A DNA stretch of 62,600 nucleotides from a virus: positions 1 to 62,600 of the IMG/VR virus record IMGVR_UViG_3300006793_005371; one strand, 5' to 3'. The notes below the pieces were generated by a model, which saw only the letters and a list, made by a program, of their open reading frames with translations, was not told the origin of the DNA and ran no database searches. This document shows, in pieces, positions 1 to 62,600 of this stretch (its first letter is position 1; every line of letters starts with the position of its first letter). Both the position numbers and the translations under genes were made by a program.

Positions 1-2
1 CC

Positions 3-224
3 CATAGAAAGCAGTTAGATGCTGAACACAATGCTAACGGTCCTGCTGAAGCACAAACAATTAAAGTTGCTGATTTGATACATAACAGTTCAGACATAGC
101 CGCACATGATCCTAGGTTTTGGAAAACATACAAGACTGAGAAATTGCAAACTTTAAACTTGTTAGATAAAGCAGATGCTACACTTAAAGCAAGAGCATTT
201 GCACAAATTATGGAAGGTAAGTAA
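3..224 (+). CDS. HD-domain phosphohydrolase, C-terminal fragment
   Basis: The frame is open from the window edge and ends in TAA at 222-224, so the N-terminus is missing. The visible 73 residues contain the motif TIKVADLIHN followed by a helical tail, which matches the end of HD-type (p)ppGpp or nucleotide phosphohydrolases common in T4-like marine phages; the Asp of the 'KVADL' motif is one of the HD-family metal or catalytic residues. The stop overlaps the next ATG (TAATG), so the two genes are probably cotranscribed. The family call rests on one motif; the substrate (ppGpp or another nucleotide) cannot be judged from the fragment. Confidence 0.55.
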   Translation, partial: HRKQLDAEHNANGPAEAQTIKVADLIHNSSDIAAHDPRFWKTYKTEKLQTLNLLDKADATLKARAFAQIMEGK

Positions 225-544
225 TGATTAGCATATTGCAAGAAACAACCGATTGGGGCAAATTCAAAGTCAATAACGGCATTTATCATATAAATGGTGC
301 TGGTAGTTTAGTTGCATACCAAGTTAACCAAGATGCAGAAGTGCAAGTTCTTAAATCGCCTAGCAAACAATTTTCCAAGTCGCGAAGAAAATTTGTGAAG
401 ATTGGTGAGCGACCAGAAGAAGTTGCAAGTCATGTTATTGAAGTCAAAGGTTCTAAAGGTAATGTTTACTATGTGGACACAGAAAAGAACACTTGTACTT
501 GCCCAGGATTCACATTCCGAGGTAATTGTAAGCATATTAAATAA
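224..544 (+). CDS. SWIM zinc-finger protein
   Basis: A 106-residue protein whose last 20 residues carry the SWIM pattern CTCPGF..RGNCKHI (CxCx(n)CxH), a zinc-binding module linked in other proteins to DNA or protein binding. The N-terminal part is a small mixed region with a basic stretch (KSRRKF) and no family I recognise. The start overlaps the previous stop (TAATG). The late promoter for the next gene overlaps its 3' end. Function inferred only from the zinc motif. Confidence 0.7.
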   Translation: MISILQETTDWGKFKVNNGIYHINGAGSLVAYQVNQDAEVQVLKSPSKQFSKSRRKFVKIGERPEEVASHVIEVKGSKGNVYYVDTEKNTCTCPGFTFRGNCKHIK

Positions 545-547
545 ATA
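541..547 (+). promoter_or_regulatory. Late promoter element, 5 nt before ATG
   Basis: ATAAATA, then five bases (CTAGT), then the ATG of the deformylase gene at 553. No Shine-Dalgarno sequence fits between. It matches the T4 late promoter core TATAAATA at seven of eight bases. Confidence 0.7.
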
Positions 548-552
548 CTAGT

Positions 553-1059
553 ATGTTAGTAGAACCAAATCACCAAGCATTACATATGAAGGCAGACGTT
601 GATCCGTTTACTGCTGACGATGTGAATTGGCCTGAACGACAAAAAGAAATGTTCCAACTTATGAGAGATAAGTTCGGTATAGGATTGGCCGCTCCACAGT
701 TAGGTGCTAGTTACAATATGTTTGTAATGAATCACACAACATTAGGTGACATAGGTGTTTACAATCCAGAAATTATTTCGCAGTCGGAAGAAACTGTATG
801 CCAGGAAGAAGGTTGTCTAACATTCCCTTTATTATTTTTTATGGTAACAAGACCTGCAAAATGCACAGTTAAGTTCTCTGATGCTTTCCAAGAAGAGCAT
901 ACACTAGAACTAGAAGGTACTGATGCTCAATGCTTTCAACACGAATTTGATCACTTACAGGGTAAGTTATTTTTAGAATATGCTAGTGACATGAAATTGC
1001 AAAGAGCAATGAAGAAACGTGAAAAGAGAGTAAAACAGTTATTAAAGATGCAGGCATAA
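553..1059 (+). CDS. def: Peptide deformylase
   Basis: Removes the formyl group from the initiator Met of nascent proteins, using a metal held by one Cys and two His. All three family motifs are present in order: GIGLAAPQ (42-49), EEGCLTF (metal Cys88) and HEFDHLQG (metal His130 and His134, catalytic Glu131). At 168 residues it is the usual size for the catalytic domain with a short basic C-terminal helix. The start is fixed by the late promoter ending 5 nt upstream. Deformylases are known in marine T4-like phages. Here it may act with the phage ClpS/ClpX/ClpP in controlling N-termini, which is inference. Confidence 0.93.
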   Translation: MLVEPNHQALHMKADVDPFTADDVNWPERQKEMFQLMRDKFGIGLAAPQLGASYNMFVMNHTTLGDIGVYNPEIISQSEETVCQEEGCLTFPLLFFMVTRPAKCTVKFSDAFQEEHTLELEGTDAQCFQHEFDHLQGKLFLEYASDMKLQRAMKKREKRVKQLLKMQA

Positions 1060-1067
1060 GGTAACTT

Positions 1068-1910
1068 ATGGACTATCCGTTTTTTGTTAATAACTTCGAC
1101 AGAGTTAAAGATCACAAATTAACCCATCCAGCAGTAAGCGAAATATTTAAACACCCTGTATCCTTCTGGTATGGGCAACGTAACGGTAGGAATTGTAAAG
1201 ACTTACACAAAGGCATACAACGTTTACTAAACCGTACATTGCCGCAACTACCAGTATTTGTTATATATAATTTGCCTTCAAGAGACATGGGACATTACAG
1301 TAAAGGCGGCGCAAGTGGAGAACAAGAATACTTAGACTTTTTATTTCAGTTCTGCAATGGAATTGGAGATCATAAACCTATAGTAATATTTGAGCCTGAT
1401 GCTTTACCTCATAGTACATTAATGGATAAGAACGATAAAGAGTTTCGTATTAGACTTATGAAAGCAGGTATTGATGTTTTAACACAGAACAGTAATGCTA
1501 TTGTGTACTTAGATATAGGACATAGTAATTGGTTAGAACCAGATGTAGCAGGCAAGTTAATTAACTCTGTTACTAACAAACATGTACGTGGCTTTAGTGT
1601 TAATGTAAGTAACTTTAGAACTACAGAAGAGAGCATTAAATGGGCTCTTAGAGTTACAGAGAACACGTCTAACAAACGTTTTGTCATTGACACTAGTCGT
1701 AATGGCAACGGCCCTTATGGAAACGAGTGGTGTAATCCTCCGGGAAGAGCACTAGGAATTCCACCTACTACAGATACAGGTGTAGAAGAATGTGATGCAT
1801 TTTTATGGATTAAGATACCTGGAGAATCAGATGGTACAGGTAATGGTGGTCCAAGAGCTGGAAAGTTTTGGCCTGAATATGGAAGTGAGTTAGTTTTAAA
1901 TAAAGTTTAA
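1068..1910 (+). CDS. Glycoside hydrolase family 6 (cellulase-type) protein
   Basis: A 280-residue protein with the GH6 (endoglucanase/cellobiohydrolase) motifs in family order: LPSRDMG with Asp73 (equivalent of Cel6A Asp175), FEPDALP with the general acid Asp111 (Asp221), YLDIGHSNWL (148-156), GFSVNVSNF (175-183), DTSRNGNGP and WCNPPGRALG, and KIPGESDG with Asp255 (Asp401). The active site thus looks intact. There is no signal peptide, linker or carbohydrate-binding module, so the protein would stay in the cytoplasm, be released at lysis or ride on the virion. Start ATG lies 8 nt after the deformylase stop with AAGG upstream. It converges with the minus-strand virion gene, overlapping by 4 nt. 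Beta-1,4-glucan cleavage is the family activity; the real substrate (host capsule, cellulose-like polymer) is unknown. Confidence 0.9.
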   Translation: MDYPFFVNNFDRVKDHKLTHPAVSEIFKHPVSFWYGQRNGRNCKDLHKGIQRLLNRTLPQLPVFVIYNLPSRDMGHYSKGGASGEQEYLDFLFQFCNGIGDHKPIVIFEPDALPHSTLMDKNDKEFRIRLMKAGIDVLTQNSNAIVYLDIGHSNWLEPDVAGKLINSVTNKHVRGFSVNVSNFRTTEESIKWALRVTENTSNKRFVIDTSRNGNGPYGNEWCNPPGRALGIPPTTDTGVEECDAFLWIKIPGESDGTGNGGPRAGKFWPEYGSELVLNKV

Positions 1911-2320
1911 CTTACACCGCTTGGGTCTAATGGATCTGAGTCAACAGTATCTTGAGTACCGTCGCCAGTCATATCATCACCTGCTGGTACTTCTATGCTA
2001 TTTTCTAAGTAATGTTTAGCATCACTTATGTATACTCCTGCTTTGGTAATCTTTGACTGCCACCAATGAGGAAAGTCCGCATCTGGCAAATCATCTAGCA
2101 TTTTGTATAATTCAACACAGTAAGAACCCATTTGGAATAAGTCTCTTTTAACCATGTCTCTCTCGTTATCAACGTGTCCTACTGATAGTTTATCGTTTTC
2201 TTCATCACCAGCATCTCTTTCACTTACATCATATGAGTCAAGCAAAGTTGTTGAACGAGGCTGTTCTACTATGTTTGGTGTGATACCTGCAAGTTGTTGT
2301 AGTTTTTCAATTTCGTTCAT
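1907..2320 (-). CDS. Conserved phage protein, probably virion-associated
   Basis: 137 residues, acidic at both ends, with a central region rich in aromatic residues (FPHWWQSKITKAGVYISDA) that resembles a conserved hypothetical of T4-like marine phages. The N-terminus carries a short 'EKLQQLAGI' motif that recurs three times in the neighbouring 2322-4571 protein. Start ATG preceded by AGGATTATAAA (ribosome site). It is last in the minus-strand block and probably translated with the upstream virion genes. Function unknown. Confidence 0.65.
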   Translation of the reverse strand: MNEIEKLQQLAGITPNIVEQPRSTTLLDSYDVSERDAGDEENDKLSVGHVDNERDMVKRDLFQMGSYCVELYKMLDDLPDADFPHWWQSKITKAGVYISDAKHYLENSIEVPAGDDMTGDGTQDTVDSDPLDPSGVS

Positions 2321-2321
2321 T

Positions 2322-4571
2322 TTATAATCCTGCTAATTTTTTAAGTTCTACCATTGTTTCTTCTAAAGCATTGTCTATTGCTTGATCAATTGATTCTTCT
2401 TGCTGTGCTGGATTCATACCTGGTAACTGTGGTTGATGTGGAGTTCTTTGTTGAACTGCCCCGTCAGATCCTTTACCTCTTGGTTGAATTTTTAATCCTA
2501 CTTGATCCAATATATTTTGTGTTACTCTTTCTTGTTTTCCCTGAGGACCTTTAATAAGAATATATGCTGGATTGTTTGGTGTTGGAGGAGCAACGGTTAC
2601 TAGTTTAGTTCCTTGCATTAGTCCTGGAACTTGCCCTAACATCATAACTTCTTTACCGCTTTTATCTAGTAATACATAGTCAGCATCTGGACCATCTAGT
2701 TCATCATTTCGGAAGTCGCCTTGCTGAAACTCATTAACTTCTTCATCTTCTGCGTACATGTCTGAAAGATCTAATGCTTCTGCTGGCTCACCGTGGTCTT
2801 TCCAATCTGCATCATCAACTAATGCTTCAATATATATTTGAATGCATTCATCTCTGTCATCATCTGCATGTAAACCTTTTTCTCTACAAATTTCGTTAAT
2901 TTCGTCGTCCAGTTCTTCCATTGAACAACCACATGCTATACAAAGTCCTTCTTCACCACCCTTTTGATAAGCATCAAATAGTTCATCATATGCTTGAGAT
3001 TCACGGCTTTGTTCTGCTTGTGGATCAAAACTTTCTTCCATTTCTGGTTCTTCGTCATCTTCTAGTTGTGCTTTAAGTTCGTCGTAGTCCCAAGTATCAC
3101 CGTATTCATCTTCAAATTCTTCTTTGCTCATTTGATCGACATCTATTAATACGTCTTTTAGTTTGCCTTCTTTAATATCTAAACCAGCCATTTGTCTCAT
3201 GTAGTTGAGATCGTCTTCTTCTTCAATTGCTTCTTCTGGGTTACCATATGTCTCACATGGATTCTTACCACAGCCACAATTCTTAGGCTCGTCTTTTTTG
3301 GCTTCCATTTCTAATTCATCTTCTGGTGCATCAAACTCTGGATCATCCATGCTTACCATTTCTGGCTCGTCCATGTCCATATCTGGTTCTGGTTGGTCAT
3401 CTAAATCATCAAAGTTATCTAGTTCTGCATCTTTTCTGTGCAATTCCATATTGTTGATTGCATTGTTTACTAGTGATATAGTCCATTTTTTGTCCTCATC
3501 ACCTAACGCCATTATGCCGCCTTCTGGCATGTTATCAATGATGTTACTTAATCTGTCACTAGCCGCAAATCCTTCATCGTCGTTTGCCAGTCTAGCATTA
3601 ATTTCACCTAGCACATATCCTGGAGATTGTGCTAATAGTTTTAAAAACATTTCTTTTTTAACTGCTGGATCGTTTATATCAGCACCATCTGGAAACTGAT
3701 TAGCCATGCTTCTATTTCTTTGTCTGCTGTTGATAGGCTTACCTGTGTCAACACTGATCATATCTTTAGGAGCAATTTTAGTAAAGCCTACTGAATTAGG
3801 ATCACTTGCCGCCGCCTTTGCAGGTCTTTCTGCAGAAGCCTTTTGATCTTTCTTACTAACACCAGGTTCATAGTCCATTGCACCCTTGCCTGGAGCAAAG
3901 TTAACTGGTGCTTCGTCGAGCAACCCTGCTAATTTTTTTAATGTTTCTAATGATTCTTTCATAATTTTACCTGTTATTTTGTCGTAAACCAAATCAAATA
4001 TTTCTTGGTTAAACTCTCCCATATACCTAGCATACGTTTGTTTAGCACTATCTAAGTCTGGAGCACTAAGTAATGCAGTTCTAAATGCACTTGCACTCGC
4101 TACATCTCCGCTTATGCCTGTAACAGTTGGTGCTTGTATCACATAACCGTGTTTTAGCATAGATTGTGCGTTATTAGTATTTATCACATCTGTGCCATTT
4201 TGTAGGTAACTATCAGAACCATCTTTTAAAGGTTTAAATGCAAACCTTGGACTTTCCTCCATATCCTTTTGTCCTACTGCAAAAAACAACGAATGTTGTT
4301 CTGCTGGAGTAAAGGTACTTGCATACGAATCCTTATTGTATAAGTTATTTCCTGCTGGTATGATAATTCTATCTTGAGGTATATCATGTTGCTGAGTCAT
4401 GATGCTGATTTTTTCTTGTGCATCAAATGGTGATTTACCTGCTTCTACTTTATTTGCTGTAGCAATATATACTTCTGCATCAGGATTATTAGATTGTAGT
4501 GTGCGAAACACTTCCGCATGATGCGGTAACATAGGTTGGAATCTACCTGGATATATAATAACCTTTTTCAT
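2322..4571 (-). CDS. Large acidic protein with degenerate nucleotidyltransferase N-domain (virion-type)
   Basis: 749 residues from the chosen start. Residues 1 to about 205 look like a cytidylyltransferase/NMNAT-type fold: start KKVIIYPGRFQP, then LPHH where active enzymes have HxGH, and a late ISGD..SASAFR similar to the ISxTxxR motif. Two of the four HxGH positions differ, so catalysis is doubtful. The rest is strongly acidic, low in hydrophobics, with Cys clusters (CGCGKNPC; CIACGC) and three 'LKKLAGL'-like motifs including the last residues. The frame is open to 4610, but a late promoter ends 5 nt before the internal ATG at 4571, which therefore is the likely start. Position among minus-strand structural-type genes suggests a virion or head-internal protein; this is inference. 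Confidence 0.65.
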   Translation of the reverse strand: MKKVIIYPGRFQPMLPHHAEVFRTLQSNNPDAEVYIATANKVEAGKSPFDAQEKISIMTQQHDIPQDRIIIPAGNNLYNKDSYASTFTPAEQHSLFFAVGQKDMEESPRFAFKPLKDGSDSYLQNGTDVINTNNAQSMLKHGYVIQAPTVTGISGDVASASAFRTALLSAPDLDSAKQTYARYMGEFNQEIFDLVYDKITGKIMKESLETLKKLAGLLDEAPVNFAPGKGAMDYEPGVSKKDQKASAERPAKAAASDPNSVGFTKIAPKDMISVDTGKPINSRQRNRSMANQFPDGADINDPAVKKEMFLKLLAQSPGYVLGEINARLANDDEGFAASDRLSNIIDNMPEGGIMALGDEDKKWTISLVNNAINNMELHRKDAELDNFDDLDDQPEPDMDMDEPEMVSMDDPEFDAPEDELEMEAKKDEPKNCGCGKNPCETYGNPEEAIEEEDDLNYMRQMAGLDIKEGKLKDVLIDVDQMSKEEFEDEYGDTWDYDELKAQLEDDEEPEMEESFDPQAEQSRESQAYDELFDAYQKGGEEGLCIACGCSMEELDDEINEICREKGLHADDDRDECIQIYIEALVDDADWKDHGEPAEALDLSDMYAEDEEVNEFQQGDFRNDELDGPDADYVLLDKSGKEVMMLGQVPGLMQGTKLVTVAPPTPNNPAYILIKGPQGKQERVTQNILDQVGLKIQPRGKGSDGAVQQRTPHQPQLPGMNPAQQEESIDQAIDNALEETMVELKKLAGL

Positions 4572-4576
4572 ATTAG

Positions 4577-4583
4577 TATTTAT
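4577..4583 (-). promoter_or_regulatory. Late promoter element, 5 nt before ATG
   Basis: On the minus strand GATAAATA followed by CTAAT and the ATG at 4571. It lies inside the longer open frame and so decides the start. Confidence 0.7.
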
Positions 4584-4596
4584 CAGAAGTCGGTTA

Positions 4597-5124
4597 TTAC
4601 CCTTTCTCATACTTTACACCTACTATATGGTATCTGGTTTCCCAACCAAAGTTAATTGCACTATGCAATCCTGTGGTGTCTACTTGGTATGTACTACCTA
4701 CTTCTAAATGATACATTTTAGGTTGTGTAAGTTCATCAAAGAACATCATGTATGCATCGGGATTTGTTACCAGTGGTATGTGTAATCTTGTATTTCTTTT
4801 ACCATTATCGCTGTCTGAGTGTATGCTGTAGTTGGTATGAGAGTCTAGTTTTAATAATCTCCAACGTACATATTCAGGAAACTGATTTATTAATTCTTCA
4901 AAGTATGTGCCTTCTAGGCGTTTGTTTAGTGTGCAATATGCTTTTTCAGGAAATTGTAAATGTTTAATTTTACCTGTGCTTTCGTTCCATGCGTCATTGC
5001 CCAGCACACTAGTTAGTGTTATTTGATTTGGATTTGCAAAACCTACATCTTCAAGTAAGTCATCAAGTGATTGTTTTAATTTTTGAGGATCTGTTTGATA
5101 ATCAAGTTTAATAACATGTGACAT
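4597..5124 (-). CDS. 2OG-Fe(II) oxygenase (Asp/Asn hydroxylase-like)
   Basis: 175 residues with the iron-binding facial triad of 2-oxoglutarate oxygenases: IHSDSD (His102, Asp104), LHSAINFGWETRYH (His154) and the 2OG-contacting Arg164. The wording around the motif resembles aspartyl/asparaginyl beta-hydroxylase-like proteins. The reaction would be oxidative hydroxylation of an unknown target. It is one of four such proteins in the window and the only one placed inside the minus-strand virion block, so a virion protein or a nucleotide/sugar modification are both possible. Its start has the perfect TATAAATA late promoter 5 nt upstream. Confidence 0.75.
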   Translation of the reverse strand: MSHVIKLDYQTDPQKLKQSLDDLLEDVGFANPNQITLTSVLGNDAWNESTGKIKHLQFPEKAYCTLNKRLEGTYFEELINQFPEYVRWRLLKLDSHTNYSIHSDSDNGKRNTRLHIPLVTNPDAYMMFFDELTQPKMYHLEVGSTYQVDTTGLHSAINFGWETRYHIVGVKYEKG

Positions 5125-5129
5125 GCTAC

Positions 5130-5137
5130 TATTTATA
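5130..5137 (-). promoter_or_regulatory. Late promoter TATAAATA, 5 nt before ATG
   Basis: Perfect TATAAATA on the minus strand, then GTAGC and the ATG at 5124. It overlaps the zero-frame stop of the upstream gene but lies just beyond the -1 frame stop at 5143. Confidence 0.75.
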
Positions 5138-7331
5138 GGATATTATTCCCACCAATACTTTTTGCCGGCCGGGGTAGGTGTCCAACTTTCGCCAAAACGT
5201 CTTGCTTGAGCACTTGGTGTTGAACGTGCCATCTGTTTTTTCTTTGTATGTTTAGTATTTTATCATGAGTAGGTGTACCTACTTTAAACTTCATTGGATA
5301 GTTTACCTGGTCTGTTGATTCCCACTCGTCGCCTTTTCTAATAAACTGGCGATCTACACCACCCATTTTAACAGTAACAATATCGTCACCGCCAACATCT
5401 TTTAATTTTCTTTCGTTTGTTGGTTCTGGTAATTTTGCTTGTTTTCTTAAAAAGTTCTCAACGTCTGTTCTATTAGGATCGTATTTTACTCTGTTAGTTT
5501 GGAAGTCTGGGTTAAACTTGATATTTAAGTTTATTAATGTTCTTTGGTCACCAGCATCTGCATATACATCTAAAGCATTATAATAATGTTTTGCTAAGTC
5601 TGAATCTTCGCCACCTTGTTGAACGTGAGCCTGTAAAGCCTTACCTAGATCGCCGTCTTTGGCTGTAGGAGCCAATGAGTTAATACCCAACAATCCCATA
5701 ATTAATGCACTAATACCAAGACCTTTTTTGATTGTATCTTTGATGCCTTCTTCAAGTTGTACTTCGTATTGATTAAGTGCAACATCTTTGTATAGTTCTG
5801 CTAGTTCTGGATTCTCACTTTGCAGTTCTGCATACAGTTCAAATGCATCTTGACCTTTAGGATCTTTAATAGACTTTTTAAGTAATTCCGCAACCTTCAT
5901 TTCATTTGCACTATTGTCTCTTGCTGGACTTAATTCTGTTATTCTTGTATTAGTCTTAGTAGGTCCTGCTGTAATACTTTCACCGGCATGCATAGCCGCC
6001 ATATGTTTTTTATATTTCTTAGTACCTTTTTTGTGTGGCGACTTACCTTCGGAGAAGTTTTTCAAAAAGTCACTAACAACTTCTACTGCTTGATGCTTGC
6101 CTATTTCTGGATACATTTGTCTAAGTATTTTAGGTAACTCAAATGCGTTATACCTTCCTGATTGCACATAGTCTTTATGTAACATTGGGATTAATTTGCT
6201 TAATTCTTCATTGCTTGGTGCTGATTTCTTATTCATTTGTTTCTCATCATGTTTGGCAATTTCTGCCCAATTTGGTAATCCGTCATCATTTTGAGTCATT
6301 TCACCTTCGTCACAACCGTAGTTGCCAAAGCCATAACACTCTGAACTTTCTTCTTCCTCACCGTCATCATTGATAAATGTTTCTTCACCGTCCATATAAC
6401 CCGAACCAGCACATTCTGGACATACACCATCTTTAATGTAGTCGTCCATAAAATTACCTTGTAATACATCTTGTAAATCGTTGTATGCTTCTATTCTTTC
6501 TTCAGCATCATAGTAAGCATCAGGTGTACCAATCATTCCTTCTTCTGCTTCTGGTATAATTCCTTTAGGGTCATTACGTTTGGGAGAAGTAGTTTGTCCA
6601 GTGCCACCGCACTTAGGACAATTAGGAACAGCACCAGATGATGTTACACAATCACATACTTGAGGATTGCCGCCTTCTGGTTTTGTGTGAGCATCTGCTC
6701 CAAACGGTTTCTTTATTTTGTTTTTACTGTGGTTACTATTAGTGTATGGACTTTCTGCCTCTATTGCGTTTCTTCTTTCACTGCCAGGAGCACCATGTTT
6801 AAGAGTACCACCGTCGCCTGCTAGTTGTCCTGTTTCTTGATGATATAGTTGTTTCATTTTTTCTAGAGTCTCAGGATTATCCATATCACCTAAAGTATAA
6901 GGAAACATAGCACCTTTGCCTTTGTCTTTTAACCAATTAATAAATTCTGCATCAATGGCAGGATTTAATAAACTTGCTTCGTTGTTTACACTTTCTTGAC
7001 CGTACTCTCTATCTAATTCTTCGTCATCAATCTTGTTTTTTAATGTACGAATTAAATCTTCAAATGGTTCTTCTAATCCGTATACCGCAGATTCTAAATT
7101 ATTTTTTGCTTGAAAAACAGCATTTTCTAAATACTCTACTTCTGCTTTAAGTTCTTCGCTGTTTAAATCATCCACAATTGAACCTACTGCTGTTATAATA
7201 TCAATAGCAGTATCGTCGTATTTGATGTTTTTGGTAGTTGCTCTGACTTGATCAAAGGCTAATTCAACCTTGTCTAATAAGGCCTCATCTTCTGGACTCT
7301 CTGATAAAACTACTATGTCTTTAAACTTCAT
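5133..7331 (-). CDS. Large virion-type protein with DnaJ-like zinc motifs; possible -1 frameshift
   Basis: 732 residues from the ATG at 7331, chosen because a late promoter ends 5 nt upstream (the frame is open to 7346). The middle contains CxxCxGxG-type motifs (CPKCGGTG, CPECAGSG, plus CDC and CYGFGNYGC), like the zinc region of DnaJ. A hydrophobic segment (ISALIMGLLGINSLAP) lies in the C-terminal third. The gene sits among structural-type genes. Near the 3' end an A AAA AAC heptamer at 5241-5235 is in the zero frame. Continuing in zero frame adds 33 residues to the stop at 5133; slipping to -1 adds 30 residues ending PAGKKYWWE at 5143. The -1 tail looks more protein-like, so either programmed frameshifting or an indel in the A run is likely. 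Confidence 0.65.
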   Translation of the reverse strand: MKFKDIVVLSESPEDEALLDKVELAFDQVRATTKNIKYDDTAIDIITAVGSIVDDLNSEELKAEVEYLENAVFQAKNNLESAVYGLEEPFEDLIRTLKNKIDDEELDREYGQESVNNEASLLNPAIDAEFINWLKDKGKGAMFPYTLGDMDNPETLEKMKQLYHQETGQLAGDGGTLKHGAPGSERRNAIEAESPYTNSNHSKNKIKKPFGADAHTKPEGGNPQVCDCVTSSGAVPNCPKCGGTGQTTSPKRNDPKGIIPEAEEGMIGTPDAYYDAEERIEAYNDLQDVLQGNFMDDYIKDGVCPECAGSGYMDGEETFINDDGEEEESSECYGFGNYGCDEGEMTQNDDGLPNWAEIAKHDEKQMNKKSAPSNEELSKLIPMLHKDYVQSGRYNAFELPKILRQMYPEIGKHQAVEVVSDFLKNFSEGKSPHKKGTKKYKKHMAAMHAGESITAGPTKTNTRITELSPARDNSANEMKVAELLKKSIKDPKGQDAFELYAELQSENPELAELYKDVALNQYEVQLEEGIKDTIKKGLGISALIMGLLGINSLAPTAKDGDLGKALQAHVQQGGEDSDLAKHYYNALDVYADAGDQRTLINLNIKFNPDFQTNRVKYDPNRTDVENFLRKQAKLPEPTNERKLKDVGGDDIVTVKMGGVDRQFIRKGDEWESTDQVNYPMKFKVGTPTHDKILNIQRKNRWHVQHQVLKQDVLAKVGHLPRPAKSIGGNNIL
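5143..5241 (-). other. Candidate -1 frameshift site and alternative C-terminal tail
   Basis: Minus-strand heptamer AAAAAAC (5241-5235) is read in zero frame as (AG)A AAA AAC, the canonical X XXY YYZ layout. After a -1 slip translation continues CAG ATG GCA CGT... for 30 codons to TAA at 5145-5143. The alternative frame also has its own ATG one codon after the slip, so a separate 29-residue ORF cannot be excluded. No clear stimulatory pseudoknot was identified by eye. Confidence 0.5.
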
Positions 7332-7336
7332 AGTAG

Positions 7337-7343
7337 TATTTAT
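7337..7343 (-). promoter_or_regulatory. Late promoter element, 5 nt before ATG
   Basis: Minus-strand GATAAATA, then CTACT and the ATG at 7331 of the large virion-type gene. Confidence 0.7.
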
Positions 7344-7364
7344 CAAAGAAAGGGAAAAATTATT

Positions 7365-7550
7365 TTATTTAGATTCTTCCTTGTATAATGTCCATGCACC
7401 GTAGAGTAATCCACCCCATGCGGCCCATTTGATTAATGGTGATGCCATAAGTGCTAGTAAACTAACTCCTATAATAACTCCACCATCCCATGATGTCCTT
7501 TCACCAATTCTGGCCATGACCCATGATTTTGCTAATGTTAAATAATTCAT
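7365..7550 (-). CDS. Small membrane protein
   Basis: 61 residues with two likely membrane segments (about 25-37 and 40-55) and charged ends (R..ERTSWDGG; KEESK). Ribosome site AAAGGAG precedes the ATG. It lies between two virion-type genes. Size and topology would suit a holin or a virion membrane protein, but I recognise no family. Confidence 0.6.
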   Translation of the reverse strand: MNYLTLAKSWVMARIGERTSWDGGVIIGVSLLALMASPLIKWAAWGGLLYGAWTLYKEESK

Positions 7551-7568
7551 GATTGCACTCCTTTATTA

Positions 7569-8402
7569 TTAACGTTTGTTATCTTCTGTCTGTGTGAAAA
7601 ATTTATTGAATATTATATTATTTTCGCTTCTCTTGTCAACTGTAAAGCCTGCTAACACACCTAGTTCTTTTATTCCTTCTAGTTGTGCGTCGCCGCTTTT
7701 AGTCCAAAGCGAATGAAGCCAGTCTTTAGTTCTTTCTACGGCAGTTTTAACTGCATCAGTTTTAGATACCACATAAGGTGCTTCATCTAATTGTTTTTTG
7801 AGATCTTGCTTTTGTTTTTTTCTGTCATAGTCCTTGGAAGACTTGTGAGCGCCAGCACCTGGCATATTTCTACTATGCTTTGCTACTGGATTGTTTTGTT
7901 TTGGTAGTTCTGGTTTTTTGTTATTTGCTTCTATTAGTTCTGCCCAAACTTTAGCATCTGGGTATTTGTCTTGTAACAACTGAGTGTATGAATTTATTTG
8001 ATGTTTTTGCAAAACCACAACGTCATGAGCATCTGAATCTGCATCTTTTTGTAGTTTTAATTGATACTTGCCTTTATGAGGGTGAGTACCAGTGTTAATA
8101 CTTGTCTCGCCTACTAGTTTACCTCTCATTGGGTGAGGACTTTCATTGCCTTTATTAGGTTTGATCTTTTTAGGCTTTTTGTCACTTGCTTTTACTTGTT
8201 CTGCTTCTGATACCGGAGCACCAGTCATATGTACTGCGGCATTTTTACCTTTTGCCTTAAGTGTGTTAGCCATCTTTTCTGCTCTTGAGCGACTTGATAC
8301 AACCTTCCACGGCTTGTCATTTATACAAACTGCATAGTTGTTAGGAGACTCACCTCTGAGCTCATATTCAATTTCTTTCTTTTTTAAGTCACCCAACCGC
8401 AT
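7569..8402 (-). CDS. Unknown basic protein in virion block
   Basis: 277 residues, Lys-rich and poor in hydrophobics in the middle (KKPKKIKPNKG; DYDRKKQKQDLKKQ), with more folded-looking ends. The N-terminal 50 residues (YAVCINDKPWKVVSSRSRAEKMANTLKAKG) resemble a small strand-helix module seen in marine T4-like phage proteins. The start is preceded by TATAAAC, an imperfect late element too close to score. Probably a virion or scaffold component because of its neighbours; function unknown. Confidence 0.6.
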   Translation of the reverse strand: MRLGDLKKKEIEYELRGESPNNYAVCINDKPWKVVSSRSRAEKMANTLKAKGKNAAVHMTGAPVSEAEQVKASDKKPKKIKPNKGNESPHPMRGKLVGETSINTGTHPHKGKYQLKLQKDADSDAHDVVVLQKHQINSYTQLLQDKYPDAKVWAELIEANNKKPELPKQNNPVAKHSRNMPGAGAHKSSKDYDRKKQKQDLKKQLDEAPYVVSKTDAVKTAVERTKDWLHSLWTKSGDAQLEGIKELGVLAGFTVDKRSENNIIFNKFFTQTEDNKR

Positions 8403-8408
8403 AATAGT

Positions 8409-8951
8409 TTATACTAACGAGCCGGCGTATCTAACTAATATTGTTGCCGTACCTGCTGAAGCACCACCTTGTGTTACTGTTGCTTTTAAAACAGTTTGTG
8501 CTGAATAAGTATGATCAGTTTGATCGATAACTTGTGAACCTGCTGGATCAAAGAACTTAAACAGTCTGTCTGCTACAACGCCATCACCTACTGTAATGTT
8601 TGTTGTATCATTATACCCTGTCCAGTTACCTGAACCTTTCTCTACAGTTACACTTAATATTCTAGTGCCTGCCGTCACAGTACACAAATCTTGTGCACCA
8701 CTATCATCATAGTTAACAGTATGCTCACTAACACCAACTTTGTTTGCACTTGCGGCATCTAGTTGGCTTTGTGTTACTGCATGACTAGACGCAGTACCAT
8801 CTGCTATCTCGGCTCTTACGAGGGCATCGGAATTATTTCTAAGACTAATTTTTGAGGAACTAGTTGTTCCATCAATCTTATTGCCCTCTTTGCCAAGTTC
8901 AACAGTTTTTGCTACACCTGTTAAGCCATAATTTTTAACTGCATCGACCAT
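8409..8951 (-). CDS. Virion-type protein with shared N- and C-terminal modules
   Basis: 180 residues. The first 70 (NYGLTGVAKTVELGKEG ... IADGT ... AVTQSQLDAAS) match the beginnings of the 8964-9569 and 32427-35753 proteins, so this is a reusable N-terminal module. The C-terminal half, a beta-rich domain with 'ITVGDG..ADRLF' and 'TQGGASAGTATILVRY', matches the ends of the 8964-9569 and 31357-32427 proteins. There is no hydrophobic segment. RBS AGGAG precedes the ATG. Most likely decoration, fibre or neck/tail surface proteins; the exact structure is unknown. Confidence 0.7.
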   Translation of the reverse strand: MVDAVKNYGLTGVAKTVELGKEGNKIDGTTSSSKISLRNNSDALVRAEIADGTASSHAVTQSQLDAASANKVGVSEHTVNYDDSGAQDLCTVTAGTRILSVTVEKGSGNWTGYNDTTNITVGDGVVADRLFKFFDPAGSQVIDQTDHTYSAQTVLKATVTQGGASAGTATILVRYAGSLV

Positions 8952-8963
8952 TTGTTACTCCTA

Positions 8964-9569
8964 TTAAGATATGTTACCTAAGTCGCTGTTACTGTTTTGT
9001 GCTCCAGTGATTGAACCGTAGTCTGTAACAGTTACACTATCACTTGCTAATACAACACTTACTGTACCTTGTCCTGCTGAGGCATCACCCTCTACGATGT
9101 TAATTTGTAAATTGTCTGCTGATGCATATTCATATTGGTATTGAGAATGATATTGACCTGCTTTCTTAACGTCAACGTCTCCTGCTCTAATAAATCTACT
9201 GTTATTTGAAGCATCACCTATTTCGATGTATGTTCCAGTGTTGTTTGAACAAGTCCATGCTGTAGGAATGTCAACAGTTACACTGATAATCCTTGAACCT
9301 GCTGAGATACTAGCAATATTAGAATCTGCTGAATCGAAGTCAAAGTCTAAAGTTATATGTTGTATTAAGTCTGCCGCTACTGCATCTAACTGACTTTTAG
9401 TAACTGCTTCTGTCGACGTTGTCGCATCTGCAATTTCTAACTTAGTTAATGCACCGCCGTTAGCATAAAAGCCAACTTTCCCAGATGCTCCAGTTATATA
9501 TGAGCCCTGTTTACCTAATTCAACATTAGCATTTAAACCTGCTAAATTGTATTTTTTTACCGTTGCCAT
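8964..9569 (-). CDS. Virion-type protein, paralogue of the adjacent gene
   Basis: 201 residues with the same layout as the 8409-8951 protein: N-module (KYNLAGLNANVELGKQG ... IADATTSTEAVTKSQLDA) and beta-rich C-module (IEIGDASNNSRFI ... GDASAGQGTVSVVL), plus about 20 extra C-terminal residues. It is the first gene of the minus-strand block; the ATG has an AGGAA ribosome site and a late promoter about 38 nt upstream. Tandem duplication with divergence is the simplest origin. Surface or fibre-associated role inferred. Confidence 0.7.
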   Translation of the reverse strand: MATVKKYNLAGLNANVELGKQGSYITGASGKVGFYANGGALTKLEIADATTSTEAVTKSQLDAVAADLIQHITLDFDFDSADSNIASISAGSRIISVTVDIPTAWTCSNNTGTYIEIGDASNNSRFIRAGDVDVKKAGQYHSQYQYEYASADNLQINIVEGDASAGQGTVSVVLASDSVTVTDYGSITGAQNSNSDLGNIS

Positions 9570-9606
9570 AGTTATAATTCCTAATGTTTGAAAGTTTTAC
9601 ATAACA

Positions 9607-9613
9607 TATTTAT
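9607..9613 (-). promoter_or_regulatory. Late promoter element with normal leader
   Basis: Minus-strand GATAAATA 37 nt upstream of the ATG at 9569. Unlike the 5-nt class this one gives a leader with a ribosome site. Confidence 0.55.
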
Positions 9614-9626
9614 CTAAATTTAAAGA

Positions 9627-9654
9627 TTGACACTAAGATAATATCATGTATAAT
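9627..9654 (+). promoter_or_regulatory. Sigma70-type promoter
   Basis: TTGACA, 16-nt spacer, TATAAT. It drives the 9679 gene, which has its own TAGGAG ribosome site, and diverges from the late minus-strand block. Confidence 0.8.
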
Positions 9655-9678
9655 ACATATTAAAATAGGAGAACATGC

Positions 9679-9957
9679 ATGGCGTGGAATTATCGTGTCA
9701 TTAGGCACATACATACACATAACGGTATAGACGAAGAGTATTATCAAATACATGAAGTATTTTATGATGACGATGGCAATCCTGAAACGATGACAGTGGA
9801 AGGTATTATACCGTTTGGTGACACCGAAGAAGACTTAAAAGAAGTTATGGAAATGATGGCAAATGCATTGACAAAGAATGTATTAGATGCTATAATGTTT
9901 GAACACGATGACACTAATAAACTTGATAAAACACTGGGTATGCTAAGAAATGTTTAA
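9679..9957 (+). CDS. Small conserved phage protein, unknown
   Basis: 92 residues, acidic, starting WNYRVIRH and containing YYQIHEVFYDDDGNPETMT, a pattern typical of a small beta-hairpin protein found in marine phages and some bacteria. It follows a consensus promoter and a good ribosome site, and overlaps the UV endonuclease gene by 8 nt, so it heads that operon. Function not recognised. Confidence 0.65.
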   Translation: MAWNYRVIRHIHTHNGIDEEYYQIHEVFYDDDGNPETMTVEGIIPFGDTEEDLKEVMEMMANALTKNVLDAIMFEHDDTNKLDKTLGMLRNV

Positions 9958-11008
9958 CAATAACGTTAAAAGAATCGGTTTCTGTTGTAAATATTTAGAT
10001 GAGGACCAAACGCAAAAGCCTAAGGTACTTAAAGAAATACAGCAGAACTACACAGAAAGACAGACCACAGTAGCATGGTGTAACAGACAAGAACGTTCTG
10101 TTGCAGAAGATCGCTTACTAGAAATTGTACGTCACAACATGCAGAGTGCATACAACCTAGTAGAATATGTAGGCACATTGCCTGCTGAAAGGAGAATGGT
10201 CAGGTTAGGTAGCAATCAAATACCGATGGCAACACAACCCGACTGGCGTTATGTATTCGAAGATAAAACAGTACTTGCAGAACTTGAACGTGGATTCAGA
10301 AGAATTGGTGATCATGCTCGTGAGCGTGACGTTAAGCTCAGTTTTCATCCTGGTCAGTTTTGTGTCTTGGCTTCAGACAATCCTGACATAGTAGAGCGTA
10401 GCATTGACGAGTTCGAGTATCATGTGAACATGGCACGTTGGATGGGCTATGGCAAAGAGTTTCAAGACTTCAAGTGCAACATACATATATCAGGTAGAAA
10501 AGGTTACCAAGGCATTATTGATGTGCTACCTAGATTATCCCCCGAGGCTAGAAACATTATTACTATCGAGAATGACGAGATGTGTCATGGCTTAGACGCA
10601 AGTCTTATGCTGAAAGATCATGTTGCACTTGTTTTAGATATACACCACCACTGGATTAGAGATGAAGAATACATACAAGCGAATGATGACCGTGTTAAAA
10701 TGGTTATTGATAGTTGGCGTGGCGTCAGGCCTACTTTACATTACAGTTACAGCAGAGACGAATGGCTTGATCAATCAACACGAATTGATGAGACAACACG
10801 GCATAATGCCTTACACTCCATACCCGATCTACTAGAGTCAGGTGCTAAGAAGCAAAAACTAAGAGCACATTCTGACTACTATCCTAATGACGATGCTAAC
10901 GATTGGGCATTGACCTTCTTAGATTCTTTTGATATACAATGCGAGGCAAAGGCTAAGAATTTGGCTAGCCAGCAATTATATGATAGAGCATTACTCACCA
11001 ATAAATAG
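9950..11008 (+). CDS. uvsE: UV damage endonuclease (UvdE/UvsE family)
   Basis: 352 residues with the TIM-barrel UV endonuclease motifs: GFCCKY near the N-terminus, RLGSNQIPM (85-93), FHPGQF (132-137), NIHISG, IENDE (206-210), DIHHHW (230-235) and HYSYSRDEW. These supply the metal-binding His, Glu and Asp residues. The family nicks DNA 5' of UV photoproducts and starts alternative excision repair, fitting a phage of sunlit water. Length is close to family members. The start overlaps the upstream gene. Confidence 0.9.
   Translation: MFNNNVKRIGFCCKYLDEDQTQKPKVLKEIQQNYTERQTTVAWCNRQERSVAEDRLLEIVRHNMQSAYNLVEYVGTLPAERRMVRLGSNQIPMATQPDWRYVFEDKTVLAELERGFRRIGDHARERDVKLSFHPGQFCVLASDNPDIVERSIDEFEYHVNMARWMGYGKEFQDFKCNIHISGRKGYQGIIDVLPRLSPEARNIITIENDEMCHGLDASLMLKDHVALVLDIHHHWIRDEEYIQANDDRVKMVIDSWRGVRPTLHYSYSRDEWLDQSTRIDETTRHNALHSIPDLLESGAKKQKLRAHSDYYPNDDANDWALTFLDSFDIQCEAKAKNLASQQLYDRALLTNK
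11001..11007 (+). promoter_or_regulatory. Late promoter element
   Basis: AATAAATA across the uvsE stop; the FkbM gene ATG is 20 nt downstream after TTAGGATTGAG. Confidence 0.5.
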
Positions 11009-11027
11009 AGTTTATTAGGATTGAGAT

Positions 11028-11672
11028 ATGAAAAAAATTAAAAACACAAACTTTTATATACCAACAGGCGACACGTTCTTACCAAAGAAGCCAAACTATA
11101 AGAAAGAAGAGTTTGAAATGGCTAAGCCTTTCTTTAAGCATAATAGTGTAGCAATAGATGTAGGTGCTCACGTTGGCTTTTGGACTACAAGACTATTACA
11201 AGAATTTGACAAAGTAATTGCAGTTGAACCAGTTGAAGACTTTATTAGGTGCTTAGAAGTAAACACAGAAGAGTTAGAGCATAAACTTGAAATACATGGT
11301 CTTGGCTTAGGCAGTGAAGACGAACTTTGTTTAGAAATTGACCGTGTAAAAACAAACTCTACCCTTACAGCCACAGCAGATTACTCATGCGAAGAACAAT
11401 CTACCGAATACACAATGGACACATTTGTAGAAAAAATGCTTGACGAAGATATTGATGGACCAGCAAGTTTAGACTTTATAAAAATATCAGTTGAAGGATA
11501 TGAATTAGAAGTGTTAGAAGGTGCAGTTGAAACTATTAAGAAATGGCAACCTACTATTTTTGTTGAAGTTAAAACAATGGAAGACGATGACGTATCAGAC
11601 TTTATGGAAGATATGAATTACAAAATTGCAGACGACGATCTAAGTTCGTATGTTTGGGTACCGAATGAGTAA
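11028..11672 (+). CDS. FkbM-family methyltransferase
   Basis: 214 residues with the SAM-binding signature AIDVGAHVGFWT (about 43-54) and AVEPVEDF, and the FkbM-typical FIKISVEGYELEVLEGA toward the end, where DxEG(Y/H)E normally stands (here Ser replaces the Asp). The family usually O-methylates sugars, so a role in methylating a glycan on virion or host surface is plausible. It overlaps the next gene by 8 nt. Confidence 0.8.
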   Translation: MKKIKNTNFYIPTGDTFLPKKPNYKKEEFEMAKPFFKHNSVAIDVGAHVGFWTTRLLQEFDKVIAVEPVEDFIRCLEVNTEELEHKLEIHGLGLGSEDELCLEIDRVKTNSTLTATADYSCEEQSTEYTMDTFVEKMLDEDIDGPASLDFIKISVEGYELEVLEGAVETIKKWQPTIFVEVKTMEDDDVSDFMEDMNYKIADDDLSSYVWVPNE

Positions 11673-12420
11673 AAACTTTTTAGTATTTAAAAATTATAAT
11701 ATCACAGACCATACAAAGTGGTATAACGATAGAACAAGTGAAGAAGGTCTGGTAGACAATTATAACGCAATGGAAAAGATTGCTACATCATCAGCACTTA
11801 AGAATGTTGAAGGCCTAAACGAAATTAAAGTGTTTAGGGGAGAAGCAACAGATATAAGAGAAGTCTTTAAAAAGAACTTTTATGAAATCTACGAGTTATG
11901 GCAACAAGGCAATAATATTTTATATGCTGATTTAGATGTTGTATTTACACAACCCACAAACTTCTTTTCAAGTGATAACATTTTTAGAATGTATAATCTC
12001 ACTGATCCTGTAAAAACATCATGTGATCATTATAACGTACAGTTTGACGCATACTTCAATTGTGGTATTAGATATTATCCCAAAGGCATGAGTCAGGATG
12101 TATGGGACTTGGGTATTGAAATGGTTGAAAATTGGAATCCAGAAAGATGGGATAGTGAACAAATTATATATAATGCTATGCTGTGGAGTCAAGATATACA
12201 ACCTAACGAAATATATCAACCACATCTTGCATACCAATGTTTACACAATCCGGCACTACTCGAAGGCAATAGAATAAACAAACAGTTTAATCAGATAGAT
12301 CTCAATGAAGCACAGGCTGTTCATGTACATGGAAGTAGAGGAAGTTCGGATAGATTAACCCTAATGGAAAACTTCGCGGAAGGTAAAATTCCGCAGTTAG
12401 AAGAAACCTTATTCTTATAA
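11665..12420 (+). CDS. Probable nucleotide-sugar glycosyltransferase
   Basis: 251 residues from ATG 11665 (an in-frame ATG at 11650 would overlap the previous gene more). YADLDVVF (about 93-100) looks like a GT-A DxD metal motif, and HVHGSRGS near the C-terminus gives a late His. Paired with the FkbM methyltransferase it would form a small glycan-modification unit. The fold call is by motif only; donor and acceptor are unknown. Confidence 0.5.
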   Translation: MSKNFLVFKNYNITDHTKWYNDRTSEEGLVDNYNAMEKIATSSALKNVEGLNEIKVFRGEATDIREVFKKNFYEIYELWQQGNNILYADLDVVFTQPTNFFSSDNIFRMYNLTDPVKTSCDHYNVQFDAYFNCGIRYYPKGMSQDVWDLGIEMVENWNPERWDSEQIIYNAMLWSQDIQPNEIYQPHLAYQCLHNPALLEGNRINKQFNQIDLNEAQAVHVHGSRGSSDRLTLMENFAEGKIPQLEETLFL

Positions 12421-12443
12421 AATTTGTGGCGCCACATAACTTT

Positions 12444-12541
12444 ATTAAGTCTGGACAGATATTGCAGTACTCTTGTACTATGTAGCCTATTCTAAGAGGG
12501 AGGCAATATTTTATTTTGTTAGACTGAATTAAGTCTGTCCA
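12444..12541 (+). ncRNA. Candidate structured RNA in a 233-nt gap
   Basis: Nested perfect helices can be drawn: TGGACAGA (12452-12459) with TCTGTCCA (12534-12541); ATATTGC (12459-12465) with GCAATAT (12503-12509); and directly adjoining AGTAC-tctt-GTACT (12466-12479). A 10-nt direct repeat ATTAAGTCTG brackets the element (12444, 12528), and the palindrome GTGGCGCCAC lies just upstream at 12426. No ORF fits. It could be a small RNA or a processing/termination structure; no known RNA family recognised. Confidence 0.35.
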
Positions 12542-12606
12542 TACTAATATTTACAAGAAACGTCAAAATTGACCGGAATATGGTATTTTTTAAGCCAAAT
12601 TTACGG

Positions 12607-12634
12607 TTGACAAACAATTAAAACAGTATATAAT
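12607..12634 (+). promoter_or_regulatory. Sigma70-type promoter
   Basis: TTGACA, 16 nt, TATAAT, followed by TAGGAAAAATT and the ATG at 12654. Confidence 0.8.
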
Positions 12635-12653
12635 AGTACAAATAGGAAAAATT

Positions 12654-12941
12654 ATGTTATTAGAAAAACCAATCAAAGACGGATCAATCGTTACAGTTAA
12701 GTTAAACAGTGGCGAGGAGTTAGTTGCTAGATTTGAAAGCGAAACAGATACTGAATTGAATATTTCAAAAGTTAGAACAGTTGCACACGGTCAAGAAGGC
12801 TTAGGTATTATCCCTTGGATGATGACAGCACAAAGTAACACAATTTCAATAAATAAATCAACAGTGGTTGCATATACACAAACTGATGCGGAAATATCCA
12901 AATCTTATCAACAAGCAAGTACTGATATAAAACTAGTTTAA
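12654..12941 (+). CDS. Small conserved phage protein (possible Sm-like barrel)
   Basis: 95 residues beginning LEKPIKDGSIVTVKLNSGEEL, i.e. the strand pattern of Sm/Hfq-like or SH3-like small barrels, then ARFESETDTELNI and a C-terminal tail. Similar proteins occur in T4-like cyanophages without a known role. Strong own promoter and ribosome site suggest early expression. The barrel call is by pattern, not by conserved RNA-binding residues. Confidence 0.6.
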   Translation: MLLEKPIKDGSIVTVKLNSGEELVARFESETDTELNISKVRTVAHGQEGLGIIPWMMTAQSNTISINKSTVVAYTQTDAEISKSYQQASTDIKLV

Positions 12942-12974
12942 AAATAAGACTAGCCTCAAATTAGGGAGACCAAA

Positions 12975-13574
12975 ATGAGACGAAACATATTTTTTAGTCT
13001 AATAGTATTGTTTGGTGTTACAGCATATTTCAATACTGAGTCAGAAGCAACGGTTGAAAGTCAGCGACACATCACAATAGACATACCTTTAATTCCAGAA
13101 AAAGCAATCGATGTAGACCAAATGCATTGCCTTGCAAGGAACATATATCATGAAGCACGTGGTGAATCTGTAAGAGGAAAATTTGCAGTTGCTCATGTAA
13201 CATTGAATAGAGTATACAGCGAAAGATTCCCAAATACGGTTTGTGATGTGGTTTATCAATCGCACATGAGAGTAAATTGGAAAGGCGTATCAGTACCTAA
13301 AAGGCATAAGTGTCAATTTAGTTGGTACTGCGACGGTAAGAGCGATGCTATTGTTTTAAGAACTGCTGAAGGCAAAGTTATAAAGTACAATATGAATGCA
13401 TGGGAAGAAAGCCTCAAGGTTGCAACTATGGTTCTTAAGCATGAGATACACGATACTACTAACGGTGCAACACATTATTTTAATGATAAGTTAGCAGATC
13501 CGTATTGGGCTGACCATTATGTAAGAGTTGCACAAATAGATAATCACGTTTTCCATAGAATGGATACATACTAA
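12975..13574 (+). CDS. SleB-type cell wall hydrolase (probable endolysin)
   Basis: 199 residues with an N-terminal hydrophobic segment (about 5-19) after MRRN, then the Hydrolase_2/SleB domain: CLARNIYHEARGE (52-64, Glu60 and Glu64 as the likely catalytic acids), AVAHVTLNRV, FPNTVCDVVYQ and CQFSWYCDG. The family cleaves peptidoglycan glycan strands. The N-terminal segment could be a cleavable signal or a signal-anchor, allowing Sec export without a holin. Ribosome site AGGGAG upstream. It has no late element of its own and may be read from 12607. Confidence 0.85.
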   Translation: MRRNIFFSLIVLFGVTAYFNTESEATVESQRHITIDIPLIPEKAIDVDQMHCLARNIYHEARGESVRGKFAVAHVTLNRVYSERFPNTVCDVVYQSHMRVNWKGVSVPKRHKCQFSWYCDGKSDAIVLRTAEGKVIKYNMNAWEESLKVATMVLKHEIHDTTNGATHYFNDKLADPYWADHYVRVAQIDNHVFHRMDTY

Positions 13575-13598
13575 GGCGTTACTTTTTAGCAACATACG

Positions 13599-13605
13599 AT
13601 AAATA
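13599..13605 (+). promoter_or_regulatory. Late promoter element
   Basis: GATAAATA in the lysin-nuclease gap, 37 nt before the nuclease ATG, which has its own TAGGAG ribosome site. Confidence 0.55.
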
Positions 13606-13642
13606 CTACTTTAACACACACTAATATGTAGGAGTAGTAGGT

Positions 13643-14131
13643 ATGTATGAATATAGATGTAGTGTCTTGAAAGTTGTTGATGGTGATACAGCGGACGTAG
13701 ACATAGATTTAGGATTTGGAATAGTCCTTACAGATGAAAGAGTTAGGCTAATGGGTATTGATACACCAGAAAGCAGAACATCAGATAAAGTTGAAGATTT
13801 GTTTGGAGAGTTGGCAAAAGCAAGACTCAAAGAACTTATAGCAGGTAAGTCCGGACCTATTCTTAAAACACAGATTAACAAAGACGGAGAAGATATGAAA
13901 GGTAAGTTTGGTCGTATCTTAGGTGACTTCGAAGTTGAAAAGAACGGTGAGAGAAGAATGGCAACAGACGTGCTAATTGAAGAAGGACATGCAGTAGCAT
14001 ACTTCGGAGGTAGCAAAGACGAGATCGCGGCAAAACATTTAGTTAACAGAGATAAGTTATTGCGTGAAGGTTTAGTAAGTCAGGAAGACTTTGATAAAGC
14101 AGTAGCAATAATGGAAAAAAAGAATAGTTAA
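13643..14131 (+). CDS. Staphylococcal nuclease-like (thermonuclease) protein
   Basis: 162 residues with the SNase order of motifs: VVDGDTADVDIDLGFG (13-28), RLMGIDTPESR with the catalytic Arg and the metal Asp, a KFGRILGDF strand with the second Arg, and IEEGHAVAYFGG. No signal peptide, so it acts in the cell, possibly on host DNA or RNA. A long hairpin follows the gene. Confidence 0.88.
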   Translation: MYEYRCSVLKVVDGDTADVDIDLGFGIVLTDERVRLMGIDTPESRTSDKVEDLFGELAKARLKELIAGKSGPILKTQINKDGEDMKGKFGRILGDFEVEKNGERRMATDVLIEEGHAVAYFGGSKDEIAAKHLVNRDKLLREGLVSQEDFDKAVAIMEKKNS

Positions 14132-14143
14132 TTTTAATCGTAC

Positions 14144-14165
14144 ATGCCCAATTAACTTTGGGCAT
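14144..14165 (+). terminator. Hairpin, weak terminator candidate
   Basis: ATGCCCAA / TTGGGCAT stem of 8 bp with a 6-nt loop; the tail is only TTACA, so termination would be weak. Confidence 0.35.
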
Positions 14166-14185
14166 TTACACTAACAAACAGAGAC

Positions 14186-14395
14186 ATGGCAAAAAGTAGT
14201 AGTAAAAAGAAAAACGTAACAGTATATCTTATCCCAGAAGGTGAAACTAGAGATAGTCACACTTATCATTATACAGCAGTTAAAACTAAAACATTAACAC
14301 AGGAAAATAGGAAACTTAAAATGAAAAAGTATAATCCTGTTAAAAGAATCCACGAAATGTTTGTAGAAGCAAAACTGCCTAAACATCAGAAATAA
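14186..14395 (+). CDS. rpmG: Ribosomal protein bL33-like
   Basis: 69 residues starting MAKSSSKKKNVTVYLIPEG, with YHYTAVKTKT and then KLKMKKYNPVKRIHEMFVEAKLPK. This is the bL33 pattern (xKLxLKKYDPxxRKHVxFxEAKlk) at the usual length plus a short N-terminal extension. bL33 binds near the E site of the large subunit; a phage copy could replace the host protein and alter translation. No Cys knuckles, as in the zinc-free form. Flanked by a nuclease and a QueD-like gene. Confidence 0.75.
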   Translation: MAKSSSKKKNVTVYLIPEGETRDSHTYHYTAVKTKTLTQENRKLKMKKYNPVKRIHEMFVEAKLPKHQK

Positions 14396-14417
14396 TCCAA
14401 AAAACCTAAAATAACAC

Positions 14418-14445
14418 TTGACAAAAGTCTAAATACCAGTATAAT
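14418..14445 (+). promoter_or_regulatory. Sigma70-type promoter
   Basis: TTGACA, 16 nt, TATAAT, followed by TTTAGGAGATAAA and the ATG at 14473. Confidence 0.8.
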
Positions 14446-14472
14446 ATACTGACTAATTGTTTAGGAGATAAA

Positions 14473-14961
14473 ATGAATTACAAATATGTAAGCACAAAAG
14501 AATACGTGGATCAGTTTCCAGTTGCATATCGCCAATGGAGAGCTGATAGTCACTGTAACATTATTCATGGTTATAGTTTTAGCATGAAGTTTTACTTTGG
14601 TGCTAACGATCTAGATGTTCGTAACTGGGTAGCAGATTATGGCGGACTTAGAGATCTAAAAGGTTTTTTACAAGATCAATTTGATCATACGTTAATAGTA
14701 GCACAAGATGATCCTCATTTGGATTGGTATCAAGAAGCACACAAACGTGGTATTGCAAAAGTTGTAGAACTTCCAAGTCTTGGTTGCGAATCATTAGCAG
14801 ATCAAGTATACAAATATGTCAATGGAGTTTATATTCCAGACATGTGGGGGCCTTCAGAAGCAGAACGTCTATGGTGTTTTAGAGTGGAAGTTCGTGAAAC
14901 ACAAACTAACATGGCGTACAGAGAAGGTCACAGAGAAGATAACGAAGACTTATTTTCTTAA
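14473..14961 (+). CDS. queD: QueD / 6-pyruvoyl-tetrahydropterin synthase-like
   Basis: 162 residues of the tunnelling-fold pterin synthase family: HCNIIHGYSF (catalytic Cys28), WVADYGGLRDLK, FDHTLIV (Asp71, His72) and LPSLGCESLADQVYKYV (substrate-binding Glu106). In classical QueD three His bind zinc (AAHR and HGH); here the corresponding positions read VAYR and HGY, so only His32 remains, with His27 next to the Cys. The family makes 6-carboxytetrahydropterin for queuosine or 7-deazaguanine in DNA. Either metal binding is rearranged or the activity has changed. Own consensus promoter and ribosome site. Confidence 0.8.
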   Translation: MNYKYVSTKEYVDQFPVAYRQWRADSHCNIIHGYSFSMKFYFGANDLDVRNWVADYGGLRDLKGFLQDQFDHTLIVAQDDPHLDWYQEAHKRGIAKVVELPSLGCESLADQVYKYVNGVYIPDMWGPSEAERLWCFRVEVRETQTNMAYREGHREDNEDLFS

Positions 14962-15213
14962 AAAATGTGTGTAGCAGAGTGTAACTTTTCCCGGGTGCCC
15001 GGGTGTTTACTGCACTATAAAACTTAGAACATAATTTGCAAGGCTACTGATCAACGCCTATAAACCGATCAGTGAAGAATGAGAGATGCACGAATGGTAT
15101 TTCGTAAATTGGGTTTGGAAAAGGCTAATTAGAGTAGACTCCGGCTTATCCCGGATAAAACAGATTGAGCGGCCCCTGTAAAAATTCCCTAAGTGTACCG
15201 TATCTCTTTGTGT
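14962..15213 (+). other. Non-coding stretch upstream of the tRNAs, with hairpins
   Basis: No ORF of note. Visible structure: twin palindromes CCCGGG-tg-CCCGGG at 14990-15003; ACTGATC (15046-15052) pairing with GATCAGT (15067-15073); TCCGG (15140-15144) with CCGGA (15151-15155). It may be the tRNA operon leader or hold a separate structured RNA. No promoter consensus seen close to the tRNAs. Confidence 0.4.
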
Positions 15214-15288
15214 GCCCCGTTCGTCTAGTGGTTAGGACACATGGTTTTCATCCATGCAACAGGAGTTCGATTCTCCTACGGGGTACCA
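15214..15288 (+). tRNA. tRNA-Glu (UUC)
   Basis: Cloverleaf with acceptor GCCCCGT/ACGGGGT, anticodon stem CATGG/CCATG around loop TTTTCAT (anticodon TTC), T-loop TTCGATT and encoded CCA at 15286-15288. Confidence 0.93.
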
Positions 15289-15295
15289 TGTTTAG

Positions 15296-15370
15296 GCGGA
15301 TGTAGTATAACGGCTATTATGAGACCTTGCCAAGGTTTAGATCCGAGTTCGATTCTCGGCATCCGCTCCA
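15296..15370 (+). tRNA. tRNA-Gly (GCC)
   Basis: Acceptor GCGGATG/CATCCGC, anticodon loop TTGCCAA (GCC), T-loop TTCGATT, encoded CCA at 15368-15370. Confidence 0.93.
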
Positions 15371-15378
15371 GTAGTAAT

Positions 15379-15453
15379 GGTCTGGTAGTTAAACGGTTAT
15401 AATTCCGCCCTGTCACGGCGGCGTTCGGGGTTCGATTCCCCGTCAGACCGCCA
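15379..15453 (+). tRNA. tRNA-Asp (GUC)
   Basis: Acceptor GGTCTGG paired with TCAGACC, anticodon stem CCGCC/GGCGG around CTGTCAC (GTC), T-loop TTCGATT, encoded CCA at 15451-15453. Confidence 0.93.
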
Positions 15454-15457
15454 TTAC

Positions 15458-15547
15458 GGAGAGTTGGCTGAGCGGCTTAAAGCACTTCCCTGCTAAGGAA
15501 GAGTACGGGTAACTGTACCGAGAGTTCGAATCTCTCACTCTCCGCCA
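15458..15547 (+). tRNA. tRNA-Ser (GCU)
   Basis: Class II tRNA with long variable arm; acceptor GGAGAGT/ACTCTCC, anticodon stem CTTCC/GGAAG around CTGCTAA (GCT), T-loop TTCGAAT, encoded CCA at 15545-15547. Confidence 0.93.
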
Positions 15548-15633
15548 GTTACATAGGTCCCGACAGTGGCCTAGTTGACGAACGAATGCTGTCAATACAA
15601 TGACTATGAGAAAAAGTGTCGAATATGAAGTTT

Positions 15634-15651
15634 TCCCTTAGACGTAAGGGA
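15634..15651 (+). terminator. Hairpin between tRNA cluster and convergent gene
   Basis: TCCCTTA-gacg-TAAGGGA, 7 bp perfect, followed on the plus strand by AGACTTTAGTTTTT. It lies between the tRNAs and the 3' end of the minus-strand gene. Confidence 0.5.
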
Positions 15652-15655
15652 GACT

Positions 15656-16837
15656 TTAGTTTTTAGTTACTAGCCTCTCTGTGAGGGGTTTAGTGACTAA
15701 ACTTGCTAGAAACTCTACGTCATGTGATAATTTATAGTTATGTCTAACAATTTCTAAATTAGGTTCCTTTGAAACCATAACATCTATAACTGCTTCTATA
15801 CGCTCTGGACCAAATTCTAAATTGTCATACAATTCTGTGTACTCCATTATAAAACCTACATCAGTTAATGCATTGTTTAGTCCTGCAGGACCTATTGTGA
15901 GTATAGGCATTCCTGCCATCATTCCTTTAAATGTTTTTTCAGTGTTAAATTTTATGTGAGGATAAGTTTCACACGCAATTTTCCAAGTGTAGTTTCCTGC
16001 GTATCTTTTGTTTAGAGGAATGCAGTCTTTAAATAATTCTATTGTGCTATTAGGCAATACCTTAGGCAACTCATGTCTGTATGATCTAACAAACTTTTCT
16101 ACAAGTTCGGATTGTACAAGTGAATGCCCATATCTGCCCAACCCAACGTTAGGACTTTTAAAGTAATCACCCAACTTACCATCTTCATCAAAGTTAACAG
16201 TTAAACTCCAATCTACGTTGTGGTCTAGTAATTCTAGTTGAGCAAGTCTAGCCAATGTTGCAAGTCTACCAGGCCTAGGTTTATGATTTGGAAATAAACA
16301 TCTCTTAATTTTTTTGTTGTCTATGATACTTTCTGGTACTATGTTTCCTGTTCGCACAGCCTCCATATATGTAATCAATGGAAATATGTGCATACACATT
16401 GTTTCGTTACCAAACTCATCAAATGCGCCACTGGCATTTAATATTCTGTTATCATTTATTAATACTTTAGGTAAAAAATGTTCTACATGGTACCCGCCGT
16501 CTATATAATCATACACAATGATGTTATAAACACTTATCAGTGTTTCTCTAATTTTAGCAGATAACTCCATGAAGTCACTTGCACAAATTTCAAACCAAAA
16601 GTTGTCTAGTGGTTCTGTAACTTGCATTAACGCATCTACTGATATACCTTTTGCACCAAACCTTTCACCAAATGCTAGTCCTCTTTCTTTGCATTGTCTT
16701 TTTATAACATTGCCAAATTCTGGATTGTTATAGAAAATACCTATCAAACCTGGGTGATCCATTGCATCACTGAAAGCATATTCCAAAGTGTTGTATGTTT
16801 CTGATCTTGCTGTTGATATCTTTTCTAAGTGTATCAT
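15656..16837 (-). CDS. Putative glycosyltransferase-like phage protein
   Basis: 393 residues from the ATG at 16837, chosen because CTAAATA ends 5 nt upstream (an ATG at 16858 is further up in frame). The C-terminal third has KFNTEKTFKGMMAGMPILT, resembling the FTEKTxKPxxxGxP motif in some glycosyltransferase-like proteins of large phages. No DxD metal site or transmembrane segment is obvious. It is transcribed opposite to the surrounding genes. Function is a guess from this motif; it could act on surface glycans with the FkbM/GT pair. Confidence 0.45.
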   Translation of the reverse strand: MIHLEKISTARSETYNTLEYAFSDAMDHPGLIGIFYNNPEFGNVIKRQCKERGLAFGERFGAKGISVDALMQVTEPLDNFWFEICASDFMELSAKIRETLISVYNIIVYDYIDGGYHVEHFLPKVLINDNRILNASGAFDEFGNETMCMHIFPLITYMEAVRTGNIVPESIIDNKKIKRCLFPNHKPRPGRLATLARLAQLELLDHNVDWSLTVNFDEDGKLGDYFKSPNVGLGRYGHSLVQSELVEKFVRSYRHELPKVLPNSTIELFKDCIPLNKRYAGNYTWKIACETYPHIKFNTEKTFKGMMAGMPILTIGPAGLNNALTDVGFIMEYTELYDNLEFGPERIEAVIDVMVSKEPNLEIVRHNYKLSHDVEFLASLVTKPLTERLVTKN

Positions 16838-16842
16838 GCCTA

Positions 16843-16849
16843 TATTTAG
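16843..16849 (-). promoter_or_regulatory. Late promoter-like element (CTAAATA), 5 nt before ATG
   Basis: One mismatch to ATAAATA but with exactly the same 5-nt spacing (TAGGC) to the ATG at 16837. Confidence 0.5.
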
Positions 16850-16893
16850 CATTAACATATACTAGAATTCTTGACTACTGGCATCAATATAGG

Positions 16894-16900
16894 ATAAATA
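16894..16900 (+). promoter_or_regulatory. Late promoter element, 5 nt before ATG
   Basis: GATAAATA, then TGTAT, then the in-frame ATG at 16906. It lies inside a longer open frame beginning at 16795 and decides the start. Confidence 0.65.
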
Positions 16901-16905
16901 TGTAT

Positions 16906-18264
16906 ATGCTATTCGGATTATTAACATTATTTACAGCCTTGGCTATTGCCGGTGTAGCCGCATGGTTCAGTATAGTAGGTCTTATGACGTTCTTCCAAGG
17001 AGCGGCTATGAGTATTGCTGTTATGGCCGGTACACTTGAAGTTGGCAAATTAGTAACAGTAAGTTGGCTATATAGGTATTGGAAAGAAACTTCATTACTG
17101 GTTAAGATGTATTTGTCTACGGCAGTACTATTTTTAATGCTTATTACAAGCATAGGTATATTTGGCTATCTCAGTAAAGCACACCAGGAAGTATCTGGCA
17201 GTAGTGCAGATGCATTTGCTGTAGTAGAAAGAATTGATGGACAAATACTAAGAGAAGAAAATAAGATAGACATACTAGAAGACCGTATTACTAGTTTACA
17301 AACTGGTGGCGGATTAGATGTTAGTTCAAGTATACAGCAACAAGTATCTATAAGAGATGGCGCATGGGAAAGAGTACAAGGCGATATTGATTACGCACAA
17401 GGACAAATAGATAGGCTCAGAGACCAACTAGCAGTATTAGATAAAGCAGTAAACGATTTAAGAAACAAAGGTGTTGAAGTTATAGAAACTGATGCAGGTG
17501 GAACGTTCAGACGTGCCGAAACAGAAACCATCGATTATGTTGCACAGGCAAATGAACTATTTGAACAGCAATCACAACAACGTGCAGATATCAAAGAAGA
17601 TATTGACAAGCAACAAGCAAACATAGACAAGTATAGAGAACAAGCACAGGCAGACATAAACAATGCTAATGCAGAGATTAACAGGCTTAGAGAAAACAGT
17701 AGCACAGATCAAGATGAGATACTTGTAAAAATAGATGATTACAATAATCAAATAGATACAATATATGCAAACATTGTAGTAATCAAAGATGAGAAGTTTG
17801 AAGCAGAAAGTGTTGTTAGAAACATAGAGAAGGAAGTTGGACCAATCAAATATGTTGCCGAACTTATATATGGTGAAAGCGGGGAAGAAGTATTAGGACA
17901 AGCAATACGTTTGTTTATAATATTACTTGTTGTAGTATTTGATCCATTAGCAGTTATGTTACTTATTGCGGCCAACCAGACGTTGTTACGTTACGGAATC
18001 AACTTAGAAAAAACAGGACCAGATCCTCATTTTGTAGATGAGATACTCGACGATGATGATTTTGAAACTCAATCTAGAAAAATATATGGCGACAATATGC
18101 CAGATGTTCCCGAAGTCAAGGAAGTTATAGTAGAAAAAGAAGTTATAATAGAAAAGGAAGTTGAAAAAGAAATTGATATGAATGCTATTAAAACTCCTAG
18201 AGCAGTAAAGGCTCTTGAAAAAAAACTTAAGAAGAAATTAGACGATGACGGAACAAGAAGTTAA
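16906..18264 (+). CDS. Membrane protein with long periplasm/cytoplasm coiled coil
   Basis: 452 residues from the promoter-defined start. Three or four membrane segments lie in the first 85 residues (LFGLLTLFTALAIAGVAAWFS onward) and another pair near 345 (FIILLVVVFDPLAVMLLIA). Between them are about 230 residues of heptad-rich coiled coil (DQLAVLDKAVNDLRNK and similar). The tail has EVIVEKEVIIEKEVEKE, the same repeat type as the next protein. Similar proteins occur in T4-like cyanophages; role unknown, possibly envelope remodelling or superinfection control. The next gene overlaps by 20 nt. Confidence 0.7.
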   Translation: MLFGLLTLFTALAIAGVAAWFSIVGLMTFFQGAAMSIAVMAGTLEVGKLVTVSWLYRYWKETSLLVKMYLSTAVLFLMLITSIGIFGYLSKAHQEVSGSSADAFAVVERIDGQILREENKIDILEDRITSLQTGGGLDVSSSIQQQVSIRDGAWERVQGDIDYAQGQIDRLRDQLAVLDKAVNDLRNKGVEVIETDAGGTFRRAETETIDYVAQANELFEQQSQQRADIKEDIDKQQANIDKYREQAQADINNANAEINRLRENSSTDQDEILVKIDDYNNQIDTIYANIVVIKDEKFEAESVVRNIEKEVGPIKYVAELIYGESGEEVLGQAIRLFIILLVVVFDPLAVMLLIAANQTLLRYGINLEKTGPDPHFVDEILDDDDFETQSRKIYGDNMPDVPEVKEVIVEKEVIIEKEVEKEIDMNAIKTPRAVKALEKKLKKKLDDDGTRS

Positions 18265-19018
18265 AGATAAGTTCGACGAACTTTATGCAAAATATCAACA
18301 CACAATGGAGATGCTTGTTGATGCGTTGGATAACATAGAATCATTAAAAAAAGAACTTGACAAAAAACCAAAAGAAGTTATAGTAGATAGAGAAGTAGAA
18401 AAGATAGTAGAAGTAGAAGTAGAAGTCCCAGTTGAAGTTATTAAAGAAGTAATAGTTACTAAGGAGATTGAAGTTGAACAGATCGTCGAGAAGATTGTCG
18501 AAGTTAAAGTCCCAGTCGAGGTCGAAAAGGAGACAGTGGTCACTGTCGAAAAGGAAGTCCCAGGACCAGAGCGAATCGTTAATGTTGAGGTCCCCGGACC
18601 AGAAAGGAGAGTGGAAGTCCCTGGACCAGAGCGAGTAGTAGAAGTTGTAAACCCAGAGGATGCAAAACTTAAACAACAGAATTTAGTTTTGTCAGCAGAA
18701 ATACAAAAACTAAAAAAACGTAAGCCTGAAGTTAAGATAGTCGAAAAGGAAGTTATAGTAGAAGTACCAGTAACAGAGTTCGTAGATCAGCCGCCCCAGG
18801 TAATTGAATCAGCATCTACAAAAGACTTACATGAAGCCGCAAGACTTATGTCACAGAGTGAGTTGAACAAAGAGGACCTCACAGAAAAACAAATCTATAA
18901 TCTTTTAATCAAGGAATCCGAAGAAGAAGTTAAACGTAAAATTGGCTTCTGGGCAATGCCTCTGCCTACAGATGAAGGGCAACCGACAAACAAAAAGTAT
19001 ACTGGAAAGAAAAGGTAA
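18245..19018 (+). CDS. Repeat protein with VEVPGPER / EVxVEKEV repeats
   Basis: 257 residues. An N-terminal helix is followed by about 100 residues of alternating Val/Glu/Lys repeats (VEKIVEVEVEVPVEVIKEV type) containing three VPGPER units, then a coiled coil and a helical C-terminus with IGFWAMPLPTDEGQ. The alternating pattern suggests extended beta structure or a stalk. The previous gene ends in the same type of repeat, and the two overlap, so they may assemble together. No enzyme motif. Function unknown. Confidence 0.65.
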   Translation: MTEQEVKDKFDELYAKYQHTMEMLVDALDNIESLKKELDKKPKEVIVDREVEKIVEVEVEVPVEVIKEVIVTKEIEVEQIVEKIVEVKVPVEVEKETVVTVEKEVPGPERIVNVEVPGPERRVEVPGPERVVEVVNPEDAKLKQQNLVLSAEIQKLKKRKPEVKIVEKEVIVEVPVTEFVDQPPQVIESASTKDLHEAARLMSQSELNKEDLTEKQIYNLLIKESEEEVKRKIGFWAMPLPTDEGQPTNKKYTGKKR

Positions 19019-19042
19019 ATAAAAACAGAGGTTAATGAATAA

Positions 19043-20320
19043 ATGCCAGATAATAAAAATCTGCAATGTAGTTTTTGCGGAAAAAATAGAGACAACGTAG
19101 ACAAACTTATTGCAGGTCCAAATGTTTACATTTGCAATGAATGTATCATATTGAGTTACGATATTGTAGTTTCAGCAGGTGAAACAAATGAAAATTCATT
19201 AAAGTTAGAGGACCTTCCTAATCCACAAGATATTAAACAGTTTCTAGATTCACATATAATTGCACATAACGATACCAAAGAACTGTTATCAGTTAGTGCT
19301 TATAATCATTATAAAAGAATACTAGGACAGACATCAATTGAAATAGATAAAACAAATGTACTATTAGTTGGTCCAACAGGAACAGGTAAAACATTGTTTG
19401 CTAAAACACTTGCTAAAAAATTACAAGTACCGTTCGCTATTGCTGATGCAACTACACTAACTGAAGCAGGATACGTTGGGGAAGACGTAGAGAGCGTCTT
19501 AGAGCGTCTGCTGAGCATTGCTGACTGGGACCTCGATAAAGCACAAAAGGGTATAGTTTACATAGACGAGATAGATAAAAAGGCCCGTAAGAGCGAATCT
19601 AACTCCTCTACACGCGATGTTAGTGGTGAGGGAGTACAACAAGCACTCTTAAGACTGATAGAAGGTACTATAGTTAAGATTAAAACAAGTAAGTCTAATA
19701 CTAAGTTTCAAGACAGCACAATAGAATTTGATACAAAAGACGTATTGTTTATATTAGGTGGTGCGTTTGTAGGACTAGACAAAATTGTTTCTAAAAACAT
19801 AACTAAAAATTCTCAAATAGGATTTGGCTCCAAACTTATTACAACCGAAGAAAAGAATACTATACTCAATCAAACAACACCTCAAGACATTGTACAATAT
19901 GGTCTTATACCTGAACTAGTTGGTAGGGTACCTGTTATAGCAGTACTTGAGGAATTAAACCAACAACATTTACGACAAATATTAGATACAGTTGATAACA
20001 ATATTGTTGATCAATACAAAGAACTTATAAGTCTTGATGATATAAATCTTAACATAGGTAAAGAGTATTTAGACGAAGTGGCAAAGATTGCCAGCAGGTC
20101 GGAGTTAGGTGCTAGAGGACTTAAGACGTTGATAGAGAATACATTATTGAGTATAATGTACAGGGCACCACTACTCAGAAAACAGGGTGTGAATGAGATA
20201 GAGTTTCATAAATATCCAGTAGAAGAACAAAATTTTCCATTATTAAAATACGATAATGGACAAACAGTGATAGACACTAACTATAGAATATACCGAGGAA
20301 TATATGGCAAACAAAAATAA
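19043..20320 (+). CDS. clpX: ClpX ATP-dependent unfoldase
   Basis: 425 residues with the complete ClpX layout: N-terminal C4 zinc domain (Cys9, Cys12, Cys31, Cys34), Walker A GPTGTGKT (110-117), pore loop GYVG (143-146), Walker B IVYIDEID (171-178), the IGF loop that docks into ClpP (259-261), a [11 protein letters not shown] arginine-finger region and the sensor-2 helix ARGLKTLIE. All parts needed to unfold substrates and feed ClpP are present. With the phage ClpP (52346) and ClpS (28103) it could form a phage-controlled protease. It overlaps the next gene by 17 nt. Confidence 0.95.
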
Positions 20321-20729
20321 CTGGGGCAAGAACACCGGGAACAACTTTAAAAAGTCGTTCAATAATAAGAAAGGTCCTAGAAAAGAAGAGAACTTTTTAG
20401 ATAAGTTCAAGGGTGCTAGTGTTGAAGTTAGAAACGGTGATGTTAATGGTGCTATCAGAAAACTAAAGAAAATTTTAGAAAATGCAGATAGGCAAAAAGA
20501 ATTAGCAAAACGAGAGTTTTACGAAAAGCCTAGTGCTAAACGTAAAAGACGAAAAGATGCCGCAATCAAAAGAACACAACGAGAAGAGAACAAAAAAATC
20601 TACTCAGGTGAGGCACCACTACAAGAAGTATCAGGGTTTGCGTTTATGAAATCCAAACGTAAGAGAAGGAAGTATTCAGATAAGAAGTCTGCTGTTGATA
20701 GACATCTTAGATCATCCGGTTTACGATAA
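20304..20729 (+). CDS. rpsU: Ribosomal protein bS21-like with extensions
   Basis: 141 residues. The middle (VEVRNGDVNGAIRKLKKI, then REFYEKPSAKRKRRKDAA) matches bS21 (xVxVxxxExxDxALRRFKR, RREFYEKPxxxRKRKxxxA). About 40 residues precede and 45 follow the bS21 core; both are basic. bS21 sits near the anti-Shine-Dalgarno end of 16S rRNA and affects initiation; phage-borne bS21 is known in viruses of marine bacteria. It fits the idea that this phage alters host ribosomes. Start overlaps clpX. Confidence 0.8.
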   Translation: MANKNNWGKNTGNNFKKSFNNKKGPRKEENFLDKFKGASVEVRNGDVNGAIRKLKKILENADRQKELAKREFYEKPSAKRKRRKDAAIKRTQREENKKIYSGEAPLQEVSGFAFMKSKRKRRKYSDKKSAVDRHLRSSGLR

Positions 20730-21509
20730 ATGTCAAAGATCGTTGTAGTCAGCGGCGGCTTTGATCCATTACATAGTGGACACATTAATTTATTAGAGTC
20801 AGCATCAGCGTATGGTGAAAAACTTGTTGTTTTAGTAAACAGTGATGACTGGCTAACAAGAAAGAAAGGCAGACCTTTTATGCCTTTTGAAGAACGTGCT
20901 TTAATCCTACAACGTATGGACATGGTTGATAATGTGTACGGGGTAGACGATGCAGACGGAAGTGTAACCAAAGGCTTGATAGATGTCAGGAATGCATTCG
21001 GACAACATCACGAATATGTCTTTTGTAACGGAGGTGATAGAAAGAAAGACAACATTCCAGAAATGTCAGTTGAAGGTTACAGTTTCGAATTTGCAGTTGG
21101 TGGAGATAACAAAGCCAACAGCAGTAGTTGGATCTTGAAAGAGTGGAAGTATCCAACCGAGCGCCGTGTGTGGGGAGAGTTTTCAGACTTGTTCCAAGAC
21201 ACGGCAGTAAAAGTAAAAGAACTAATTATAGAACCAGGTAAAGGGATAAGTTATCAAAGACACTTTAAACGTAGTGAATCTTGGTTTATCAGCAAAGGCG
21301 AGTGTGAAATTAAATATTCCCCGGGAGAACCTGAGCATTTTACAATACATCAATTAAAAACTGATGATTCTTTTACAGTTAAACGTGGAGATTGGCATCA
21401 GGTAATAAATAAAACTGATGGACCATGTCATATTATAGAAATACAATATGGCGAAGAAACAACTGAAGACGATATTGAACGTCTTGAGTATTACGACGGA
21501 GAGAAATGA
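20730..21509 (+). CDS. Cytidylyltransferase-cupin fusion
   Basis: 259 residues. N-terminal half: nucleotidyltransferase of the RfaE/glycerol-3-phosphate cytidylyltransferase type with GGFDPLHSGH (HxGH at 15-18) and an RxxYP/FCNGGDR region. C-terminal half (about 145-259): cupin similar to mannose-6-phosphate isomerase type II (RVWGEFSDLF; GISYQRHFKRSE; KRGDWHQVINKT). Together they suggest activation and modification of a sugar phosphate, for phage glycans or host surface change. ATG overlaps the previous stop region (GATAAATG), and the next gene overlaps by 4 nt. Confidence 0.82.
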   Translation: MSKIVVVSGGFDPLHSGHINLLESASAYGEKLVVLVNSDDWLTRKKGRPFMPFEERALILQRMDMVDNVYGVDDADGSVTKGLIDVRNAFGQHHEYVFCNGGDRKKDNIPEMSVEGYSFEFAVGGDNKANSSSWILKEWKYPTERRVWGEFSDLFQDTAVKVKELIIEPGKGISYQRHFKRSESWFISKGECEIKYSPGEPEHFTIHQLKTDDSFTVKRGDWHQVINKTDGPCHIIEIQYGEETTEDDIERLEYYDGEK

Positions 21510-21955
21510 GAGAATTAGGAATGACGTTATTAGGATGTCTAGCAATAAGTATGTTTTTTGTTGCTAAAGTATATCCAAATTTAGAATACACTGGAGCATC
21601 CAGCAATAGTAGTTGTACTGGACAATGCTATGTAGATTATGTAGCACTTAACGGTACACCATCTGAGATAGAACAACGCAAACAAGCATTGGCTAACTTA
21701 GACGAGTTTAGTGACATCAGAAGTTTATGGGCAGGTTGTGCCGCATGTCACGGACAGGCAGGTGAAGGTATGGCAGTATTCCCAAAACTTGCTGGACAAA
21801 GTTCAGCATATATTGTGGACAGACTTAACACTTACAAGAACAGAGGACAAGTAGGTGCAATGAGTTCCACTATGTGGGCACAGGCCGGCATGTTGTCTGA
21901 TAAAGATATAGAAACAATAGGTAAGTTTATAGAAGCAGGCTTACCGGGAAAATAA
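21506..21955 (+). CDS. Membrane-anchored or exported c-type cytochrome
   Basis: 149 residues. An N-terminal hydrophobic segment (about 6-21) is followed by a Cys-containing linker and a class I cytochrome c domain with the haem motif CAACH (78-82) and a likely distal ligand Met119 in VGAMSSTMW, then SDKDIETIGKFIEAG. This is the cytochrome c4/c5/c553 pattern. Haem attachment would need the host Ccm system in the periplasm. It heads the group cytochrome, ferritin-like, IscS, IscU. A phage cytochrome c is rare; role could be to accept electrons during infection, which is inference. Confidence 0.85.
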   Translation: MRELGMTLLGCLAISMFFVAKVYPNLEYTGASSNSSCTGQCYVDYVALNGTPSEIEQRKQALANLDEFSDIRSLWAGCAACHGQAGEGMAVFPKLAGQSSAYIVDRLNTYKNRGQVGAMSSTMWAQAGMLSDKDIETIGKFIEAGLPGK

Positions 21956-21961
21956 GGATAC

Positions 21962-22402
21962 ATGGAATTGAGAGACCTGAATACAACCGCAGTATGCGAT
22001 ATACTAAATAAAATAGTAGAGTTAGAAATGGCTGGAGTAGTTAGATATGCTCATAGTTCATTAATGATTACAGGGCCTAACAGAATTCCTATTGTGGCAT
22101 TCCTGCAAGAACAAGCAAACGAAAGTTTAGCACACGCCTTACAAGCAGGTGAATACATCACAGGCTTTGGTGGACACCCAAGTCAAAAAATTGCACACAT
22201 TGAAGAAAATCATGATCATAGTGTGTTACAGATATTGCAAGAAAGTTTAGATCACGAAGTGTCAGCAGTTGAAATGTATAAAAAGTTATTGACAGAAGTT
22301 GCTGATGCAAGTATAATGTTAGAAGAATATGCAAGAGGCCAAATTGGAATGGAAGAGCAACATGCTCTAGAAATTCGTAAAATGCTAAAAGACTTCGGAT
22401 AA
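21962..22402 (+). CDS. Ferritin-like (bacterioferritin/mini-ferritin) protein
   Basis: 146 residues, four-helix bundle pattern with di-iron ligands spread in two pairs: Glu20/22, ANESLAHA (Glu54, His58), DHEVSAVE (about 98-104) and MEEQHALE (131-137). GFGGHP between helices 2 and 3 is typical of bacterial ferritin-like/Bfr-type proteins. It may store or detoxify iron. It sits 6 nt after the cytochrome gene and 1 nt before iscS, suggesting iron supply for cluster assembly. Whether it forms a 12- or 24-mer cannot be seen. Confidence 0.8.
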
Positions 22403-22403
22403 C

Positions 22404-23675
22404 ATGGATCATAAACAACATAGAGATATAACAGCAACAATAGACACCAAGGCCCAGCCTACTGGGGATAGAATTTACATGGACTATGCTTCTACTACAC
22501 CTTGCGATAAACGTGTAGTTGAATCTATGGTTAAGTACATGACTGAAGATGGAGAGTTTGGTAACCCAGCAAGTAGAAGTCACAGTTTTGGTTGGACAGC
22601 AGATGAGGCCGTTGAAACTGCTAGAAAGAATGTAGCAGACTTAATTGGTGCAGATCCTAAAGAAATAATTTTTACTAGTGGAGCCACTGAAGCAGATAAT
22701 CTTGCTGTTAAAGGTATAGCACAATTTTATGAAACTAATGGCAAACACATTATAACCAGTAAAATAGAACATAAAGCAGTATTAGATCCTTGCAGAGAAT
22801 TAGAACGCCAAGGCTTTGAAGTTACATACTTAGATCCTAATGAAGATGGTATAGTTACAGCACAAATGGTTATAGATGCTGTTAGAGACGATACTATACT
22901 TGTTAGCATTATGTATATCAATAATGAGATGGGCACAATCAATGATATTGAAGGGATTGGTGCGTTTTGTTTTGAAAATAAAATTATGTTTCATGTTGAT
23001 GCCGCACAGGCAACTGGTAAAATAGACTTCAACTTACAAGAACTGCCAGTACACGCAATGAGTTTATCTGCTCATAAAACATACGGTCCAAAAGGTATTG
23101 GTGCATTGTATGTTAGAAAAAAGCCAAGAGTAAGATTAAGAGGACAAATACACGGTGGTGGACACGAAAGAGGTATGCGGTCCGGAACATTACCTACACA
23201 TCAAATTGTAGGAATGGGTGAAGCATTTAAGTATGCTAGGCTTGAAATGGAAGAAAATAAACAACATGTTAAAATGTTGCATGATAGATTACTAGAAAAA
23301 CTTATAGGTATAGAAGAAACATATATTAATGGCTCATTAGATCACAAAGTACCAAACATACTCAACATAAGTTTTAACTTTGTAGAAGGCGAGTCTTTGA
23401 TTATGGCACTAGACAACGTTGCTGTAAGCAGTGGTAGTGCATGTACAAGTGCTAGTTTAGAGCCCAGTTATGTACTTAGAGCTATTGGCAGAGATGACGA
23501 ATTAGCACACAGTAGTATTAGGTTTAGTTTTGGAAGAACAACTACTGTAGAAGAAGTTGATAGTGTTGCCGAAACAATGCTCAATGTTATTGAAAAACTT
23601 AGAATACTATCACCTTTATGGGATATGTATTTAGACGGTGTTGATTTTAGTAAAGTTAAATGGAACGCACACTAA
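22404..23675 (+). CDS. iscS: Cysteine desulfurase IscS
   Basis: 423 residues. PLP enzyme that removes sulfur from cysteine. Motifs: [13 protein letters not shown] (26-38), SGATEADN (92-99), EHKA with His123, [13 protein letters not shown] lysine in [11 protein letters not shown] (Lys225), and the mobile-loop catalytic Cys347 in [14 protein letters not shown], the group I (IscS/NifS) pattern. The N-terminus is about 25 residues longer than usual. It is 15 nt upstream of iscU, which has its own late promoter, so the donor and scaffold are paired as in bacterial isc operons but without IscR, HscA/HscB or Fdx next to them. Confidence 0.95.
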
Positions 23676-23678
23676 TAG

Positions 23679-23685
23679 ATAAATA
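23679..23685 (+). promoter_or_regulatory. Late promoter element, 5 nt before ATG
   Basis: GATAAATA, then TTATT, then the ATG of iscU at 23691; no ribosome site in between. Confidence 0.75.
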
Positions 23686-23690
23686 TTATT

Positions 23691-24119
23691 ATGGCATATT
23701 CAAATAAAGTTGTAGACAGATTTAAAAATGTACTTCATAATCCTGAAGCACATGGTGTTGGTAGGTTTGATCCAAAAGATCCAAATGTTGCTACTGGCAT
23801 GACTGGCGCACCAGCATGTGGTGACGTAATGAAGTTGGACTTGAAAATTAATCCTGACACAGATGTTATTGAAGATGTAAAATTCAAAACATATGGTTGT
23901 GGTAGTGCTATTGCAAGTTCGACTATGTTTGTTGAAATGCTTAAAGGCATGACAATCGAACAAGCACAACAAGTCAAGGACAAAGACATAGCAGATGCCT
24001 TAGAACTTCCTGCATTGAAACTACATTGTTCAATTCTAGCAGAAGAGTCAATCAAAGAAGCCATTGAAAATTGGGGCGAAAAGAAAACACATCGCCTCCA
24101 CAACAATCCCCCAAAATAA
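23691..24119 (+). CDS. iscU: Fe-S cluster scaffold IscU
   Basis: 142 residues with the scaffold ligands Cys43 and Asp45 (APACGD), Cys70 (YGCGSAIASS), and His112/Cys113 (LKLHCSILAEE). The HscA-recognition motif LPPVK appears as LPALK (106-110). The protein is nearly the size of bacterial IscU with a longer basic tail. It would accept sulfur from the adjacent phage IscS. Its late, apparently leaderless promoter points to need for cluster assembly late in infection. Confidence 0.95.
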   Translation: MAYSNKVVDRFKNVLHNPEAHGVGRFDPKDPNVATGMTGAPACGDVMKLDLKINPDTDVIEDVKFKTYGCGSAIASSTMFVEMLKGMTIEQAQQVKDKDIADALELPALKLHCSILAEESIKEAIENWGEKKTHRLHNNPPK

Positions 24120-24167
24120 AAATAGACTAAAACGAACCTGTTTACTTAACATATCTGTTATCCTGTC

Positions 24168-24174
24168 ATAAATA
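24168..24174 (+). promoter_or_regulatory. Late promoter element
   Basis: CATAAATA in the 106-nt gap after iscU; the first downstream ATG is at 24226, giving a leader of about 45 nt. Confidence 0.4.
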
Positions 24175-24225
24175 TCGTTTATAAAATGATATAACAATTC
24201 TGTATATCATAAACCTTGGGTTTTC

Positions 24226-24351
24226 ATGTCACGAGTTATTTGTATGTCAGTACTCTTATTCGCTCTTCAGTATGATGTTGCAGGAGTGAATCGTGCTCTA
24301 CGAGATTTAGAACAACGTGGTCATGAAACTCGATTATTTGTAATATGTTAA
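24226..24351 (+). CDS. Hypothetical 41-residue protein
   Basis: Starts MSRVICMSVLLFALQYDVA and ends LEQRGHETRLFVIC. No clear ribosome site. It might be a remnant of a longer gene, since ALRDLEQRGHETRLFV reads like part of a folded protein. The stop overlaps the start of the next small gene. Confidence 0.35.
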   Translation: MSRVICMSVLLFALQYDVAGVNRALRDLEQRGHETRLFVIC

Positions 24352-24443
24352 ATTTAGAAAAATTAAAAGAGAACTTAGAAGTTTTTACATTAGCATTAAC
24401 TTTCTTTGTTAGTATATTAGCACTCACGCCTACAGGATTATAA
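24345..24443 (+). CDS. Small single-span membrane protein
   Basis: 32 residues: charged N-terminus (LEKLKENLE) then one membrane segment (FTLALTFFVSILAL). Overlaps the preceding ORF by 7 nt and is followed 1 nt later by the next ATG. Real existence supported mainly by the tight packing. Confidence 0.4.
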   Translation: MLNLEKLKENLEVFTLALTFFVSILALTPTGL

Positions 24444-24444
24444 T

Positions 24445-24624
24445 ATGAGATATGAAGTACGTGATGCAACTCCAGAAGAAGCAATAGCCTGGAGAGAAGA
24501 AGATTATTGGAACCGAATGGATTTTAATCCATTGGTGATGTTTGTGGTAATACCAGCAGTAGTTCAATTATTAGTATTTGGAATGATGTTGGCTGTGATG
24601 GGCTTAAATCAAATAATATTTTGA
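24445..24624 (+). CDS. Small membrane protein
   Basis: 59 residues: acidic soluble N-half (ATPEEAIAWREEDYW) and one C-terminal membrane segment (LVMFVVIPAVVQLLVFGMML). Overlaps the next ORF by 4 nt. Unknown role. Confidence 0.5.
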   Translation: MRYEVRDATPEEAIAWREEDYWNRMDFNPLVMFVVIPAVVQLLVFGMMLAVMGLNQIIF

Positions 24625-24782
24625 TTAAAGAAGCAATTAGTGCCGTACTTGGCGTCGGCAAAAAACGAGAGCCTGAGAATATTAGCCCTGGCGGAATACT
24701 GTTCTTTGCACTCCTTGTCGCTATTATTTTTTTAGGGACAGTATCATTATTAATGTTTACTGTTTCTATTCTAATAAAATAA
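24621..24782 (+). CDS. Small membrane protein, TTG start
   Basis: 53 residues from a TTG overlapping the previous stop (TTGA). One membrane segment (ILFFALLVAIIFLGTVSLLM). The start codon is inferred from the overlap pattern and is uncertain. Confidence 0.4.
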   Translation: MIKEAISAVLGVGKKREPENISPGGILFFALLVAIIFLGTVSLLMFTVSILIK

Positions 24783-24785
24783 TAC

Positions 24786-24813
24786 TTGACAAACACTAAA
24801 CTCCTGTTATACT
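24786..24813 (+). promoter_or_regulatory. Sigma70-type promoter overlapping a terminator
   Basis: TTGACA, 16 nt, TATACT. The -10 sequence lies at the top of the terminator hairpin at 24798-24837, and the downstream gene's ribosome site is in the descending arm. Confidence 0.7.
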
Positions 24814-24837
24814 ATTTGCTGTAACAGGAGTTTTTTT
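24798..24837 (+). terminator. Rho-independent terminator
   Basis: AAACTCCTGTTA (24798-24809) pairs perfectly with TAACAGGAGTTT (24822-24833) around a 12-nt loop, followed by a T run. It ends the small membrane gene group and abuts the ATG at 24838. Confidence 0.8.
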
Positions 24838-25290
24838 ATGACTATGCATTTGCAACAAGGTTTGAGTACCATAAACACTCGTAAAACACGCAAGTTGCCT
24901 AAGATGACTAAGGCTAAAATGGCTGAGCTTGAACTAAGGTGGCGCAAACATAACAAACATTGTAAACGCAATAACATGCATGCCTTTAGGTACGAGACAC
25001 TAGATCAGTACATAGAGTATTGTTACGGTTTACAGCCTAAGAAAGATGTCAGGGCAGATAGGACACATTACAGACCTCAGAAGTCATATGCACAACAACG
25101 CATAGAAGAGTTTAATGCTAAATATCCTATGAGTGGGTCTATGCCGACTAGTAGCAAAGGTGACGGTGAGAATGCAGAGTGGCAGAGAGAAAAACAAAAG
25201 ATTAGTTCTACATACACTATTGCACCAGCATACAATAAAGGTGCATATCAAGTAGTACCCAAAAACGAAGTTAAGCACATAGGAAAATAA
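24838..25290 (+). CDS. Conserved phage protein, unknown
   Basis: 150 residues, basic N-terminus (INTRKTRKLPKMTKAKMAELELRWRKHNKHCKR) and a later YETLDQYIEYCYG segment, resembling a hypothetical found in T4-like cyanophages. Translation uses the AGGAG in the terminator arm, 7 nt before the ATG. No enzyme motif; the basic head could bind nucleic acid. Confidence 0.6.
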   Translation: MTMHLQQGLSTINTRKTRKLPKMTKAKMAELELRWRKHNKHCKRNNMHAFRYETLDQYIEYCYGLQPKKDVRADRTHYRPQKSYAQQRIEEFNAKYPMSGSMPTSSKGDGENAEWQREKQKISSTYTIAPAYNKGAYQVVPKNEVKHIGK

Positions 25291-25448
25291 TGAACGCAAC
25301 TACAACAGAAAAAATAATTATAATTTTACTGATAGCAATAATAATTGCTGGAGGCTATATCTCAGGCAAAGCAAACAGGACACTAGATACATTCCAAGAA
25401 ATGTATTATGATGCTCCTGTTACTGTAGATACAGAAAATTTAGCATGA
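25290..25448 (+). CDS. Small membrane protein
   Basis: 52 residues with one N-terminal membrane segment (IIIILLIAIIIAGGYI) and an acidic C-terminal tail. ATG overlaps the previous stop (TAATG) after AGGAAA; stop overlaps the next ATG. Not recognised. Confidence 0.55.
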   Translation: MNATTTEKIIIILLIAIIIAGGYISGKANRTLDTFQEMYYDAPVTVDTENLA

Positions 25449-25618
25449 GGCAATTACCATGTTCAACATGTGGTAAAATAGTTGACTTAAATAATGTTAA
25501 ATACTATACTGCTGATCAGGAGCATGTTTTCTGTGATGCATATTGTAGCAACGAATGGTATTCTAAAACATTCGAAAAGTTAAATGCTAAAAAGGATCAA
25601 ACGGAAAATGACAAGTAA
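25445..25618 (+). CDS. Small zinc-finger-like protein
   Basis: 57 residues with CSTCGK ... FCDAYCSNEW, a CxxC...CxxxC arrangement fit to bind one zinc. Overlaps neighbours on both sides by 4 and 11 nt. Could be a small regulator of host proteins, as many early phage zinc proteins are. Confidence 0.55.
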   Translation: MRQLPCSTCGKIVDLNNVKYYTADQEHVFCDAYCSNEWYSKTFEKLNAKKDQTENDK

Positions 25619-25787
25619 GAATGACATAACTGGAGACAGTATAAAGTCAAAAATAAGCAAGGACCAAGACAAGTACGCAGATAGTTGGGAACGCATTTGG
25701 GGTAAGAAAAAAGAACACAAAGGTTCAAACGGAACTGATAGGAATCCACCAAGTGGAACAGAGAATTATGAAAAACAAGAAAGGTAA
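25608..25787 (+). CDS. Hypothetical hydrophilic protein
   Basis: 59 residues from ATG 25608, rich in Lys, Asp and Gly (DSWERIWGKKKEHKGSNG), no hydrophobic segment, probably disordered. Overlaps both neighbours. Confidence 0.45.
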   Translation: MTSKNDITGDSIKSKISKDQDKYADSWERIWGKKKEHKGSNGTDRNPPSGTENYEKQER

Positions 25788-26088
25788 TACATTTCATCCA
25801 GAAGAGATTGCTAACAGTAATAGAATTTATAAAAGTGCAACACCTAAGTATGATGCAAGTTGGTATATCAAATGGATAGCCAGTTGTTTTATACTGTCAA
25901 GTATGAGTTTGCGAGGCATTGATGGTTTGCAGTTTTATGATCTTGTATTAAGTTTAGTTGGTGTAACAGGATGGATGATTGTAGGTATACTTTGGAAAGA
26001 TAGAGCATTAATGCTTTTAAATGGCGTAGGCATAATGCTTTTTGCTAGAACATTATTTAGGGATTATATAGGTCCGTGGATGTTATGA
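25768..26088 (+). CDS. Three-span membrane protein
   Basis: 106 residues from ATG 25768 (a GTG at 25753 is possible). Hydrophilic N-terminus, then SWYIKWIASCFILSSMS, a second and third segment with GWMIVGILWKDRALMLLNG. This three-helix region is similar to the end of the next protein, so the two are tandem paralogues. Function unknown. Confidence 0.6.
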   Translation: MKNKKGNTFHPEEIANSNRIYKSATPKYDASWYIKWIASCFILSSMSLRGIDGLQFYDLVLSLVGVTGWMIVGILWKDRALMLLNGVGIMLFARTLFRDYIGPWML

Positions 26089-26504
26089 GTGAGATGAGTA
26101 AGGTGGAACAAGAAGTAGTAGAATCTAAATTAAGTTCTGACGTACAGGAGCAATTTAAAGACAGTACAATGAGTCGTGCTGGACGTCTTGCTCTAGAATT
26201 AAATGCTGAACGTAAACGTCTCAAAGAAGAGATGGATGTACTACAAACTGAAGTTGATGACTTAAAACCTGCAACACCAACAGGAACAGTTGACAGTTAT
26301 GTAAAATGGGTAGCAACTGTGTTTGGAGTATTAGGTGTGTTTATAATGAGTGCAGGCTTTAGTACAATAGGACAAATTGCATATTTATTAGCCGCCATAT
26401 CCTGGGTGTATGTAGGACATTGCTGGAACGACAAAGCAATTATGATTGGTAGTGCTATAAGTGGTACGGCAGTTATGATGAACTTAGTAAAGGTAATAGT
26501 GTAA
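26085..26504 (+). CDS. Coiled-coil plus three-span membrane protein
   Basis: 139 residues from ATG 26085 (ATGA overlap with the previous stop). The first 65 residues form a charged coiled coil (ERKRLKEEMDVLQTEVDDL); the rest, SYVKWVATVFGVLGVF ... ISWVYVGHCWNDKAIMI, repeats the three-helix pattern of the previous protein. Possibly a membrane anchor exposing the coiled coil. Confidence 0.6.
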   Translation: MSEMSKVEQEVVESKLSSDVQEQFKDSTMSRAGRLALELNAERKRLKEEMDVLQTEVDDLKPATPTGTVDSYVKWVATVFGVLGVFIMSAGFSTIGQIAYLLAAISWVYVGHCWNDKAIMIGSAISGTAVMMNLVKVIV

Positions 26505-26704
26505 TGGAAACTGAAACTTACAAAGCATTAACAGTACATGAATTTCATTCTTTTGTAATGAGACAATTTAATGTAGGCCTACTTGATGAGCGTACTAAAA
26601 ACTTTAGATTAGAACAGTATCATACATTTGTAAATGCTGAAGGAAACATCTACATACATGTTAGCGAGTTTGAAAAGTTAGAGAAGTATGAAAACAAGAG
26701 TTAA
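26504..26704 (+). CDS. Hypothetical protein
   Basis: 66 residues, starts with a 1-nt overlap to the previous stop (TAATGG) and overlaps the next gene by 17 nt. Mixed alpha/beta composition (FRLEQYHTFVNAEGNIYIHV). Not recognised. Confidence 0.5.
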   Translation: METETYKALTVHEFHSFVMRQFNVGLLDERTKNFRLEQYHTFVNAEGNIYIHVSEFEKLEKYENKS

Positions 26705-26966
26705 AATACTTGATGCCCGATATAACGATTCTGTAGAAGATTGGATATTAGATGATATGGTACAATCTACATTGCGACCTTTCTTTAAATGGCAAAGTTC
26801 TAATAAGGAAGTTAATGTAGAGTTTGTGCGTACCTGGGACGTTGACGGCTACACGCCTAAAATTATAATAGAAGCACAATTTAACCAACCCACTGACGCA
26901 GGCCTATTTGAACTAAGTTTTAATGATTTACCACTGGAATCACTAAGATCTTTTAGTTTTTCTTAA
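26688..26966 (+). CDS. Hypothetical protein
   Basis: 92 residues with strand-like segments (VNVEFVRTWDVDGYTPKIIIEAQ written over about 45-65). Last gene of this operon before a 600-nt non-coding stretch. No known family recognised. Confidence 0.5.
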   Translation: MKTRVKILDARYNDSVEDWILDDMVQSTLRPFFKWQSSNKEVNVEFVRTWDVDGYTPKIIIEAQFNQPTDAGLFELSFNDLPLESLRSFSFS

Positions 26967-27575
26967 AAATAGTCTATTTTTTACCCAAAAAGTACCATAT
27001 TATTAACACCAGAAGATAAATATCTTTGCAGAAAAGAACTACAAGGGCAATTGAAACGTAAGTAACAAAAGTCTACTGTAGAACTTAGAAGCAGTTAGGA
27101 AGAAAGAATTTCTAATACAAGGTAAGTGAATCGTAAGTGAAACAAACCGAATGATTGGTCAGGACGACTAACTAACTTAAAGGGAAGTTAAATCTTCAAA
27201 AGAGCTCGGTATTAAGTTACTGTACAGCTCGGGTTTAACAGACCAAGTTTAGAAATAAACAAAATTGATTGTATTACGATCAGATATGTTCCGCAGTAAT
27301 GTATAGCATATCACAGATAAGAGAGAGAATCAAATTCAAGTAGACGCTCTGATACAAATCACCCTAGACATAGGTGTAGAAATACATAAATGCTTTAGGT
27401 TTTTGGGGTAACCAACAAACGGCTTTAGATGGCAACACTTAAAGACACGAAGAAGTTTACCAAGTAGAACAGAGGAACAGGACACACACTAACGAATGCT
27501 CCTCTGATCCGCGAACTTTTTATTCGCCAATAGGGTTTAAAAAGTATTATAACTTGCTTAATAAAGGAGAAAACA
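26967..27575 (+). ncRNA. 609-nt non-coding stretch with a late promoter; candidate RNA
   Basis: No coding ORF on the plus strand. A late element GATAAATATC (ATAAATA 27016-27022) opens the region. Visible hairpins: CAGAGGA (27470-27476) with TCCTCTG (27500-27506), GCGAA/TTCGC (27511-27527) and a repeat AGCTCGG near 27203 and 27226. Purine-rich repeats GTAAGTGAA occur at about 27122-27140. The same GATAAATATC heads a second non-coding stretch at 51422. A transcribed structured RNA is the simplest reading; tmRNA, RNase P and 6S signatures were not found. Confidence 0.4.
27016..27022 (+). promoter_or_regulatory. Late promoter element opening a non-coding region
   Basis: GATAAATA with no start codon near it; the first gene downstream (Hsp20) is 550 nt away. 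Confidence 0.5.
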
Positions 27576-28034
27576 ATGACAAAGCAATTACGATTCACAT
27601 CTGAATCATTATCCCCACTATATAAAATGAGCATCGGTTTTGATAGACTAGCAGACCAGTTTTTCAATGACCCATCATTTGCTACTGCACAAACAGGTTA
27701 CCCACCTTTCAACATTACAAAACAAATGGTTGAAGGACAAGAAGAGCCGTTGTATGCTATTACCCTAGCAGTTGCAGGATTTACAAAGAAGGACATAGAC
27801 ATCTCAATTGAAGATGGTACTCTTAAAGTTGAAGGAAAAACCAACATTATAGATACTGACGAATCAGTTGAATTTTTACACAAAGGCATTGCTGAAAGGA
27901 ACTTTACAAGAACTTTCAAACTTGCTGATTATGTAGAAGTAGAAAGTGCCAAACTAGAAGATGGCATACTAAGGGTTAATTTGTTTAGGAACGTGCCAGA
28001 GGCAATGAAACCTAAAACAATTGACATTTCCTAA
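27576..28034 (+). CDS. Small heat shock protein (Hsp20/IbpA-like)
   Basis: 152 residues with an alpha-crystallin domain (about 45-138): YAITLAVAGFTKKDIDISIEDGTLKVEG and FTRTFKLADYVEVESAKLEDGILRVNL, the conserved A-x-x-x-G-x-L-x-V-x-L ending. It holds unfolded proteins for refolding. Short N-terminal arm and C-terminal tail as in IbpA. Good ribosome site AAAGGAG. Hsp20 is common in marine T4-like phages and may assist virion assembly. Confidence 0.92.
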   Translation: MTKQLRFTSESLSPLYKMSIGFDRLADQFFNDPSFATAQTGYPPFNITKQMVEGQEEPLYAITLAVAGFTKKDIDISIEDGTLKVEGKTNIIDTDESVEFLHKGIAERNFTRTFKLADYVEVESAKLEDGILRVNLFRNVPEAMKPKTIDIS

Positions 28035-28089
28035 AACTGTAACGTAGTTGGGCGGCTACCAAAAGATAGTCGCCTGACACTATCACATA

Positions 28090-28097
28090 TATAAATA
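28090..28097 (+). promoter_or_regulatory. Late promoter TATAAATA, 5 nt before ATG
   Basis: Perfect TATAAATA, then GATGT, then the clpS ATG at 28103. Confidence 0.8.
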
Positions 28098-28102
28098 GAT
28101 GT

Positions 28103-28399
28103 ATGGCACAAACTAAAACAGAACAGCGAACAGCAACGGAGATAACATTTCCTAAAAGATATAATGTTATTTTCCTCAATGACGACTTTACTCCTATGCC
28201 GTTTGTTATACATTTGCTTATTGAAGTATTCAATAAGGACATTGAAGAAGCACAGGATATAACTGTACAAATTCATGAGTCAGGTAAAAGTATAGTCGCA
28301 ACTTATTCATTAGAGATAGCCGAACAAAAAGTACATGAAGCAACGGTTGTATCTCGTCACGCAGGACATCCTTTACAGATTATTACAGAAGAACTATAG
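28103..28399 (+). CDS. clpS: ClpS N-degron adaptor
   Basis: 98 residues of the ClpS fold: YNVIFLNDDFTPMPFVIHLL carries the Asn-Asp-Asp and Thr/Met residues of the N-degron pocket, VQIHESGKS carries the pocket His, and YSLEIAEQK the ClpA-facing helix. In bacteria ClpS delivers N-end-rule substrates to ClpA, not ClpX; no ClpA is visible here, so it must use host ClpA or an unusual partner. The stop overlaps the sufS GTG by 1 nt, coupling the two. Confidence 0.93.
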   Translation: MAQTKTEQRTATEITFPKRYNVIFLNDDFTPMPFVIHLLIEVFNKDIEEAQDITVQIHESGKSIVATYSLEIAEQKVHEATVVSRHAGHPLQIITEEL

Positions 28400-29604
28400 T
28401 GCTTGACCTAAAGAGATCATTCCCTACTCTTGCCAACAACCCAGAATTAGCATATTTCGATTCCGCCGCCAGTACTCAAACACATGAGTCAGTAATAAAG
28501 GCAATGAATGAATACTACGAACATTTTCGCTCTAACACAAACAGAGGCGAATATGCTATCAGCGAGAGAACTGCTGTTGCAGTAGAAACCGCAAAAGAAC
28601 AAGTAGCAAACCTTATTAATGTTCCTGCAAGTCAACTAATGTTTACCGCTGGTACAACGCAAGGCTTAAACATGATAGCACGTTGGATGAGAGATAAGAA
28701 AACTGTTATTGTAACAGAAGCAGAACATAATGCTAATATTGTTCCTTGGCTAACACAAGGTAAAAGTACGTCAGACGATAGTATTGCTGTTATGCCTATA
28801 AATGATTTTAATGGTGAAATTGACTTATACGAACTAGAAAAACTACTAGATAAACATGCTGGAGGTTGGCAAGATTTATTAGTAAGTTTTTGTGCTACAA
28901 GTAATGTAACAGGAGTTACACAACCATGGGAAGCCATAACTGACTTAGCACACAAATACGGTGCTAGTGTATGTATAGATTTTTGTCAAACTGTAGCACA
29001 CAAAAAAATAGACTTAACAAAAACAAAAGTTGAATTTGCAGTTTTTAGTTCACACAAAATGTATGGACCAACTGGCATTGGAGCATTATATACGTCATTT
29101 GATTTTGAAGACTTAGTTCCTCTTTACTATGGCGGTGGCGCAGTTGATTCAGTGTCGTTTGATAGTGTATCACTAAAACAAGGTGTAGCAAAACATTGTC
29201 CAGGAACACCGGATATTGCAAACATTATTGGCTTCGGTGTTGCTTGTGAAATGATAAGATATGTAGGTTATCCTACTATATATTTACAAGAGAAAGATGT
29301 ACTACAGAGTTTACTTAGTTATGGTGTTGATGTATTACCTAATTGTAGAGTATATCCTGAACTAGGATTTGACACAAATGTAATAAGTTTAATACCTATC
29401 AAAGGACATAGTGCTGATGTAGGACAACTAATGTCAAACACAGACGTTGCTATACGAACTGGTAAAGTATGTGCTCACCCTATAGTAGATAGAATAAGCG
29501 GAGGTAAAGGTATAGTAAGAATATCGTATGCTCCATATAACGATGATGCAGATTGTAAAAAACTTTGCCAAGAATTAGCCAAAGCACTAGTAAAGGTAAA
29601 ATAA
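28399..29604 (+). CDS. sufS: Cysteine desulfurase SufS
   Basis: 401 residues, GTG start overlapping the clpS stop. Group II desulfurase layout: YFDSAASTQTH near the N-terminus, NRGEY, EAEHNANIVPW (His110), CIDFCQTVAH (Asp194), PLP lysine Lys220 in FSSHKMYGPTG, and catalytic Cys358 in RTGKVCAHP, matching the SufS/CsdA RxGxxC motif rather than the IscS loop. Needs SufE for activation, and a SufE is encoded at 51898. Thus the phage carries two distinct desulfurases. Transcribed with clpS from a late promoter. Confidence 0.95.
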   Translation: MLDLKRSFPTLANNPELAYFDSAASTQTHESVIKAMNEYYEHFRSNTNRGEYAISERTAVAVETAKEQVANLINVPASQLMFTAGTTQGLNMIARWMRDKKTVIVTEAEHNANIVPWLTQGKSTSDDSIAVMPINDFNGEIDLYELEKLLDKHAGGWQDLLVSFCATSNVTGVTQPWEAITDLAHKYGASVCIDFCQTVAHKKIDLTKTKVEFAVFSSHKMYGPTGIGALYTSFDFEDLVPLYYGGGAVDSVSFDSVSLKQGVAKHCPGTPDIANIIGFGVACEMIRYVGYPTIYLQEKDVLQSLLSYGVDVLPNCRVYPELGFDTNVISLIPIKGHSADVGQLMSNTDVAIRTGKVCAHPIVDRISGGKGIVRISYAPYNDDADCKKLCQELAKALVKVK

Positions 29605-29607
29605 ATA
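29601..29607 (+). promoter_or_regulatory. Late promoter element
   Basis: AATAAATA over the sufS stop, 25 nt before the peroxiredoxin ATG, which has an AAAGGAAA ribosome site. Confidence 0.55.
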
Positions 29608-29632
29608 TCCGTATAATTATAAAGGAAAAAAT

Positions 29633-30193
29633 ATGTTTTATGTAACAACACCTAACGTAACATTTAAAACTAGAATTCAAATTGACGAAGCACCTGGATT
29701 TGCTTGGAAAGATATGCTTACTAGTGAAATGTTTACTGGCAGACGAGTAGTACTTGTTGCTTTACCAGGTGCATTCACACCAACTTGTTCAAGTACACAT
29801 TTACCAGGATACGAAGCCGCGTATAACGATATCACAGATTTAGATATCGACGAAGTATATTGTATCAGTGTAAACGATAGTTTTGTTATGAACTCTTGGT
29901 TTAAGAGCCTATCAGTAGAAAATGTAAAACCTGTTCCAGATGGAGCCGGCGAGTTTACAAGAAAAATGGGTTTCCTAATTGATAAATCTAATATTGGATT
30001 TGGTTATAGAAGTTGGAGATACAGTATGGTTATTGATAACGGTATTGTAGAACAAATGTTTATTGAACCTGGTTTTGATGATAACGCAGATGGCGATCCA
30101 TTCCAAGTTAGTGATGCTGATACTATGGTACAATACTTATCAGATGTTAGAGAAGCAAGAGCCAAAGCACAGGAATCTACAGAATCTTCCTAA
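29633..30193 (+). CDS. Peroxiredoxin, Prx5 type
   Basis: 186 residues with the Prx5/AhpC-TSA core LPGAFTPTCSSTHLPGY (peroxidatic Cys52, Thr49) and later ISVNDSFVMNSWFK and GFGYRSWRYSMVID (catalytic Arg). Reduces peroxides using thiols; family members often depend on glutaredoxin or glutathione. Placed right after sufS with a late promoter, it may protect nascent Fe-S clusters from peroxide. Converges with the GNAT gene, overlapping by 17 nt. Confidence 0.9.
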   Translation: MFYVTTPNVTFKTRIQIDEAPGFAWKDMLTSEMFTGRRVVLVALPGAFTPTCSSTHLPGYEAAYNDITDLDIDEVYCISVNDSFVMNSWFKSLSVENVKPVPDGAGEFTRKMGFLIDKSNIGFGYRSWRYSMVIDNGIVEQMFIEPGFDDNADGDPFQVSDADTMVQYLSDVREARAKAQESTESS

Positions 30194-30641
30194 CATAAAT
30201 ATTAGACTCTGAAGTCTCAGTTTTAATAAAGCCGCCGACAGTTTCAAAGCCAAATTTGGTATAAGCACTTAAGGCGGTTTCTCTTGGTAAACTCCAAATC
30301 ATTTCACAGTTCTCTTTTTTTGCTTGTAACTCAGTTACATTAAATAGATATTGTGCAACACCAGATTTTCTATACTTAGGATCAACCCAAATACCTCTAC
30401 TGCGATAATGCATATCTGATGTTCTGTGTCCTGAGTTCACACCTATTAGTTTACGGTCTTTTGCTACTCCAAAGAATGTAGGGGTATACTTGTCTAATAT
30501 ACTCATATCATATTCATCGGGGTCGCCTTCAAAAGGCCAAGTCATTACACTCATTGGCTCTATTGCACTTTCGCGATGAGGCCAAAGTTTGGTTTCCCAA
30601 ACTGCTCTTATCTCTTCAAACTGTACCTTGAAACCGTTCAT
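30177..30641 (-). CDS. GNAT-family acetyltransferase
   Basis: 154 residues with the acetyl-CoA binding pattern IWVDPKYRKSGVAQYLFN (R/QxxGxA) and the later SAYTKFGFETVGGF helix typical of GNAT proteins. Substrate unknown (protein, amine or sugar). It has a GTAAATA element 6 nt before the ATG. Confidence 0.85.
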   Translation of the reverse strand: MNGFKVQFEEIRAVWETKLWPHRESAIEPMSVMTWPFEGDPDEYDMSILDKYTPTFFGVAKDRKLIGVNSGHRTSDMHYRSRGIWVDPKYRKSGVAQYLFNVTELQAKKENCEMIWSLPRETALSAYTKFGFETVGGFIKTETSESNIYVRKIL

Positions 30642-30647
30642 ATGCTA

Positions 30648-30654
30648 TATTTAC
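30648..30654 (-). promoter_or_regulatory. Late promoter-like element (GTAAATA)
   Basis: Minus strand, one mismatch to ATAAATA, 6 nt (TAGCAT) before the GNAT ATG at 30641. Confidence 0.4.
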
Positions 30655-30657
30655 TAG

Positions 30658-30664
30658 ATAAATA
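30658..30664 (+). promoter_or_regulatory. Late promoter element
   Basis: GATAAATA, back to back with the minus-strand element; 29 nt before the sulfotransferase-like ATG. Confidence 0.5.
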
Positions 30665-30693
30665 ACTTTTAAGAGTAAAAAAAGGCGTTGATT

Positions 30694-31356
30694 ATGTCAA
30701 AAAATGCAATACTTATTACATCACCGAGATGCGGTAGCACAACATTCTTACACAATATAGCAACTGCTAATCCTGGTATGCACAACTGGGGAGAGGATCT
30801 TAGAACTCTTGGGCACGGGTATGAACCATTTCCAAAGACAGATGCACAAAGAAAAGCACAATTCAAACAAGTAATAAGGGCCTGGAACGATCCTACACAG
30901 TCTAATTGTGTTAAAGTATTTCCGTTGATGTTAAGAGAGCAATTATCACCTTGGCGCAAAGAGACATTTTTGCAGGACTTAATGAGTGAGGCTGACGAAT
31001 GCTACTACTTACTTCGACGAGACTTAGAAGCACAGGTTAAGAGTGCTGTAGTTGCCTTTTATAAAACTATGCAAGGCGATGTTAATTTCCATCATAGTTG
31101 GGACGAAACTTTAATAATTCCAGATAATGATCAGACTAGAAAACTAGTTCGTACATGTGAACGACAAATGTATGCATCTAATGTTGAGGTTGTACATATT
31201 TGGAAAAATACTCCACATAGTTGGTTGCGTAGTGAACATAAAAAAGAAATAATTTGGCTAGAAGATAGAGACCAATCACAAAAGTATAATAGACCAGTAG
31301 AGTTCGAGAAGGAACCAGATATTATTGAAAACGATTGGGAAGTGTTGTTTAGTTAA
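30694..31356 (+). CDS. Sulfotransferase-like P-loop protein
   Basis: 220 residues from ATG 30694 (TTG 30688 possible). ILITSPRCGSTTFLHNIA near the N-terminus is the PAPS 5'-phosphosulfate loop of sulfotransferases (SxRxGST), and LLRRDLEAQVKSAV carries a further conserved Arg/Ser region. The donor PAPS could be made by the APS kinase fusion at 36846. Target unknown, possibly a glycan. Flanked by virion genes on the opposite strand. Confidence 0.75.
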   Translation: MSKNAILITSPRCGSTTFLHNIATANPGMHNWGEDLRTLGHGYEPFPKTDAQRKAQFKQVIRAWNDPTQSNCVKVFPLMLREQLSPWRKETFLQDLMSEADECYYLLRRDLEAQVKSAVVAFYKTMQGDVNFHHSWDETLIIPDNDQTRKLVRTCERQMYASNVEVVHIWKNTPHSWLRSEHKKEIIWLEDRDQSQKYNRPVEFEKEPDIIENDWEVLFS

Positions 31357-32427
31357 TTATGCGTAACTAACGTATACAGTAGCCGCACCTTGTGAGGACG
31401 TACCTTGCGTAGTATATACTTTTAACGTATTGTCGGCATCTAAAGCATTAGTATAAACATAACTTGGGTTAGTAACATACACACCAGTTTCACTTAAATC
31501 AACGTATGTAGTACTCATTAACCTTGAGTTATTGTTATCATCACCTACAGTTAGTGTACTAGTACCATCAAATGCAGTTGTAACGTTAACCATTACTTGC
31601 ATTGGTTTAGTTGAAGCACTTATACCACCTAATGTTTGTGTACCGCCATCGTATGTAGCACTTGCACTTAATGTTTGTGCATCAGTACCTGAACTGTCTT
31701 GAGTACTAATTAATGTTAAGTGTCCAGTAGCAGTAGGATTATCTTGCTTAGCCAGGTAAACACCATACTCACCATCACCAACATCAGTAACTTCAATAAT
31801 GTCACCTTCGTTAATTGTGTTATCGGCAAATACTGCTGTCATGTTAGCCTTTCTAAACGAAGCACTTGCTCCGGAGGCATCTGCACCAATACCTGTTGCC
31901 CCTGAATACTTAGCACCTGCCATGTATATAACATTTGCTGTACCTGTGCCTATTGCTGTTGGTAAGTTATTACCTATAAAGTGTAGTACACCTGATTGGT
32001 AATCGAAGTACCATTGGTCGTCACTACCAGAACCTGTTTCAAATAACTGTGTTCCGCTTGTTTGTGGATCAGTGTCATCCGCCGCACTTGCATAAACTTT
32101 AACTTGATATGTTGCTCCAAAACTTGGAGCAATCCAATTAGTAATACCTGTTGTCCATGTTCTGTTATCAGAGGATGTAGCATCTTCTGTTAGTTTGTGT
32201 GCCTTACCTAGTGCGTCACTGTAAACTGTTACAATGCTTGAATTCGCTGTTGGTATAACTCCTGGTATGCTGGCACTCTGAGCCCAAATTTGATCAACTT
32301 TAATAATAAAATCGGATGATGTACCTTCGTTTGGTGCTTTTTTATTTGCATTAGTATCAGTTTTGGCTTTACCAAAACCAACTTTTTTCCAAAGTAGGTC
32401 AACTTTTTGACTATCTGATATTGCCAT
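31357..32427 (-). CDS. Virion-type beta-rich protein
   Basis: 356 residues. N-terminus SDSQKVDLLWKKVGFGKAKT resembles a conserved start in marine T4-like virion proteins; middle has WYFDYQSGVLHFIGN, a domain seen in phage structural proteins. The last 90 residues (LTVGDDNNNSRLM; TTQGTSSQGAATVYVSYA) match the C-modules of the 8409 and 8964 proteins. Start ATG overlaps the stop of the upstream 1108-residue gene by 1 nt. Likely fibre, decoration or neck protein. Confidence 0.7.
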   Translation of the reverse strand: MAISDSQKVDLLWKKVGFGKAKTDTNANKKAPNEGTSSDFIIKVDQIWAQSASIPGVIPTANSSIVTVYSDALGKAHKLTEDATSSDNRTWTTGITNWIAPSFGATYQVKVYASAADDTDPQTSGTQLFETGSGSDDQWYFDYQSGVLHFIGNNLPTAIGTGTANVIYMAGAKYSGATGIGADASGASASFRKANMTAVFADNTINEGDIIEVTDVGDGEYGVYLAKQDNPTATGHLTLISTQDSSGTDAQTLSASATYDGGTQTLGGISASTKPMQVMVNVTTAFDGTSTLTVGDDNNNSRLMSTTYVDLSETGVYVTNPSYVYTNALDADNTLKVYTTQGTSSQGAATVYVSYA

Positions 32428-35400
32428 TATGCTATACTCACTGCTGTTAAGGAGTCTCCTGACTCCAATTTAATTCTTACTAGTATGTTATTACCTGTTG
32501 CACCAGTACCGTTTTGGTCACCTAGTGTAAATGTGAAACTATCGCTACTCATACTAGTTCCATCTATAATTCGGTCTCCTGACGTAAACGCACAACCATT
32601 TGAACCATTACCACCATTACTTGTATCAGCACCTGGTGTTCCTGCTCCTGCGTATGTCGATGTACAATCTAACCAACCGTTAATTGTACTTGCATCGTCG
32701 ATGTCAGTACCTGGTGCGGCAATAAACATTCCGCTTATTGTACCAGTTAATGTAACAGTGAAGTTAGACATTGTTGTTCTTCTAAATGCAAAAGTAAAGT
32801 ATTGTGATCCACTTCTGCCTGTGTTCAAGTCTGGCCCTGCTGGCAAGTATCCTGAACTTAAATCTGTTGTATAATGTTGTAGTGTGCCTAGTCTTACTAT
32901 TGCTTCTGATGTTCCTGCTACTGTAACAGCACCACTCCATGCATTTGCTGTATAGAAGTTTGTTGATCCTGCAATAGCCGGTGTATCACTTGCACCACTA
33001 AAGCCTGTAATTCTCAACCCATCATCGTCATGTGTAGCACCCAAACTGTCTGCTACTGGAATGGCACCTTCTACAAAACCACTTGGAGCATCTGTATGCA
33101 CTTGTATCTTAGTACCTAAGTCACTTGCGTAATTACTGTAGCCCATTAAGTTTTGTATTCTACCTTTAATAGTTTCTATTGATTTAGCACCACTACTAGT
33201 TAAAGTAATATCAATGTCACCTAATGCATAAGCACTAGCAACACCTGTTTGTGCAATTGGTACACCGCTACTTAGCATTGTACTCGCACCGTCTATATCT
33301 GTATAACTAAAGTTAGTTGTACTTATAGCACTATCTGATGTACTCTCATAATTAGTACCTGAAGTAAATTGTAAAATTTGACTTCCATCGTAATATGCTT
33401 CTCCAACTAAATTATCTACTGTTAATCCTGATATTCTAATTTGAGGTGAACCTGTGTTATAATAAGGTATTCCTGAAATATGTCTAAGTGATCCTGCACT
33501 AACTTGTGTTACTGTAGCACTACCTACGTTTAATGTAGGAGCAGTTGTAACATTATCTTTAACAAATTGTATTTCGTTAGTGTTACCTGTTGTGCTATGA
33601 CTTAGTTCAAGTTTGTGTATACCTTTTGCTAAACTAGTAATGCTTTTACTTGCTCTAGCACTAAACACTTGATAAAAGTTTGAAGGGTAACTGCTACCTA
33701 TTTCGCTTCTAGCATCACCTTCTGATGAAATCACTAATGAATCAAATGTTCCTGTTTCACCTGTTGATGTACTGAATGTTTTTGCACCATCGGCACTATC
33801 ATTTAATAACGCAGATAATGTTCCTGTATCACTTCTGTAAGCATTACTTACTGTACTACTTTGTACTGTTCCTGATTCAAATCTTCTTAATGTACTTGAC
33901 TGTAATGAATCACCTGCACTTGGAGGTGTAGTACCTGTATTGTTTGTTGCACCTGAGGCTAATCTTCCACCTTGATCGTAGTTAGTATTCCATGATAGAG
34001 ACTTACTGCTTAATCCTTGTGGAGCAGTTGGAACTGCTTTAACAACTATTGTTTCTGAATCGGTATCAGTTTGTGCTGTTATATCTGGTGTTCCACTAGT
34101 TGAAAATGATAATGTGTAGTTTCCTGCACTTGCACTATTGTAATCATGCGTAATGTTAGCACCTGCTACAGAACCTGCTGGTGAACCGGACTCATTAACT
34201 GTTCCTGAGTTATCACCGTCACCCCATGTGTAAACATAACTATCACCGTTTTGTGTAGTATTGTCTACAGTTACTATTGCTCTATTGTTACCACTTAAAT
34301 CTGTGCCTTTGTAAACTGTTCTTATGTTGTCACCACTAGCATCATTTAAACTTGAATTTACTGCTGATGCTGTAATACTTGCTCTAACATCTGGTTCAAC
34401 GTGGATTGTGAAGTCACTACTTATAAATGGTGAACTTGAATGTTCTGATAACACTCTTAAGTTACCTGTGTAATCTACTGCTGTACCACTTGATTGTTGT
34501 CCATTGCTTAATTGATAAGTGTGATCAATTGTTCCACCTGTATCACCTGCGGCACCACTACCTGTATTTACAGTTGTAGTTGTTCCATCTCCCCAAGTGT
34601 ATCTATATTGTATTCCGTATGCGGCATAACTACCAATTGTGTTTTCAGTATTGTTTGTAAACGTTACTGGGTGTCCGTTTGTTCCTGTTTCGTTAATACC
34701 ACTTGTACTACTTGTTGCAACTGTTGGAGTATGCGTATCGTATACTTTGATTGTTTTTGATACTTCTTGAGGAACTTGACTTGGATCTGCTGTACTATGC
34801 GTAAGCATGTTTAGTTTAGTTGTAAACGTTTGCTCTGTTTCAGTTGCAGTTGCATAAGTGTGTGCTAGTCTTGAACCATTTGCACCACCTGGATAGTCGT
34901 TATCTGTAACTGAACTATTTGCTGAACCGTCACCCCATTGTATTTCGTAACTAGCATCTGCTATACCATTTACATTTGTAGTATTGTTGTCTAAGTATAA
35001 TGCAACACCATCGTCGACAAAAGTAACTGCTGAGCCGCCACTTGAAGCGGCATACATATCAAATGCTACAACTGGGTTAGCAGTATATAATGTAATAAAA
35101 TTTGTTTTAGTAATACTTGCTGTACTACCTTCTCCTGCACCTAAATTATTGAATGCTGTAACCACAACATCAAACGGTGAGTTTGAATTATCTGTATAAG
35201 TATGACTTGGTGTACTATCTGTTGTAGCAGTTGTTGAACTACCATCACCCCAGTCAATTGTATATCTGTTAGGTGAGCCTTCTGTGGCGATTGTTAATGT
35301 ACTTGTTAACGGTGCTCCACCTACTGCGGTATCAACTGTAACAGAAACGTCACGTACGAAAGTGTCGTTTTGTACATTTAGCATTGCTTCGTTAAGTTTG

Positions 35401-35753
35401 TCAATTGCTTCAGTAACAGTTGTGCTGGAATCTAAAGATGTAATAGCACTTTGTCTAATTGCAGAGCCACTTGCTCCGTCAATGTTAGGTGTAATAAAGT
35501 ATTTGCCGTCTGCCGGAGTACCCAATGTAAATGCTGTGGCTACTGTACCTGAACTTGCGGCATCTAATTGGCTCTTAGTTACAAAATCTGCGGCATTTGA
35601 ACCATCAGCACCTTGCACAGTGGTTAATGTACCACCCAAGTCTTTAAATTGGAATGTACCAGTAGATACGTCTGCGAGAAGCCTCGGACCCTGTTTGCCA
35701 AGTTGAACATCTCTACCTAATCCACTTTGCCCGTAATTTTTAAAATCAGCCAT
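32427..35753 (-). CDS. Very large virion-type protein with PKD-like repeats
   Basis: 1108 residues, Ser/Thr/Gly/Ala-rich and almost free of Cys. Residues 1 to about 75 are the N-module shared with 8409 and 8964 (NYGQSGLGRDVQLGKQG ... TKSQLDAAS). Then four or five Ig/PKD-type domains marked by IDWGDGSS, IQWGDGSA, YTWGDGTT and YTWGDGDN, each followed by HTY or HDY; the C-terminal 550 residues are beta-rich with no recognised family. PKD domains bind carbohydrates or act as spacers in surface proteins, so a tail fibre or head fibre is likely. AGGAA ribosome site; late promoter upstream. Confidence 0.75.
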   Translation of the reverse strand: MADFKNYGQSGLGRDVQLGKQGPRLLADVSTGTFQFKDLGGTLTTVQGADGSNAADFVTKSQLDAASSGTVATAFTLGTPADGKYFITPNIDGASGSAIRQSAITSLDSSTTVTEAIDKLNEAMLNVQNDTFVRDVSVTVDTAVGGAPLTSTLTIATEGSPNRYTIDWGDGSSTTATTDSTPSHTYTDNSNSPFDVVVTAFNNLGAGEGSTASITKTNFITLYTANPVVAFDMYAASSGGSAVTFVDDGVALYLDNNTTNVNGIADASYEIQWGDGSANSSVTDNDYPGGANGSRLAHTYATATETEQTFTTKLNMLTHSTADPSQVPQEVSKTIKVYDTHTPTVATSSTSGINETGTNGHPVTFTNNTENTIGSYAAYGIQYRYTWGDGTTTTVNTGSGAAGDTGGTIDHTYQLSNGQQSSGTAVDYTGNLRVLSEHSSSPFISSDFTIHVEPDVRASITASAVNSSLNDASGDNIRTVYKGTDLSGNNRAIVTVDNTTQNGDSYVYTWGDGDNSGTVNESGSPAGSVAGANITHDYNSASAGNYTLSFSTSGTPDITAQTDTDSETIVVKAVPTAPQGLSSKSLSWNTNYDQGGRLASGATNNTGTTPPSAGDSLQSSTLRRFESGTVQSSTVSNAYRSDTGTLSALLNDSADGAKTFSTSTGETGTFDSLVISSEGDARSEIGSSYPSNFYQVFSARASKSITSLAKGIHKLELSHSTTGNTNEIQFVKDNVTTAPTLNVGSATVTQVSAGSLRHISGIPYYNTGSPQIRISGLTVDNLVGEAYYDGSQILQFTSGTNYESTSDSAISTTNFSYTDIDGASTMLSSGVPIAQTGVASAYALGDIDITLTSSGAKSIETIKGRIQNLMGYSNYASDLGTKIQVHTDAPSGFVEGAIPVADSLGATHDDDGLRITGFSGASDTPAIAGSTNFYTANAWSGAVTVAGTSEAIVRLGTLQHYTTDLSSGYLPAGPDLNTGRSGSQYFTFAFRRTTMSNFTVTLTGTISGMFIAAPGTDIDDASTINGWLDCTSTYAGAGTPGADTSNGGNGSNGCAFTSGDRIIDGTSMSSDSFTFTLGDQNGTGATGNNILVRIKLESGDSLTAVSIA

Positions 35754-35786
35754 TTATAGTGTTCCTACATGTTGTATTGATATAAG

Positions 35787-35793
35787 TATTTAT
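35787..35793 (-). promoter_or_regulatory. Late promoter element with leader
   Basis: Minus-strand GATAAATA, 33 nt before the ATG at 35753; a GTAGGAAC ribosome site lies between. Confidence 0.6.
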
Positions 35794-35830
35794 CATAAAA
35801 CTATCAAAAATTTATTTAGGTGTATTATCT

Positions 35831-36415
35831 ATGTTTGTGGAAAGAATAAAGGAAATCCAGTCTACTACGGATGCTATAGTGTCTATTGTTGACATCGATC
35901 CGCCTAGTATGTTCATAGACAACTATTTTAGTCTCTCTGATACACAATATTTATTAGACACAGCACCAAAATTAACTGAAAGTATAAGTTTACCAAACGG
36001 CGAATTATACCTATTGACCCCATACTCAGACGATGTAGTAAAATCTTTTAGCATACACATAGCATTTATGCTCAACTATCCTGTAACACACCTAAGTTAT
36101 ATAGAATTGTATAAAATTAATAAAGGTAGTAAACTTGTACTAGAAACAGAAGATGTAGTTAAAGTACAAGAAAGCATTGTAGCAAACAGTCCATGGGGTA
36201 GAATAACATCGCAGGCATGTGTTCCAATGACACCTGGTGGAGTTTTTAAGATGAATGATTTAACGTTCACCGCCCATAATAGATTATTTGCTGTAGAAAA
36301 GGTTGACCAAAACACAAAAGAGCAGTATAATAGTGTGTTGGAATATAATGCTGTTGATCAGGACTCGTGGATCATTAATTTTAAATTTGCAGAAAATCCA
36401 AGGAACCTTATATGA
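35831..36415 (+). CDS. Unknown protein (possible cupin-type fold)
   Basis: 194 residues with many beta-strand-like segments (LSYIELYKINKGSKLVLE; PGGVFKMNDLTFTAHNRLF). I recognise no catalytic motif. It overlaps the following nucleotidyltransferase by 4 nt, so it probably belongs to that operon (nucleotidyltransferase, APS kinase fusion, membrane protein). Confidence 0.5.
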   Translation: MFVERIKEIQSTTDAIVSIVDIDPPSMFIDNYFSLSDTQYLLDTAPKLTESISLPNGELYLLTPYSDDVVKSFSIHIAFMLNYPVTHLSYIELYKINKGSKLVLETEDVVKVQESIVANSPWGRITSQACVPMTPGGVFKMNDLTFTAHNRLFAVEKVDQNTKEQYNSVLEYNAVDQDSWIINFKFAENPRNLI

Positions 36416-36849
36416 AACTGAGCTATAAAGATTGCGGTACAATAGGTTTTACATGTAGTACGTTTGACTTGTTACATGCAGGGCATATTACAATGCTTGA
36501 AGAAGCAAAGCATCACTGTGATTATTTAATTGTAGGTTTGCAAAACGATCCTACTGAAGATCGTCCAGAAAAGAATAAACCTATACAAAGTATTGTTGAA
36601 AGACAAATACAATTAGCGGCTGTAAAATATGTAGATGAGATTGTAATCTATAACACCGAACAAGATCTTAAGGACTTACTTCTTACGTTACCTATTAATG
36701 TTAGAATACTTGGCGATGAATACAAAAGCAGAGAATTCACAGGTAAGGATATTGCTAAACAACGTGACATGAAAATTGTTTACAATGGGAGAGACCACTC
36801 TTTCTCTTCCACAAGTTTGAGGAAAAGAGTACAAACAAATCAAATATGA
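36412..36849 (+). CDS. Glycerol-3-phosphate cytidylyltransferase-like
   Basis: 145 residues with GFTCSTFDLLHAGHITML (HxGH at 22-25) and the C-terminal SSTSLRKRV (RxxSTSxxR-type). This is the small CTP-transferase fold used to make CDP-glycerol, CDP-ethanolamine or FAD. Intact motifs suggest activity; substrate not predictable. Overlaps both neighbours by 4 nt. Confidence 0.85.
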   Translation: MKLSYKDCGTIGFTCSTFDLLHAGHITMLEEAKHHCDYLIVGLQNDPTEDRPEKNKPIQSIVERQIQLAAVKYVDEIVIYNTEQDLKDLLLTLPINVRILGDEYKSREFTGKDIAKQRDMKIVYNGRDHSFSSTSLRKRVQTNQI

Positions 36850-37616
36850 AAGTTTTAATTTATGGCCTGCCCGGTTCAGGCAAAACAACGTTAGCAAAAA
36901 AACTTTATCAAACACTAGGTGAAGATAAAGTTGCATGGTTCAATGCAGACAAAGTCAGAGAAGAAGCAGACGACTGGGACTTCTCTGAAGAAGGTAGAAT
37001 ACGACAAAACGAAAGAATGAATAAGTTAAGTGACAATGCTTCAGCAGAAGGTCAAATTGCAATAGCAGATTTCGTTGCACCATTTCATGATCAACGATTG
37101 ATATTCAATGCAGATATTGAAATCTTTATGGACACTATAGAAGAAGGTAGATTTGAAGATACCAATAAAGTATTCCAAAGAAGTGTATATGCTGATTACA
37201 CCTGCGATAGTTGGAACGACGATGACCCTGTCAATATTGCTTGGCTTATAGGTAGTAGATTTTTTGATGTACAAAAACCCACAACACAAATGTTAGGTAG
37301 ATATCAGCCTTGGCATGATGGGCATCAAGCATTGTTTGAGAGAGCATTAGCAAAACATGGGCAAGTAAATATAATGGTTAGAGACATGCCTACAGATAAA
37401 AATAATCCTTATACAGCACAGGAAGTTATTGCAAATTTAAGCAAACAATTAGTAAGTTTTGCAGGCCAAGTTATGTTTAGTATAGTTCCAAATATAGTAA
37501 ATATAACATATGGCAGAGATGTCGGTTATAAGATAGAACAAGAACAATTTGATAAAGAAATAGAGAATATTTCAGCAACAAAAATTAGAGAGGAAAGTAA
37601 GTGTTTAAAAATTTAA
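36846..37616 (+). CDS. APS kinase-like / nucleotidyltransferase fusion
   Basis: 256 residues. Residues 1 to about 145: adenylylsulfate kinase-type P-loop (YGLPGSGKTT at 6-15, WFNADKVREE, IADFVAPFHDQR, VYADYTCDSW). Residues about 148-256: nucleotidyltransferase with MLGRYQPWHDGH (His157, His160) and SATKIRE. An APS kinase would make PAPS, the donor for the phage sulfotransferase-like protein at 30694. The second domain could be NMNAT/sulfurylase-like, though ATP sulfurylase motifs are not evident. Similar fusions occur in cyanophages. Confidence 0.8.
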   Translation: MKVLIYGLPGSGKTTLAKKLYQTLGEDKVAWFNADKVREEADDWDFSEEGRIRQNERMNKLSDNASAEGQIAIADFVAPFHDQRLIFNADIEIFMDTIEEGRFEDTNKVFQRSVYADYTCDSWNDDDPVNIAWLIGSRFFDVQKPTTQMLGRYQPWHDGHQALFERALAKHGQVNIMVRDMPTDKNNPYTAQEVIANLSKQLVSFAGQVMFSIVPNIVNITYGRDVGYKIEQEQFDKEIENISATKIREESKCLKI

Positions 37617-38086
37617 TGTTTTTGGTAGTAGTATTGGTTGCAAGTAGATTTATAGGTTTACCTGCCAACTTTACACCACTGTTAGCATTGGCTGTCTTTA
37701 TGCCAAGGTTAACTGACGATAAAAGACTGCAATACTTACTTCCTGTAGCACTAATGGCATTCTCAAATCTATTTTTAGAGCCAGTAAACTGGTTTATACT
37801 TGCAAGTATACTTACTGTATTCGCTGTTACGCCTACTATAAGTAGGCACACAAAGAGCCTTTTTTGGGGTAGTGTAAGTGCTATAGGCATATGGCATGTT
37901 GCTGTAAACGGCTCTGTGTGGCTTGTAAGCGGTGGTTCGCTACTAGATACATACGTTGCGGCCATTCCCTTCGATTTTAAAATAGCAGTCAGCACAAGTT
38001 TATATGTAGCATTGTTTCATTGTGCTGAAAACATCTATGCACACCTTAGTAGGTCAAATACAAAATTATTAGATAGGTTGGTATGA
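37601..38086 (+). CDS. Polytopic membrane protein
   Basis: 161 residues with about five membrane segments and short loops (FKNLMFLVVVLVASRFIG; YLLPVALMAFSNLFL; ILASILTVFAV; LFWGSVSAIGIWHVAV; STSLYVALFHC). The pattern SRFIGLPANFTPLLALAVF resembles bacterial DUF6580-type integral membrane proteins. Overlaps both neighbours. Role unknown; it may alter the host membrane or carry a small substrate. Confidence 0.65.
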   Translation: MFKNLMFLVVVLVASRFIGLPANFTPLLALAVFMPRLTDDKRLQYLLPVALMAFSNLFLEPVNWFILASILTVFAVTPTISRHTKSLFWGSVSAIGIWHVAVNGSVWLVSGGSLLDTYVAAIPFDFKIAVSTSLYVALFHCAENIYAHLSRSNTKLLDRLV

Positions 38087-39123
38087 CCGACGAAATAATT
38101 CCGAATACAGTACCAAGGGGAGGACCAGGAGACTTTCCTGAAGTACTCTATAATCAATACAAAAGAACTTATACACCCAATTACAGTGAAAATGATTCTT
38201 CTATATTTGGTACAGAGTTTTTTGATAGACCTGCAAGTGATGTGATCGAAACTAGACAAGAATGCAGAGTAAATAATTTTCCTAACACTGAATTTGCGAT
38301 ATATAGAAAAAGCAACGAATTAGTTATGTTCTTTGGAGAGAGTTGGGCATACGGTGGCAAAATTAGAGATATGGTTGTTGGCAATGAAGTAAGGGAATCT
38401 ATTGAAAGTGTTGTAAGAGGAATTGTAGAACCAGTGGGTCCTAAGTTGTCACAATTATTAGACTGTGATTTATATCAAAGTGCATGGCCAGGTGATCATA
38501 CAACAAACATGTTTGAAAAAGCAGAACGTATGTTACCACAGTGGGTACATAAGTATAACGAAGTTAAGTTATGCATTCAAATAACTGATCCACACAGATG
38601 TGCAAATGCTTGTTATCTATATGATACACCATGGATTAACAAATACACTAACGACACAGGTACTACAATAGGTATAACTGCTGAAGAATGGTTATACGAA
38701 TATGATAAATCGTTTCTAGTGTGGGCAGATGAGATTATACAAAAGTATAACAACGTAGATATTGTGCTATGGAAGAACTTTAATCCGTGGTGTATCAACA
38801 AAGACGAAAGAGACCAATACAAAACTAAAACACAAGATTTAGATTGGACCACATTTAATGCACAACTTGACGGTGTAGAGTTATTGGAAGGAAGACAAAT
38901 TAGTAATCCTGCATTGCTGTTAAGAGAGCCTAACTGCATGATGAGTTGGCTTCTCGGAACTCCTGTAGCATGGAGAGACCATCAAATAAAATGCATAGAA
39001 GACGTACAAAATTATTGGAACGACATATCGTTTCAAAAACTAAAGATGAATGTAAATTATCCTAGTCCAACAAGTCATAGATTATGGGCAATGCAATTAG
39101 CAAGTGCTGGTGGATGGAAATGA
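38083..39123 (+). CDS. SGNH-hydrolase-like protein
   Basis: 346 residues. ELVMFFGESWAYGG gives the GxSW nucleophile block seen in SGNH-like proteins of large phages, with a possible partner His in SPTSHRLWA near the C-terminus. The middle has no familiar domain. Possible esterase/acetyl-transfer on glycans. Confidence in fold moderate. Confidence 0.45.
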   Translation: MTDEIIPNTVPRGGPGDFPEVLYNQYKRTYTPNYSENDSSIFGTEFFDRPASDVIETRQECRVNNFPNTEFAIYRKSNELVMFFGESWAYGGKIRDMVVGNEVRESIESVVRGIVEPVGPKLSQLLDCDLYQSAWPGDHTTNMFEKAERMLPQWVHKYNEVKLCIQITDPHRCANACYLYDTPWINKYTNDTGTTIGITAEEWLYEYDKSFLVWADEIIQKYNNVDIVLWKNFNPWCINKDERDQYKTKTQDLDWTTFNAQLDGVELLEGRQISNPALLLREPNCMMSWLLGTPVAWRDHQIKCIEDVQNYWNDISFQKLKMNVNYPSPTSHRLWAMQLASAGGWK

Positions 39124-39539
39124 TATTAAAACTATTAGAAAAATTGGGTAGAAAGAGAGTTATACTTGATGCAGACAACGAGCCGTACCTAACAAGGTAT
39201 TACTTGTTTTTAAAAGATAGGAAATGGTTTCCGTTTAACATATTCCTACACAACTTTCACAAAGGAGATCCGGATGACTTACACGATCATCCTTGGCCTT
39301 TTATCACTATTATCCTTAAAGGGGGTTATTGGGAACATACGCCGACTGGCAAGTACTGGCGGCCCGCAGGTACGGTACGCCTTGCAGGCAGTAGTCAACT
39401 TCATCGCGTTGAGCTTGAGCCTGGCGTTGCTGTTTGGACATTATTTTTTCCAGGTCCAGTGATAAGAGAATGGGGATTTATGAAAAAAGGTAAGTGGGTA
39501 CAACACGAAAAGTACCTTGCAGAACGATATAAAAACTAA
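39120..39539 (+). CDS. Cupin protein
   Basis: 139 residues from the ATGA-overlap start at 39120 (ATG 39114 is also in frame). NFHKGDPDDLHDHPWPFITIILKGGYWEH provides the cupin HxH...E/H metal site in a small double-stranded beta-helix, with LHRVEL as the second His block. Similar small cupins occur in marine phages, function unknown; it may be a sugar epimerase/isomerase or a sensor. Confidence 0.65.
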   Translation: MILKLLEKLGRKRVILDADNEPYLTRYYLFLKDRKWFPFNIFLHNFHKGDPDDLHDHPWPFITIILKGGYWEHTPTGKYWRPAGTVRLAGSSQLHRVELEPGVAVWTLFFPGPVIREWGFMKKGKWVQHEKYLAERYKN

Positions 39540-39555
39540 GGCAGGACACAAAGAT

Positions 39556-40770
39556 ATGAAAATGGCAGTTACAGGAGTTGGAGTTGTTTCTCCACTAGGA
39601 AATGACTTACCGACTAATATAGAAAATTTAAAGGACATGGTAGTGCCGTTAGCAGATGCTAGGATTAAAGATGACCCTATAGCATCACCACTAATGAAAC
39701 TATCCAAAATATTTCATGCGAACTACGATGATGTAAACATTGACGATTTAGTTCCAGACAGAGATCAACGTTATTCAGATCCTATTTGTACTACAAGTTT
39801 AATTGCAGTTGATGAAGCAGTTAGGATGAGCGGAATAAAAAAATTACCTGAAGATACTCCAGTGTTTGTGGGCAGTATTCAAGGTGGTTGTTTAAGTGAA
39901 CTAGATTGGGTAACAGATCTAATCAAAGGTAGAAGAAAAATACACCCTAAAGTATTGCTTAACTCTGCACAAGAATATGTTAGTAACGTAATAAGCGAAC
40001 ATTATAAAATACATGGTCCTGCAAGTGTTATTGCCGCAACATGTATCTCTGGTGTACAAGCATTACAAACAGCAGAAAAGTACTTAGAGACGGGCACAGA
40101 CGTTGCTATCGTAGGTGCTACAGATTTCATGACGTCAAGTACAACACTATACTACTTTCAGGCATTAGGTGCCCATTCAAATACACCAAAGAGTGTACCA
40201 TGGGACATTGACCGAGATGGTATTATACCAGGAGAGGGTAGTGTGTACTTGATTGTTGAACCCTTAGAAAAAGCAGAGGCTCGAGGTGCTAACATACGTT
40301 GGGTTATTGACGGCATAGGTATTGCCAGTGATGCTCATCACCCTACTCAACCGGACCCAGAAGGTACTGGTGGTAGATTAGCAATACAACAAGCAATGGA
40401 TAGAGCAGGTACTACAAAAGAAGATTACAATGTTGTGAATGCACATGCCACAGGCACACCAGTTGGCGACCCTGTAGAGTTTAATGTACTAAAAGAATAC
40501 TTTAACAAAGACTCCTGGTTATACAGTAACAAAGGACAGATAGGACATATGATGGGTGCTAGTTGTCTAATAGAACTGGTGCTGGGTGCAGAAGCAATGA
40601 CACAAGACTTTATTCCAGGTAATGCAGGACTTGTGGAGCCATTTGATACATCACACTTTGCATTTACATTTGATAGTAAAAAGCATTTTGATTATAATAG
40701 ACTTATGAAAACAAGTTTTGGATTTGGAGGTAGGAGTTCCGCTGTGAGTGTAAGCAAATATGAAAAGTAA
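39556..40770 (+). CDS. fabF: Beta-ketoacyl-ACP synthase (FabF-like)
   Basis: 404 residues from ATG 39556 (the frame is open to 39517; AGGAC ribosome site favours 39556). The thiolase-fold catalytic triad is complete: Cys163 (AATCISGVQAL), His297 (VNAHATGTPVGD) and His331 (NKGQIGHMMGA). TGVGVVSPLG at the start and SFGFGGRSSAVSV at the end are family signatures. It would condense acyl-ACP with malonyl-ACP. It is an orphan: no ACP or other Fab gene in the window. It could shift host lipids, or make an acyl chain for phage use. Overlaps the deaminase gene by 11 nt. Confidence 0.92.
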   Translation: MKMAVTGVGVVSPLGNDLPTNIENLKDMVVPLADARIKDDPIASPLMKLSKIFHANYDDVNIDDLVPDRDQRYSDPICTTSLIAVDEAVRMSGIKKLPEDTPVFVGSIQGGCLSELDWVTDLIKGRRKIHPKVLLNSAQEYVSNVISEHYKIHGPASVIAATCISGVQALQTAEKYLETGTDVAIVGATDFMTSSTTLYYFQALGAHSNTPKSVPWDIDRDGIIPGEGSVYLIVEPLEKAEARGANIRWVIDGIGIASDAHHPTQPDPEGTGGRLAIQQAMDRAGTTKEDYNVVNAHATGTPVGDPVEFNVLKEYFNKDSWLYSNKGQIGHMMGASCLIELVLGAEAMTQDFIPGNAGLVEPFDTSHFAFTFDSKKHFDYNRLMKTSFGFGGRSSAVSVSKYEK

Positions 40771-41203
40771 AATGATTCCATATTACATGAATATTGCTCA
40801 TGAGACTGCAAAACTCAGTGTAGCCAAACGTGCCCAAGTAGGTTGTATTATTGTAAAAGATAATCGTATCATTAGTATCGGTTATAATGGTATGCCTAGT
40901 GGTTGGGATAACGAATGCGAAACAATTAAAGAACAGCATGACATAGGCACAGTAACTTTGCATACCAAACCAGAAGTGCTACATGCAGAAACTAATGCTA
41001 TTGCCAAAGTTGCACAAAGCAACGATAGTTGTAAAGATGCTGTATTGTTTTGTACACATTTACCATGTATTGAATGTGCTAAAATTATACACCAAGCGGG
41101 GATAAGTAAAGTATATTATGATGTGGAGTATATGGCCGCAAAAGGCACTGGTAAACAATTTTTAGATAAAAGTAATATAGAGGTAGAACAATGTCAGCAA
41201 TAA
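40760..41203 (+). CDS. dCMP deaminase
   Basis: 147 residues of the zinc cytidine/deoxycytidylate deaminase family: HAETNAI (His75, catalytic Glu77) and CTHLPCIECAK (zinc Cys103, Cys106). Makes dUMP for thymidylate synthesis, as in T4 (gene cd). Usual phage length. Overlaps the KAS gene and the next small gene. Confidence 0.92.
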   Translation: MKSKMIPYYMNIAHETAKLSVAKRAQVGCIIVKDNRIISIGYNGMPSGWDNECETIKEQHDIGTVTLHTKPEVLHAETNAIAKVAQSNDSCKDAVLFCTHLPCIECAKIIHQAGISKVYYDVEYMAAKGTGKQFLDKSNIEVEQCQQ

Positions 41204-41361
41204 CAGTACAAGATATACTACATGTTATACTTGGTACAATACTATGCGCCGGCATGCTTAAGGCTGTATGGATATCAACAATCATCAATGATGAACGAAA
41301 GCAAAGATATAGAGACGGCACACATGATTATTACGGAAATAGAATCGAGGAGGATGAATGA
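41191..41361 (+). CDS. Small membrane protein
   Basis: 56 residues with one membrane segment (ILHVILGTILCAGMLKAVW) and a charged tail. Overlaps the deaminase stop by 13 nt and the nfuA start by 4 nt (ATGA). Not recognised. Confidence 0.55.
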   Translation: MSAITVQDILHVILGTILCAGMLKAVWISTIINDERKQRYRDGTHDYYGNRIEEDE

Positions 41362-41957
41362 CAACAATAACACTAGATGAATATAGTATAACTGTAACTG
41401 AACCAGCCCAGATGTATTTGGCTGAACTACTATCTAAGCAAGATGATGTTATTGGTGTACGTTTATATGTTGACAAAGCAGGTACTCCTAAAGCAGAAAC
41501 ATTATTAACATATTGTAGAGAAGGTAATCACGATGGTACAGTACTTCGTGAGTTTGAACACTTGAACGTGTACCTCGATGAGCAAAGTATTAAGTTCTTA
41601 CATGAAGCAACTGTTAATTATGATCAAGAAGAATACGGTGGAAGTCTAACAATAAAAGCACCTAACAGTAAACTACCTAGACTAGGTGAAGATGCCTCAC
41701 TAGAAGAAAAAGTTAATTATGTATTATGGAATGATGTAAACCCAGGTATTGCCGCACACGGTGGCGAGTGCAACTTAGTTGAAATCACAGAAGACAAAGT
41801 TGCAATACTAAGTTTTGGTGGAGGGTGCCAAGGTTGTGCCCAAGTTGATGTAACTCTTAAATATGGTGTTGAAAAGCAACTAATGGATGAACTTCCAGAA
41901 TTAACAGGTGTTAAAGATGTTACTGACCACAGTGACACATCTAATGCCTTTTATTAA
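41358..41957 (+). CDS. nfuA: NfuA-type Fe-S carrier
   Basis: 199 residues: N-terminal A-type-carrier-like domain (1 to about 100) lacking the three Cys, then an Nfu domain with the cluster-binding GGGCQGCAQ (Cys157, Cys160) and LKYGVEKQL. This is the domain order of E. coli NfuA, which stores and delivers 4Fe-4S clusters under stress. With IscU, SufE/SufS and the A-type carrier it completes a scaffold-to-target route. Ribosome site GAGGAGGAT precedes it. It lacks a tight late promoter. Confidence 0.93.
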   Translation: MTTITLDEYSITVTEPAQMYLAELLSKQDDVIGVRLYVDKAGTPKAETLLTYCREGNHDGTVLREFEHLNVYLDEQSIKFLHEATVNYDQEEYGGSLTIKAPNSKLPRLGEDASLEEKVNYVLWNDVNPGIAAHGGECNLVEITEDKVAILSFGGGCQGCAQVDVTLKYGVEKQLMDELPELTGVKDVTDHSDTSNAFY

Positions 41958-41963
41958 TAAATA
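41957..41963 (+). promoter_or_regulatory. Late promoter element
   Basis: AATAAATA directly at the nfuA stop; the next ATG is 66 nt downstream. Confidence 0.45.
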
Positions 41964-42028
41964 GTTGTTGTATACAAAACCACAGACACACTATTGTTAA
42001 CAAATAAACACATATATGGAGAAAAATT

Positions 42029-42751
42029 ATGTTAGACCCACGTCAAGAAATCATGGAAATGATTCATGGTGTCAGGGAAAGTTTAAACGCACTCGAAATG
42101 AAACTATGGGAAATTCCACACCACGAACCAGTTGAAGAATACGAAGAAGTATTTGTAGCACCAGCAGTAGGAGACTACATGCACCCATCAACACCAACTC
42201 ACCCATGTCCAGAGGGATTAGGCGAAGGCGCCTATTGGGATGAATGTTGTCAGTGTTGGATGCAACCAAACGAATACGAATGGGATGATTCAAACCTATT
42301 AACAAACTATCATACTGATATGACATACTTGCCAGAACATGGTAATGTATGGGTAGAAGAAAGCACAAGTGATTGGTCAAACGGTTATGCCGATGACTGG
42401 TATGTTGCCCCTGAAGAAATTGTTGAAGAATACGTTGAGCCAGTTCCAGCACCAATAATGCCAGCACACGACGAAGTGTACTACGAAACTACTGATAACG
42501 GTAACACAATAGATGCACCTGCCCCAGACACGGCACCAGCACCTGTTGAAACAGAATATCATGAAGAAGCAAACGTAGAGATGTATTTCCACGATGAGGC
42601 AAACGTACATGTAGAAGAAACTACAATGGACGGGTTCCAACAAGCGGGTACAGATGCACCACAAGATGGTCCAGACTTTTCGGACACTGATGCAATACAC
42701 GATGTAATGGACAGTTTATTAGATGATGACGATTCTGATCCTACTACATAG
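42029..42751 (+). CDS. Acidic low-complexity protein
   Basis: 240 residues, rich in Glu, Asp, Pro and Tyr/Trp, few Lys/Arg after residue 30 (for example EEYVEPVPAPIMPAHDEV and DAPAPDTAPAPVE). CPEGLGEGAYWDECCQCW gives one Cys cluster. Probably disordered. Strong ribosome site (TGGAGAAA) and terminator downstream suggest high expression. It could be a DNA mimic or scaffold, which is speculation. Confidence 0.55.
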   Translation: MLDPRQEIMEMIHGVRESLNALEMKLWEIPHHEPVEEYEEVFVAPAVGDYMHPSTPTHPCPEGLGEGAYWDECCQCWMQPNEYEWDDSNLLTNYHTDMTYLPEHGNVWVEESTSDWSNGYADDWYVAPEEIVEEYVEPVPAPIMPAHDEVYYETTDNGNTIDAPAPDTAPAPVETEYHEEANVEMYFHDEANVHVEETTMDGFQQAGTDAPQDGPDFSDTDAIHDVMDSLLDDDDSDPTT

Positions 42752-42770
42752 TAGAAGTTAAGATCAATAA

Positions 42771-42797
42771 AAAAGGGCCATAAAGGCCCTTTTTTTA
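42771..42797 (+). terminator. Rho-independent terminator
   Basis: AAAAGGGCC / GGCCCTTTT stem, 5-nt loop ATAAA, T run. Convergent with the minus-strand gene at 42809. Confidence 0.85.
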
Positions 42798-42808
42798 TGT
42801 TAACTAAA

Positions 42809-42940
42809 TTAAAAAACTTCGGGCAATATGTTTTCCATATTCCCTGATTTCATCATTAAGTCAAATTTTTCGAAGTAGTCAGATGCCGTGTCACGTAATG
42901 GACGAGTTAATCTGGCTACTATTCCTAATGGATTCGCCAT
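42809..42940 (-). CDS. Small hypothetical protein
   Basis: 43 residues starting MANPLGIVARLTRPLRDTA and ending ENILPEVF. A TAGGAG ribosome site lies 5 nt upstream of the ATG on the minus strand, and the ORF ends just before the shared terminator. Isolated on this strand. Amphipathic helices are likely. Confidence 0.6.
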   Translation of the reverse strand: MANPLGIVARLTRPLRDTASDYFEKFDLMMKSGNMENILPEVF

Positions 42941-43216
42941 GTTAGTCTCCTATTTGTTGTTTCACAAATGCCCATGTTGTTATAACGTTTCCCCTAGAGG
43001 GGAGTGTTACATCTTGACAACAGTTATGTTACAGTTGTGTTACAGAATTATTTATCATCATTAACATTCCTGTTAACAGATTACAGAATTATAACGTAAT
43101 TTAACATAAATCGCTGTTTAAAGGTGGTTAAGTGCATGTTTTCTATACAAAAAGGTTGACAAAACCTAGAATTTCTGTATAATAGTTGTATAAGTTAATT
43201 AAAAGAGAAGAAAAAT
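42941..43216 (+). other. 276-nt intergenic region with TTACAG repeats
   Basis: Contains CCCCTAGAGGGG, four TTACAG-like copies including the 12-nt repeat TTACAGAATTAT at 43040 and 43081, and a solitary TTGACA at 43014. On the minus strand a TATTTAT element (43050) could be a late promoter for the 42940 gene. The repeats could be operator or replication-protein sites. Confidence 0.4.
43156..43183 (+). promoter_or_regulatory. Sigma70-type promoter
   Basis: TTGACA, 16 nt, TATAAT, followed by AAGAGAAGAAAAAT and the ATG at 43217. It probably drives the run of small genes to about 46905. Confidence 0.8.
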
Positions 43217-43594
43217 ATGCAAAATTTAAACACACAGAACCAAAGCAAAGACAAAATTGTATCTATACCAGGATATCATATTGGTTCTTTTACTTGCTAC
43301 AATGCAAACGACAAGGATTCAGATTCAGTAAATATTCAACTTACTGCTCTTGAAGAAATGTGGTATGGACATGAAGAGAACATAGACCACCCAGAAGGAT
43401 CAGAGTATCCTGTAAGTATAAATGTTCCTCATATGAAGGTTATGAGAGACAGAGTTGTTGATAGTGTGTTTAACAGAACTGGTATTAATATTAAAGATTT
43501 TGACAGTATTATACATGCTAGTACATCTCCAGGTAGAGATGAGCAAGGTAACATTATTGATCACGGTAACGAAAACATTGTGAGGAATGTATAA
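43217..43594 (+). CDS. Conserved hypothetical protein
   Basis: 125 residues with VSIPGYHIGSFTCYNAN and later VPHMKVMRDRVVDSVF. First gene after a consensus promoter. Overlaps the next gene by 1 nt. Not recognised. Confidence 0.55.
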   Translation: MQNLNTQNQSKDKIVSIPGYHIGSFTCYNANDKDSDSVNIQLTALEEMWYGHEENIDHPEGSEYPVSINVPHMKVMRDRVVDSVFNRTGINIKDFDSIIHASTSPGRDEQGNIIDHGNENIVRNV

Positions 43595-43941
43595 TGATTA
43601 AGGATAGAAACACAACTGTTCTTGCCACTGACTATCAGAGCACAGAACAAATGAAGAAGTTTATTGTGCATTGCACAGGTGCTAAATTAACTCCAGTTGC
43701 TAACAATACTGATGCATTTTGGATATCAGGTGATAACAGAGGCGACTTCTATGAGAGCAAATACTATAAACTAGTGTTTGGTTATGTAACTGAAGAGTTC
43801 AGAGCAGGCAAGCCAACTAAGTCAGGTTACGGTTTTGACATTCAAGCAACAGGCGATTACAATGCTTGGAGTTTGATGGGCGAGTTTAGAACAATGATCA
43901 AAGAAACAATGGCCGAATATAAAAAAAGCAAGGTAGCATAA
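43594..43941 (+). CDS. Conserved hypothetical protein
   Basis: 115 residues, mixed alpha/beta, ending in a basic helix (MAEYKKSKVA). Overlaps both neighbours by 1 nt (TAATG). Early-class position. Function unknown. Confidence 0.55.
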   Translation: MIKDRNTTVLATDYQSTEQMKKFIVHCTGAKLTPVANNTDAFWISGDNRGDFYESKYYKLVFGYVTEEFRAGKPTKSGYGFDIQATGDYNAWSLMGEFRTMIKETMAEYKKSKVA

Positions 43942-44114
43942 TGTACGATAAGCCAGAAAACGCACAACTTTCAAGAAGAGAAAGAATACTACTTGACCCA
44001 CTTGGTGCCAGTGAGAAAAGCGATAAAGCCAACAAAGTCAAAAATGAGAAGGAAGGTAGTTTCTACGGATACAATGAAAAGTCTAGAAATTACGAACACG
44101 GGTTGGACGACTAA
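43941..44114 (+). CDS. Small hydrophilic phage protein
   Basis: 57 residues with ENAQLSRRERILLDPLGASEK and a charged tail. Overlaps both neighbours by 1 nt. Probably real given the translational coupling; function unknown. Confidence 0.6.
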   Translation: MYDKPENAQLSRRERILLDPLGASEKSDKANKVKNEKEGSFYGYNEKSRNYEHGLDD

Positions 44115-44632
44115 TGCCTAATTGGTGCGGAAACTATACTGAGATTGAAGGTCCAGTAGAAAAAATTAAAGCATTGCATGAAGCAGGCAATGACGAAAAG
44201 TTCTTGGAGTATATGGCTCCAATTGGTAATTGGGATTACAATGATGCTGTAACTACTTGGGGAACTAAGTGGGACATAGACATAGGTCGTATGGAATTCG
44301 AAAAACTTGATAACGATCGTGCAACTATAAAAGGTTACTTTGAATCTGCATGGTCACCGCCTGAACAAGCATTTTTAACGTTTTTGTATAACAATGAAGA
44401 TGTTAATATTAAATTATTATACCACGAACCTTCTATGGATTTTGCAGGCAGTTTAGAACATGGTACAATTATTATATCAGACTTAGGTCTAGACTTTTTC
44501 AACAATGATCCAATTGGACAAGAATTAGATGAGGCTTTTGGTATTGTAGATGACTTAGAACAGTACATCGAAGAGACTATGGAAGAAGCAATTAATACAG
44601 ACCCTACAACAATAACTAATCCAGATGACTAG
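44114..44632 (+). CDS. YubB/DUF1281-like protein
   Basis: 172 residues beginning MPNWCGNYTEIEGP, the start typical of the DUF1281/YubB ferredoxin-like family (MPNWCxN), with WGTKWDI and SAWSPPEQAFLTF. These are found on plasmids and phages, with no settled function. The acidic C-terminus is longer than usual. Confidence 0.75.
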   Translation: MPNWCGNYTEIEGPVEKIKALHEAGNDEKFLEYMAPIGNWDYNDAVTTWGTKWDIDIGRMEFEKLDNDRATIKGYFESAWSPPEQAFLTFLYNNEDVNIKLLYHEPSMDFAGSLEHGTIIISDLGLDFFNNDPIGQELDEAFGIVDDLEQYIEETMEEAINTDPTTITNPDD

Positions 44633-44987
44633 GAAACAAAAGAAACAAATTAATAATTTTATACAGTCTACATTGAAAATTGTAGGTTGTACATTTTTGT
44701 TCCTTGGCATGACTATGGCATTAGGTGTAAATCCTCACATGGAACTTACTTCCTACTTGCTATTATTTGCTGGTACTCTAATGATAATAATACATAGTTT
44801 CAGAGACAACGACCACATGTACTTGCTAGTATCAAGTGCAGGGTTTGTACTTGTTGGTGGAGCATTCTTAGACACTGAAACAGCAATAATGATTGCAAAC
44901 AACTATGGCATTGCACTAACTGAAGAACAAGGTTGGTTTGCAAAATACGGTAAAGTGTTTGTAGAAATAATTAAGGCAGTGACATGA
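44625..44987 (+). CDS. Membrane protein
   Basis: 120 residues with three membrane segments (IVGCTFLFLGMTMALGV; YLLLFAGTLMIII; LLVSSAGFVLVGGAFL). Overlaps the previous gene by 8 nt and the next small ORF by 4 nt. Not recognised. Confidence 0.6.
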   Translation: MTRKQKKQINNFIQSTLKIVGCTFLFLGMTMALGVNPHMELTSYLLLFAGTLMIIIHSFRDNDHMYLLVSSAGFVLVGGAFLDTETAIMIANNYGIALTEEQGWFAKYGKVFVEIIKAVT

Positions 44988-45064
44988 GATCACTAATTAA
45001 TATGGCAATCATTGTGCAGGTACTAATAATTATATCAGTATTTGCCATGATACAAACAATGTGA
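44984..45064 (+). CDS. Tiny single-span membrane peptide
   Basis: 26 residues, nearly all a membrane segment (INMAIIVQVLIIISVFAMI). Supported by ATGA overlap upstream and GTGA overlap downstream rather than by homology. Confidence 0.45.
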   Translation: MRSLINMAIIVQVLIIISVFAMIQTM

Positions 45065-45300
45065 ATATAAGTAGTAGTATGAAAAAAAGCACTACACAGA
45101 TGACAAAAGCAGAGCTATTTACTGTTCTTAAAGAAAAGGACGAAGTAATAGCAAATCTAAATGCACGAGTGGACGAACTAGAAAACCTTGCTATAGAAAG
45201 TAGAGCTATTCCTATGGATGCTGACGGTAGTCGATTGCTCACGTTAATGAATCAAAAAATTAAAGCACTAGAGGAAACAGTAAATGGCCTTACCAAATAA
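45061..45300 (+). CDS. Coiled-coil protein
   Basis: 79 residues from a GTG overlapping the previous stop (an ATG at 45079 is the alternative). Heptad pattern from about 25 (LKEKDEVIANLNARVDELEN) to the end. Overlaps the next gene by 17 nt. Likely a small oligomeric regulator or structural helper. Confidence 0.55.
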   Translation: MNISSSMKKSTTQMTKAELFTVLKEKDEVIANLNARVDELENLAIESRAIPMDADGSRLLTLMNQKIKALEETVNGLTK

Positions 45301-45685
45301 AGTATTTGTATACGGTACACTAAAAACAGGCGGAAGTATCAGAGGATTGGATCAGTTTGGTTCAGACCATGCTGTTATTGTTAATAGAGCAACAACACAA
45401 TACCCTGATTACGACATGTTAGATTTAGGTGCATTTCCGGGTGTTGTTAAAAATGGCACATACAAAATTCAAGGTGAAGTTTGGCAAGTTAGCGATGAAG
45501 CAATGGATCAACTTGATATGATAGAAGGCTATCCAGACTTTTATAAACGCGAAGAGACACTCACAACAGCAGGCAAGGCTTGGATGTATTACTTAACAAG
45601 AGACGCATGGACTGGCATGAACGACAGTCAAGACTCTCCCCAGATTGATGTAATTAATGATGAGGTCAAGCAGTGGCGGAATTAA
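45284..45685 (+). CDS. Gamma-glutamylcyclotransferase-like (AIG2) protein
   Basis: 133 residues with FVYGTLKTGGS (substrate loop), FPGVVKNG and DMIEGYPDFYKRE, the GGCT/AIG2 pattern, including the conserved Glu in IEGYP. The family cleaves gamma-glutamyl amines or glutathione derivatives. Possible link to thiol/sulfur metabolism here is inference. Confidence 0.82.
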   Translation: MALPNKVFVYGTLKTGGSIRGLDQFGSDHAVIVNRATTQYPDYDMLDLGAFPGVVKNGTYKIQGEVWQVSDEAMDQLDMIEGYPDFYKREETLTTAGKAWMYYLTRDAWTGMNDSQDSPQIDVINDEVKQWRN

Positions 45686-46170
45686 AAAAGCATTTCTATA
45701 GTTGGCAAGACGTTGAATTAATGTGTCAAAGCATTATTATGCAGATGTACGCAGACGAATGGCGTCCTGATTACATAGTAGGACTAACCAGAGGTGGCAA
45801 TATACCTGCTACAATAATTTCAAATCAAACAGACATCACATGTCATGCACTTAAAATCAGTTTTAGAGATCAAGCAGAAACAGAATCAAACTGTTGGATG
45901 AGTGAAGATGCATACAATGGTAAAAAAATTCTTATTATTGACGACATCAATGACACTGGCGAAACATTAAACCACTTGCAACAGGATTGGGAATCGAATT
46001 GCTTTCCTGATGATATGAAGTGGGACATGATTTGGGGACACAACGTTAGGTTTGCAACACTAACTGAAAACTTTGGTAGTACGTTTGGTTTTGTAAAATA
46101 TTGTTGTCATGAAATAAACAAATCCGAAGAAGATGTGTGGTTAGTTTATCCGTGGGAAAAACAAGTATAA
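45673..46170 (+). CDS. Phosphoribosyltransferase
   Basis: 165 residues from GTG 45673, with the PRPP-binding loop ILIIDDINDTGETL (about 92-105) and YIVGLTRGGNIPA near the N-terminus. Type I PRTase fold. Likely purine or xanthine salvage; the phage also has GMP reductase. Substrate not decided by sequence. Confidence 0.85.
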   Translation: MAELKKHFYSWQDVELMCQSIIMQMYADEWRPDYIVGLTRGGNIPATIISNQTDITCHALKISFRDQAETESNCWMSEDAYNGKKILIIDDINDTGETLNHLQQDWESNCFPDDMKWDMIWGHNVRFATLTENFGSTFGFVKYCCHEINKSEEDVWLVYPWEKQV

Positions 46171-46173
46171 AAA

Positions 46174-46905
46174 ATGCACACAGTCGAGGTAACTTCAGTA
46201 ACACACTACAGCGACAGGCTTTTTAGTTTTACTACAAATAGACCAAGAACATTTAGATTTAAAAATGGCGAATTCGCTATGATAGGTTTACCAGAAGAAA
46301 AGTACAATGGTGCAAAGCAAGTGTTCAGAGCATATAGTTTAGTTAGTACAAACTACGATGACCATATTGAATTCCTAAGTATTAAGGTACCAAACGGTCC
46401 TTTAACATCAATCTTACAAAATATACAAGAAGGCGATGAGATTCTAATAAAGCCTAAGACAGTGGGCAGTTTAGTTATAGATTACTTGAACCCTAGCGAA
46501 AACCTTGTACTATTAAGCACAGGCACTGGTATAGCACCATTTATGAGTATTATAAGTGACTACGAAACATACGATAGATTTAAGAATGTCTACTTATTCC
46601 ATACTGTAAGAAACATTAACGAACTATCATACATAAATGAAATAGATAATCTGGTTGACTTATTCCGAGGTTTAGTGTATATTAATACTGTTACTCAGGA
46701 ACCATATGTAAGGCCTGGAAGGTTTTGGAATTACATAGAGGACTATCTACCAAGTGGTTTTACTAAAGGTAGAGATACTGTAATGGTATGTGGTTCCCCG
46801 GATTTAAACAAAGGTTGTAGAACAATGTTTAAAAGTTTAGGTTGGCAAGAAGGTAATGTTGGCGAAAGCGGAGACTTCTTGCTAGAAAGAGCATTTGCAG
46901 ACTAA
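46174..46905 (+). CDS. fpr: Ferredoxin/flavodoxin-NADP+ reductase
   Basis: 243 residues with the FAD motif RAYSLVS (68-74), NADP-binding LLSTGTGIAPFMSII and VMVCGSPDLNKG, and C-terminal ERAFAD. Length matches bacterial subclass FPR. Moves electrons between NADPH and ferredoxin or flavodoxin, needed by several Fe-S and ribonucleotide reductase systems; fits the Fe-S theme in this genome. Confidence 0.92.
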   Translation: MHTVEVTSVTHYSDRLFSFTTNRPRTFRFKNGEFAMIGLPEEKYNGAKQVFRAYSLVSTNYDDHIEFLSIKVPNGPLTSILQNIQEGDEILIKPKTVGSLVIDYLNPSENLVLLSTGTGIAPFMSIISDYETYDRFKNVYLFHTVRNINELSYINEIDNLVDLFRGLVYINTVTQEPYVRPGRFWNYIEDYLPSGFTKGRDTVMVCGSPDLNKGCRTMFKSLGWQEGNVGESGDFLLERAFAD

Positions 46906-46915
46906 GGAGAAAACA

Positions 46916-47659
46916 ATGGCAAAATATAGATATAGAATTGAAGGCGGTAGATATGGAGGCGAATGTGCTATCGGTACTGTCTCAGAAGAATTTGCCAAAT
47001 ACTGGGCACCTAAAGTAGAAGCAGATGGTTCACATTCAAGTGGTTTTATTGACCATGTACTGTCACTTAGTGAATGGGACGATGAGCAAGAAGGTATAGA
47101 TAAAGACTCACCGGATATTTTTGAAGATGGCAATGAAGTAGAAGGATGGTATGCAGTAGATGACAAAGAGCATATCAATGCCGCATTTGCAGACGGTGGC
47201 TTCACAGTATCAAGTATTCCAGCAGATGGTTCAGATGATTACGAATATGATGAAAATGAAATCAGTTGCGAAGCATATTGGCTTAAAGGCAGAGAAGGTG
47301 GATACATCAGTACTGATTCAAGCGGTGAAACACCAGAAGGGTGTACTCCTGTAATGGCATTTATGAGTGTTGAGAAAGGTGGCTTTGCTACTTGGTTTGT
47401 TGATACAGACGAAGAGTTTGATCCAATGAAACTTACAATGACAGTTAACGAAACTTGCATGGGTGAGTTTGTTGAGGACCTAGCATACGACAAAGTATGG
47501 CTAGAAGCAAATTACGACTACAACGACACAATGGGTAAAAGTTACGAGGCCGAAGTAGGCTGGAGTACAGACCAGTGGAGAGACGAGTACAAAGATCCAG
47601 AAGAAGATGAAAACATGTCGGAGTATTGGGAAGAGTACGATGATGAACAAGAAGCATAG
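46916..47659 (+). CDS. Acidic conserved phage protein
   Basis: 247 residues from ATG 46916 with AAGGAG 7 nt upstream (the frame is open to 46895). Very acidic, with repeated WYAVDD and WSTDQWRDEY-like segments and little Lys. Not recognised; similar acidic proteins can mimic DNA or bind cations. Confidence 0.55.
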   Translation: MAKYRYRIEGGRYGGECAIGTVSEEFAKYWAPKVEADGSHSSGFIDHVLSLSEWDDEQEGIDKDSPDIFEDGNEVEGWYAVDDKEHINAAFADGGFTVSSIPADGSDDYEYDENEISCEAYWLKGREGGYISTDSSGETPEGCTPVMAFMSVEKGGFATWFVDTDEEFDPMKLTMTVNETCMGEFVEDLAYDKVWLEANYDYNDTMGKSYEAEVGWSTDQWRDEYKDPEEDENMSEYWEEYDDEQEA

Positions 47660-47927
47660 CCATCCTGCATATCAGAGATACCCTCACTTAAAACACTTTG
47701 AATTTTCTACTTCAGATTCTAAAAAAATGTTTGCATGGCTACCAGTAAAAACAGTTACAGGCAAATGGGCATGGTTTGAAACAGTATTTAAAACAACATT
47801 CACGACAATAAATCGCCCAATGGATACTACTGGTGTACATGAGTCACACGAAACAGTTAAAAAAATAACACACACTTACGAAACAGTAGACGAAACTATA
47901 CAAAGGAAACTATCTAATGAGAATTGA
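47640..47927 (+). CDS. Small hypothetical protein
   Basis: 95 residues from ATG 47640 (or 47643). [21 protein letters not shown] is a compact beta pattern. Overlaps the previous gene by 20 nt and guaC by 11 nt. Unknown. Confidence 0.5.
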
Positions 47928-49044
47928 AAGAGACATTAAACTAGATTACAGTGATGTACTATTTCGTCCAAAGCGAAGTGCTATGTTAAGCAGAGGTGAT
48001 GTTAATTTAGAAAGGTCATATCAATTTAAACATAGTCAAAGGTATTACACAGGTGTACCAATTATGGCCAGCAACATGGATGGTGTTGGCACATGGGATA
48101 TGGCACTTGCACTTGCAAAGAACAATATGTTCACATGCTTGGTCAAAGAAGAAGACCCGGCATTCTTTTGGGATTGGTTAAATAACAATCCTTACAAATC
48201 AGATTTAGTACAACACATGGCAGTTAGTACAGGTGTTACAGATATAGACGAGCAACGAATTGAGAAAACACTTAACCTAAACAAATCATTAGAGTATGTG
48301 TGTATTGATGTTGCTAATGGATACAGTGAAGGATTTTTAGACTTTGTAAAAAGATTCAGAGAGAAATATCCTAAACTAACAATTATTGCAGGCAATGTAG
48401 TAACGCCTGATATCACAGAGGAGTTAATTTTAAGTGGAGCAGATATCGTTAAAGTGGGCATTGGCCCTGGTAGTGTTTGTACTACTCGCATTAAGACTGG
48501 CGTTGGATATCCGCAACTCTCAGCAGTCATTGAGTGTGCCGATGCCGCTCATGGTCTTGGCGGACACATCATTGCTGATGGCGGTTGTTCAAGTCCTGGA
48601 GATGTAGCAAAGGCATTTGGTGCCGGAGCAGACTTTGTTATGCTTGGTGGCATGTTAGCAGGACACGACGAAGGCGGCGGTGAGGTGGTAAATAAATTTG
48701 TAGAGATTAATGAACTACAATATGAAGTTGGAGCACACTTAGATCACTGTAAGCACAAAGTAAAAGAAAAGAAGTTTGTAGAGTTTCATGGTATGAGTTC
48801 AAATACAGCACAGGAGAACAATGATGTTAAAGATTACAGAACAAGCGAAGGCAGGGTTGTACAGATTCCTTACAAAGGTGCAGTCGCCAATAGTATTAGA
48901 GACATACTTGGTGGTCTTCGCAGTACTTGTACTTATGTTGGTGCAAAGAGCTTAAAGGAATTAAGTAAACGCACAACATTTATTCAAGTAAGTAATAGTA
49001 AACAATATAATACAGTTTACGAATCAAACACAATTGGAGAATAA
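47917..49044 (+). CDS. guaC: GMP reductase
   Basis: 375 residues of the IMPDH/GMPR TIM barrel without CBS domains: [19 protein letters not shown], catalytic loop [15 protein letters not shown] (Cys188, Thr190), [25 protein letters not shown] and YRTSEGR. GMP reductase rather than IMPDH because of the GMPR-like catalytic loop and the lack of CBS domains. Converts GMP to IMP using NADPH, feeding adenine nucleotides for an AT-rich genome. Confidence 0.88.
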
Positions 49045-49045
49045 T

Positions 49046-49186
49046 GTGGAACAGACACATCAGAATAATAAAATTAGATTCCAAAACAAAAAGATCAAAG
49101 ACCAGCAACAACAAATTGATGAACAATCAAAACGCATTGCCGAATGGATAGCACAACAAAAAGATCCAAAGCATAATCAAGAATGA
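49046..49186 (+). CDS. Small coiled-coil protein, GTG start
   Basis: 46 residues from GTG 49046, very Gln/Lys-rich (KKIKDQQQQIDEQSKRIAEW). The stop overlaps the next ATG by 4 nt (ATGA). Probably a helical oligomer. A competing ATG frame at 49044 gives 35 residues of poorer composition. Confidence 0.45.
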   Translation: MEQTHQNNKIRFQNKKIKDQQQQIDEQSKRIAEWIAQQKDPKHNQE

Positions 49187-50076
49187 ACAGACTTGTTTTC
49201 TTTGGCGACTCCCATACTTGTGGATTAGAGATAGAAGACCATGAGGTACTAGACAACGACTTTGAACTAGTAAATGTTATGAAGGAAGGACTGATAGATC
49301 AGTACAACTTTAAAACAGCAGTTGTGATGTGGCACATGCATATGGCACAACAAACAAACATGTCTCCGTGGGATTATATTGGTAGACCTGTAAAAAGCAG
49401 TTATCCATACTTACTTGGAGAGTTATTAAATAAAGAAATAGTAACACATTGTCAAACTGCAAGTAGCATGGACTATATTTTATTGCAACTAGAAAACATG
49501 CATAGCAAAGGTGAGATTAATCCAGACAACGACACATTGTTTGTTGGTATGTGCAGGCCTACTAGAACATACACACTTGATAAAGACGAGGGTAGATACA
49601 ACTTTGCATTTGAAAACGCAGACGGTAAAGACAGTACAGACCCTGAAGTAGCACAAATGATAAAACGTTTTAATGTTAATAAAGAAATACTGCTATCTGA
49701 ATTTTTAACAGATAATAAATTGGTTGCCAGTTTTTATACAGCACTTAGTGGCATACTAAATTTTGCCACAGTAAACAATTACCAACTACACCTAGTTCCC
49801 CACTTTAATCAAGACTACATTAAAGTTGATGGCATCCATAGACCGCACACTGAAGCATACAAATCTCATTGTGAGACTAAGCAAGAATGGGAGTATTGGG
49901 ACTTTTGTATAGACACATATAACAGAGCAAAGTTGTTTATGTTTGACGAAAATTACCACTTAACATACTTCCAAGCAGACAGAGAAAGGTGTGGATTTTT
50001 CCACCCAGACGCAGAAGCTCATAAAGATTTTGCTGAATACCTAGCCAAAAACATGGATAAAACAGGATTTAATTAA
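49183..50076 (+). CDS. SGNH/GDSL-type hydrolase
   Basis: 297 residues with the nucleophile block LVFFGDSHTCGLE (Ser10) near the N-terminus and HPDAEAHKDFAEYL near the C-terminus (DxxH: Asp and His of the triad). Esterase or acyl-transferase on glycans is likely. It is the second SGNH-like protein in the window (other at 38083). Confidence 0.7.
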   Translation: MNRLVFFGDSHTCGLEIEDHEVLDNDFELVNVMKEGLIDQYNFKTAVVMWHMHMAQQTNMSPWDYIGRPVKSSYPYLLGELLNKEIVTHCQTASSMDYILLQLENMHSKGEINPDNDTLFVGMCRPTRTYTLDKDEGRYNFAFENADGKDSTDPEVAQMIKRFNVNKEILLSEFLTDNKLVASFYTALSGILNFATVNNYQLHLVPHFNQDYIKVDGIHRPHTEAYKSHCETKQEWEYWDFCIDTYNRAKLFMFDENYHLTYFQADRERCGFFHPDAEAHKDFAEYLAKNMDKTGFN

Positions 50077-50082
50077 TAAATA
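50076..50082 (+). promoter_or_regulatory. Late promoter element
   Basis: AATAAATA, then 10 nt to the nadE ATG at 50093; it would give a leader of about five bases. Confidence 0.55.
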
Positions 50083-50092
50083 CTAATATAAT

Positions 50093-51016
50093 ATGATTAT
50101 ACAGCCAGACATATATCGACTCAATAGAGACCCTGAGCTGTCTCCTTGGTTTAAGGAACAGTTAGCAAAACAAATTTCTTTTGGAATTTTTCACAACGAC
50201 ATACAAGGATTACAAACATCCTTAGTAAAAGACTTGATTGAATACAAAGCAAAATATGGTCTCGAGCATGTGGTAATAGGAATTAGTGGTGGCATTGATA
50301 GTGCCGTTACTGCTTTACTATTTAAACAAGCAGGTTGGTCAGTAACAGGTTGTATGTTGCCTATTCATCAAGACGATGAAGAACTAGAAAGAGCCAGAAC
50401 ATTTTGTATGGAACAGTTAGACAGTTGGATTGAACATGACTTGTCTAAACAATTTGATGCATTAGTTTCTATTATGGATGAAACAATTTCGCATGACGGA
50501 TTATCAGATGATAAAGTACGTCAAGGTAACATTAGAGCAAGACTTAGAATGATTACATTGTATGATCTTGCTAGTAAACATAAAGGTTTAGTTGCGAGTA
50601 CTGATAACTTTTCAGAACTTGCTACAGGATTTTGGACATTGCATGGTGACGTTGGTGACGTCTCACCTATCCAAGCATTGACAAAGAGCTGGGAAGTTCC
50701 TGCATTAGCAGAACATCTTGGAGTTCCACGTACTATAGTGGAGGCAGTACCCACAGACGGCTTAGGTATTGCCAACGGTGACGAGGACCAATTTGGTTTT
50801 AGTTACTTAGAGTTTGACATTGCATTGTTTTCTATTCTTAGAGGCGATGTAGATCAAACTAAATTAACCGACGAAGATAGAGCGATTGTAGATGCGGTCG
50901 CTGACCGAGTGAGGAGTACTACTTACAAACGTACAAATCCGTTCAATCTTAGTCATCCCTTTGATTCTGTTAGGTACGACGAATTAAATAAACTAGATAA
51001 CTACTTAAGGAGTTAA
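50093..51016 (+). CDS. nadE: NAD+ synthetase
   Basis: 307 residues, ammonia-dependent type without glutaminase domain. ATP pyrophosphatase loop ISGGIDSA (64-71), STDNFSELATGFWTLHGD and VPTDGLG are the NadE motifs. It converts nicotinate adenine dinucleotide to NAD+. Would sustain NAD(P)H for FNR, peroxiredoxin and nucleotide synthesis. No late-class 5-nt spacing; no strong ribosome site. Confidence 0.9.
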   Translation: MIIQPDIYRLNRDPELSPWFKEQLAKQISFGIFHNDIQGLQTSLVKDLIEYKAKYGLEHVVIGISGGIDSAVTALLFKQAGWSVTGCMLPIHQDDEELERARTFCMEQLDSWIEHDLSKQFDALVSIMDETISHDGLSDDKVRQGNIRARLRMITLYDLASKHKGLVASTDNFSELATGFWTLHGDVGDVSPIQALTKSWEVPALAEHLGVPRTIVEAVPTDGLGIANGDEDQFGFSYLEFDIALFSILRGDVDQTKLTDEDRAIVDAVADRVRSTTYKRTNPFNLSHPFDSVRYDELNKLDNYLRS

Positions 51017-51018
51017 CC

Positions 51019-51333
51019 ATGGAATACATTATAGTATTAATTCTTGTAGCAGTTGGTGGAGCATTTTGGTATTTTAACAAAGACCAAAACGACTTGGACA
51101 TTAATGACGATGGCAAAGTCGATGTTGCTGATTTAAAAGAAGCGGCATCTAACGTTGCCAAAGGCGTTAAGGCAGAAGTTAAAAAACTTCCAACACCTGC
51201 TAAGTTAAAAGCTCAAACAAAAGCACAACTCGAAGAGTTGGGCAGAGAGTTTGGCATTGAACTTGACAAACGCAAGAACAAAGATAAGATGATCGCTGAC
51301 CTAAAAGCAGGCGTAAAATCTCAATCAAAGTAA
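51019..51333 (+). CDS. Membrane-anchored protein with EF-hand-like loop
   Basis: 104 residues: N-terminal membrane segment (IIVLILVAVGGAFWYF), then DINDDGKVDVADLKEAA, an EF-hand/dockerin-like Ca-binding loop, an Ala/Lys-rich helix and a C-terminal helix-extension-helix (LKAQTKAQLEELGREFGIEL) of SAP/HeH type. 2 nt after nadE. Unknown role; terminator follows. Confidence 0.65.
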   Translation: MEYIIVLILVAVGGAFWYFNKDQNDLDINDDGKVDVADLKEAASNVAKGVKAEVKKLPTPAKLKAQTKAQLEELGREFGIELDKRKNKDKMIADLKAGVKSQSK

Positions 51334-51350
51334 TTTAATTTACTCGAGTA

Positions 51351-51379
51351 AATAAAGACGCTCAGGCGTCTTTATTTTT
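51351..51379 (+). terminator. Rho-independent terminator
   Basis: AATAAAGACGC / GCGTCTTTATT, 11 bp, TCAG loop, T tail. Confidence 0.88.
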
Positions 51380-51639
51380 GACTAAAAATACCCAATAACT
51401 TAACACATCAGTTAATTATATGATAAATATCAGCGGAAGTTAGAAAAGCACTCCTTCTTCCACAAGAGGACGGTTGTTGATTGTCTAGTGTTGCCGTGGT
51501 GTGTATCCACTGTAGACTTTATTGCGAAAGTACAGCACATTATAGAGATCATACAAAAGTTAAGGAACTTTAACCCCTCAGCATAGTTCGAGAGAATATG
51601 TGAATACGGATGCTAAACTATTTAGATTCGGAGAATATA
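51380..51639 (+). ncRNA. 260-nt non-coding stretch with a late promoter; candidate RNA
   Basis: GATAAATATC at 51422-51431 opens the stretch, as at 27015. Downstream it is rich in short inverted repeats (for example GTTAAG-gaa-CTTTAAC near 51559) and has no ORF until 51640. Possibly a late small RNA or a long leader for the 51640 gene. Confidence 0.4.
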
Positions 51640-51825
51640 ATGTCAACCATCACAATCATACGTGAAGGTAAATCTTTAATTCAACGTACTGTAAACGCGA
51701 TGTCTACATTCAAGGACAGATACTGTCCAGATGGTAGAACATGTGAAGACTTGGCTACATTAGGTAGTCTCGCCTTCATCGGTTGGTTTATGTACATTGC
51801 TTTAAAACCACTAAGTGGGTTGTAG
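51640..51825 (+). CDS. Small membrane protein
   Basis: 61 residues from ATG 51640 (CGGAG 9 nt upstream; frame open to 51610). Amphipathic basic N-half (REGKSLIQRTVNAM), CPDGRTC, then one membrane segment (ATLGSLAFIGWFMYIAL). Terminator follows. Unknown; holin-like size. Confidence 0.55.
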   Translation: MSTITIIREGKSLIQRTVNAMSTFKDRYCPDGRTCEDLATLGSLAFIGWFMYIALKPLSGL

Positions 51826-51848
51826 ATTTACTAACACTTCAAACAATT

Positions 51849-51873
51849 AAGGCTCACTAAGTGGGCCTTTTTT
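51849..51873 (+). terminator. Rho-independent terminator
   Basis: AGGCTCAC / GTGGGCCT stem (one G-T pair), TAA loop, T6 tail. Confidence 0.75.
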
Positions 51874-51885
51874 ATGACTCTACTA

Positions 51886-51892
51886 ATAAATA
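51886..51892 (+). promoter_or_regulatory. Late promoter element, 5 nt before ATG
   Basis: AATAAATA, then TCTAT, then the in-frame ATG at 51898 of sufE; it sits inside a longer open frame from 51874. Confidence 0.75.
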
Positions 51893-51897
51893 TCTAT

Positions 51898-52293
51898 ATG
51901 CTTGAAACCTTAGAACAAATACGTCAAACAGTAAGAGACTTTAACAGCCAGAGCCAGTTTAATGATTGGTTAATGGCAGTTGGTAAGCAGGCAGACAAAT
52001 CTAACAGCAGAGAAGTATGCGTAAATGCAAATTATGTTAGAGGTTGTACAAGCAACGTTTGGATAGCAGGAACACAAAAAGAATCCAAATGGTACTTTAA
52101 TTTTTACAGTAACACAATGTTTACTAATGGTATAGCATACATACTATGTGATACTATCGGTGGTAAAACAGTCGACCAAGTTAACCAAATAGAATACAAC
52201 GACTACAAATTTCTTGGAACTAATTTATCACTAGCAAAGAAGCAAGGCTTACAGGCAATGCTCAACCAAATAAAAAACATTGCTAATGCTTGA
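51898..52293 (+). CDS. sufE: SufE sulfur acceptor
   Basis: 131 residues from the promoter-defined start. Sulfur-transfer Cys50 in NYVRGCTSNVW matches the SufE VxGCxSxVW motif; NGIAYILCDTIGGKT covers the conserved core. Accepts persulfide from SufS (28399) and hands it to the scaffold. The gene is 22 kb from sufS but under the same promoter class. It is slightly shorter than E. coli SufE (138). Confidence 0.92.
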   Translation: MLETLEQIRQTVRDFNSQSQFNDWLMAVGKQADKSNSREVCVNANYVRGCTSNVWIAGTQKESKWYFNFYSNTMFTNGIAYILCDTIGGKTVDQVNQIEYNDYKFLGTNLSLAKKQGLQAMLNQIKNIANA

Positions 52294-52318
52294 CATTAAG
52301 CAATTTAGCATGTATAAT
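52290..52318 (+). promoter_or_regulatory. Sigma70-type promoter
   Basis: TTGACA overlapping the sufE stop, 17 nt, TATAAT, then ACGGAGATAAC and the clpP ATG at 52346. Confidence 0.8.
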
Positions 52319-52345
52319 ATGTGAAACAAAACTAACGGAGATAAC

Positions 52346-52933
52346 ATGAACTTTGTACCATATGTAATTGAGAAAACAGCACAAGGCGAGAGAAGTTACG
52401 ACATTTACAGCAGACTATTAAAAGAACGAATTGTGTTTCTTAATGGACAAGTTGATGATGGTGTATCGAACAGCATTTGTGCCCAACTATTATTTTTAGA
52501 AGCAGAAGATCAAGATGCTGATATCAGTTTTTATATTAACTCACCAGGCGGTGTAGTAACATCAGGCATGGCTATGTACGACACAATGCAATACATTAAG
52601 CCAGACGTATCAACTATTGTAATGGGACAAGCGGCTTCGATGGGAAGTCTACTAGCACAGGCAGGTGCGGCAGGCAAACGTTTCGTACTACCTAAAGCAA
52701 GAACAATGATTCACCAACCATCAGGTGGTGCTCAAGGAATGGCATCTGATATTGCTATTCAGTATGCTGAAATTGAACGTATGAAAAAAGACCTTACTGA
52801 AATTTATGTAAAGCATAATAGTAAGGGTAAAACTTATGCAGAATTTGAAGCAGGTATGGATAGAGATAATTTCTTATCAGCTCAAGAGGCTATTGATTGG
52901 GGACTGGCAGACGAGATAGTTGAGAAAAGGTAG
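52346..52933 (+). CDS. clpP: ClpP protease
   Basis: 195 residues with the full serine triad: Ser98 ([10 protein letters not shown]), His123 ([11 protein letters not shown]) and Asp172 ([12 protein letters not shown]). [15 protein letters not shown] precedes the nucleophile. Mature-like N-terminus with little propeptide. Would form the tetradecamer docked by ClpX, whose IGF loop is intact here. Has its own early-type promoter. The stop overlaps the next GTG. Confidence 0.95.
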
Positions 52934-53427
52934 TGGGAGAAGTTAACCTACGTTTTAATGTATTATCACTATCAGATATTGTATCAGTATTTAAAGAATA
53001 CAAAGAACTACCTAATACCGTTGTAATAGATGGTGTTGCCAAAGACAGGCATTGGCCTAGTTTTGTAGGACATTTCTTACTAAGCAAGTTTACTGAAGAA
53101 GAATTGCAAAATGCATGGAACCAAACTAAAAAGCATCTACCACCGTGTGAGCTAGTTGAAGCAAGAGTATTAAAGTATAGTACCACTAGTCATATTCCAG
53201 CACACAAAGACCAACACGAATTCGAAGAATCAGACCTAAGTGTTATAGTACAACTAAATCATCCAGATGATTATGTAGGCGGAGAGTTGATAGTTGAAGG
53301 GCATTTAATGGAACTAAAACAAGGAGATATGGTGTATTACGATTACAATACAATGCATGGAGTACACAGAATAAAGCAAGGTAGTCGTTATGTACTTAAT
53401 TTTCGATGCAAAACGGTTAAATACTAG
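52933..53427 (+). CDS. 2OG-Fe(II) oxygenase
   Basis: 164 residues from GTG 52933 overlapping the clpP stop. HIPAHKDQHE (His91, Asp93), YNTMHGVHRI (His142 or His145) and GSRYVLNFR (Arg152) give the prolyl-4-hydroxylase-like triad and 2OG arginine. Target unknown. Translationally coupled to clpP. The A-type carrier promoter lies in its 3' end. Confidence 0.8.
   Translation: MGEVNLRFNVLSLSDIVSVFKEYKELPNTVVIDGVAKDRHWPSFVGHFLLSKFTEEELQNAWNQTKKHLPPCELVEARVLKYSTTSHIPAHKDQHEFEESDLSVIVQLNHPDDYVGGELIVEGHLMELKQGDMVYYDYNTMHGVHRIKQGSRYVLNFRCKTVKY
53417..53423 (+). promoter_or_regulatory. Late promoter-like element (TTAAATA), 5 nt before ATG
   Basis: GTTAAATA, then CTAGT, then the ATG at 53429, the same CTAGT spacer as at the deformylase gene. 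Confidence 0.6.
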
Positions 53428-53428
53428 T

Positions 53429-53788
53429 ATGCAAACATTCGATCCAAAAAAAGAACTTATAACCATAACGCCGAGTGCTCAGGTTCACTTCAAACAAGTA
53501 GCAGAAGAGAGCAATGTACACGGCATTCGATTAAAACTAACAGGAGGAGGTTGCGCCGGATTTGCTTACGAATGGGAAATGGTAGAGGATACATCATCAG
53601 TAAGATTAGATGAATTTACTATAGCATTCGAAGGATGGAGTTTTTACTTAGATAACATGAGTAAACCTTATCTTATAGGCAGTACTGTAGACAAGAAAAC
53701 TAGTATAGCAGGTAACATGATTGAGATATCATCGCCACTTGCTGAAAGTACTTGTGGATGTGGTGAGAGCGTAACGTTTAATATATAA
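53429..53788 (+). CDS. erpA: A-type Fe-S carrier (IscA/ErpA/HesB)
   Basis: 119 residues from the promoter-defined ATG at 53429 (the open frame from 53390 adds 13 residues of the upstream gene). Three cluster Cys are present: Cys42 (GGGCAGFAY) and Cys109/Cys111 (STCGCGES). It takes clusters from a scaffold such as IscU and passes them to apoproteins. ErpA, IscA and SufA cannot be told apart from this sequence; the symbol is provisional. Overlaps the next gene by 1 nt. Confidence 0.9.
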   Translation: MQTFDPKKELITITPSAQVHFKQVAEESNVHGIRLKLTGGGCAGFAYEWEMVEDTSSVRLDEFTIAFEGWSFYLDNMSKPYLIGSTVDKKTSIAGNMIEISSPLAESTCGCGESVTFNI

Positions 53789-54657
53789 TGGAAGTAGACT
53801 ACAGTTTCTTAGAATACACATACGATCCTGCGACTATGCCTATAAACATGGTAGAGGATCAACTAACAAAACTTGGCTTTGCTAAACGCACAAGGAACAG
53901 CACAGGTGCTGTTACTGTATGGACACAGAATCTATGTATACTAATAATAAAGTCTGTAAGCAATCCTGAAAAAGTAGGAATTAGTGGTATTGGTTTTATC
54001 TGTAGCAAGGACGTAATACAACGTATTGGTGCTAAACCTGATCCAGATGATACTGGTATGTATATTAAAACTACTCCAGCAGGACCAAATGTAGGGTTGC
54101 GTACATTGTTAATGCCTGAAGAAGAGTTTGGTGAGTTACAACGCTCTCTACATCAACTCGAAAAGACTAAAAGTCCAGGCAACGAACAAGGACTAAATTA
54201 TGTAAGCGGTATTATTTACAATAGTATCGACGCAAGAATGAGAGACTTTTACCAAGAGATTGGATTTAAGTTTACAAAGACAGGTGATAGATACTACACA
54301 TTTTTAAGTGCTAATAATAGATTTAGCATACTAATGGACACACAGACCTCAGACGGTAATGTACCTTCAATTATTTGTGACACTGATGACGTGTTCACAA
54401 CCACAGCAAACTATGTGTCAAACGGTGTAGTACTTAGAAAATTTGATAACGATAAAGATCTAGACTTTGGCGAGTTGAATCATAAGATTAGAGGATATAA
54501 CTGTAATGCAGTAGGCAACGAAAACAGTTATACTATCGAGAATCTTATTCCAAATGCGGCTCCCAACTTAGATATTATCTTTAGACAGCGAAAGCAATAT
54601 CTAAATATATCAGAAACAACATTGGATACATATTATGCAGACAACCAAACGCAGTAA
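53788..54657 (+). CDS. VOC-fold protein, HPPD-like
   Basis: 289 residues with two similar halves. First: FLEYTYDPATMPINMVEDQLTKLGF written over residues about 7-31; second: GIIYNSIDARMRDFYQEIGF (about 142-161) then TFLSANNRFSIL. This is the paired beta-alpha-beta pattern of vicinal oxygen chelate proteins, closest in wording to 4-hydroxyphenylpyruvate dioxygenase. Conserved His/Glu metal ligands are not obvious, so it may not be a dioxygenase. Starts on the stop of the A-type carrier. Confidence 0.5.
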   Translation: MEVDYSFLEYTYDPATMPINMVEDQLTKLGFAKRTRNSTGAVTVWTQNLCILIIKSVSNPEKVGISGIGFICSKDVIQRIGAKPDPDDTGMYIKTTPAGPNVGLRTLLMPEEEFGELQRSLHQLEKTKSPGNEQGLNYVSGIIYNSIDARMRDFYQEIGFKFTKTGDRYYTFLSANNRFSILMDTQTSDGNVPSIICDTDDVFTTTANYVSNGVVLRKFDNDKDLDFGELNHKIRGYNCNAVGNENSYTIENLIPNAAPNLDIIFRQRKQYLNISETTLDTYYADNQTQ

Positions 54658-54961
54658 TACATACCAAGAAATTTTTGGCGATGATAGAATGCTTGAAGCA
54701 TTTGGTACTCTTCGTCCTTCAGTCTCTGAACGTACTGCATACTTTTTTGAAAGTTGGATGGATTGGAGACGTAATCAAGTAAAATTAAAACCAAAGTTTG
54801 ACCAAGCATGTAGAAACTTGTTAAAGGAACTAGGACTTAAAGAGTTCTGGGAGTTTCAAGTCAGAGAAGGAGAAGTTAGATTCCATCGCGATGATGCTAA
54901 AGCATTCGCACTAGTTAGTGGATTAGAAAACTTCACAAGAAAGGAGAGTTCATATGTTTGA
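54635..54961 (+). CDS. Hypothetical protein
   Basis: 108 residues, mostly helical, with aromatic-rich RTAYFFESWMDWRRNQV. Overlaps the previous gene by 23 nt and the next by 8 nt. Not recognised. Confidence 0.5.
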   Translation: MQTTKRSNTYQEIFGDDRMLEAFGTLRPSVSERTAYFFESWMDWRRNQVKLKPKFDQACRNLLKELGLKEFWEFQVREGEVRFHRDDAKAFALVSGLENFTRKESSYV

Positions 54962-55271
54962 TTATTATGATTATGTTAACGGACTTCCTGAAGGCAAACT
55001 AGTTACTGAATTAGAAAAACTTCACAAACGACTATTTAAAACACAACAATCAAGCCCAGTATATCAGCAGTTACTAAACATGATTGATATGGCTCAGAGC
55101 GCCTACACAGACGCCTTATATGCACAGCGAATTAAAAAAGAGGATACTGTAATTGATATAGGCGAGACAGAACATGTTGATTACACACCCGACTATTCTA
55201 AAGATGAAATAGTAAACGCATACATAGAAGTATACACAAAGAAAAAACCTGGAGAACCTCCAGTAAGGTAA
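54954..55271 (+). CDS. Conserved hypothetical phage protein
   Basis: 105 residues: FDYYDYVNGLPEGKLVTELE then helices and an acidic linker to KKKPGEPPVR. Ribosome site AAAGGAG before the ATG. Function unknown. Confidence 0.55.
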   Translation: MFDYYDYVNGLPEGKLVTELEKLHKRLFKTQQSSPVYQQLLNMIDMAQSAYTDALYAQRIKKEDTVIDIGETEHVDYTPDYSKDEIVNAYIEVYTKKKPGEPPVR

Positions 55272-55275
55272 TATT

Positions 55276-56025
55276 ATGAGAATTGTAACACTAAACAAAA
55301 CACTTCCAATGAGAGTGTTAATGATAGACACTGATCAGAATGCAATACAAACAACAGAGTATAGACTAACGTATTCAATGACAACCAAACTAAATCCTGA
55401 AGCAGTAGATCCTCATTTAGAAGCCACTAAAGCACAAAATAAAAGTTATGCTAAAGTTAACATGTTTGTAGAGCAAGTATTAGATCACAGTTTTTTAGCA
55501 GAGATAGGCAATCCAGATGTTAACTTGTTAGAGAAATACAATAACAATATTATAATTGTTCCAGACCTTAGCGAAACAACATTCCTAGCGGCATTGCATT
55601 GTAAACTTAACAGCATTGTTGATAATAATACATTAGTTGATAAAGTCACTTTAGCAGACACTGATCAACAACTAACATACACATACGAAATCCACGAGAT
55701 GGAAGATGACACATGGATTGAATTGCCAAGTCACGAAGAGTGGTTGCCAGAAAACAGTTATTGGGATACCAGTTGGTGGTTTAGATATGACATTAGTACA
55801 TATGATGGAATGGCTAAAGATAGTGAGGACAGAGATTCGTGGCGCCAAACAATGCAGGACAATGGTGGTGATGAAATCAATAAAGAAGCACTAGATTACA
55901 TTGACACAACATTTGAAAAAATGTTTAACGAAACTATAGAAGGTGCAGGTGAAGTAATTGACCTAGAAGAATTAAGAGTTTCTAAAACAAATAAGAAAAA
56001 GGGTTGGACACCCAAGTTAGTATGA
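55276..56025 (+). CDS. Conserved hypothetical protein
   Basis: 249 residues, acidic, with YDISTYDGMAKDSEDRDSW and a basic last stretch (KTNKKKGWTPKL). Strand-rich first half (ALHCKLNSIVDN). No recognised motif. Overlaps a tiny ORF at its end by 4 nt. Confidence 0.55.
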   Translation: MRIVTLNKTLPMRVLMIDTDQNAIQTTEYRLTYSMTTKLNPEAVDPHLEATKAQNKSYAKVNMFVEQVLDHSFLAEIGNPDVNLLEKYNNNIIIVPDLSETTFLAALHCKLNSIVDNNTLVDKVTLADTDQQLTYTYEIHEMEDDTWIELPSHEEWLPENSYWDTSWWFRYDISTYDGMAKDSEDRDSWRQTMQDNGGDEINKEALDYIDTTFEKMFNETIEGAGEVIDLEELRVSKTNKKKGWTPKLV

Positions 56026-56105
56026 AAAAAATAACAAGGCGAGATATAGAGTTTTGGACAATCATGGGAATAGCAATAGCATTTCTATTGTATGTTACTT
56101 GGTAG
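56022..56105 (+). CDS. Tiny single-span membrane peptide
   Basis: 27 residues: KKITRRDIEFW then a membrane segment (IMGIAIAFLLYVTW). ATGA overlap with the previous stop. Weak support beyond packing. Confidence 0.4.
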   Translation: MKKITRRDIEFWTIMGIAIAFLLYVTW

Positions 56106-56112
56106 AAAAAGG

Positions 56113-56141
56113 TTGACATTTGTTATATAGTATTATATAAT
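56113..56141 (+). promoter_or_regulatory. Sigma70-type promoter close to ATG
   Basis: TTGACA, 17 nt, TATAAT; the ATG at 56149 is 7 nt after the -10 box, so the transcript would start at or next to the ATG. Confidence 0.75.
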
Positions 56142-56148
56142 AACGATT

Positions 56149-56619
56149 ATGGATATACAAAACACAGAAACTACAGGCATAGAATTACTGTATAGAAATA
56201 AATCTCTAGTAAATGTGCCATTCGAAGATAGTGTTGTTGCAGAATATAACGACTCTGCTTATGAACTTGATTTAGAAGAGTTAGTAAGCAAAGGTAACTG
56301 GAGCAAGGACTTTAACATACCAGCAAAGTACAAAGAAATTGATGTTGCTGAGTATATTCGTAGACTAATACCAACATCAGGACAAGATGTAAACATCATA
56401 ACCGCTAGAGTAGAGATGGAATTAGCAGAATTTGAGGCCAGGAAGTTATTTCCTGTGTTACAGTTGTTGATATATATAATTGACACTATGCGTAAAAACA
56501 GCCTTGTTTGGGGTGTTGGAAGAGGAAGTAGTGTTGCTAGTTATATACTGTATTTACTGGGTATTCATAAGGTAGATTCGGTTAAATATAAGTTAGATAT
56601 AAAAGAATTTTTAAAATGA
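56149..56619 (+). CDS. DNA polymerase III alpha-like fragment protein
   Basis: 156 residues. The C-terminal 40 residues, VWGVGRGSSVASYILYLLGI then HKVDSVKYKLDIKEFL, match the start of the Pol III alpha palm (GxGRGSAAGSLVAYLLGIxxVDPLKYxLLFERFLN). The rest of the polymerase (catalytic Asp residues, fingers, PHP) is absent. The gene is complete, with its own promoter, so this is a domain-sized protein rather than a truncation artefact. Possible interference with the host replicase is inference. Confidence 0.6.
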   Translation: MDIQNTETTGIELLYRNKSLVNVPFEDSVVAEYNDSAYELDLEELVSKGNWSKDFNIPAKYKEIDVAEYIRRLIPTSGQDVNIITARVEMELAEFEARKLFPVLQLLIYIIDTMRKNSLVWGVGRGSSVASYILYLLGIHKVDSVKYKLDIKEFLK

Positions 56620-56626
56620 GGAAAAC

Positions 56627-57172
56627 ATGGTGATAAGAAAAAGCAATAGGGGACAGTCAATTGATATGGAAGCCTTAATTGCGGCTAACAAAGAGTCCCC
56701 AGCAGTCGGTAACATGAAAGTTAATGCCGGCGGTGATGTTGTGGGCAAAGGCGGCGAGATAGTTCAAGCCAACGAAGATCGTGTTAGAGCATATTACCAA
56801 GAAAATCCTTCGAGTAGTACATCTCAAGTAAGTTTAAAAGGCGACATGCCTGGAGTAAAAGCAGAACCAGATGCGGCAAATCCATTAGAACCTAAAACAG
56901 CAAAAACGGCAAAAGAAAATAAAAGAACTGCACCAAAAGAACCTTCAGTATTAGATACTGTAGAAGAAGTGTTGGAAGATAAAATTGAAGCAGTAACCGA
57001 GCCTGAAGAATTTGACGAGCCTGAACATGTTGATATCGGAAAGCAAAAATTAGGAACAGCAGATGTTGAGGACGACAATCAACCATTAGGTTGGAGAGAA
57101 GTTGAACAGCCAAACGGCGACATAGAAATGGTACCATACTACACAGAGGATGAAAAGGATGGCAAAAACTAG
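56627..57172 (+). CDS. Conserved acidic phage protein
   Basis: 181 residues starting IRKSNRGQSIDMEALIAANK, a start seen in T4-like marine phage hypotheticals, then an acidic linker-like middle and QPLGWREVEQPNGDIEMVPYY. Ribosome site TGAGGAAAAC. Probably disordered in the middle. Function unknown. Confidence 0.6.
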   Translation: MVIRKSNRGQSIDMEALIAANKESPAVGNMKVNAGGDVVGKGGEIVQANEDRVRAYYQENPSSSTSQVSLKGDMPGVKAEPDAANPLEPKTAKTAKENKRTAPKEPSVLDTVEEVLEDKIEAVTEPEEFDEPEHVDIGKQKLGTADVEDDNQPLGWREVEQPNGDIEMVPYYTEDEKDGKN

Positions 57173-57479
57173 TACTACAACTACTACTATCAGTCCCACT
57201 ACTATTACACTTGATTGTGATTCATCAATAGTTAACACATCGTATAGTCTTGACAACATTGTTGATTGGCAAGACAACATTACTATATCTACAGATTCTA
57301 CAATTTCTGGATTTGATGAAACTCCTATCGAAAGTCTCACACTAGGCAAAGTAAAACTAACAGAAGAAAAACTTGAAAAACTTGATGCATTACTAGATAT
57401 TTTAGAAGGTGCAGAAGGTGGCGAATTAAAAGCAATGTTAGAAACACAAATATTATTAAACAAGGTAAGAAATGGTTAA
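57159..57479 (+). CDS. Hypothetical Thr-rich protein
   Basis: 106 residues from ATG 57159 (AAAGG upstream; frame open to 57150). First 30 residues are Thr/Ser-rich (STTTTTISPTTITL); the second half is helical (KVKLTEEKLEKLDALLDILE). Overlaps both neighbours. Not recognised. Confidence 0.5.
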   Translation: MAKTSTTTTTISPTTITLDCDSSIVNTSYSLDNIVDWQDNITISTDSTISGFDETPIESLTLGKVKLTEEKLEKLDALLDILEGAEGGELKAMLETQILLNKVRNG

Positions 57480-57852
57480 ACTAAGAGCAATCAGAGATAC
57501 AATACTAGCAATAAACGGAGACTTCGAAGACCACGTAACTGAGTCCGGTATTATTGTAAAGTCTACAGCAGGAAAAAATGAGGGTATTACTCCTCGTTGG
57601 TTTCAAGTACTAGAAGTAGGTGAGGATTCACAATACTTAGTCAGTGAAGGACAATGGATTTATGTAGAGTACGGCAGATGGACTGAGGCATTAGAACTTA
57701 ACGATGATCGTATTGAAGGTGGTAAAGGCAATGTTTGGAGAATAGATCCAGCAGGCTGTTTAGCAGTATCGGATGAAGCACCAGATAACACATTTCAATT
57801 TAACAAAGACACCGCATTTGACGGTGTATACAGAAACCCACTAGACTCATGA
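57472..57852 (+). CDS. GroES/gp31-like co-chaperonin
   Basis: 126 residues. IRDTILAI at the start, SGIIVKSTAGKNEGITPRW as the mobile-loop region, FQVLEVGED, SEGQWIYVEYGRWTEAL and DPAGCLAVSDE follow the strand order of GroES, with spacing like T4 gp31. Replaces GroES on host GroEL to fold large capsid proteins. No hydrophobic IxL tripeptide can be fixed with certainty in the loop (GIIV is the candidate). Confidence 0.65.
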   Translation: MVKLRAIRDTILAINGDFEDHVTESGIIVKSTAGKNEGITPRWFQVLEVGEDSQYLVSEGQWIYVEYGRWTEALELNDDRIEGGKGNVWRIDPAGCLAVSDEAPDNTFQFNKDTAFDGVYRNPLDS

Positions 57853-58031
57853 AACTACCAACCGAAGGCAAACCTAAAACTAATCCATGGTTCAACACAT
57901 TTGGCCTCGCAGGTCTTATGTTCCTAGGAGCAGTACTATTTACAGGTGCAAGTCAATGGTTGTATCTACCAGCACTTATTTTTATACTGTTAGGTCAAGG
58001 ATTACAAATACAACAAAACAAGGAAGACTGA
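57849..58031 (+). CDS. Small two-span membrane protein
   Basis: 60 residues with two membrane segments (FGLAGLMFLGAVLFTGA; LYLPALIFILLGQGL). Overlaps both neighbours (ATGA; TGATG). Unknown. Confidence 0.55.
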   Translation: MKLPTEGKPKTNPWFNTFGLAGLMFLGAVLFTGASQWLYLPALIFILLGQGLQIQQNKED

Positions 58032-58294
58032 TGCCATACATTGAAAAGACAGGAGTTAAAACTGTAAAAGAACAATTACAACAATGGTATCATGTTATGG
58101 TTGATCCACGTATAGATGGATTCAATGGTTGGGGTTGTAAGAAGAAGTGCTACGAAGTATTATTCGAACTAGAAAAGATTATGGAGAACGCACCTGATTA
58201 CGCAGGCGAAGATGAATGGCTTGAAGAGAAAAGGCAGGAACGTGTTCAAGCAGTATTAGAAGGTAAAGGCAAGTCCATAAATTACGTTCCATAG
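58031..58294 (+). CDS. Hypothetical helical protein
   Basis: 87 residues from ATG 58031 (TGATG with the previous stop). VDPRIDGFNGWGCKKKCYEVLFELEKI and a charged tail. Not recognised. CKKKC could be a metal or disulfide site. Confidence 0.5.
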   Translation: MPYIEKTGVKTVKEQLQQWYHVMVDPRIDGFNGWGCKKKCYEVLFELEKIMENAPDYAGEDEWLEEKRQERVQAVLEGKGKSINYVP

Positions 58295-58303
58295 GAGAGC
58301 AAC

Positions 58304-58681
58304 ATGAAAGATAGAATTATAGGATTTTTATTTGTAGCAATCATGATAAGTGGTTGTGCAAACTTTAAAGATTATGTACCAGAAGATTTTGATGGTAACG
58401 AGTATATGAAACTTGCAGAACTATCTGTGGTAGCAGATTTAAGTGAAACATGCAATGGCATGGAAATGACAAGCATGAGATTTTATAGTGCCGTACTTAT
58501 GAAGTACAGCGAAGGTACACTTAAAGAAAACATAGCAGAAATATACGCAGGAATACATGCCTTAACAGTAGAAATAAGTGAAAGAGAAAATCCTTCACCA
58601 GCATACTGTAGAATTAAAAGAGCAAACATTTCAAAGTTAGTAGATGAAGCAATGGATACATTTGGAGACAGGAAAAAATAA
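58304..58681 (+). CDS. Lipoprotein
   Basis: 125 residues with a lipoprotein signal peptide: KDR, hydrophobic IIGFLFVAIMI, lipobox SGCAN (Cys18). Two further Cys (in ETCNGMEM and AYCRIKR). Phage lipoproteins can act in lysis (Rz1) or block superinfection; the helical 100-residue domain is longer than Rz1. AGGAG ribosome site. Confidence 0.7.
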   Translation: MKDRIIGFLFVAIMISGCANFKDYVPEDFDGNEYMKLAELSVVADLSETCNGMEMTSMRFYSAVLMKYSEGTLKENIAEIYAGIHALTVEISERENPSPAYCRIKRANISKLVDEAMDTFGDRKK

Positions 58682-58899
58682 TGAGCGATTACACACAATT
58701 AGAAGAAGATTTAAAGTCACAAGTACTAGAACTTAAAACATTAGTAGAAGCAGGCGATTTGTCCGAAGACGAATACAGCGAGTTAGTTGAAGATATTACA
58801 GACTCTGCTAAAATTAGTGCTAGGATAGGAACTGAAGCAGATGCAGTAATGGTTGGTAAAATCATTGATGCTGTTAAGTTAATAGCAAGTTTGGTCTAA
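58681..58899 (+). CDS. Small helical protein
   Basis: 72 residues, acidic helix (LEEDLKSQVLELKTLVEAGD) then KIIDAVKLIASLV, amphipathic C-terminus. Overlaps the lipoprotein stop and the next gene by 1 nt each. Unknown. Confidence 0.5.
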   Translation: MSDYTQLEEDLKSQVLELKTLVEAGDLSEDEYSELVEDITDSAKISARIGTEADAVMVGKIIDAVKLIASLV

Positions 58900-59711
58900 T
58901 GAGCACCCTCAAACTTGGTATCATTGGTTGCGGCTTTGTAGGCGGATCAGTGAACAAAGGCTTTGACAAGGATGTTGAAAAATTTATAGTAGACCCTAAA
59001 GTTGAAAACAGCGTCTCACTACAGGAACTTGTTGAAGCAGGACCAAGTATCACTTTTGTGTGCTTACCTACTCCACAACAAGAAACCCACCAAGACGTTG
59101 ATATATACATAGTAAGAGATATGTTAGCACAACTAGAAGCACTAGAATACAAAGGTATTGTAGTACTTAAAAGCACTATTACACCATATTACTTAACCAA
59201 GTTTAAAAAAGACTTCCAACTAAAAATAGTTTACAATCCAGAATTCCTCAGAGAAACAAATGCAGATTATGATTTTATAAATCCTGATATGCAAATACTA
59301 GGTGGCAAATGGAAAGAATGTGAAGTTGTTGAAAAGGCTTATGTAAGACACAGTTCTGTAAAAGTAGTACCTACATTTAAAACAGATCTCATTACAGCAA
59401 GTTTCTTAAAATACACAATTAATAGTTGGTTAGCAACCAAAGTAGCATTCTTTAATGAACTACACGAGCTATTCGAACAAAGCGGCTCAAACAGTTCATG
59501 GGAACAATTTACAGAGATGCTTAGGAACGATGAACGTATAGGCAAAAGTCATATGCAAGTACCAGGACCCGACGGACAGTTTGGATATGGTGGTTCATGT
59601 TTTCCTAAGGACACTAATGCATTACTATATTATGCAAAGCAAACAGCCAACGGTAAGTCGCCTTTGACCATATTAGAATCAGCAGTAAAAAGTAATAGCA
59701 AACGTCGATAA
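58899..59711 (+). CDS. UDP-sugar (UDP-glucose/GDP-mannose) dehydrogenase, short form
   Basis: 270 residues. NAD-binding GIIGCGFVGGS (7-17), VCLPTPQ, VYNPEFLRE, KYTINSW (Lys171, Asn175) and catalytic Cys234 in FGYGGSCFPKDTNAL. The first two domains are complete but the C-terminal nucleotide-sugar domain (about 120 residues in full enzymes) is missing after TILESAVKSNSKRR. Dimerisation and nucleotide-sugar binding would therefore differ. Could make uronic acid for glycan synthesis. Confidence 0.85.
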   Translation: MSTLKLGIIGCGFVGGSVNKGFDKDVEKFIVDPKVENSVSLQELVEAGPSITFVCLPTPQQETHQDVDIYIVRDMLAQLEALEYKGIVVLKSTITPYYLTKFKKDFQLKIVYNPEFLRETNADYDFINPDMQILGGKWKECEVVEKAYVRHSSVKVVPTFKTDLITASFLKYTINSWLATKVAFFNELHELFEQSGSNSSWEQFTEMLRNDERIGKSHMQVPGPDGQFGYGGSCFPKDTNALLYYAKQTANGKSPLTILESAVKSNSKRR

Positions 59712-59714
59712 CAC

Positions 59715-59721
59715 ATAAATA
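59715..59721 (+). promoter_or_regulatory. Late promoter element
   Basis: CATAAATA just after the dehydrogenase stop, 18 nt before the ATG at 59740, with AGGGAG between. Confidence 0.5.
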
Positions 59722-59739
59722 AGGATATAGGGAGACGCA

Positions 59740-60486
59740 ATGTTCGAACAATATCATAATTTTTTAAGTCCAGAATTACTAAAGACTCTGCAAGACACAT
59801 ACATGAATGACCAAGTTCGATGGACTCACAGAGACTTTGGCAGGTTCTTTTGTTACTTTAATGAAAATCATCATGAACAAATAGTAGAAGAACTGTATAA
59901 CAACGAAAACTTACCCACATACCATAATAATAAAATGATGAGACATCATCACATGTACTTACAAAGGTTTGTTCCTGGTAGTTGGTTGCCGTTGCATAGA
60001 GAAAGATGTTATGGCGTTTTAACAATATATATTAATCCTGATGAAGACTGGAATGAAAATAATCCAGCACCAAAATTTATATACTATACAACGCAGGATT
60101 TACATAACTTAGAAGCACACAAGAATTCATATGATATACATTGTAATTCAGGTACATACTTCTTAACAACTGACGATTCCAAAGCACCAGAGTATAATGC
60201 ATACCACAAAGTTGAATATAATGAGAGCAACACTAGTAGATATGCAGTACAAATGTTCTTTGGTCCTGCACAAGAAGACTTTGGTACTATGTCTGGCAAC
60301 TCAAACACTCAATTTAGAAACTTTAAACACACAGAGTCTTATACAGACACAAATCAAAATCAGACACTAAAGGCAATAACAACAGGAGCACTACAACTTC
60401 CTGAACTTGGACAACTAGTTGGTACTCGTGAAGAATGGAATCGTGATAATGCTGAAATTATACAACGGTTAGAGCAAGATGGCTGA
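59740..60486 (+). CDS. 2OG oxygenase-like protein, variant triad
   Basis: 248 residues of the same family as the next gene, but the first iron motif reads LPLHRERC (His86, Glu88) instead of HxD, followed by His156 and Arg167. A Glu can replace Asp in a few halogenase or oxygenase variants but often means lost activity. C-terminal 60 residues are extra. Overlaps the next gene by 8 nt. Confidence 0.6.
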   Translation: MFEQYHNFLSPELLKTLQDTYMNDQVRWTHRDFGRFFCYFNENHHEQIVEELYNNENLPTYHNNKMMRHHHMYLQRFVPGSWLPLHRERCYGVLTIYINPDEDWNENNPAPKFIYYTTQDLHNLEAHKNSYDIHCNSGTYFLTTDDSKAPEYNAYHKVEYNESNTSRYAVQMFFGPAQEDFGTMSGNSNTQFRNFKHTESYTDTNQNQTLKAITTGALQLPELGQLVGTREEWNRDNAEIIQRLEQDG

Positions 60487-61129
60487 TAAACATTTTACCT
60501 TCTATGAGAACATACTAAGCGAAGAATTAATAGAGGAACTACACAATTACTATTGTGGTAACACATTAAACTTATCAGCAAAACAACACGGTCAAGAGAT
60601 AGTTGATTGGTTTGTGGCTGGTGAGGCAAGAGGTGTTGTGCCTGCTACTGTTAACTTAACACCAGACCATCAAATGCGTATACTCGATGAACTATACAGC
60701 AACAAAGAATTACCATTGTACAAAAATAAAAAAATGCTAAGAGGATTAGGTTTTCCTATGAGGATAAACAACTTCTTACCTGGTGGCACTTTGCCTCCAC
60801 ACACCGATACAGTATGGGCTTCATTAACTTTATTTCTAAACAAAGAATGGAAAGAAGAATGGGGCGGTCAGTTCGTTTGGTACAAAGACGAAGACACTGA
60901 ACAAGAAAATGGTATATCATACACTCCTAAGTATAACTGTGGTATGATAGATGTATATGATGATATGACTGTAGGTGCCTTGCACAGAGTCTTAGAAGTC
61001 ACACACGATATAGAAAGGTGTACTGTACAAGCATTCTTTGGCTTGAAGCCTGGTGGTGGGCAAATAGGACAAATACCAGAAAAGTTTCAGCATCTGTTAC
61101 CAAAGAACGTAACACTTCCTTACAAATAA
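60479..61129 (+). CDS. 2OG-Fe(II) oxygenase
   Basis: 216 residues with LPPHTDTVWASLTLF (His108, Asp110), GALHRVLEV (His169) and Arg180, the prolyl-4-hydroxylase-like pattern. Tandem paralogue of the preceding protein, which has a changed triad. Substrate unknown. Confidence 0.8.
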   Translation: MADKHFTFYENILSEELIEELHNYYCGNTLNLSAKQHGQEIVDWFVAGEARGVVPATVNLTPDHQMRILDELYSNKELPLYKNKKMLRGLGFPMRINNFLPGGTLPPHTDTVWASLTLFLNKEWKEEWGGQFVWYKDEDTEQENGISYTPKYNCGMIDVYDDMTVGALHRVLEVTHDIERCTVQAFFGLKPGGGQIGQIPEKFQHLLPKNVTLPYK

Positions 61130-61132
61130 GTC

Positions 61133-61161
61133 TTGACAACAAGACAAAACAATAGTATAAT
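61133..61161 (+). promoter_or_regulatory. Sigma70-type promoter, 5 nt before ATG
   Basis: TTGACA, 17 nt, TATAAT, then TAATT and the ATG at 61167. The transcript would start at the ATG. Confidence 0.78.
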
Positions 61162-61166
61162 TAATT

Positions 61167-61703
61167 ATGAAAATTGCGATCACAGGACACAGTAAAGGTA
61201 TTGGCAAAGCATTGTTCGACGAACTCTCTACAGAACATGAAGTAGAAGGGTTCAGTAGAAGTAACGGCTTTGACATACAACAAACTAATATGATAGTTAG
61301 AGCAGTAAAAGGCTTTGACGTATTTGTAAACAATGCATACAGTGACTACAGTCAAACTAAATTGCTAAAAGAAGTGTTTAGCAAATGGCAAGATGACAAA
61401 AGTAAGACTATAGTTAATATTGTAAGTAGGTCCAAATACTTTAGAGTTGGCATGACACGAAGCGATGAGTATTGTATGCAAAAAAGAGCATTGAGCGATA
61501 TGGCTGAGGTATTCCAATTAACAACAAAGAAAAAATGTCGCATTATAAATATCAATCCTGGCTATGTAAAAACAGATATGGTATCAGATTTGGCTGATGA
61601 CATAGATATGCTAACGCCGGAGGAATGTGCTGGAATGATTGCTTGGGCAATTAACCAGCCACAACACATAGAAGTAGGGGAACTTAGTCTATGGAGACCT
61701 TAA
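61167..61703 (+). CDS. Short-chain dehydrogenase/reductase
   Basis: 178 residues with ITGHSKGIGKAL (TGxxxGIG), VFVNNAYSD (NNA), VSRSKYF with the catalytic Ser position, YCMQKRAL (YxxxK) and NPGYVKTDM. Short for an SDR, ending soon after the PGxxxT block. Substrate unknown. Overlaps the next gene by 13 nt. Confidence 0.85.
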   Translation: MKIAITGHSKGIGKALFDELSTEHEVEGFSRSNGFDIQQTNMIVRAVKGFDVFVNNAYSDYSQTKLLKEVFSKWQDDKSKTIVNIVSRSKYFRVGMTRSDEYCMQKRALSDMAEVFQLTTKKKCRIININPGYVKTDMVSDLADDIDMLTPEECAGMIAWAINQPQHIEVGELSLWRP

Positions 61704-61858
61704 GAAAGTTTTGGAGACTGTGGGCTAAAGCCATAGGGGAAAAAGAAGGAACAACAGATGCAGAAGCAGATAAAATTGCAATGATACGAACAGTTATTGT
61801 TGGTGTTAACTTTATTACATGCTTCTTTATTATAGCAGGAAATATACACAATTGGTGA
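61691..61858 (+). CDS. Small conserved membrane protein
   Basis: 55 residues: LRKFWRLWAKAIGEKEGTTD then a membrane segment (VIVGVNFITCFFIIAG). This pattern recurs upstream of the clamp loader in T4-like marine phages as I recall. Overlaps the SDR gene; 4 nt before the clamp loader ATG. Confidence 0.6.
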   Translation: METLRKFWRLWAKAIGEKEGTTDAEADKIAMIRTVIVGVNFITCFFIIAGNIHNW

Positions 61859-61862
61859 TTAA

Positions 61863-62600
61863 ATGAGAGAACTTTGGACAGAAAAATATCGACCTTCAAG
61901 CATAGACACATATGTCTTTAGAGATGAAGGTCAACGCCAGCAGGTAAGTGGCTGGGTACAAGAAGGGGCACTTCCGCACTTGCTATTTAGTGGTGCCCCT
62001 GGAACAGGTAAGACTACTCTAGCAAAAGTCTTACTGAAAGAATTAGATGTTGACAACATGGACATACTAGAAATAAATGCTAGTAACGAAAACAATGTTG
62101 ACACTATTCGTAATAAGATTACAAACTTTAGTAGCACTATGCCTTTTGGTGATTTGAAATATGTATTGCTAGATGAGGCTGACTATATTACTCCAAATGG
62201 CCAGGCGGCATTGCGTGGCGTTATGGAAATGTATCACACCAGTTGTAGATTTATATTAACATGTAACTACCCACAACGTATTATTCCTGCATTGCATAGC
62301 AGATGTCAAGGCTTTCATATTGAGAAGTTAGACATACAAGAGTTTACAGCAAGACTGGCAACTATATGTATTGAAGAAAACGTACAAATAGATTTAGAAA
62401 CATTAGACACTTATGTACAAGCAAGTTATCCTGACTTGCGTAAAAGTATTAACCTTGTTCAACAAAACGTTGTAGAGGGTGTGTTACAAGCACCACAGGT
62501 AGGCGATAGCGGTACTAGTGACTGGATGCTTGATGTAGTAACATTGTTCAAGCAAGGCGAATACAAGAAAGCAAGAGAACTTATTGTAAGCCAAGCAAGA
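61863..62600 (+). CDS. 44: Sliding-clamp loader large subunit, partial (T4 gp44-like)
   Basis: 246 residues visible; the frame is open to the window edge, so the C-terminus is missing. AAA+ clamp loader motifs: WTEKYRPSSI at the start, Walker A GAPGTGKTT (44-52), Walker B VLLDEADYI, and SRC motif HSRCQGF with the arginine finger. Loads gp45 onto primed DNA with gp62. It places this part of the genome next to the T4-like replication module. Confidence 0.93.
   Translation, partial: MRELWTEKYRPSSIDTYVFRDEGQRQQVSGWVQEGALPHLLFSGAPGTGKTTLAKVLLKELDVDNMDILEINASNENNVDTIRNKITNFSSTMPFGDLKYVLLDEADYITPNGQAALRGVMEMYHTSCRFILTCNYPQRIIPALHSRCQGFHIEKLDIQEFTARLATICIEENVQIDLETLDTYVQASYPDLRKSINLVQQNVVEGVLQAPQVGDSGTSDWMLDVVTLFKQGEYKKARELIVSQAR

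Follow-up and report, generated by a model that had tools for sequence, protein, structure and literature searches.

Phage-encoded bS21, its entry into the ribosome and its inhibitory effect in vitro have already been published. The bS21 of the marine Pelagibacter phage HTVC008M enters E. coli ribosomes and lowers in vitro GFP synthesis to ~5% (Mizuno 2019, PMC6375957), a figure for which the authors name host incompatibility as an alternative. Late transcription of phage bS21 genes has likewise been reported, in a study that counted Clp proteases among the genes near them (Chen 2022, PMC9723584), and passages of the work on huge phages, from which both IF3 and S21 are known, describe phage bS21 proteins with extended N-termini, a feature proposed to serve in competitive binding or in preferential initiation on phage mRNAs (Al-Shayeb 2020, PMC7162821). 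In bacteria, the bS21 (rpsU) of F. johnsoniae tunes the choice of mRNAs through the 3′ tail of the 16S rRNA (PMC9976891). As for the pelagimyophages, S21 was judged to lie outside any gene cluster, and the same study failed to find middle or late promoters (PMC7029224).

The DNA analysed here (62,600 nucleotides in full, referred to as the window) represents part of the genome of an uncultured virus that probably infects marine bacteria. It encodes a bS21 of 141 residues, outside the usual length of ~55-90 residues (a typical range, not a strict requirement), within an operon whose coordinates are collected in Table 1. The homology of the core is clear: PF01165 (Ribosomal_S21) matches residues 39-90 with an E-value of 3.5e-13 and 49.5 bits, against a curated cut-off of 27, a second match, at 2.1e-12, is to phrog_21469 (“ribosomal protein S21”), and the two-helix bS21 fold with its (F/Y)YEKP hinge is seen in the predicted structure, the EFYEKPS stretch being conserved among relatives. 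These matches, in an open reading frame that starts at an ATG behind a GAGGA, bear out the earlier note, which had read the gene as a bS21 core embedded in a 141-residue protein. Its estimate of about twice the normal size also holds, as the PDB bS21 chains matched are all at most 88 residues among those listed, the commonest and most others at most 71, and it rightly called both long extensions basic, since their net charges are +7 (38-residue N-tail, with the aromatics W7, F15, F19, F31 and F35) and +10 (46-residue C-tail). Elsewhere, the window carries four consecutive tRNA genes (Glu, Gly, Asp and Ser; 15214-15547) and an iron-sulfur/redox set (21506-24119, 28399-29604 and 51898-52293) comprising a cytochrome c, a ferritin-like protein, two IscS/class-V aminotransferases, IscU and SufE.

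Table 1. Coordinates of the bS21 operon, the parts of the long bS21 and the late-promoter-like boxes in the window.
Feature	Position	Strand	Remarks
ATAAATA-N5-ATG sites in the window	541-555, 4569-4583, 5122-5136, 7329-7343, 16894-16908, 23679-23693, 28091-28105, 51886-51900		
Late-promoter-like box ATAAATATGTATATG, ATG at 16906	16894-16908	+	bS21 operon predicted to start here without a leader
First operon gene, 452 aa	16906-18264	+	No Pfam family; many short phage bS21 genes have it upstream too
Second operon gene, 257-aa coiled-coil-like protein	18245-19018	+	
ClpX	19043-20320	+	Contains zinc finger PF06689, AAA_2 and an IGF loop; overlaps with the start of bS21
Shine-Dalgarno GAGGA of the bS21 gene	20295-20299	+	Nearly all long relatives have AGAGG/GAGG in this position
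Long bS21 gene, 141 aa	20304-20729	+	ORF from ATG; PF01165 and phrog_21469 matches
N-terminal tail, residues 1-38	20304-20417	+	Asn/Lys-rich, predicted disordered
bS21 core, residues 39-95, EFYEKPSA hinge	20418-20588	+	Pfam match, AF2 helices
C-terminal tail, residues 96-141	20589-20726	+	Loop, then basic helix 118-137; motif x(M/L)KxK(R/K)xxR
Cytidylyltransferase-like and cupin protein	20730-21509	+	Directly downstream of bS21

In the AlphaFold (AF2) model, helices span residues 47-73 and 76-101, the second running beyond the Pfam core, a third helix occupies residues 118-137 in a block with a pLDDT of ~90, and residues 1-35 mostly fall below 50. The long bS21 would most likely sit where host bS21 normally binds, on the 30S platform beside the 3′ end of the 16S rRNA, with the two-helix core docking like other bS21 proteins. 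Further contacts with rRNA and/or mRNA around the anti-Shine-Dalgarno (SD) and exit region could then come from the N-tail, which is basic and flexible, and from the additional basic helix at the C-terminus; these contacts may help the phage protein to outcompete host bS21 and to shift initiation to phage messages. We give a probability of roughly 0.6 to this explanation, in which a phage bS21 made from a late operon replaces host bS21 and turns 30S initiation towards phage messages; within it, replacement is likely and a bias in initiation plausible. It draws on the family match, the modelled helices, the constraint on both tails, the single clade and the fixed ClpX cassette described below, as well as on the published behaviour of other phage bS21 proteins (PMC6375957, PMC9723584, PMC7162821). 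Several points count against it. The core is the sole part of the protein with a known binding site, fold searches with the model returned mainly bS21 relatives at weak scores (best E 0.8 in PDB and 0.015 among viral entries), and the E. coli assay of the HTVC008M protein gave inhibition, not re-targeting. The C-tail stretch alone has no Pfam match, and a relationship of the tails to any other Pfam family was discarded, as none matched even at E 10.

The long tailed design is common to ~25 distinct phage proteins found by scans of viral contigs, in which 61-66 residues follow the FYEKP motif, against 20-38 in other phage bS21 proteins. Aligned with one another, these relatives open their N-tails with an NNW/NF-like motif and share the C-tail motif given in Table 1. 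In a tree built from the core only, the long forms make up one branch (support 97/99), which also takes in a protein with a shorter C-tail (L068) and another cut by the contig end (L011), and no others. Codon comparisons of the measurable pairs, rough because several of them have high or saturated dS, gave dN/dS values of ~0.02-0.2 for the core, mostly 0.02-0.34 for the C-tail and mostly 0.01-0.4 for the N-tail (one pair at 0.65); both tails are under purifying selection, which is strongest on the core. This recurrence, together with tail values well below 1, indicates that the long design is neither chance nor a frame error.

The same pattern of selection bears on a role away from the ribosome, as an RNA chaperone or as part of another ribonucleoprotein. 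Such a role would suit the very basic tails, and bS21 is reported to be a component of the OLE ribonucleoprotein (PMC12054373), but the constraint is strongest precisely on the bS21 core, and a related phage bS21 does enter ribosomes (PMC6375957), so we hold this role to be very unlikely. What sets the long form apart is its C-terminal helix, because a basic, Asn-rich N-tail is present in some of the short phage bS21 proteins as well. A bacterial origin was also considered and rejected: a non-exhaustive scan of genome contigs, which applied the long-form alignment through two short peptide patterns, gave a single match in a Rickettsiales MAG contig of 29,883 bases, itself probably viral because IMG/VR lists a 29,883-base viral counterpart (L084) with a near-identical match position. 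For 96 sampled genomes of the class of this MAG, the comparison covered open-frame lengths only, a measure that is misleading in GC-rich genomes. The long bS21 is a well-defined, new variant of phage bS21, and a limited literature search found no earlier report of a conserved C-terminal helix on such proteins.

Set beside the described systems, the locus shares with HTVC008M the bS21 core, the marine phage background, an AAA-ATPase gene directly upstream and the ATAAATA-N5-ATG boxes, whereas the HTVC008M protein has 67 residues and no long C-tail, and its upstream ATPase is of the CobS/AAA_5 type instead of ClpX. With the rpS21 of huge phages it has in common a basic N-terminal extension, to which are added a C-terminal helix that is conserved and the cassette with ClpX, the extensions mentioned in those passages of PMC7162821 being N-terminal. 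The genes of Chen 2022 (PMC9723584) resemble it in their link to late expression and in C-termini conserved within clades, but they lie among structural genes, on the strand opposite to these, and keep an aromatic residue at the position of Tyr54. The likeness to F. johnsoniae would lie in a bS21 tuning mRNA choice via the 16S 3′ tail (PMC9976891). Counted without gaps from the shared KPS motif, however, its Tyr54 falls on Lys89 of the long bS21, a Lys in the relatives and a Ser in three of them (L009, L010 and L066), so the Bacteroidia mechanism of blocking the anti-SD is not expected as such; stacking on the anti-SD of the Bacteroidia type was discarded, with Lys89 in place of the aromatic residue. 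We likewise rejected an autoregulation through a strong SD as in rpsU, whose SD lies below -13 kcal/mol, against -5.9 kcal/mol for the long bS21 (duplexfold, an energy method that differs from that of the paper): the gene is SD-led, but its SD is unexceptional, ranking 23 of 77 genes.

The surroundings of the long form are fixed. ClpX lies directly upstream in 28/28 long loci having upstream DNA, and the cytidylyltransferase/cupin gene directly downstream in 26/26 having downstream DNA, both counts containing a few near-duplicate contigs. The ClpX-bS21 pair is nonetheless wider than the tailed form, because ClpX is also found upstream at 10 of the 74 loci of the “short” class (defined by score, and including L068 and the contig-truncated long form L067), as well as directly upstream of bS21 in PA5oct and SCTP-2. 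The latter two differ in their bS21 proteins of 68 and 86 residues, without the long C-tail, and in showing no enrichment of leaderless promoters. In Mosig, an annotated AAA-family protein lies one small ORF away from bS21. Within a limited literature search, no earlier report of the ClpX-bS21 cassette was found. Besides ClpX, the window encodes a phage ClpS adaptor (28103-28399), and SCTP-2 carries ClpX, bS21 and ClpS in a row.

This cassette has to be weighed against a simpler idea, in which the phage merely tops up a loosely bound, exchangeable and limiting ribosomal protein and the tails do no more than raise affinity. Viruses are indeed enriched in ribosomal proteins that are loosely bound and exchangeable, bS21 among them (PMC6375957), and short phage bS21 proteins are numerous, yet simple supply leaves the conserved 46-residue C-tail and the fixed pairing with ClpX unexplained, and we regard it as improbable. 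A substitute that acts on initiation finds a parallel in a sister phage group (of the type L012-L014 and L016-L020), where a complete IF3 gene abuts bS21, IF3 being present in 7/7 contigs tested; in one of them (L013), IF3 domains were found and the IF3 gene (5429-5962) overlaps the bS21 reading frame. This adjacency ties phage bS21 to initiation. No IF3 was found in the window or in the long-form contigs, all of them partial. The phage-encoded, complete IF3 gene was noted in L013, G035, G037 and G141-G144.

The operon with bS21 appears to start at a leaderless-type late promoter (16894), from which the 452-aa and 257-aa proteins, ClpX, bS21 and the cytidylyltransferase would be read in this order. 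The promoter signal is the spacing of the box to the ATG: ATAAATA-N5-ATG occurs 8 times in the window, where other spacings average 0.60 occurrences (Poisson 2.4e-7), and a one-mismatch search gives 31 hits against 14.8 in shuffles, with no shuffle as high. The exact TATAAATA alone was rejected as the signal, its 3 copies in the window being unremarkable. The genes at the eight sites include peptide deformylase, a cytidyltransferase-like protein, an Asp/Asn-hydroxylase-like protein, IscU, ClpS and SufE. A leftward-facing box with one mismatch (16835-16849) lies ~60 bp from the operon box, forming a divergent pair on opposite strands, and similar close divergent pairs are seen in the relatives G001, G002, G005, G010, G025 and G036.

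Across 25 long-bS21 contigs there are 83 spacing-5 sites, against 5 for the reversed pattern, and in the fully read subset an ORF of 60 codons or more begins at 46 of the 53 spacing-5 sites, compared with 46 of 118 at other spacings. Such boxes also occur in cultured pelagimyophages and a methylophage (the HTVC008M, Mosig and Melnitz records), and in HTVC008M all nine (9/9) coincide with annotated gene starts, among them those of baseplate, tape-measure and DNA-end-protector genes. T4 (50 kb sampled) has no peak at spacing 5 and shows spacings of ~21-28 instead; no spacing-5 excess was found in the stretches read of P-SSM2, S-PM2, P-SSM4 and KVP40, or in whole-record counts of syn9 and phiM12. 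In T4, late promoters have their 8-bp TATA box roughly one turn of the helix ahead of the point where transcription begins (PMC2988020). With a spacing of 5, this geometry would put the 5′ end of the transcript on the AUG or immediately beside it; by this analogy, spacing-5 late boxes are predicted to yield leaderless mRNAs. The window genes behind them are nearly devoid of SD (duplex energy above 0 in 7 of 8, the eighth at -4.0), whereas its upstream regions overall carry an SD signal (mean -3.6 vs -1.6 shuffled). For a late sigma factor like gp55 of T4, the late sigma factor of HTVC008M gave no match when used as a query in 15 contigs, all partial, and a limited literature search found no earlier report of these leaderless-type late promoters.

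Late expression also bears on the possibility that the long bS21 acts mainly by impairing how host messages are translated, without favouring any class of phage mRNA. The loss of E. coli ribosome activity caused in vitro by the HTVC008M protein would fit such a shut-off; on the other hand, the gene seems to belong to an operon with a late-type promoter, at a time when phage proteins are still needed, and its core is under strong purifying selection. We consider this possibility unlikely.

Returning to replacement with a shift in initiation, the earlier note had further proposed that the altered bS21 could favour leaderless phage mRNAs and be tied in this way to the late promoters. The promoters are real as a signal in the sequence, in the window as in the relatives and in HTVC008M, but their link to the extensions found no support: the bS21 gene itself is SD-led, the anti-SD-blocking tyrosine is replaced by Lys89, the same promoters are found with short bS21 (the 67-residue protein of HTVC008M, Mosig and other contigs), so that they cannot mark the long form only, and PA5oct and SCTP-2 carry bS21 with no spacing-5 enrichment. 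Among ten reference phages screened by both tests, a clear spacing-5 excess appeared only in HTVC008M, a bS21 carrier, and the seven phages without bS21 had none; in this small set, where host and ancestry act as confounders, the type of promoter follows bS21 and not the tails.

A specific boost by the long bS21 to initiation on leaderless late mRNAs would be one particular form of the favoured explanation, and we judge it possible but doubtful. The strong promoter signal in the long-bS21 clade and the singular position of HTVC008M among the reference phages speak for it, as does the reduced initiation on SD-less mRNAs when F. johnsoniae loses bS21 or its C-terminus (PMC9976891). This has to be set against the promoters that accompany a 67-residue bS21, the two bS21 carriers without enrichment and the confounded comparison. 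Moreover, E. coli ribosomes missing several proteins, bS21 included, translate leaderless mRNA (PMC4929434), so bS21 is not generally needed for this kind of translation. A further elaboration, in which ClpX and the phage ClpS, itself encoded behind a predicted leaderless late promoter (28091-28105), would help to remove host bS21, the long bS21 would substitute for it, and the resulting ribosomes would favour leaderless late phage mRNAs over host mRNAs with SD, seems to us quite unlikely.

Even apart from bS21, late promoters of the leaderless type in pelagimyophages would close the gap left by the earlier search for middle and late promoters in this group (PMC7029224). The clade of long bS21 proteins, for its part, offers a sharp test of why phages carry ribosomal proteins at all, as it combines a clade-specific C-terminal helix, locked to ClpX, with phage genes that split into an SD-led class and a class predicted to be leaderless and late. 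If the long bS21 shifts the balance between these two classes, phages would be building specialised ribosomes.
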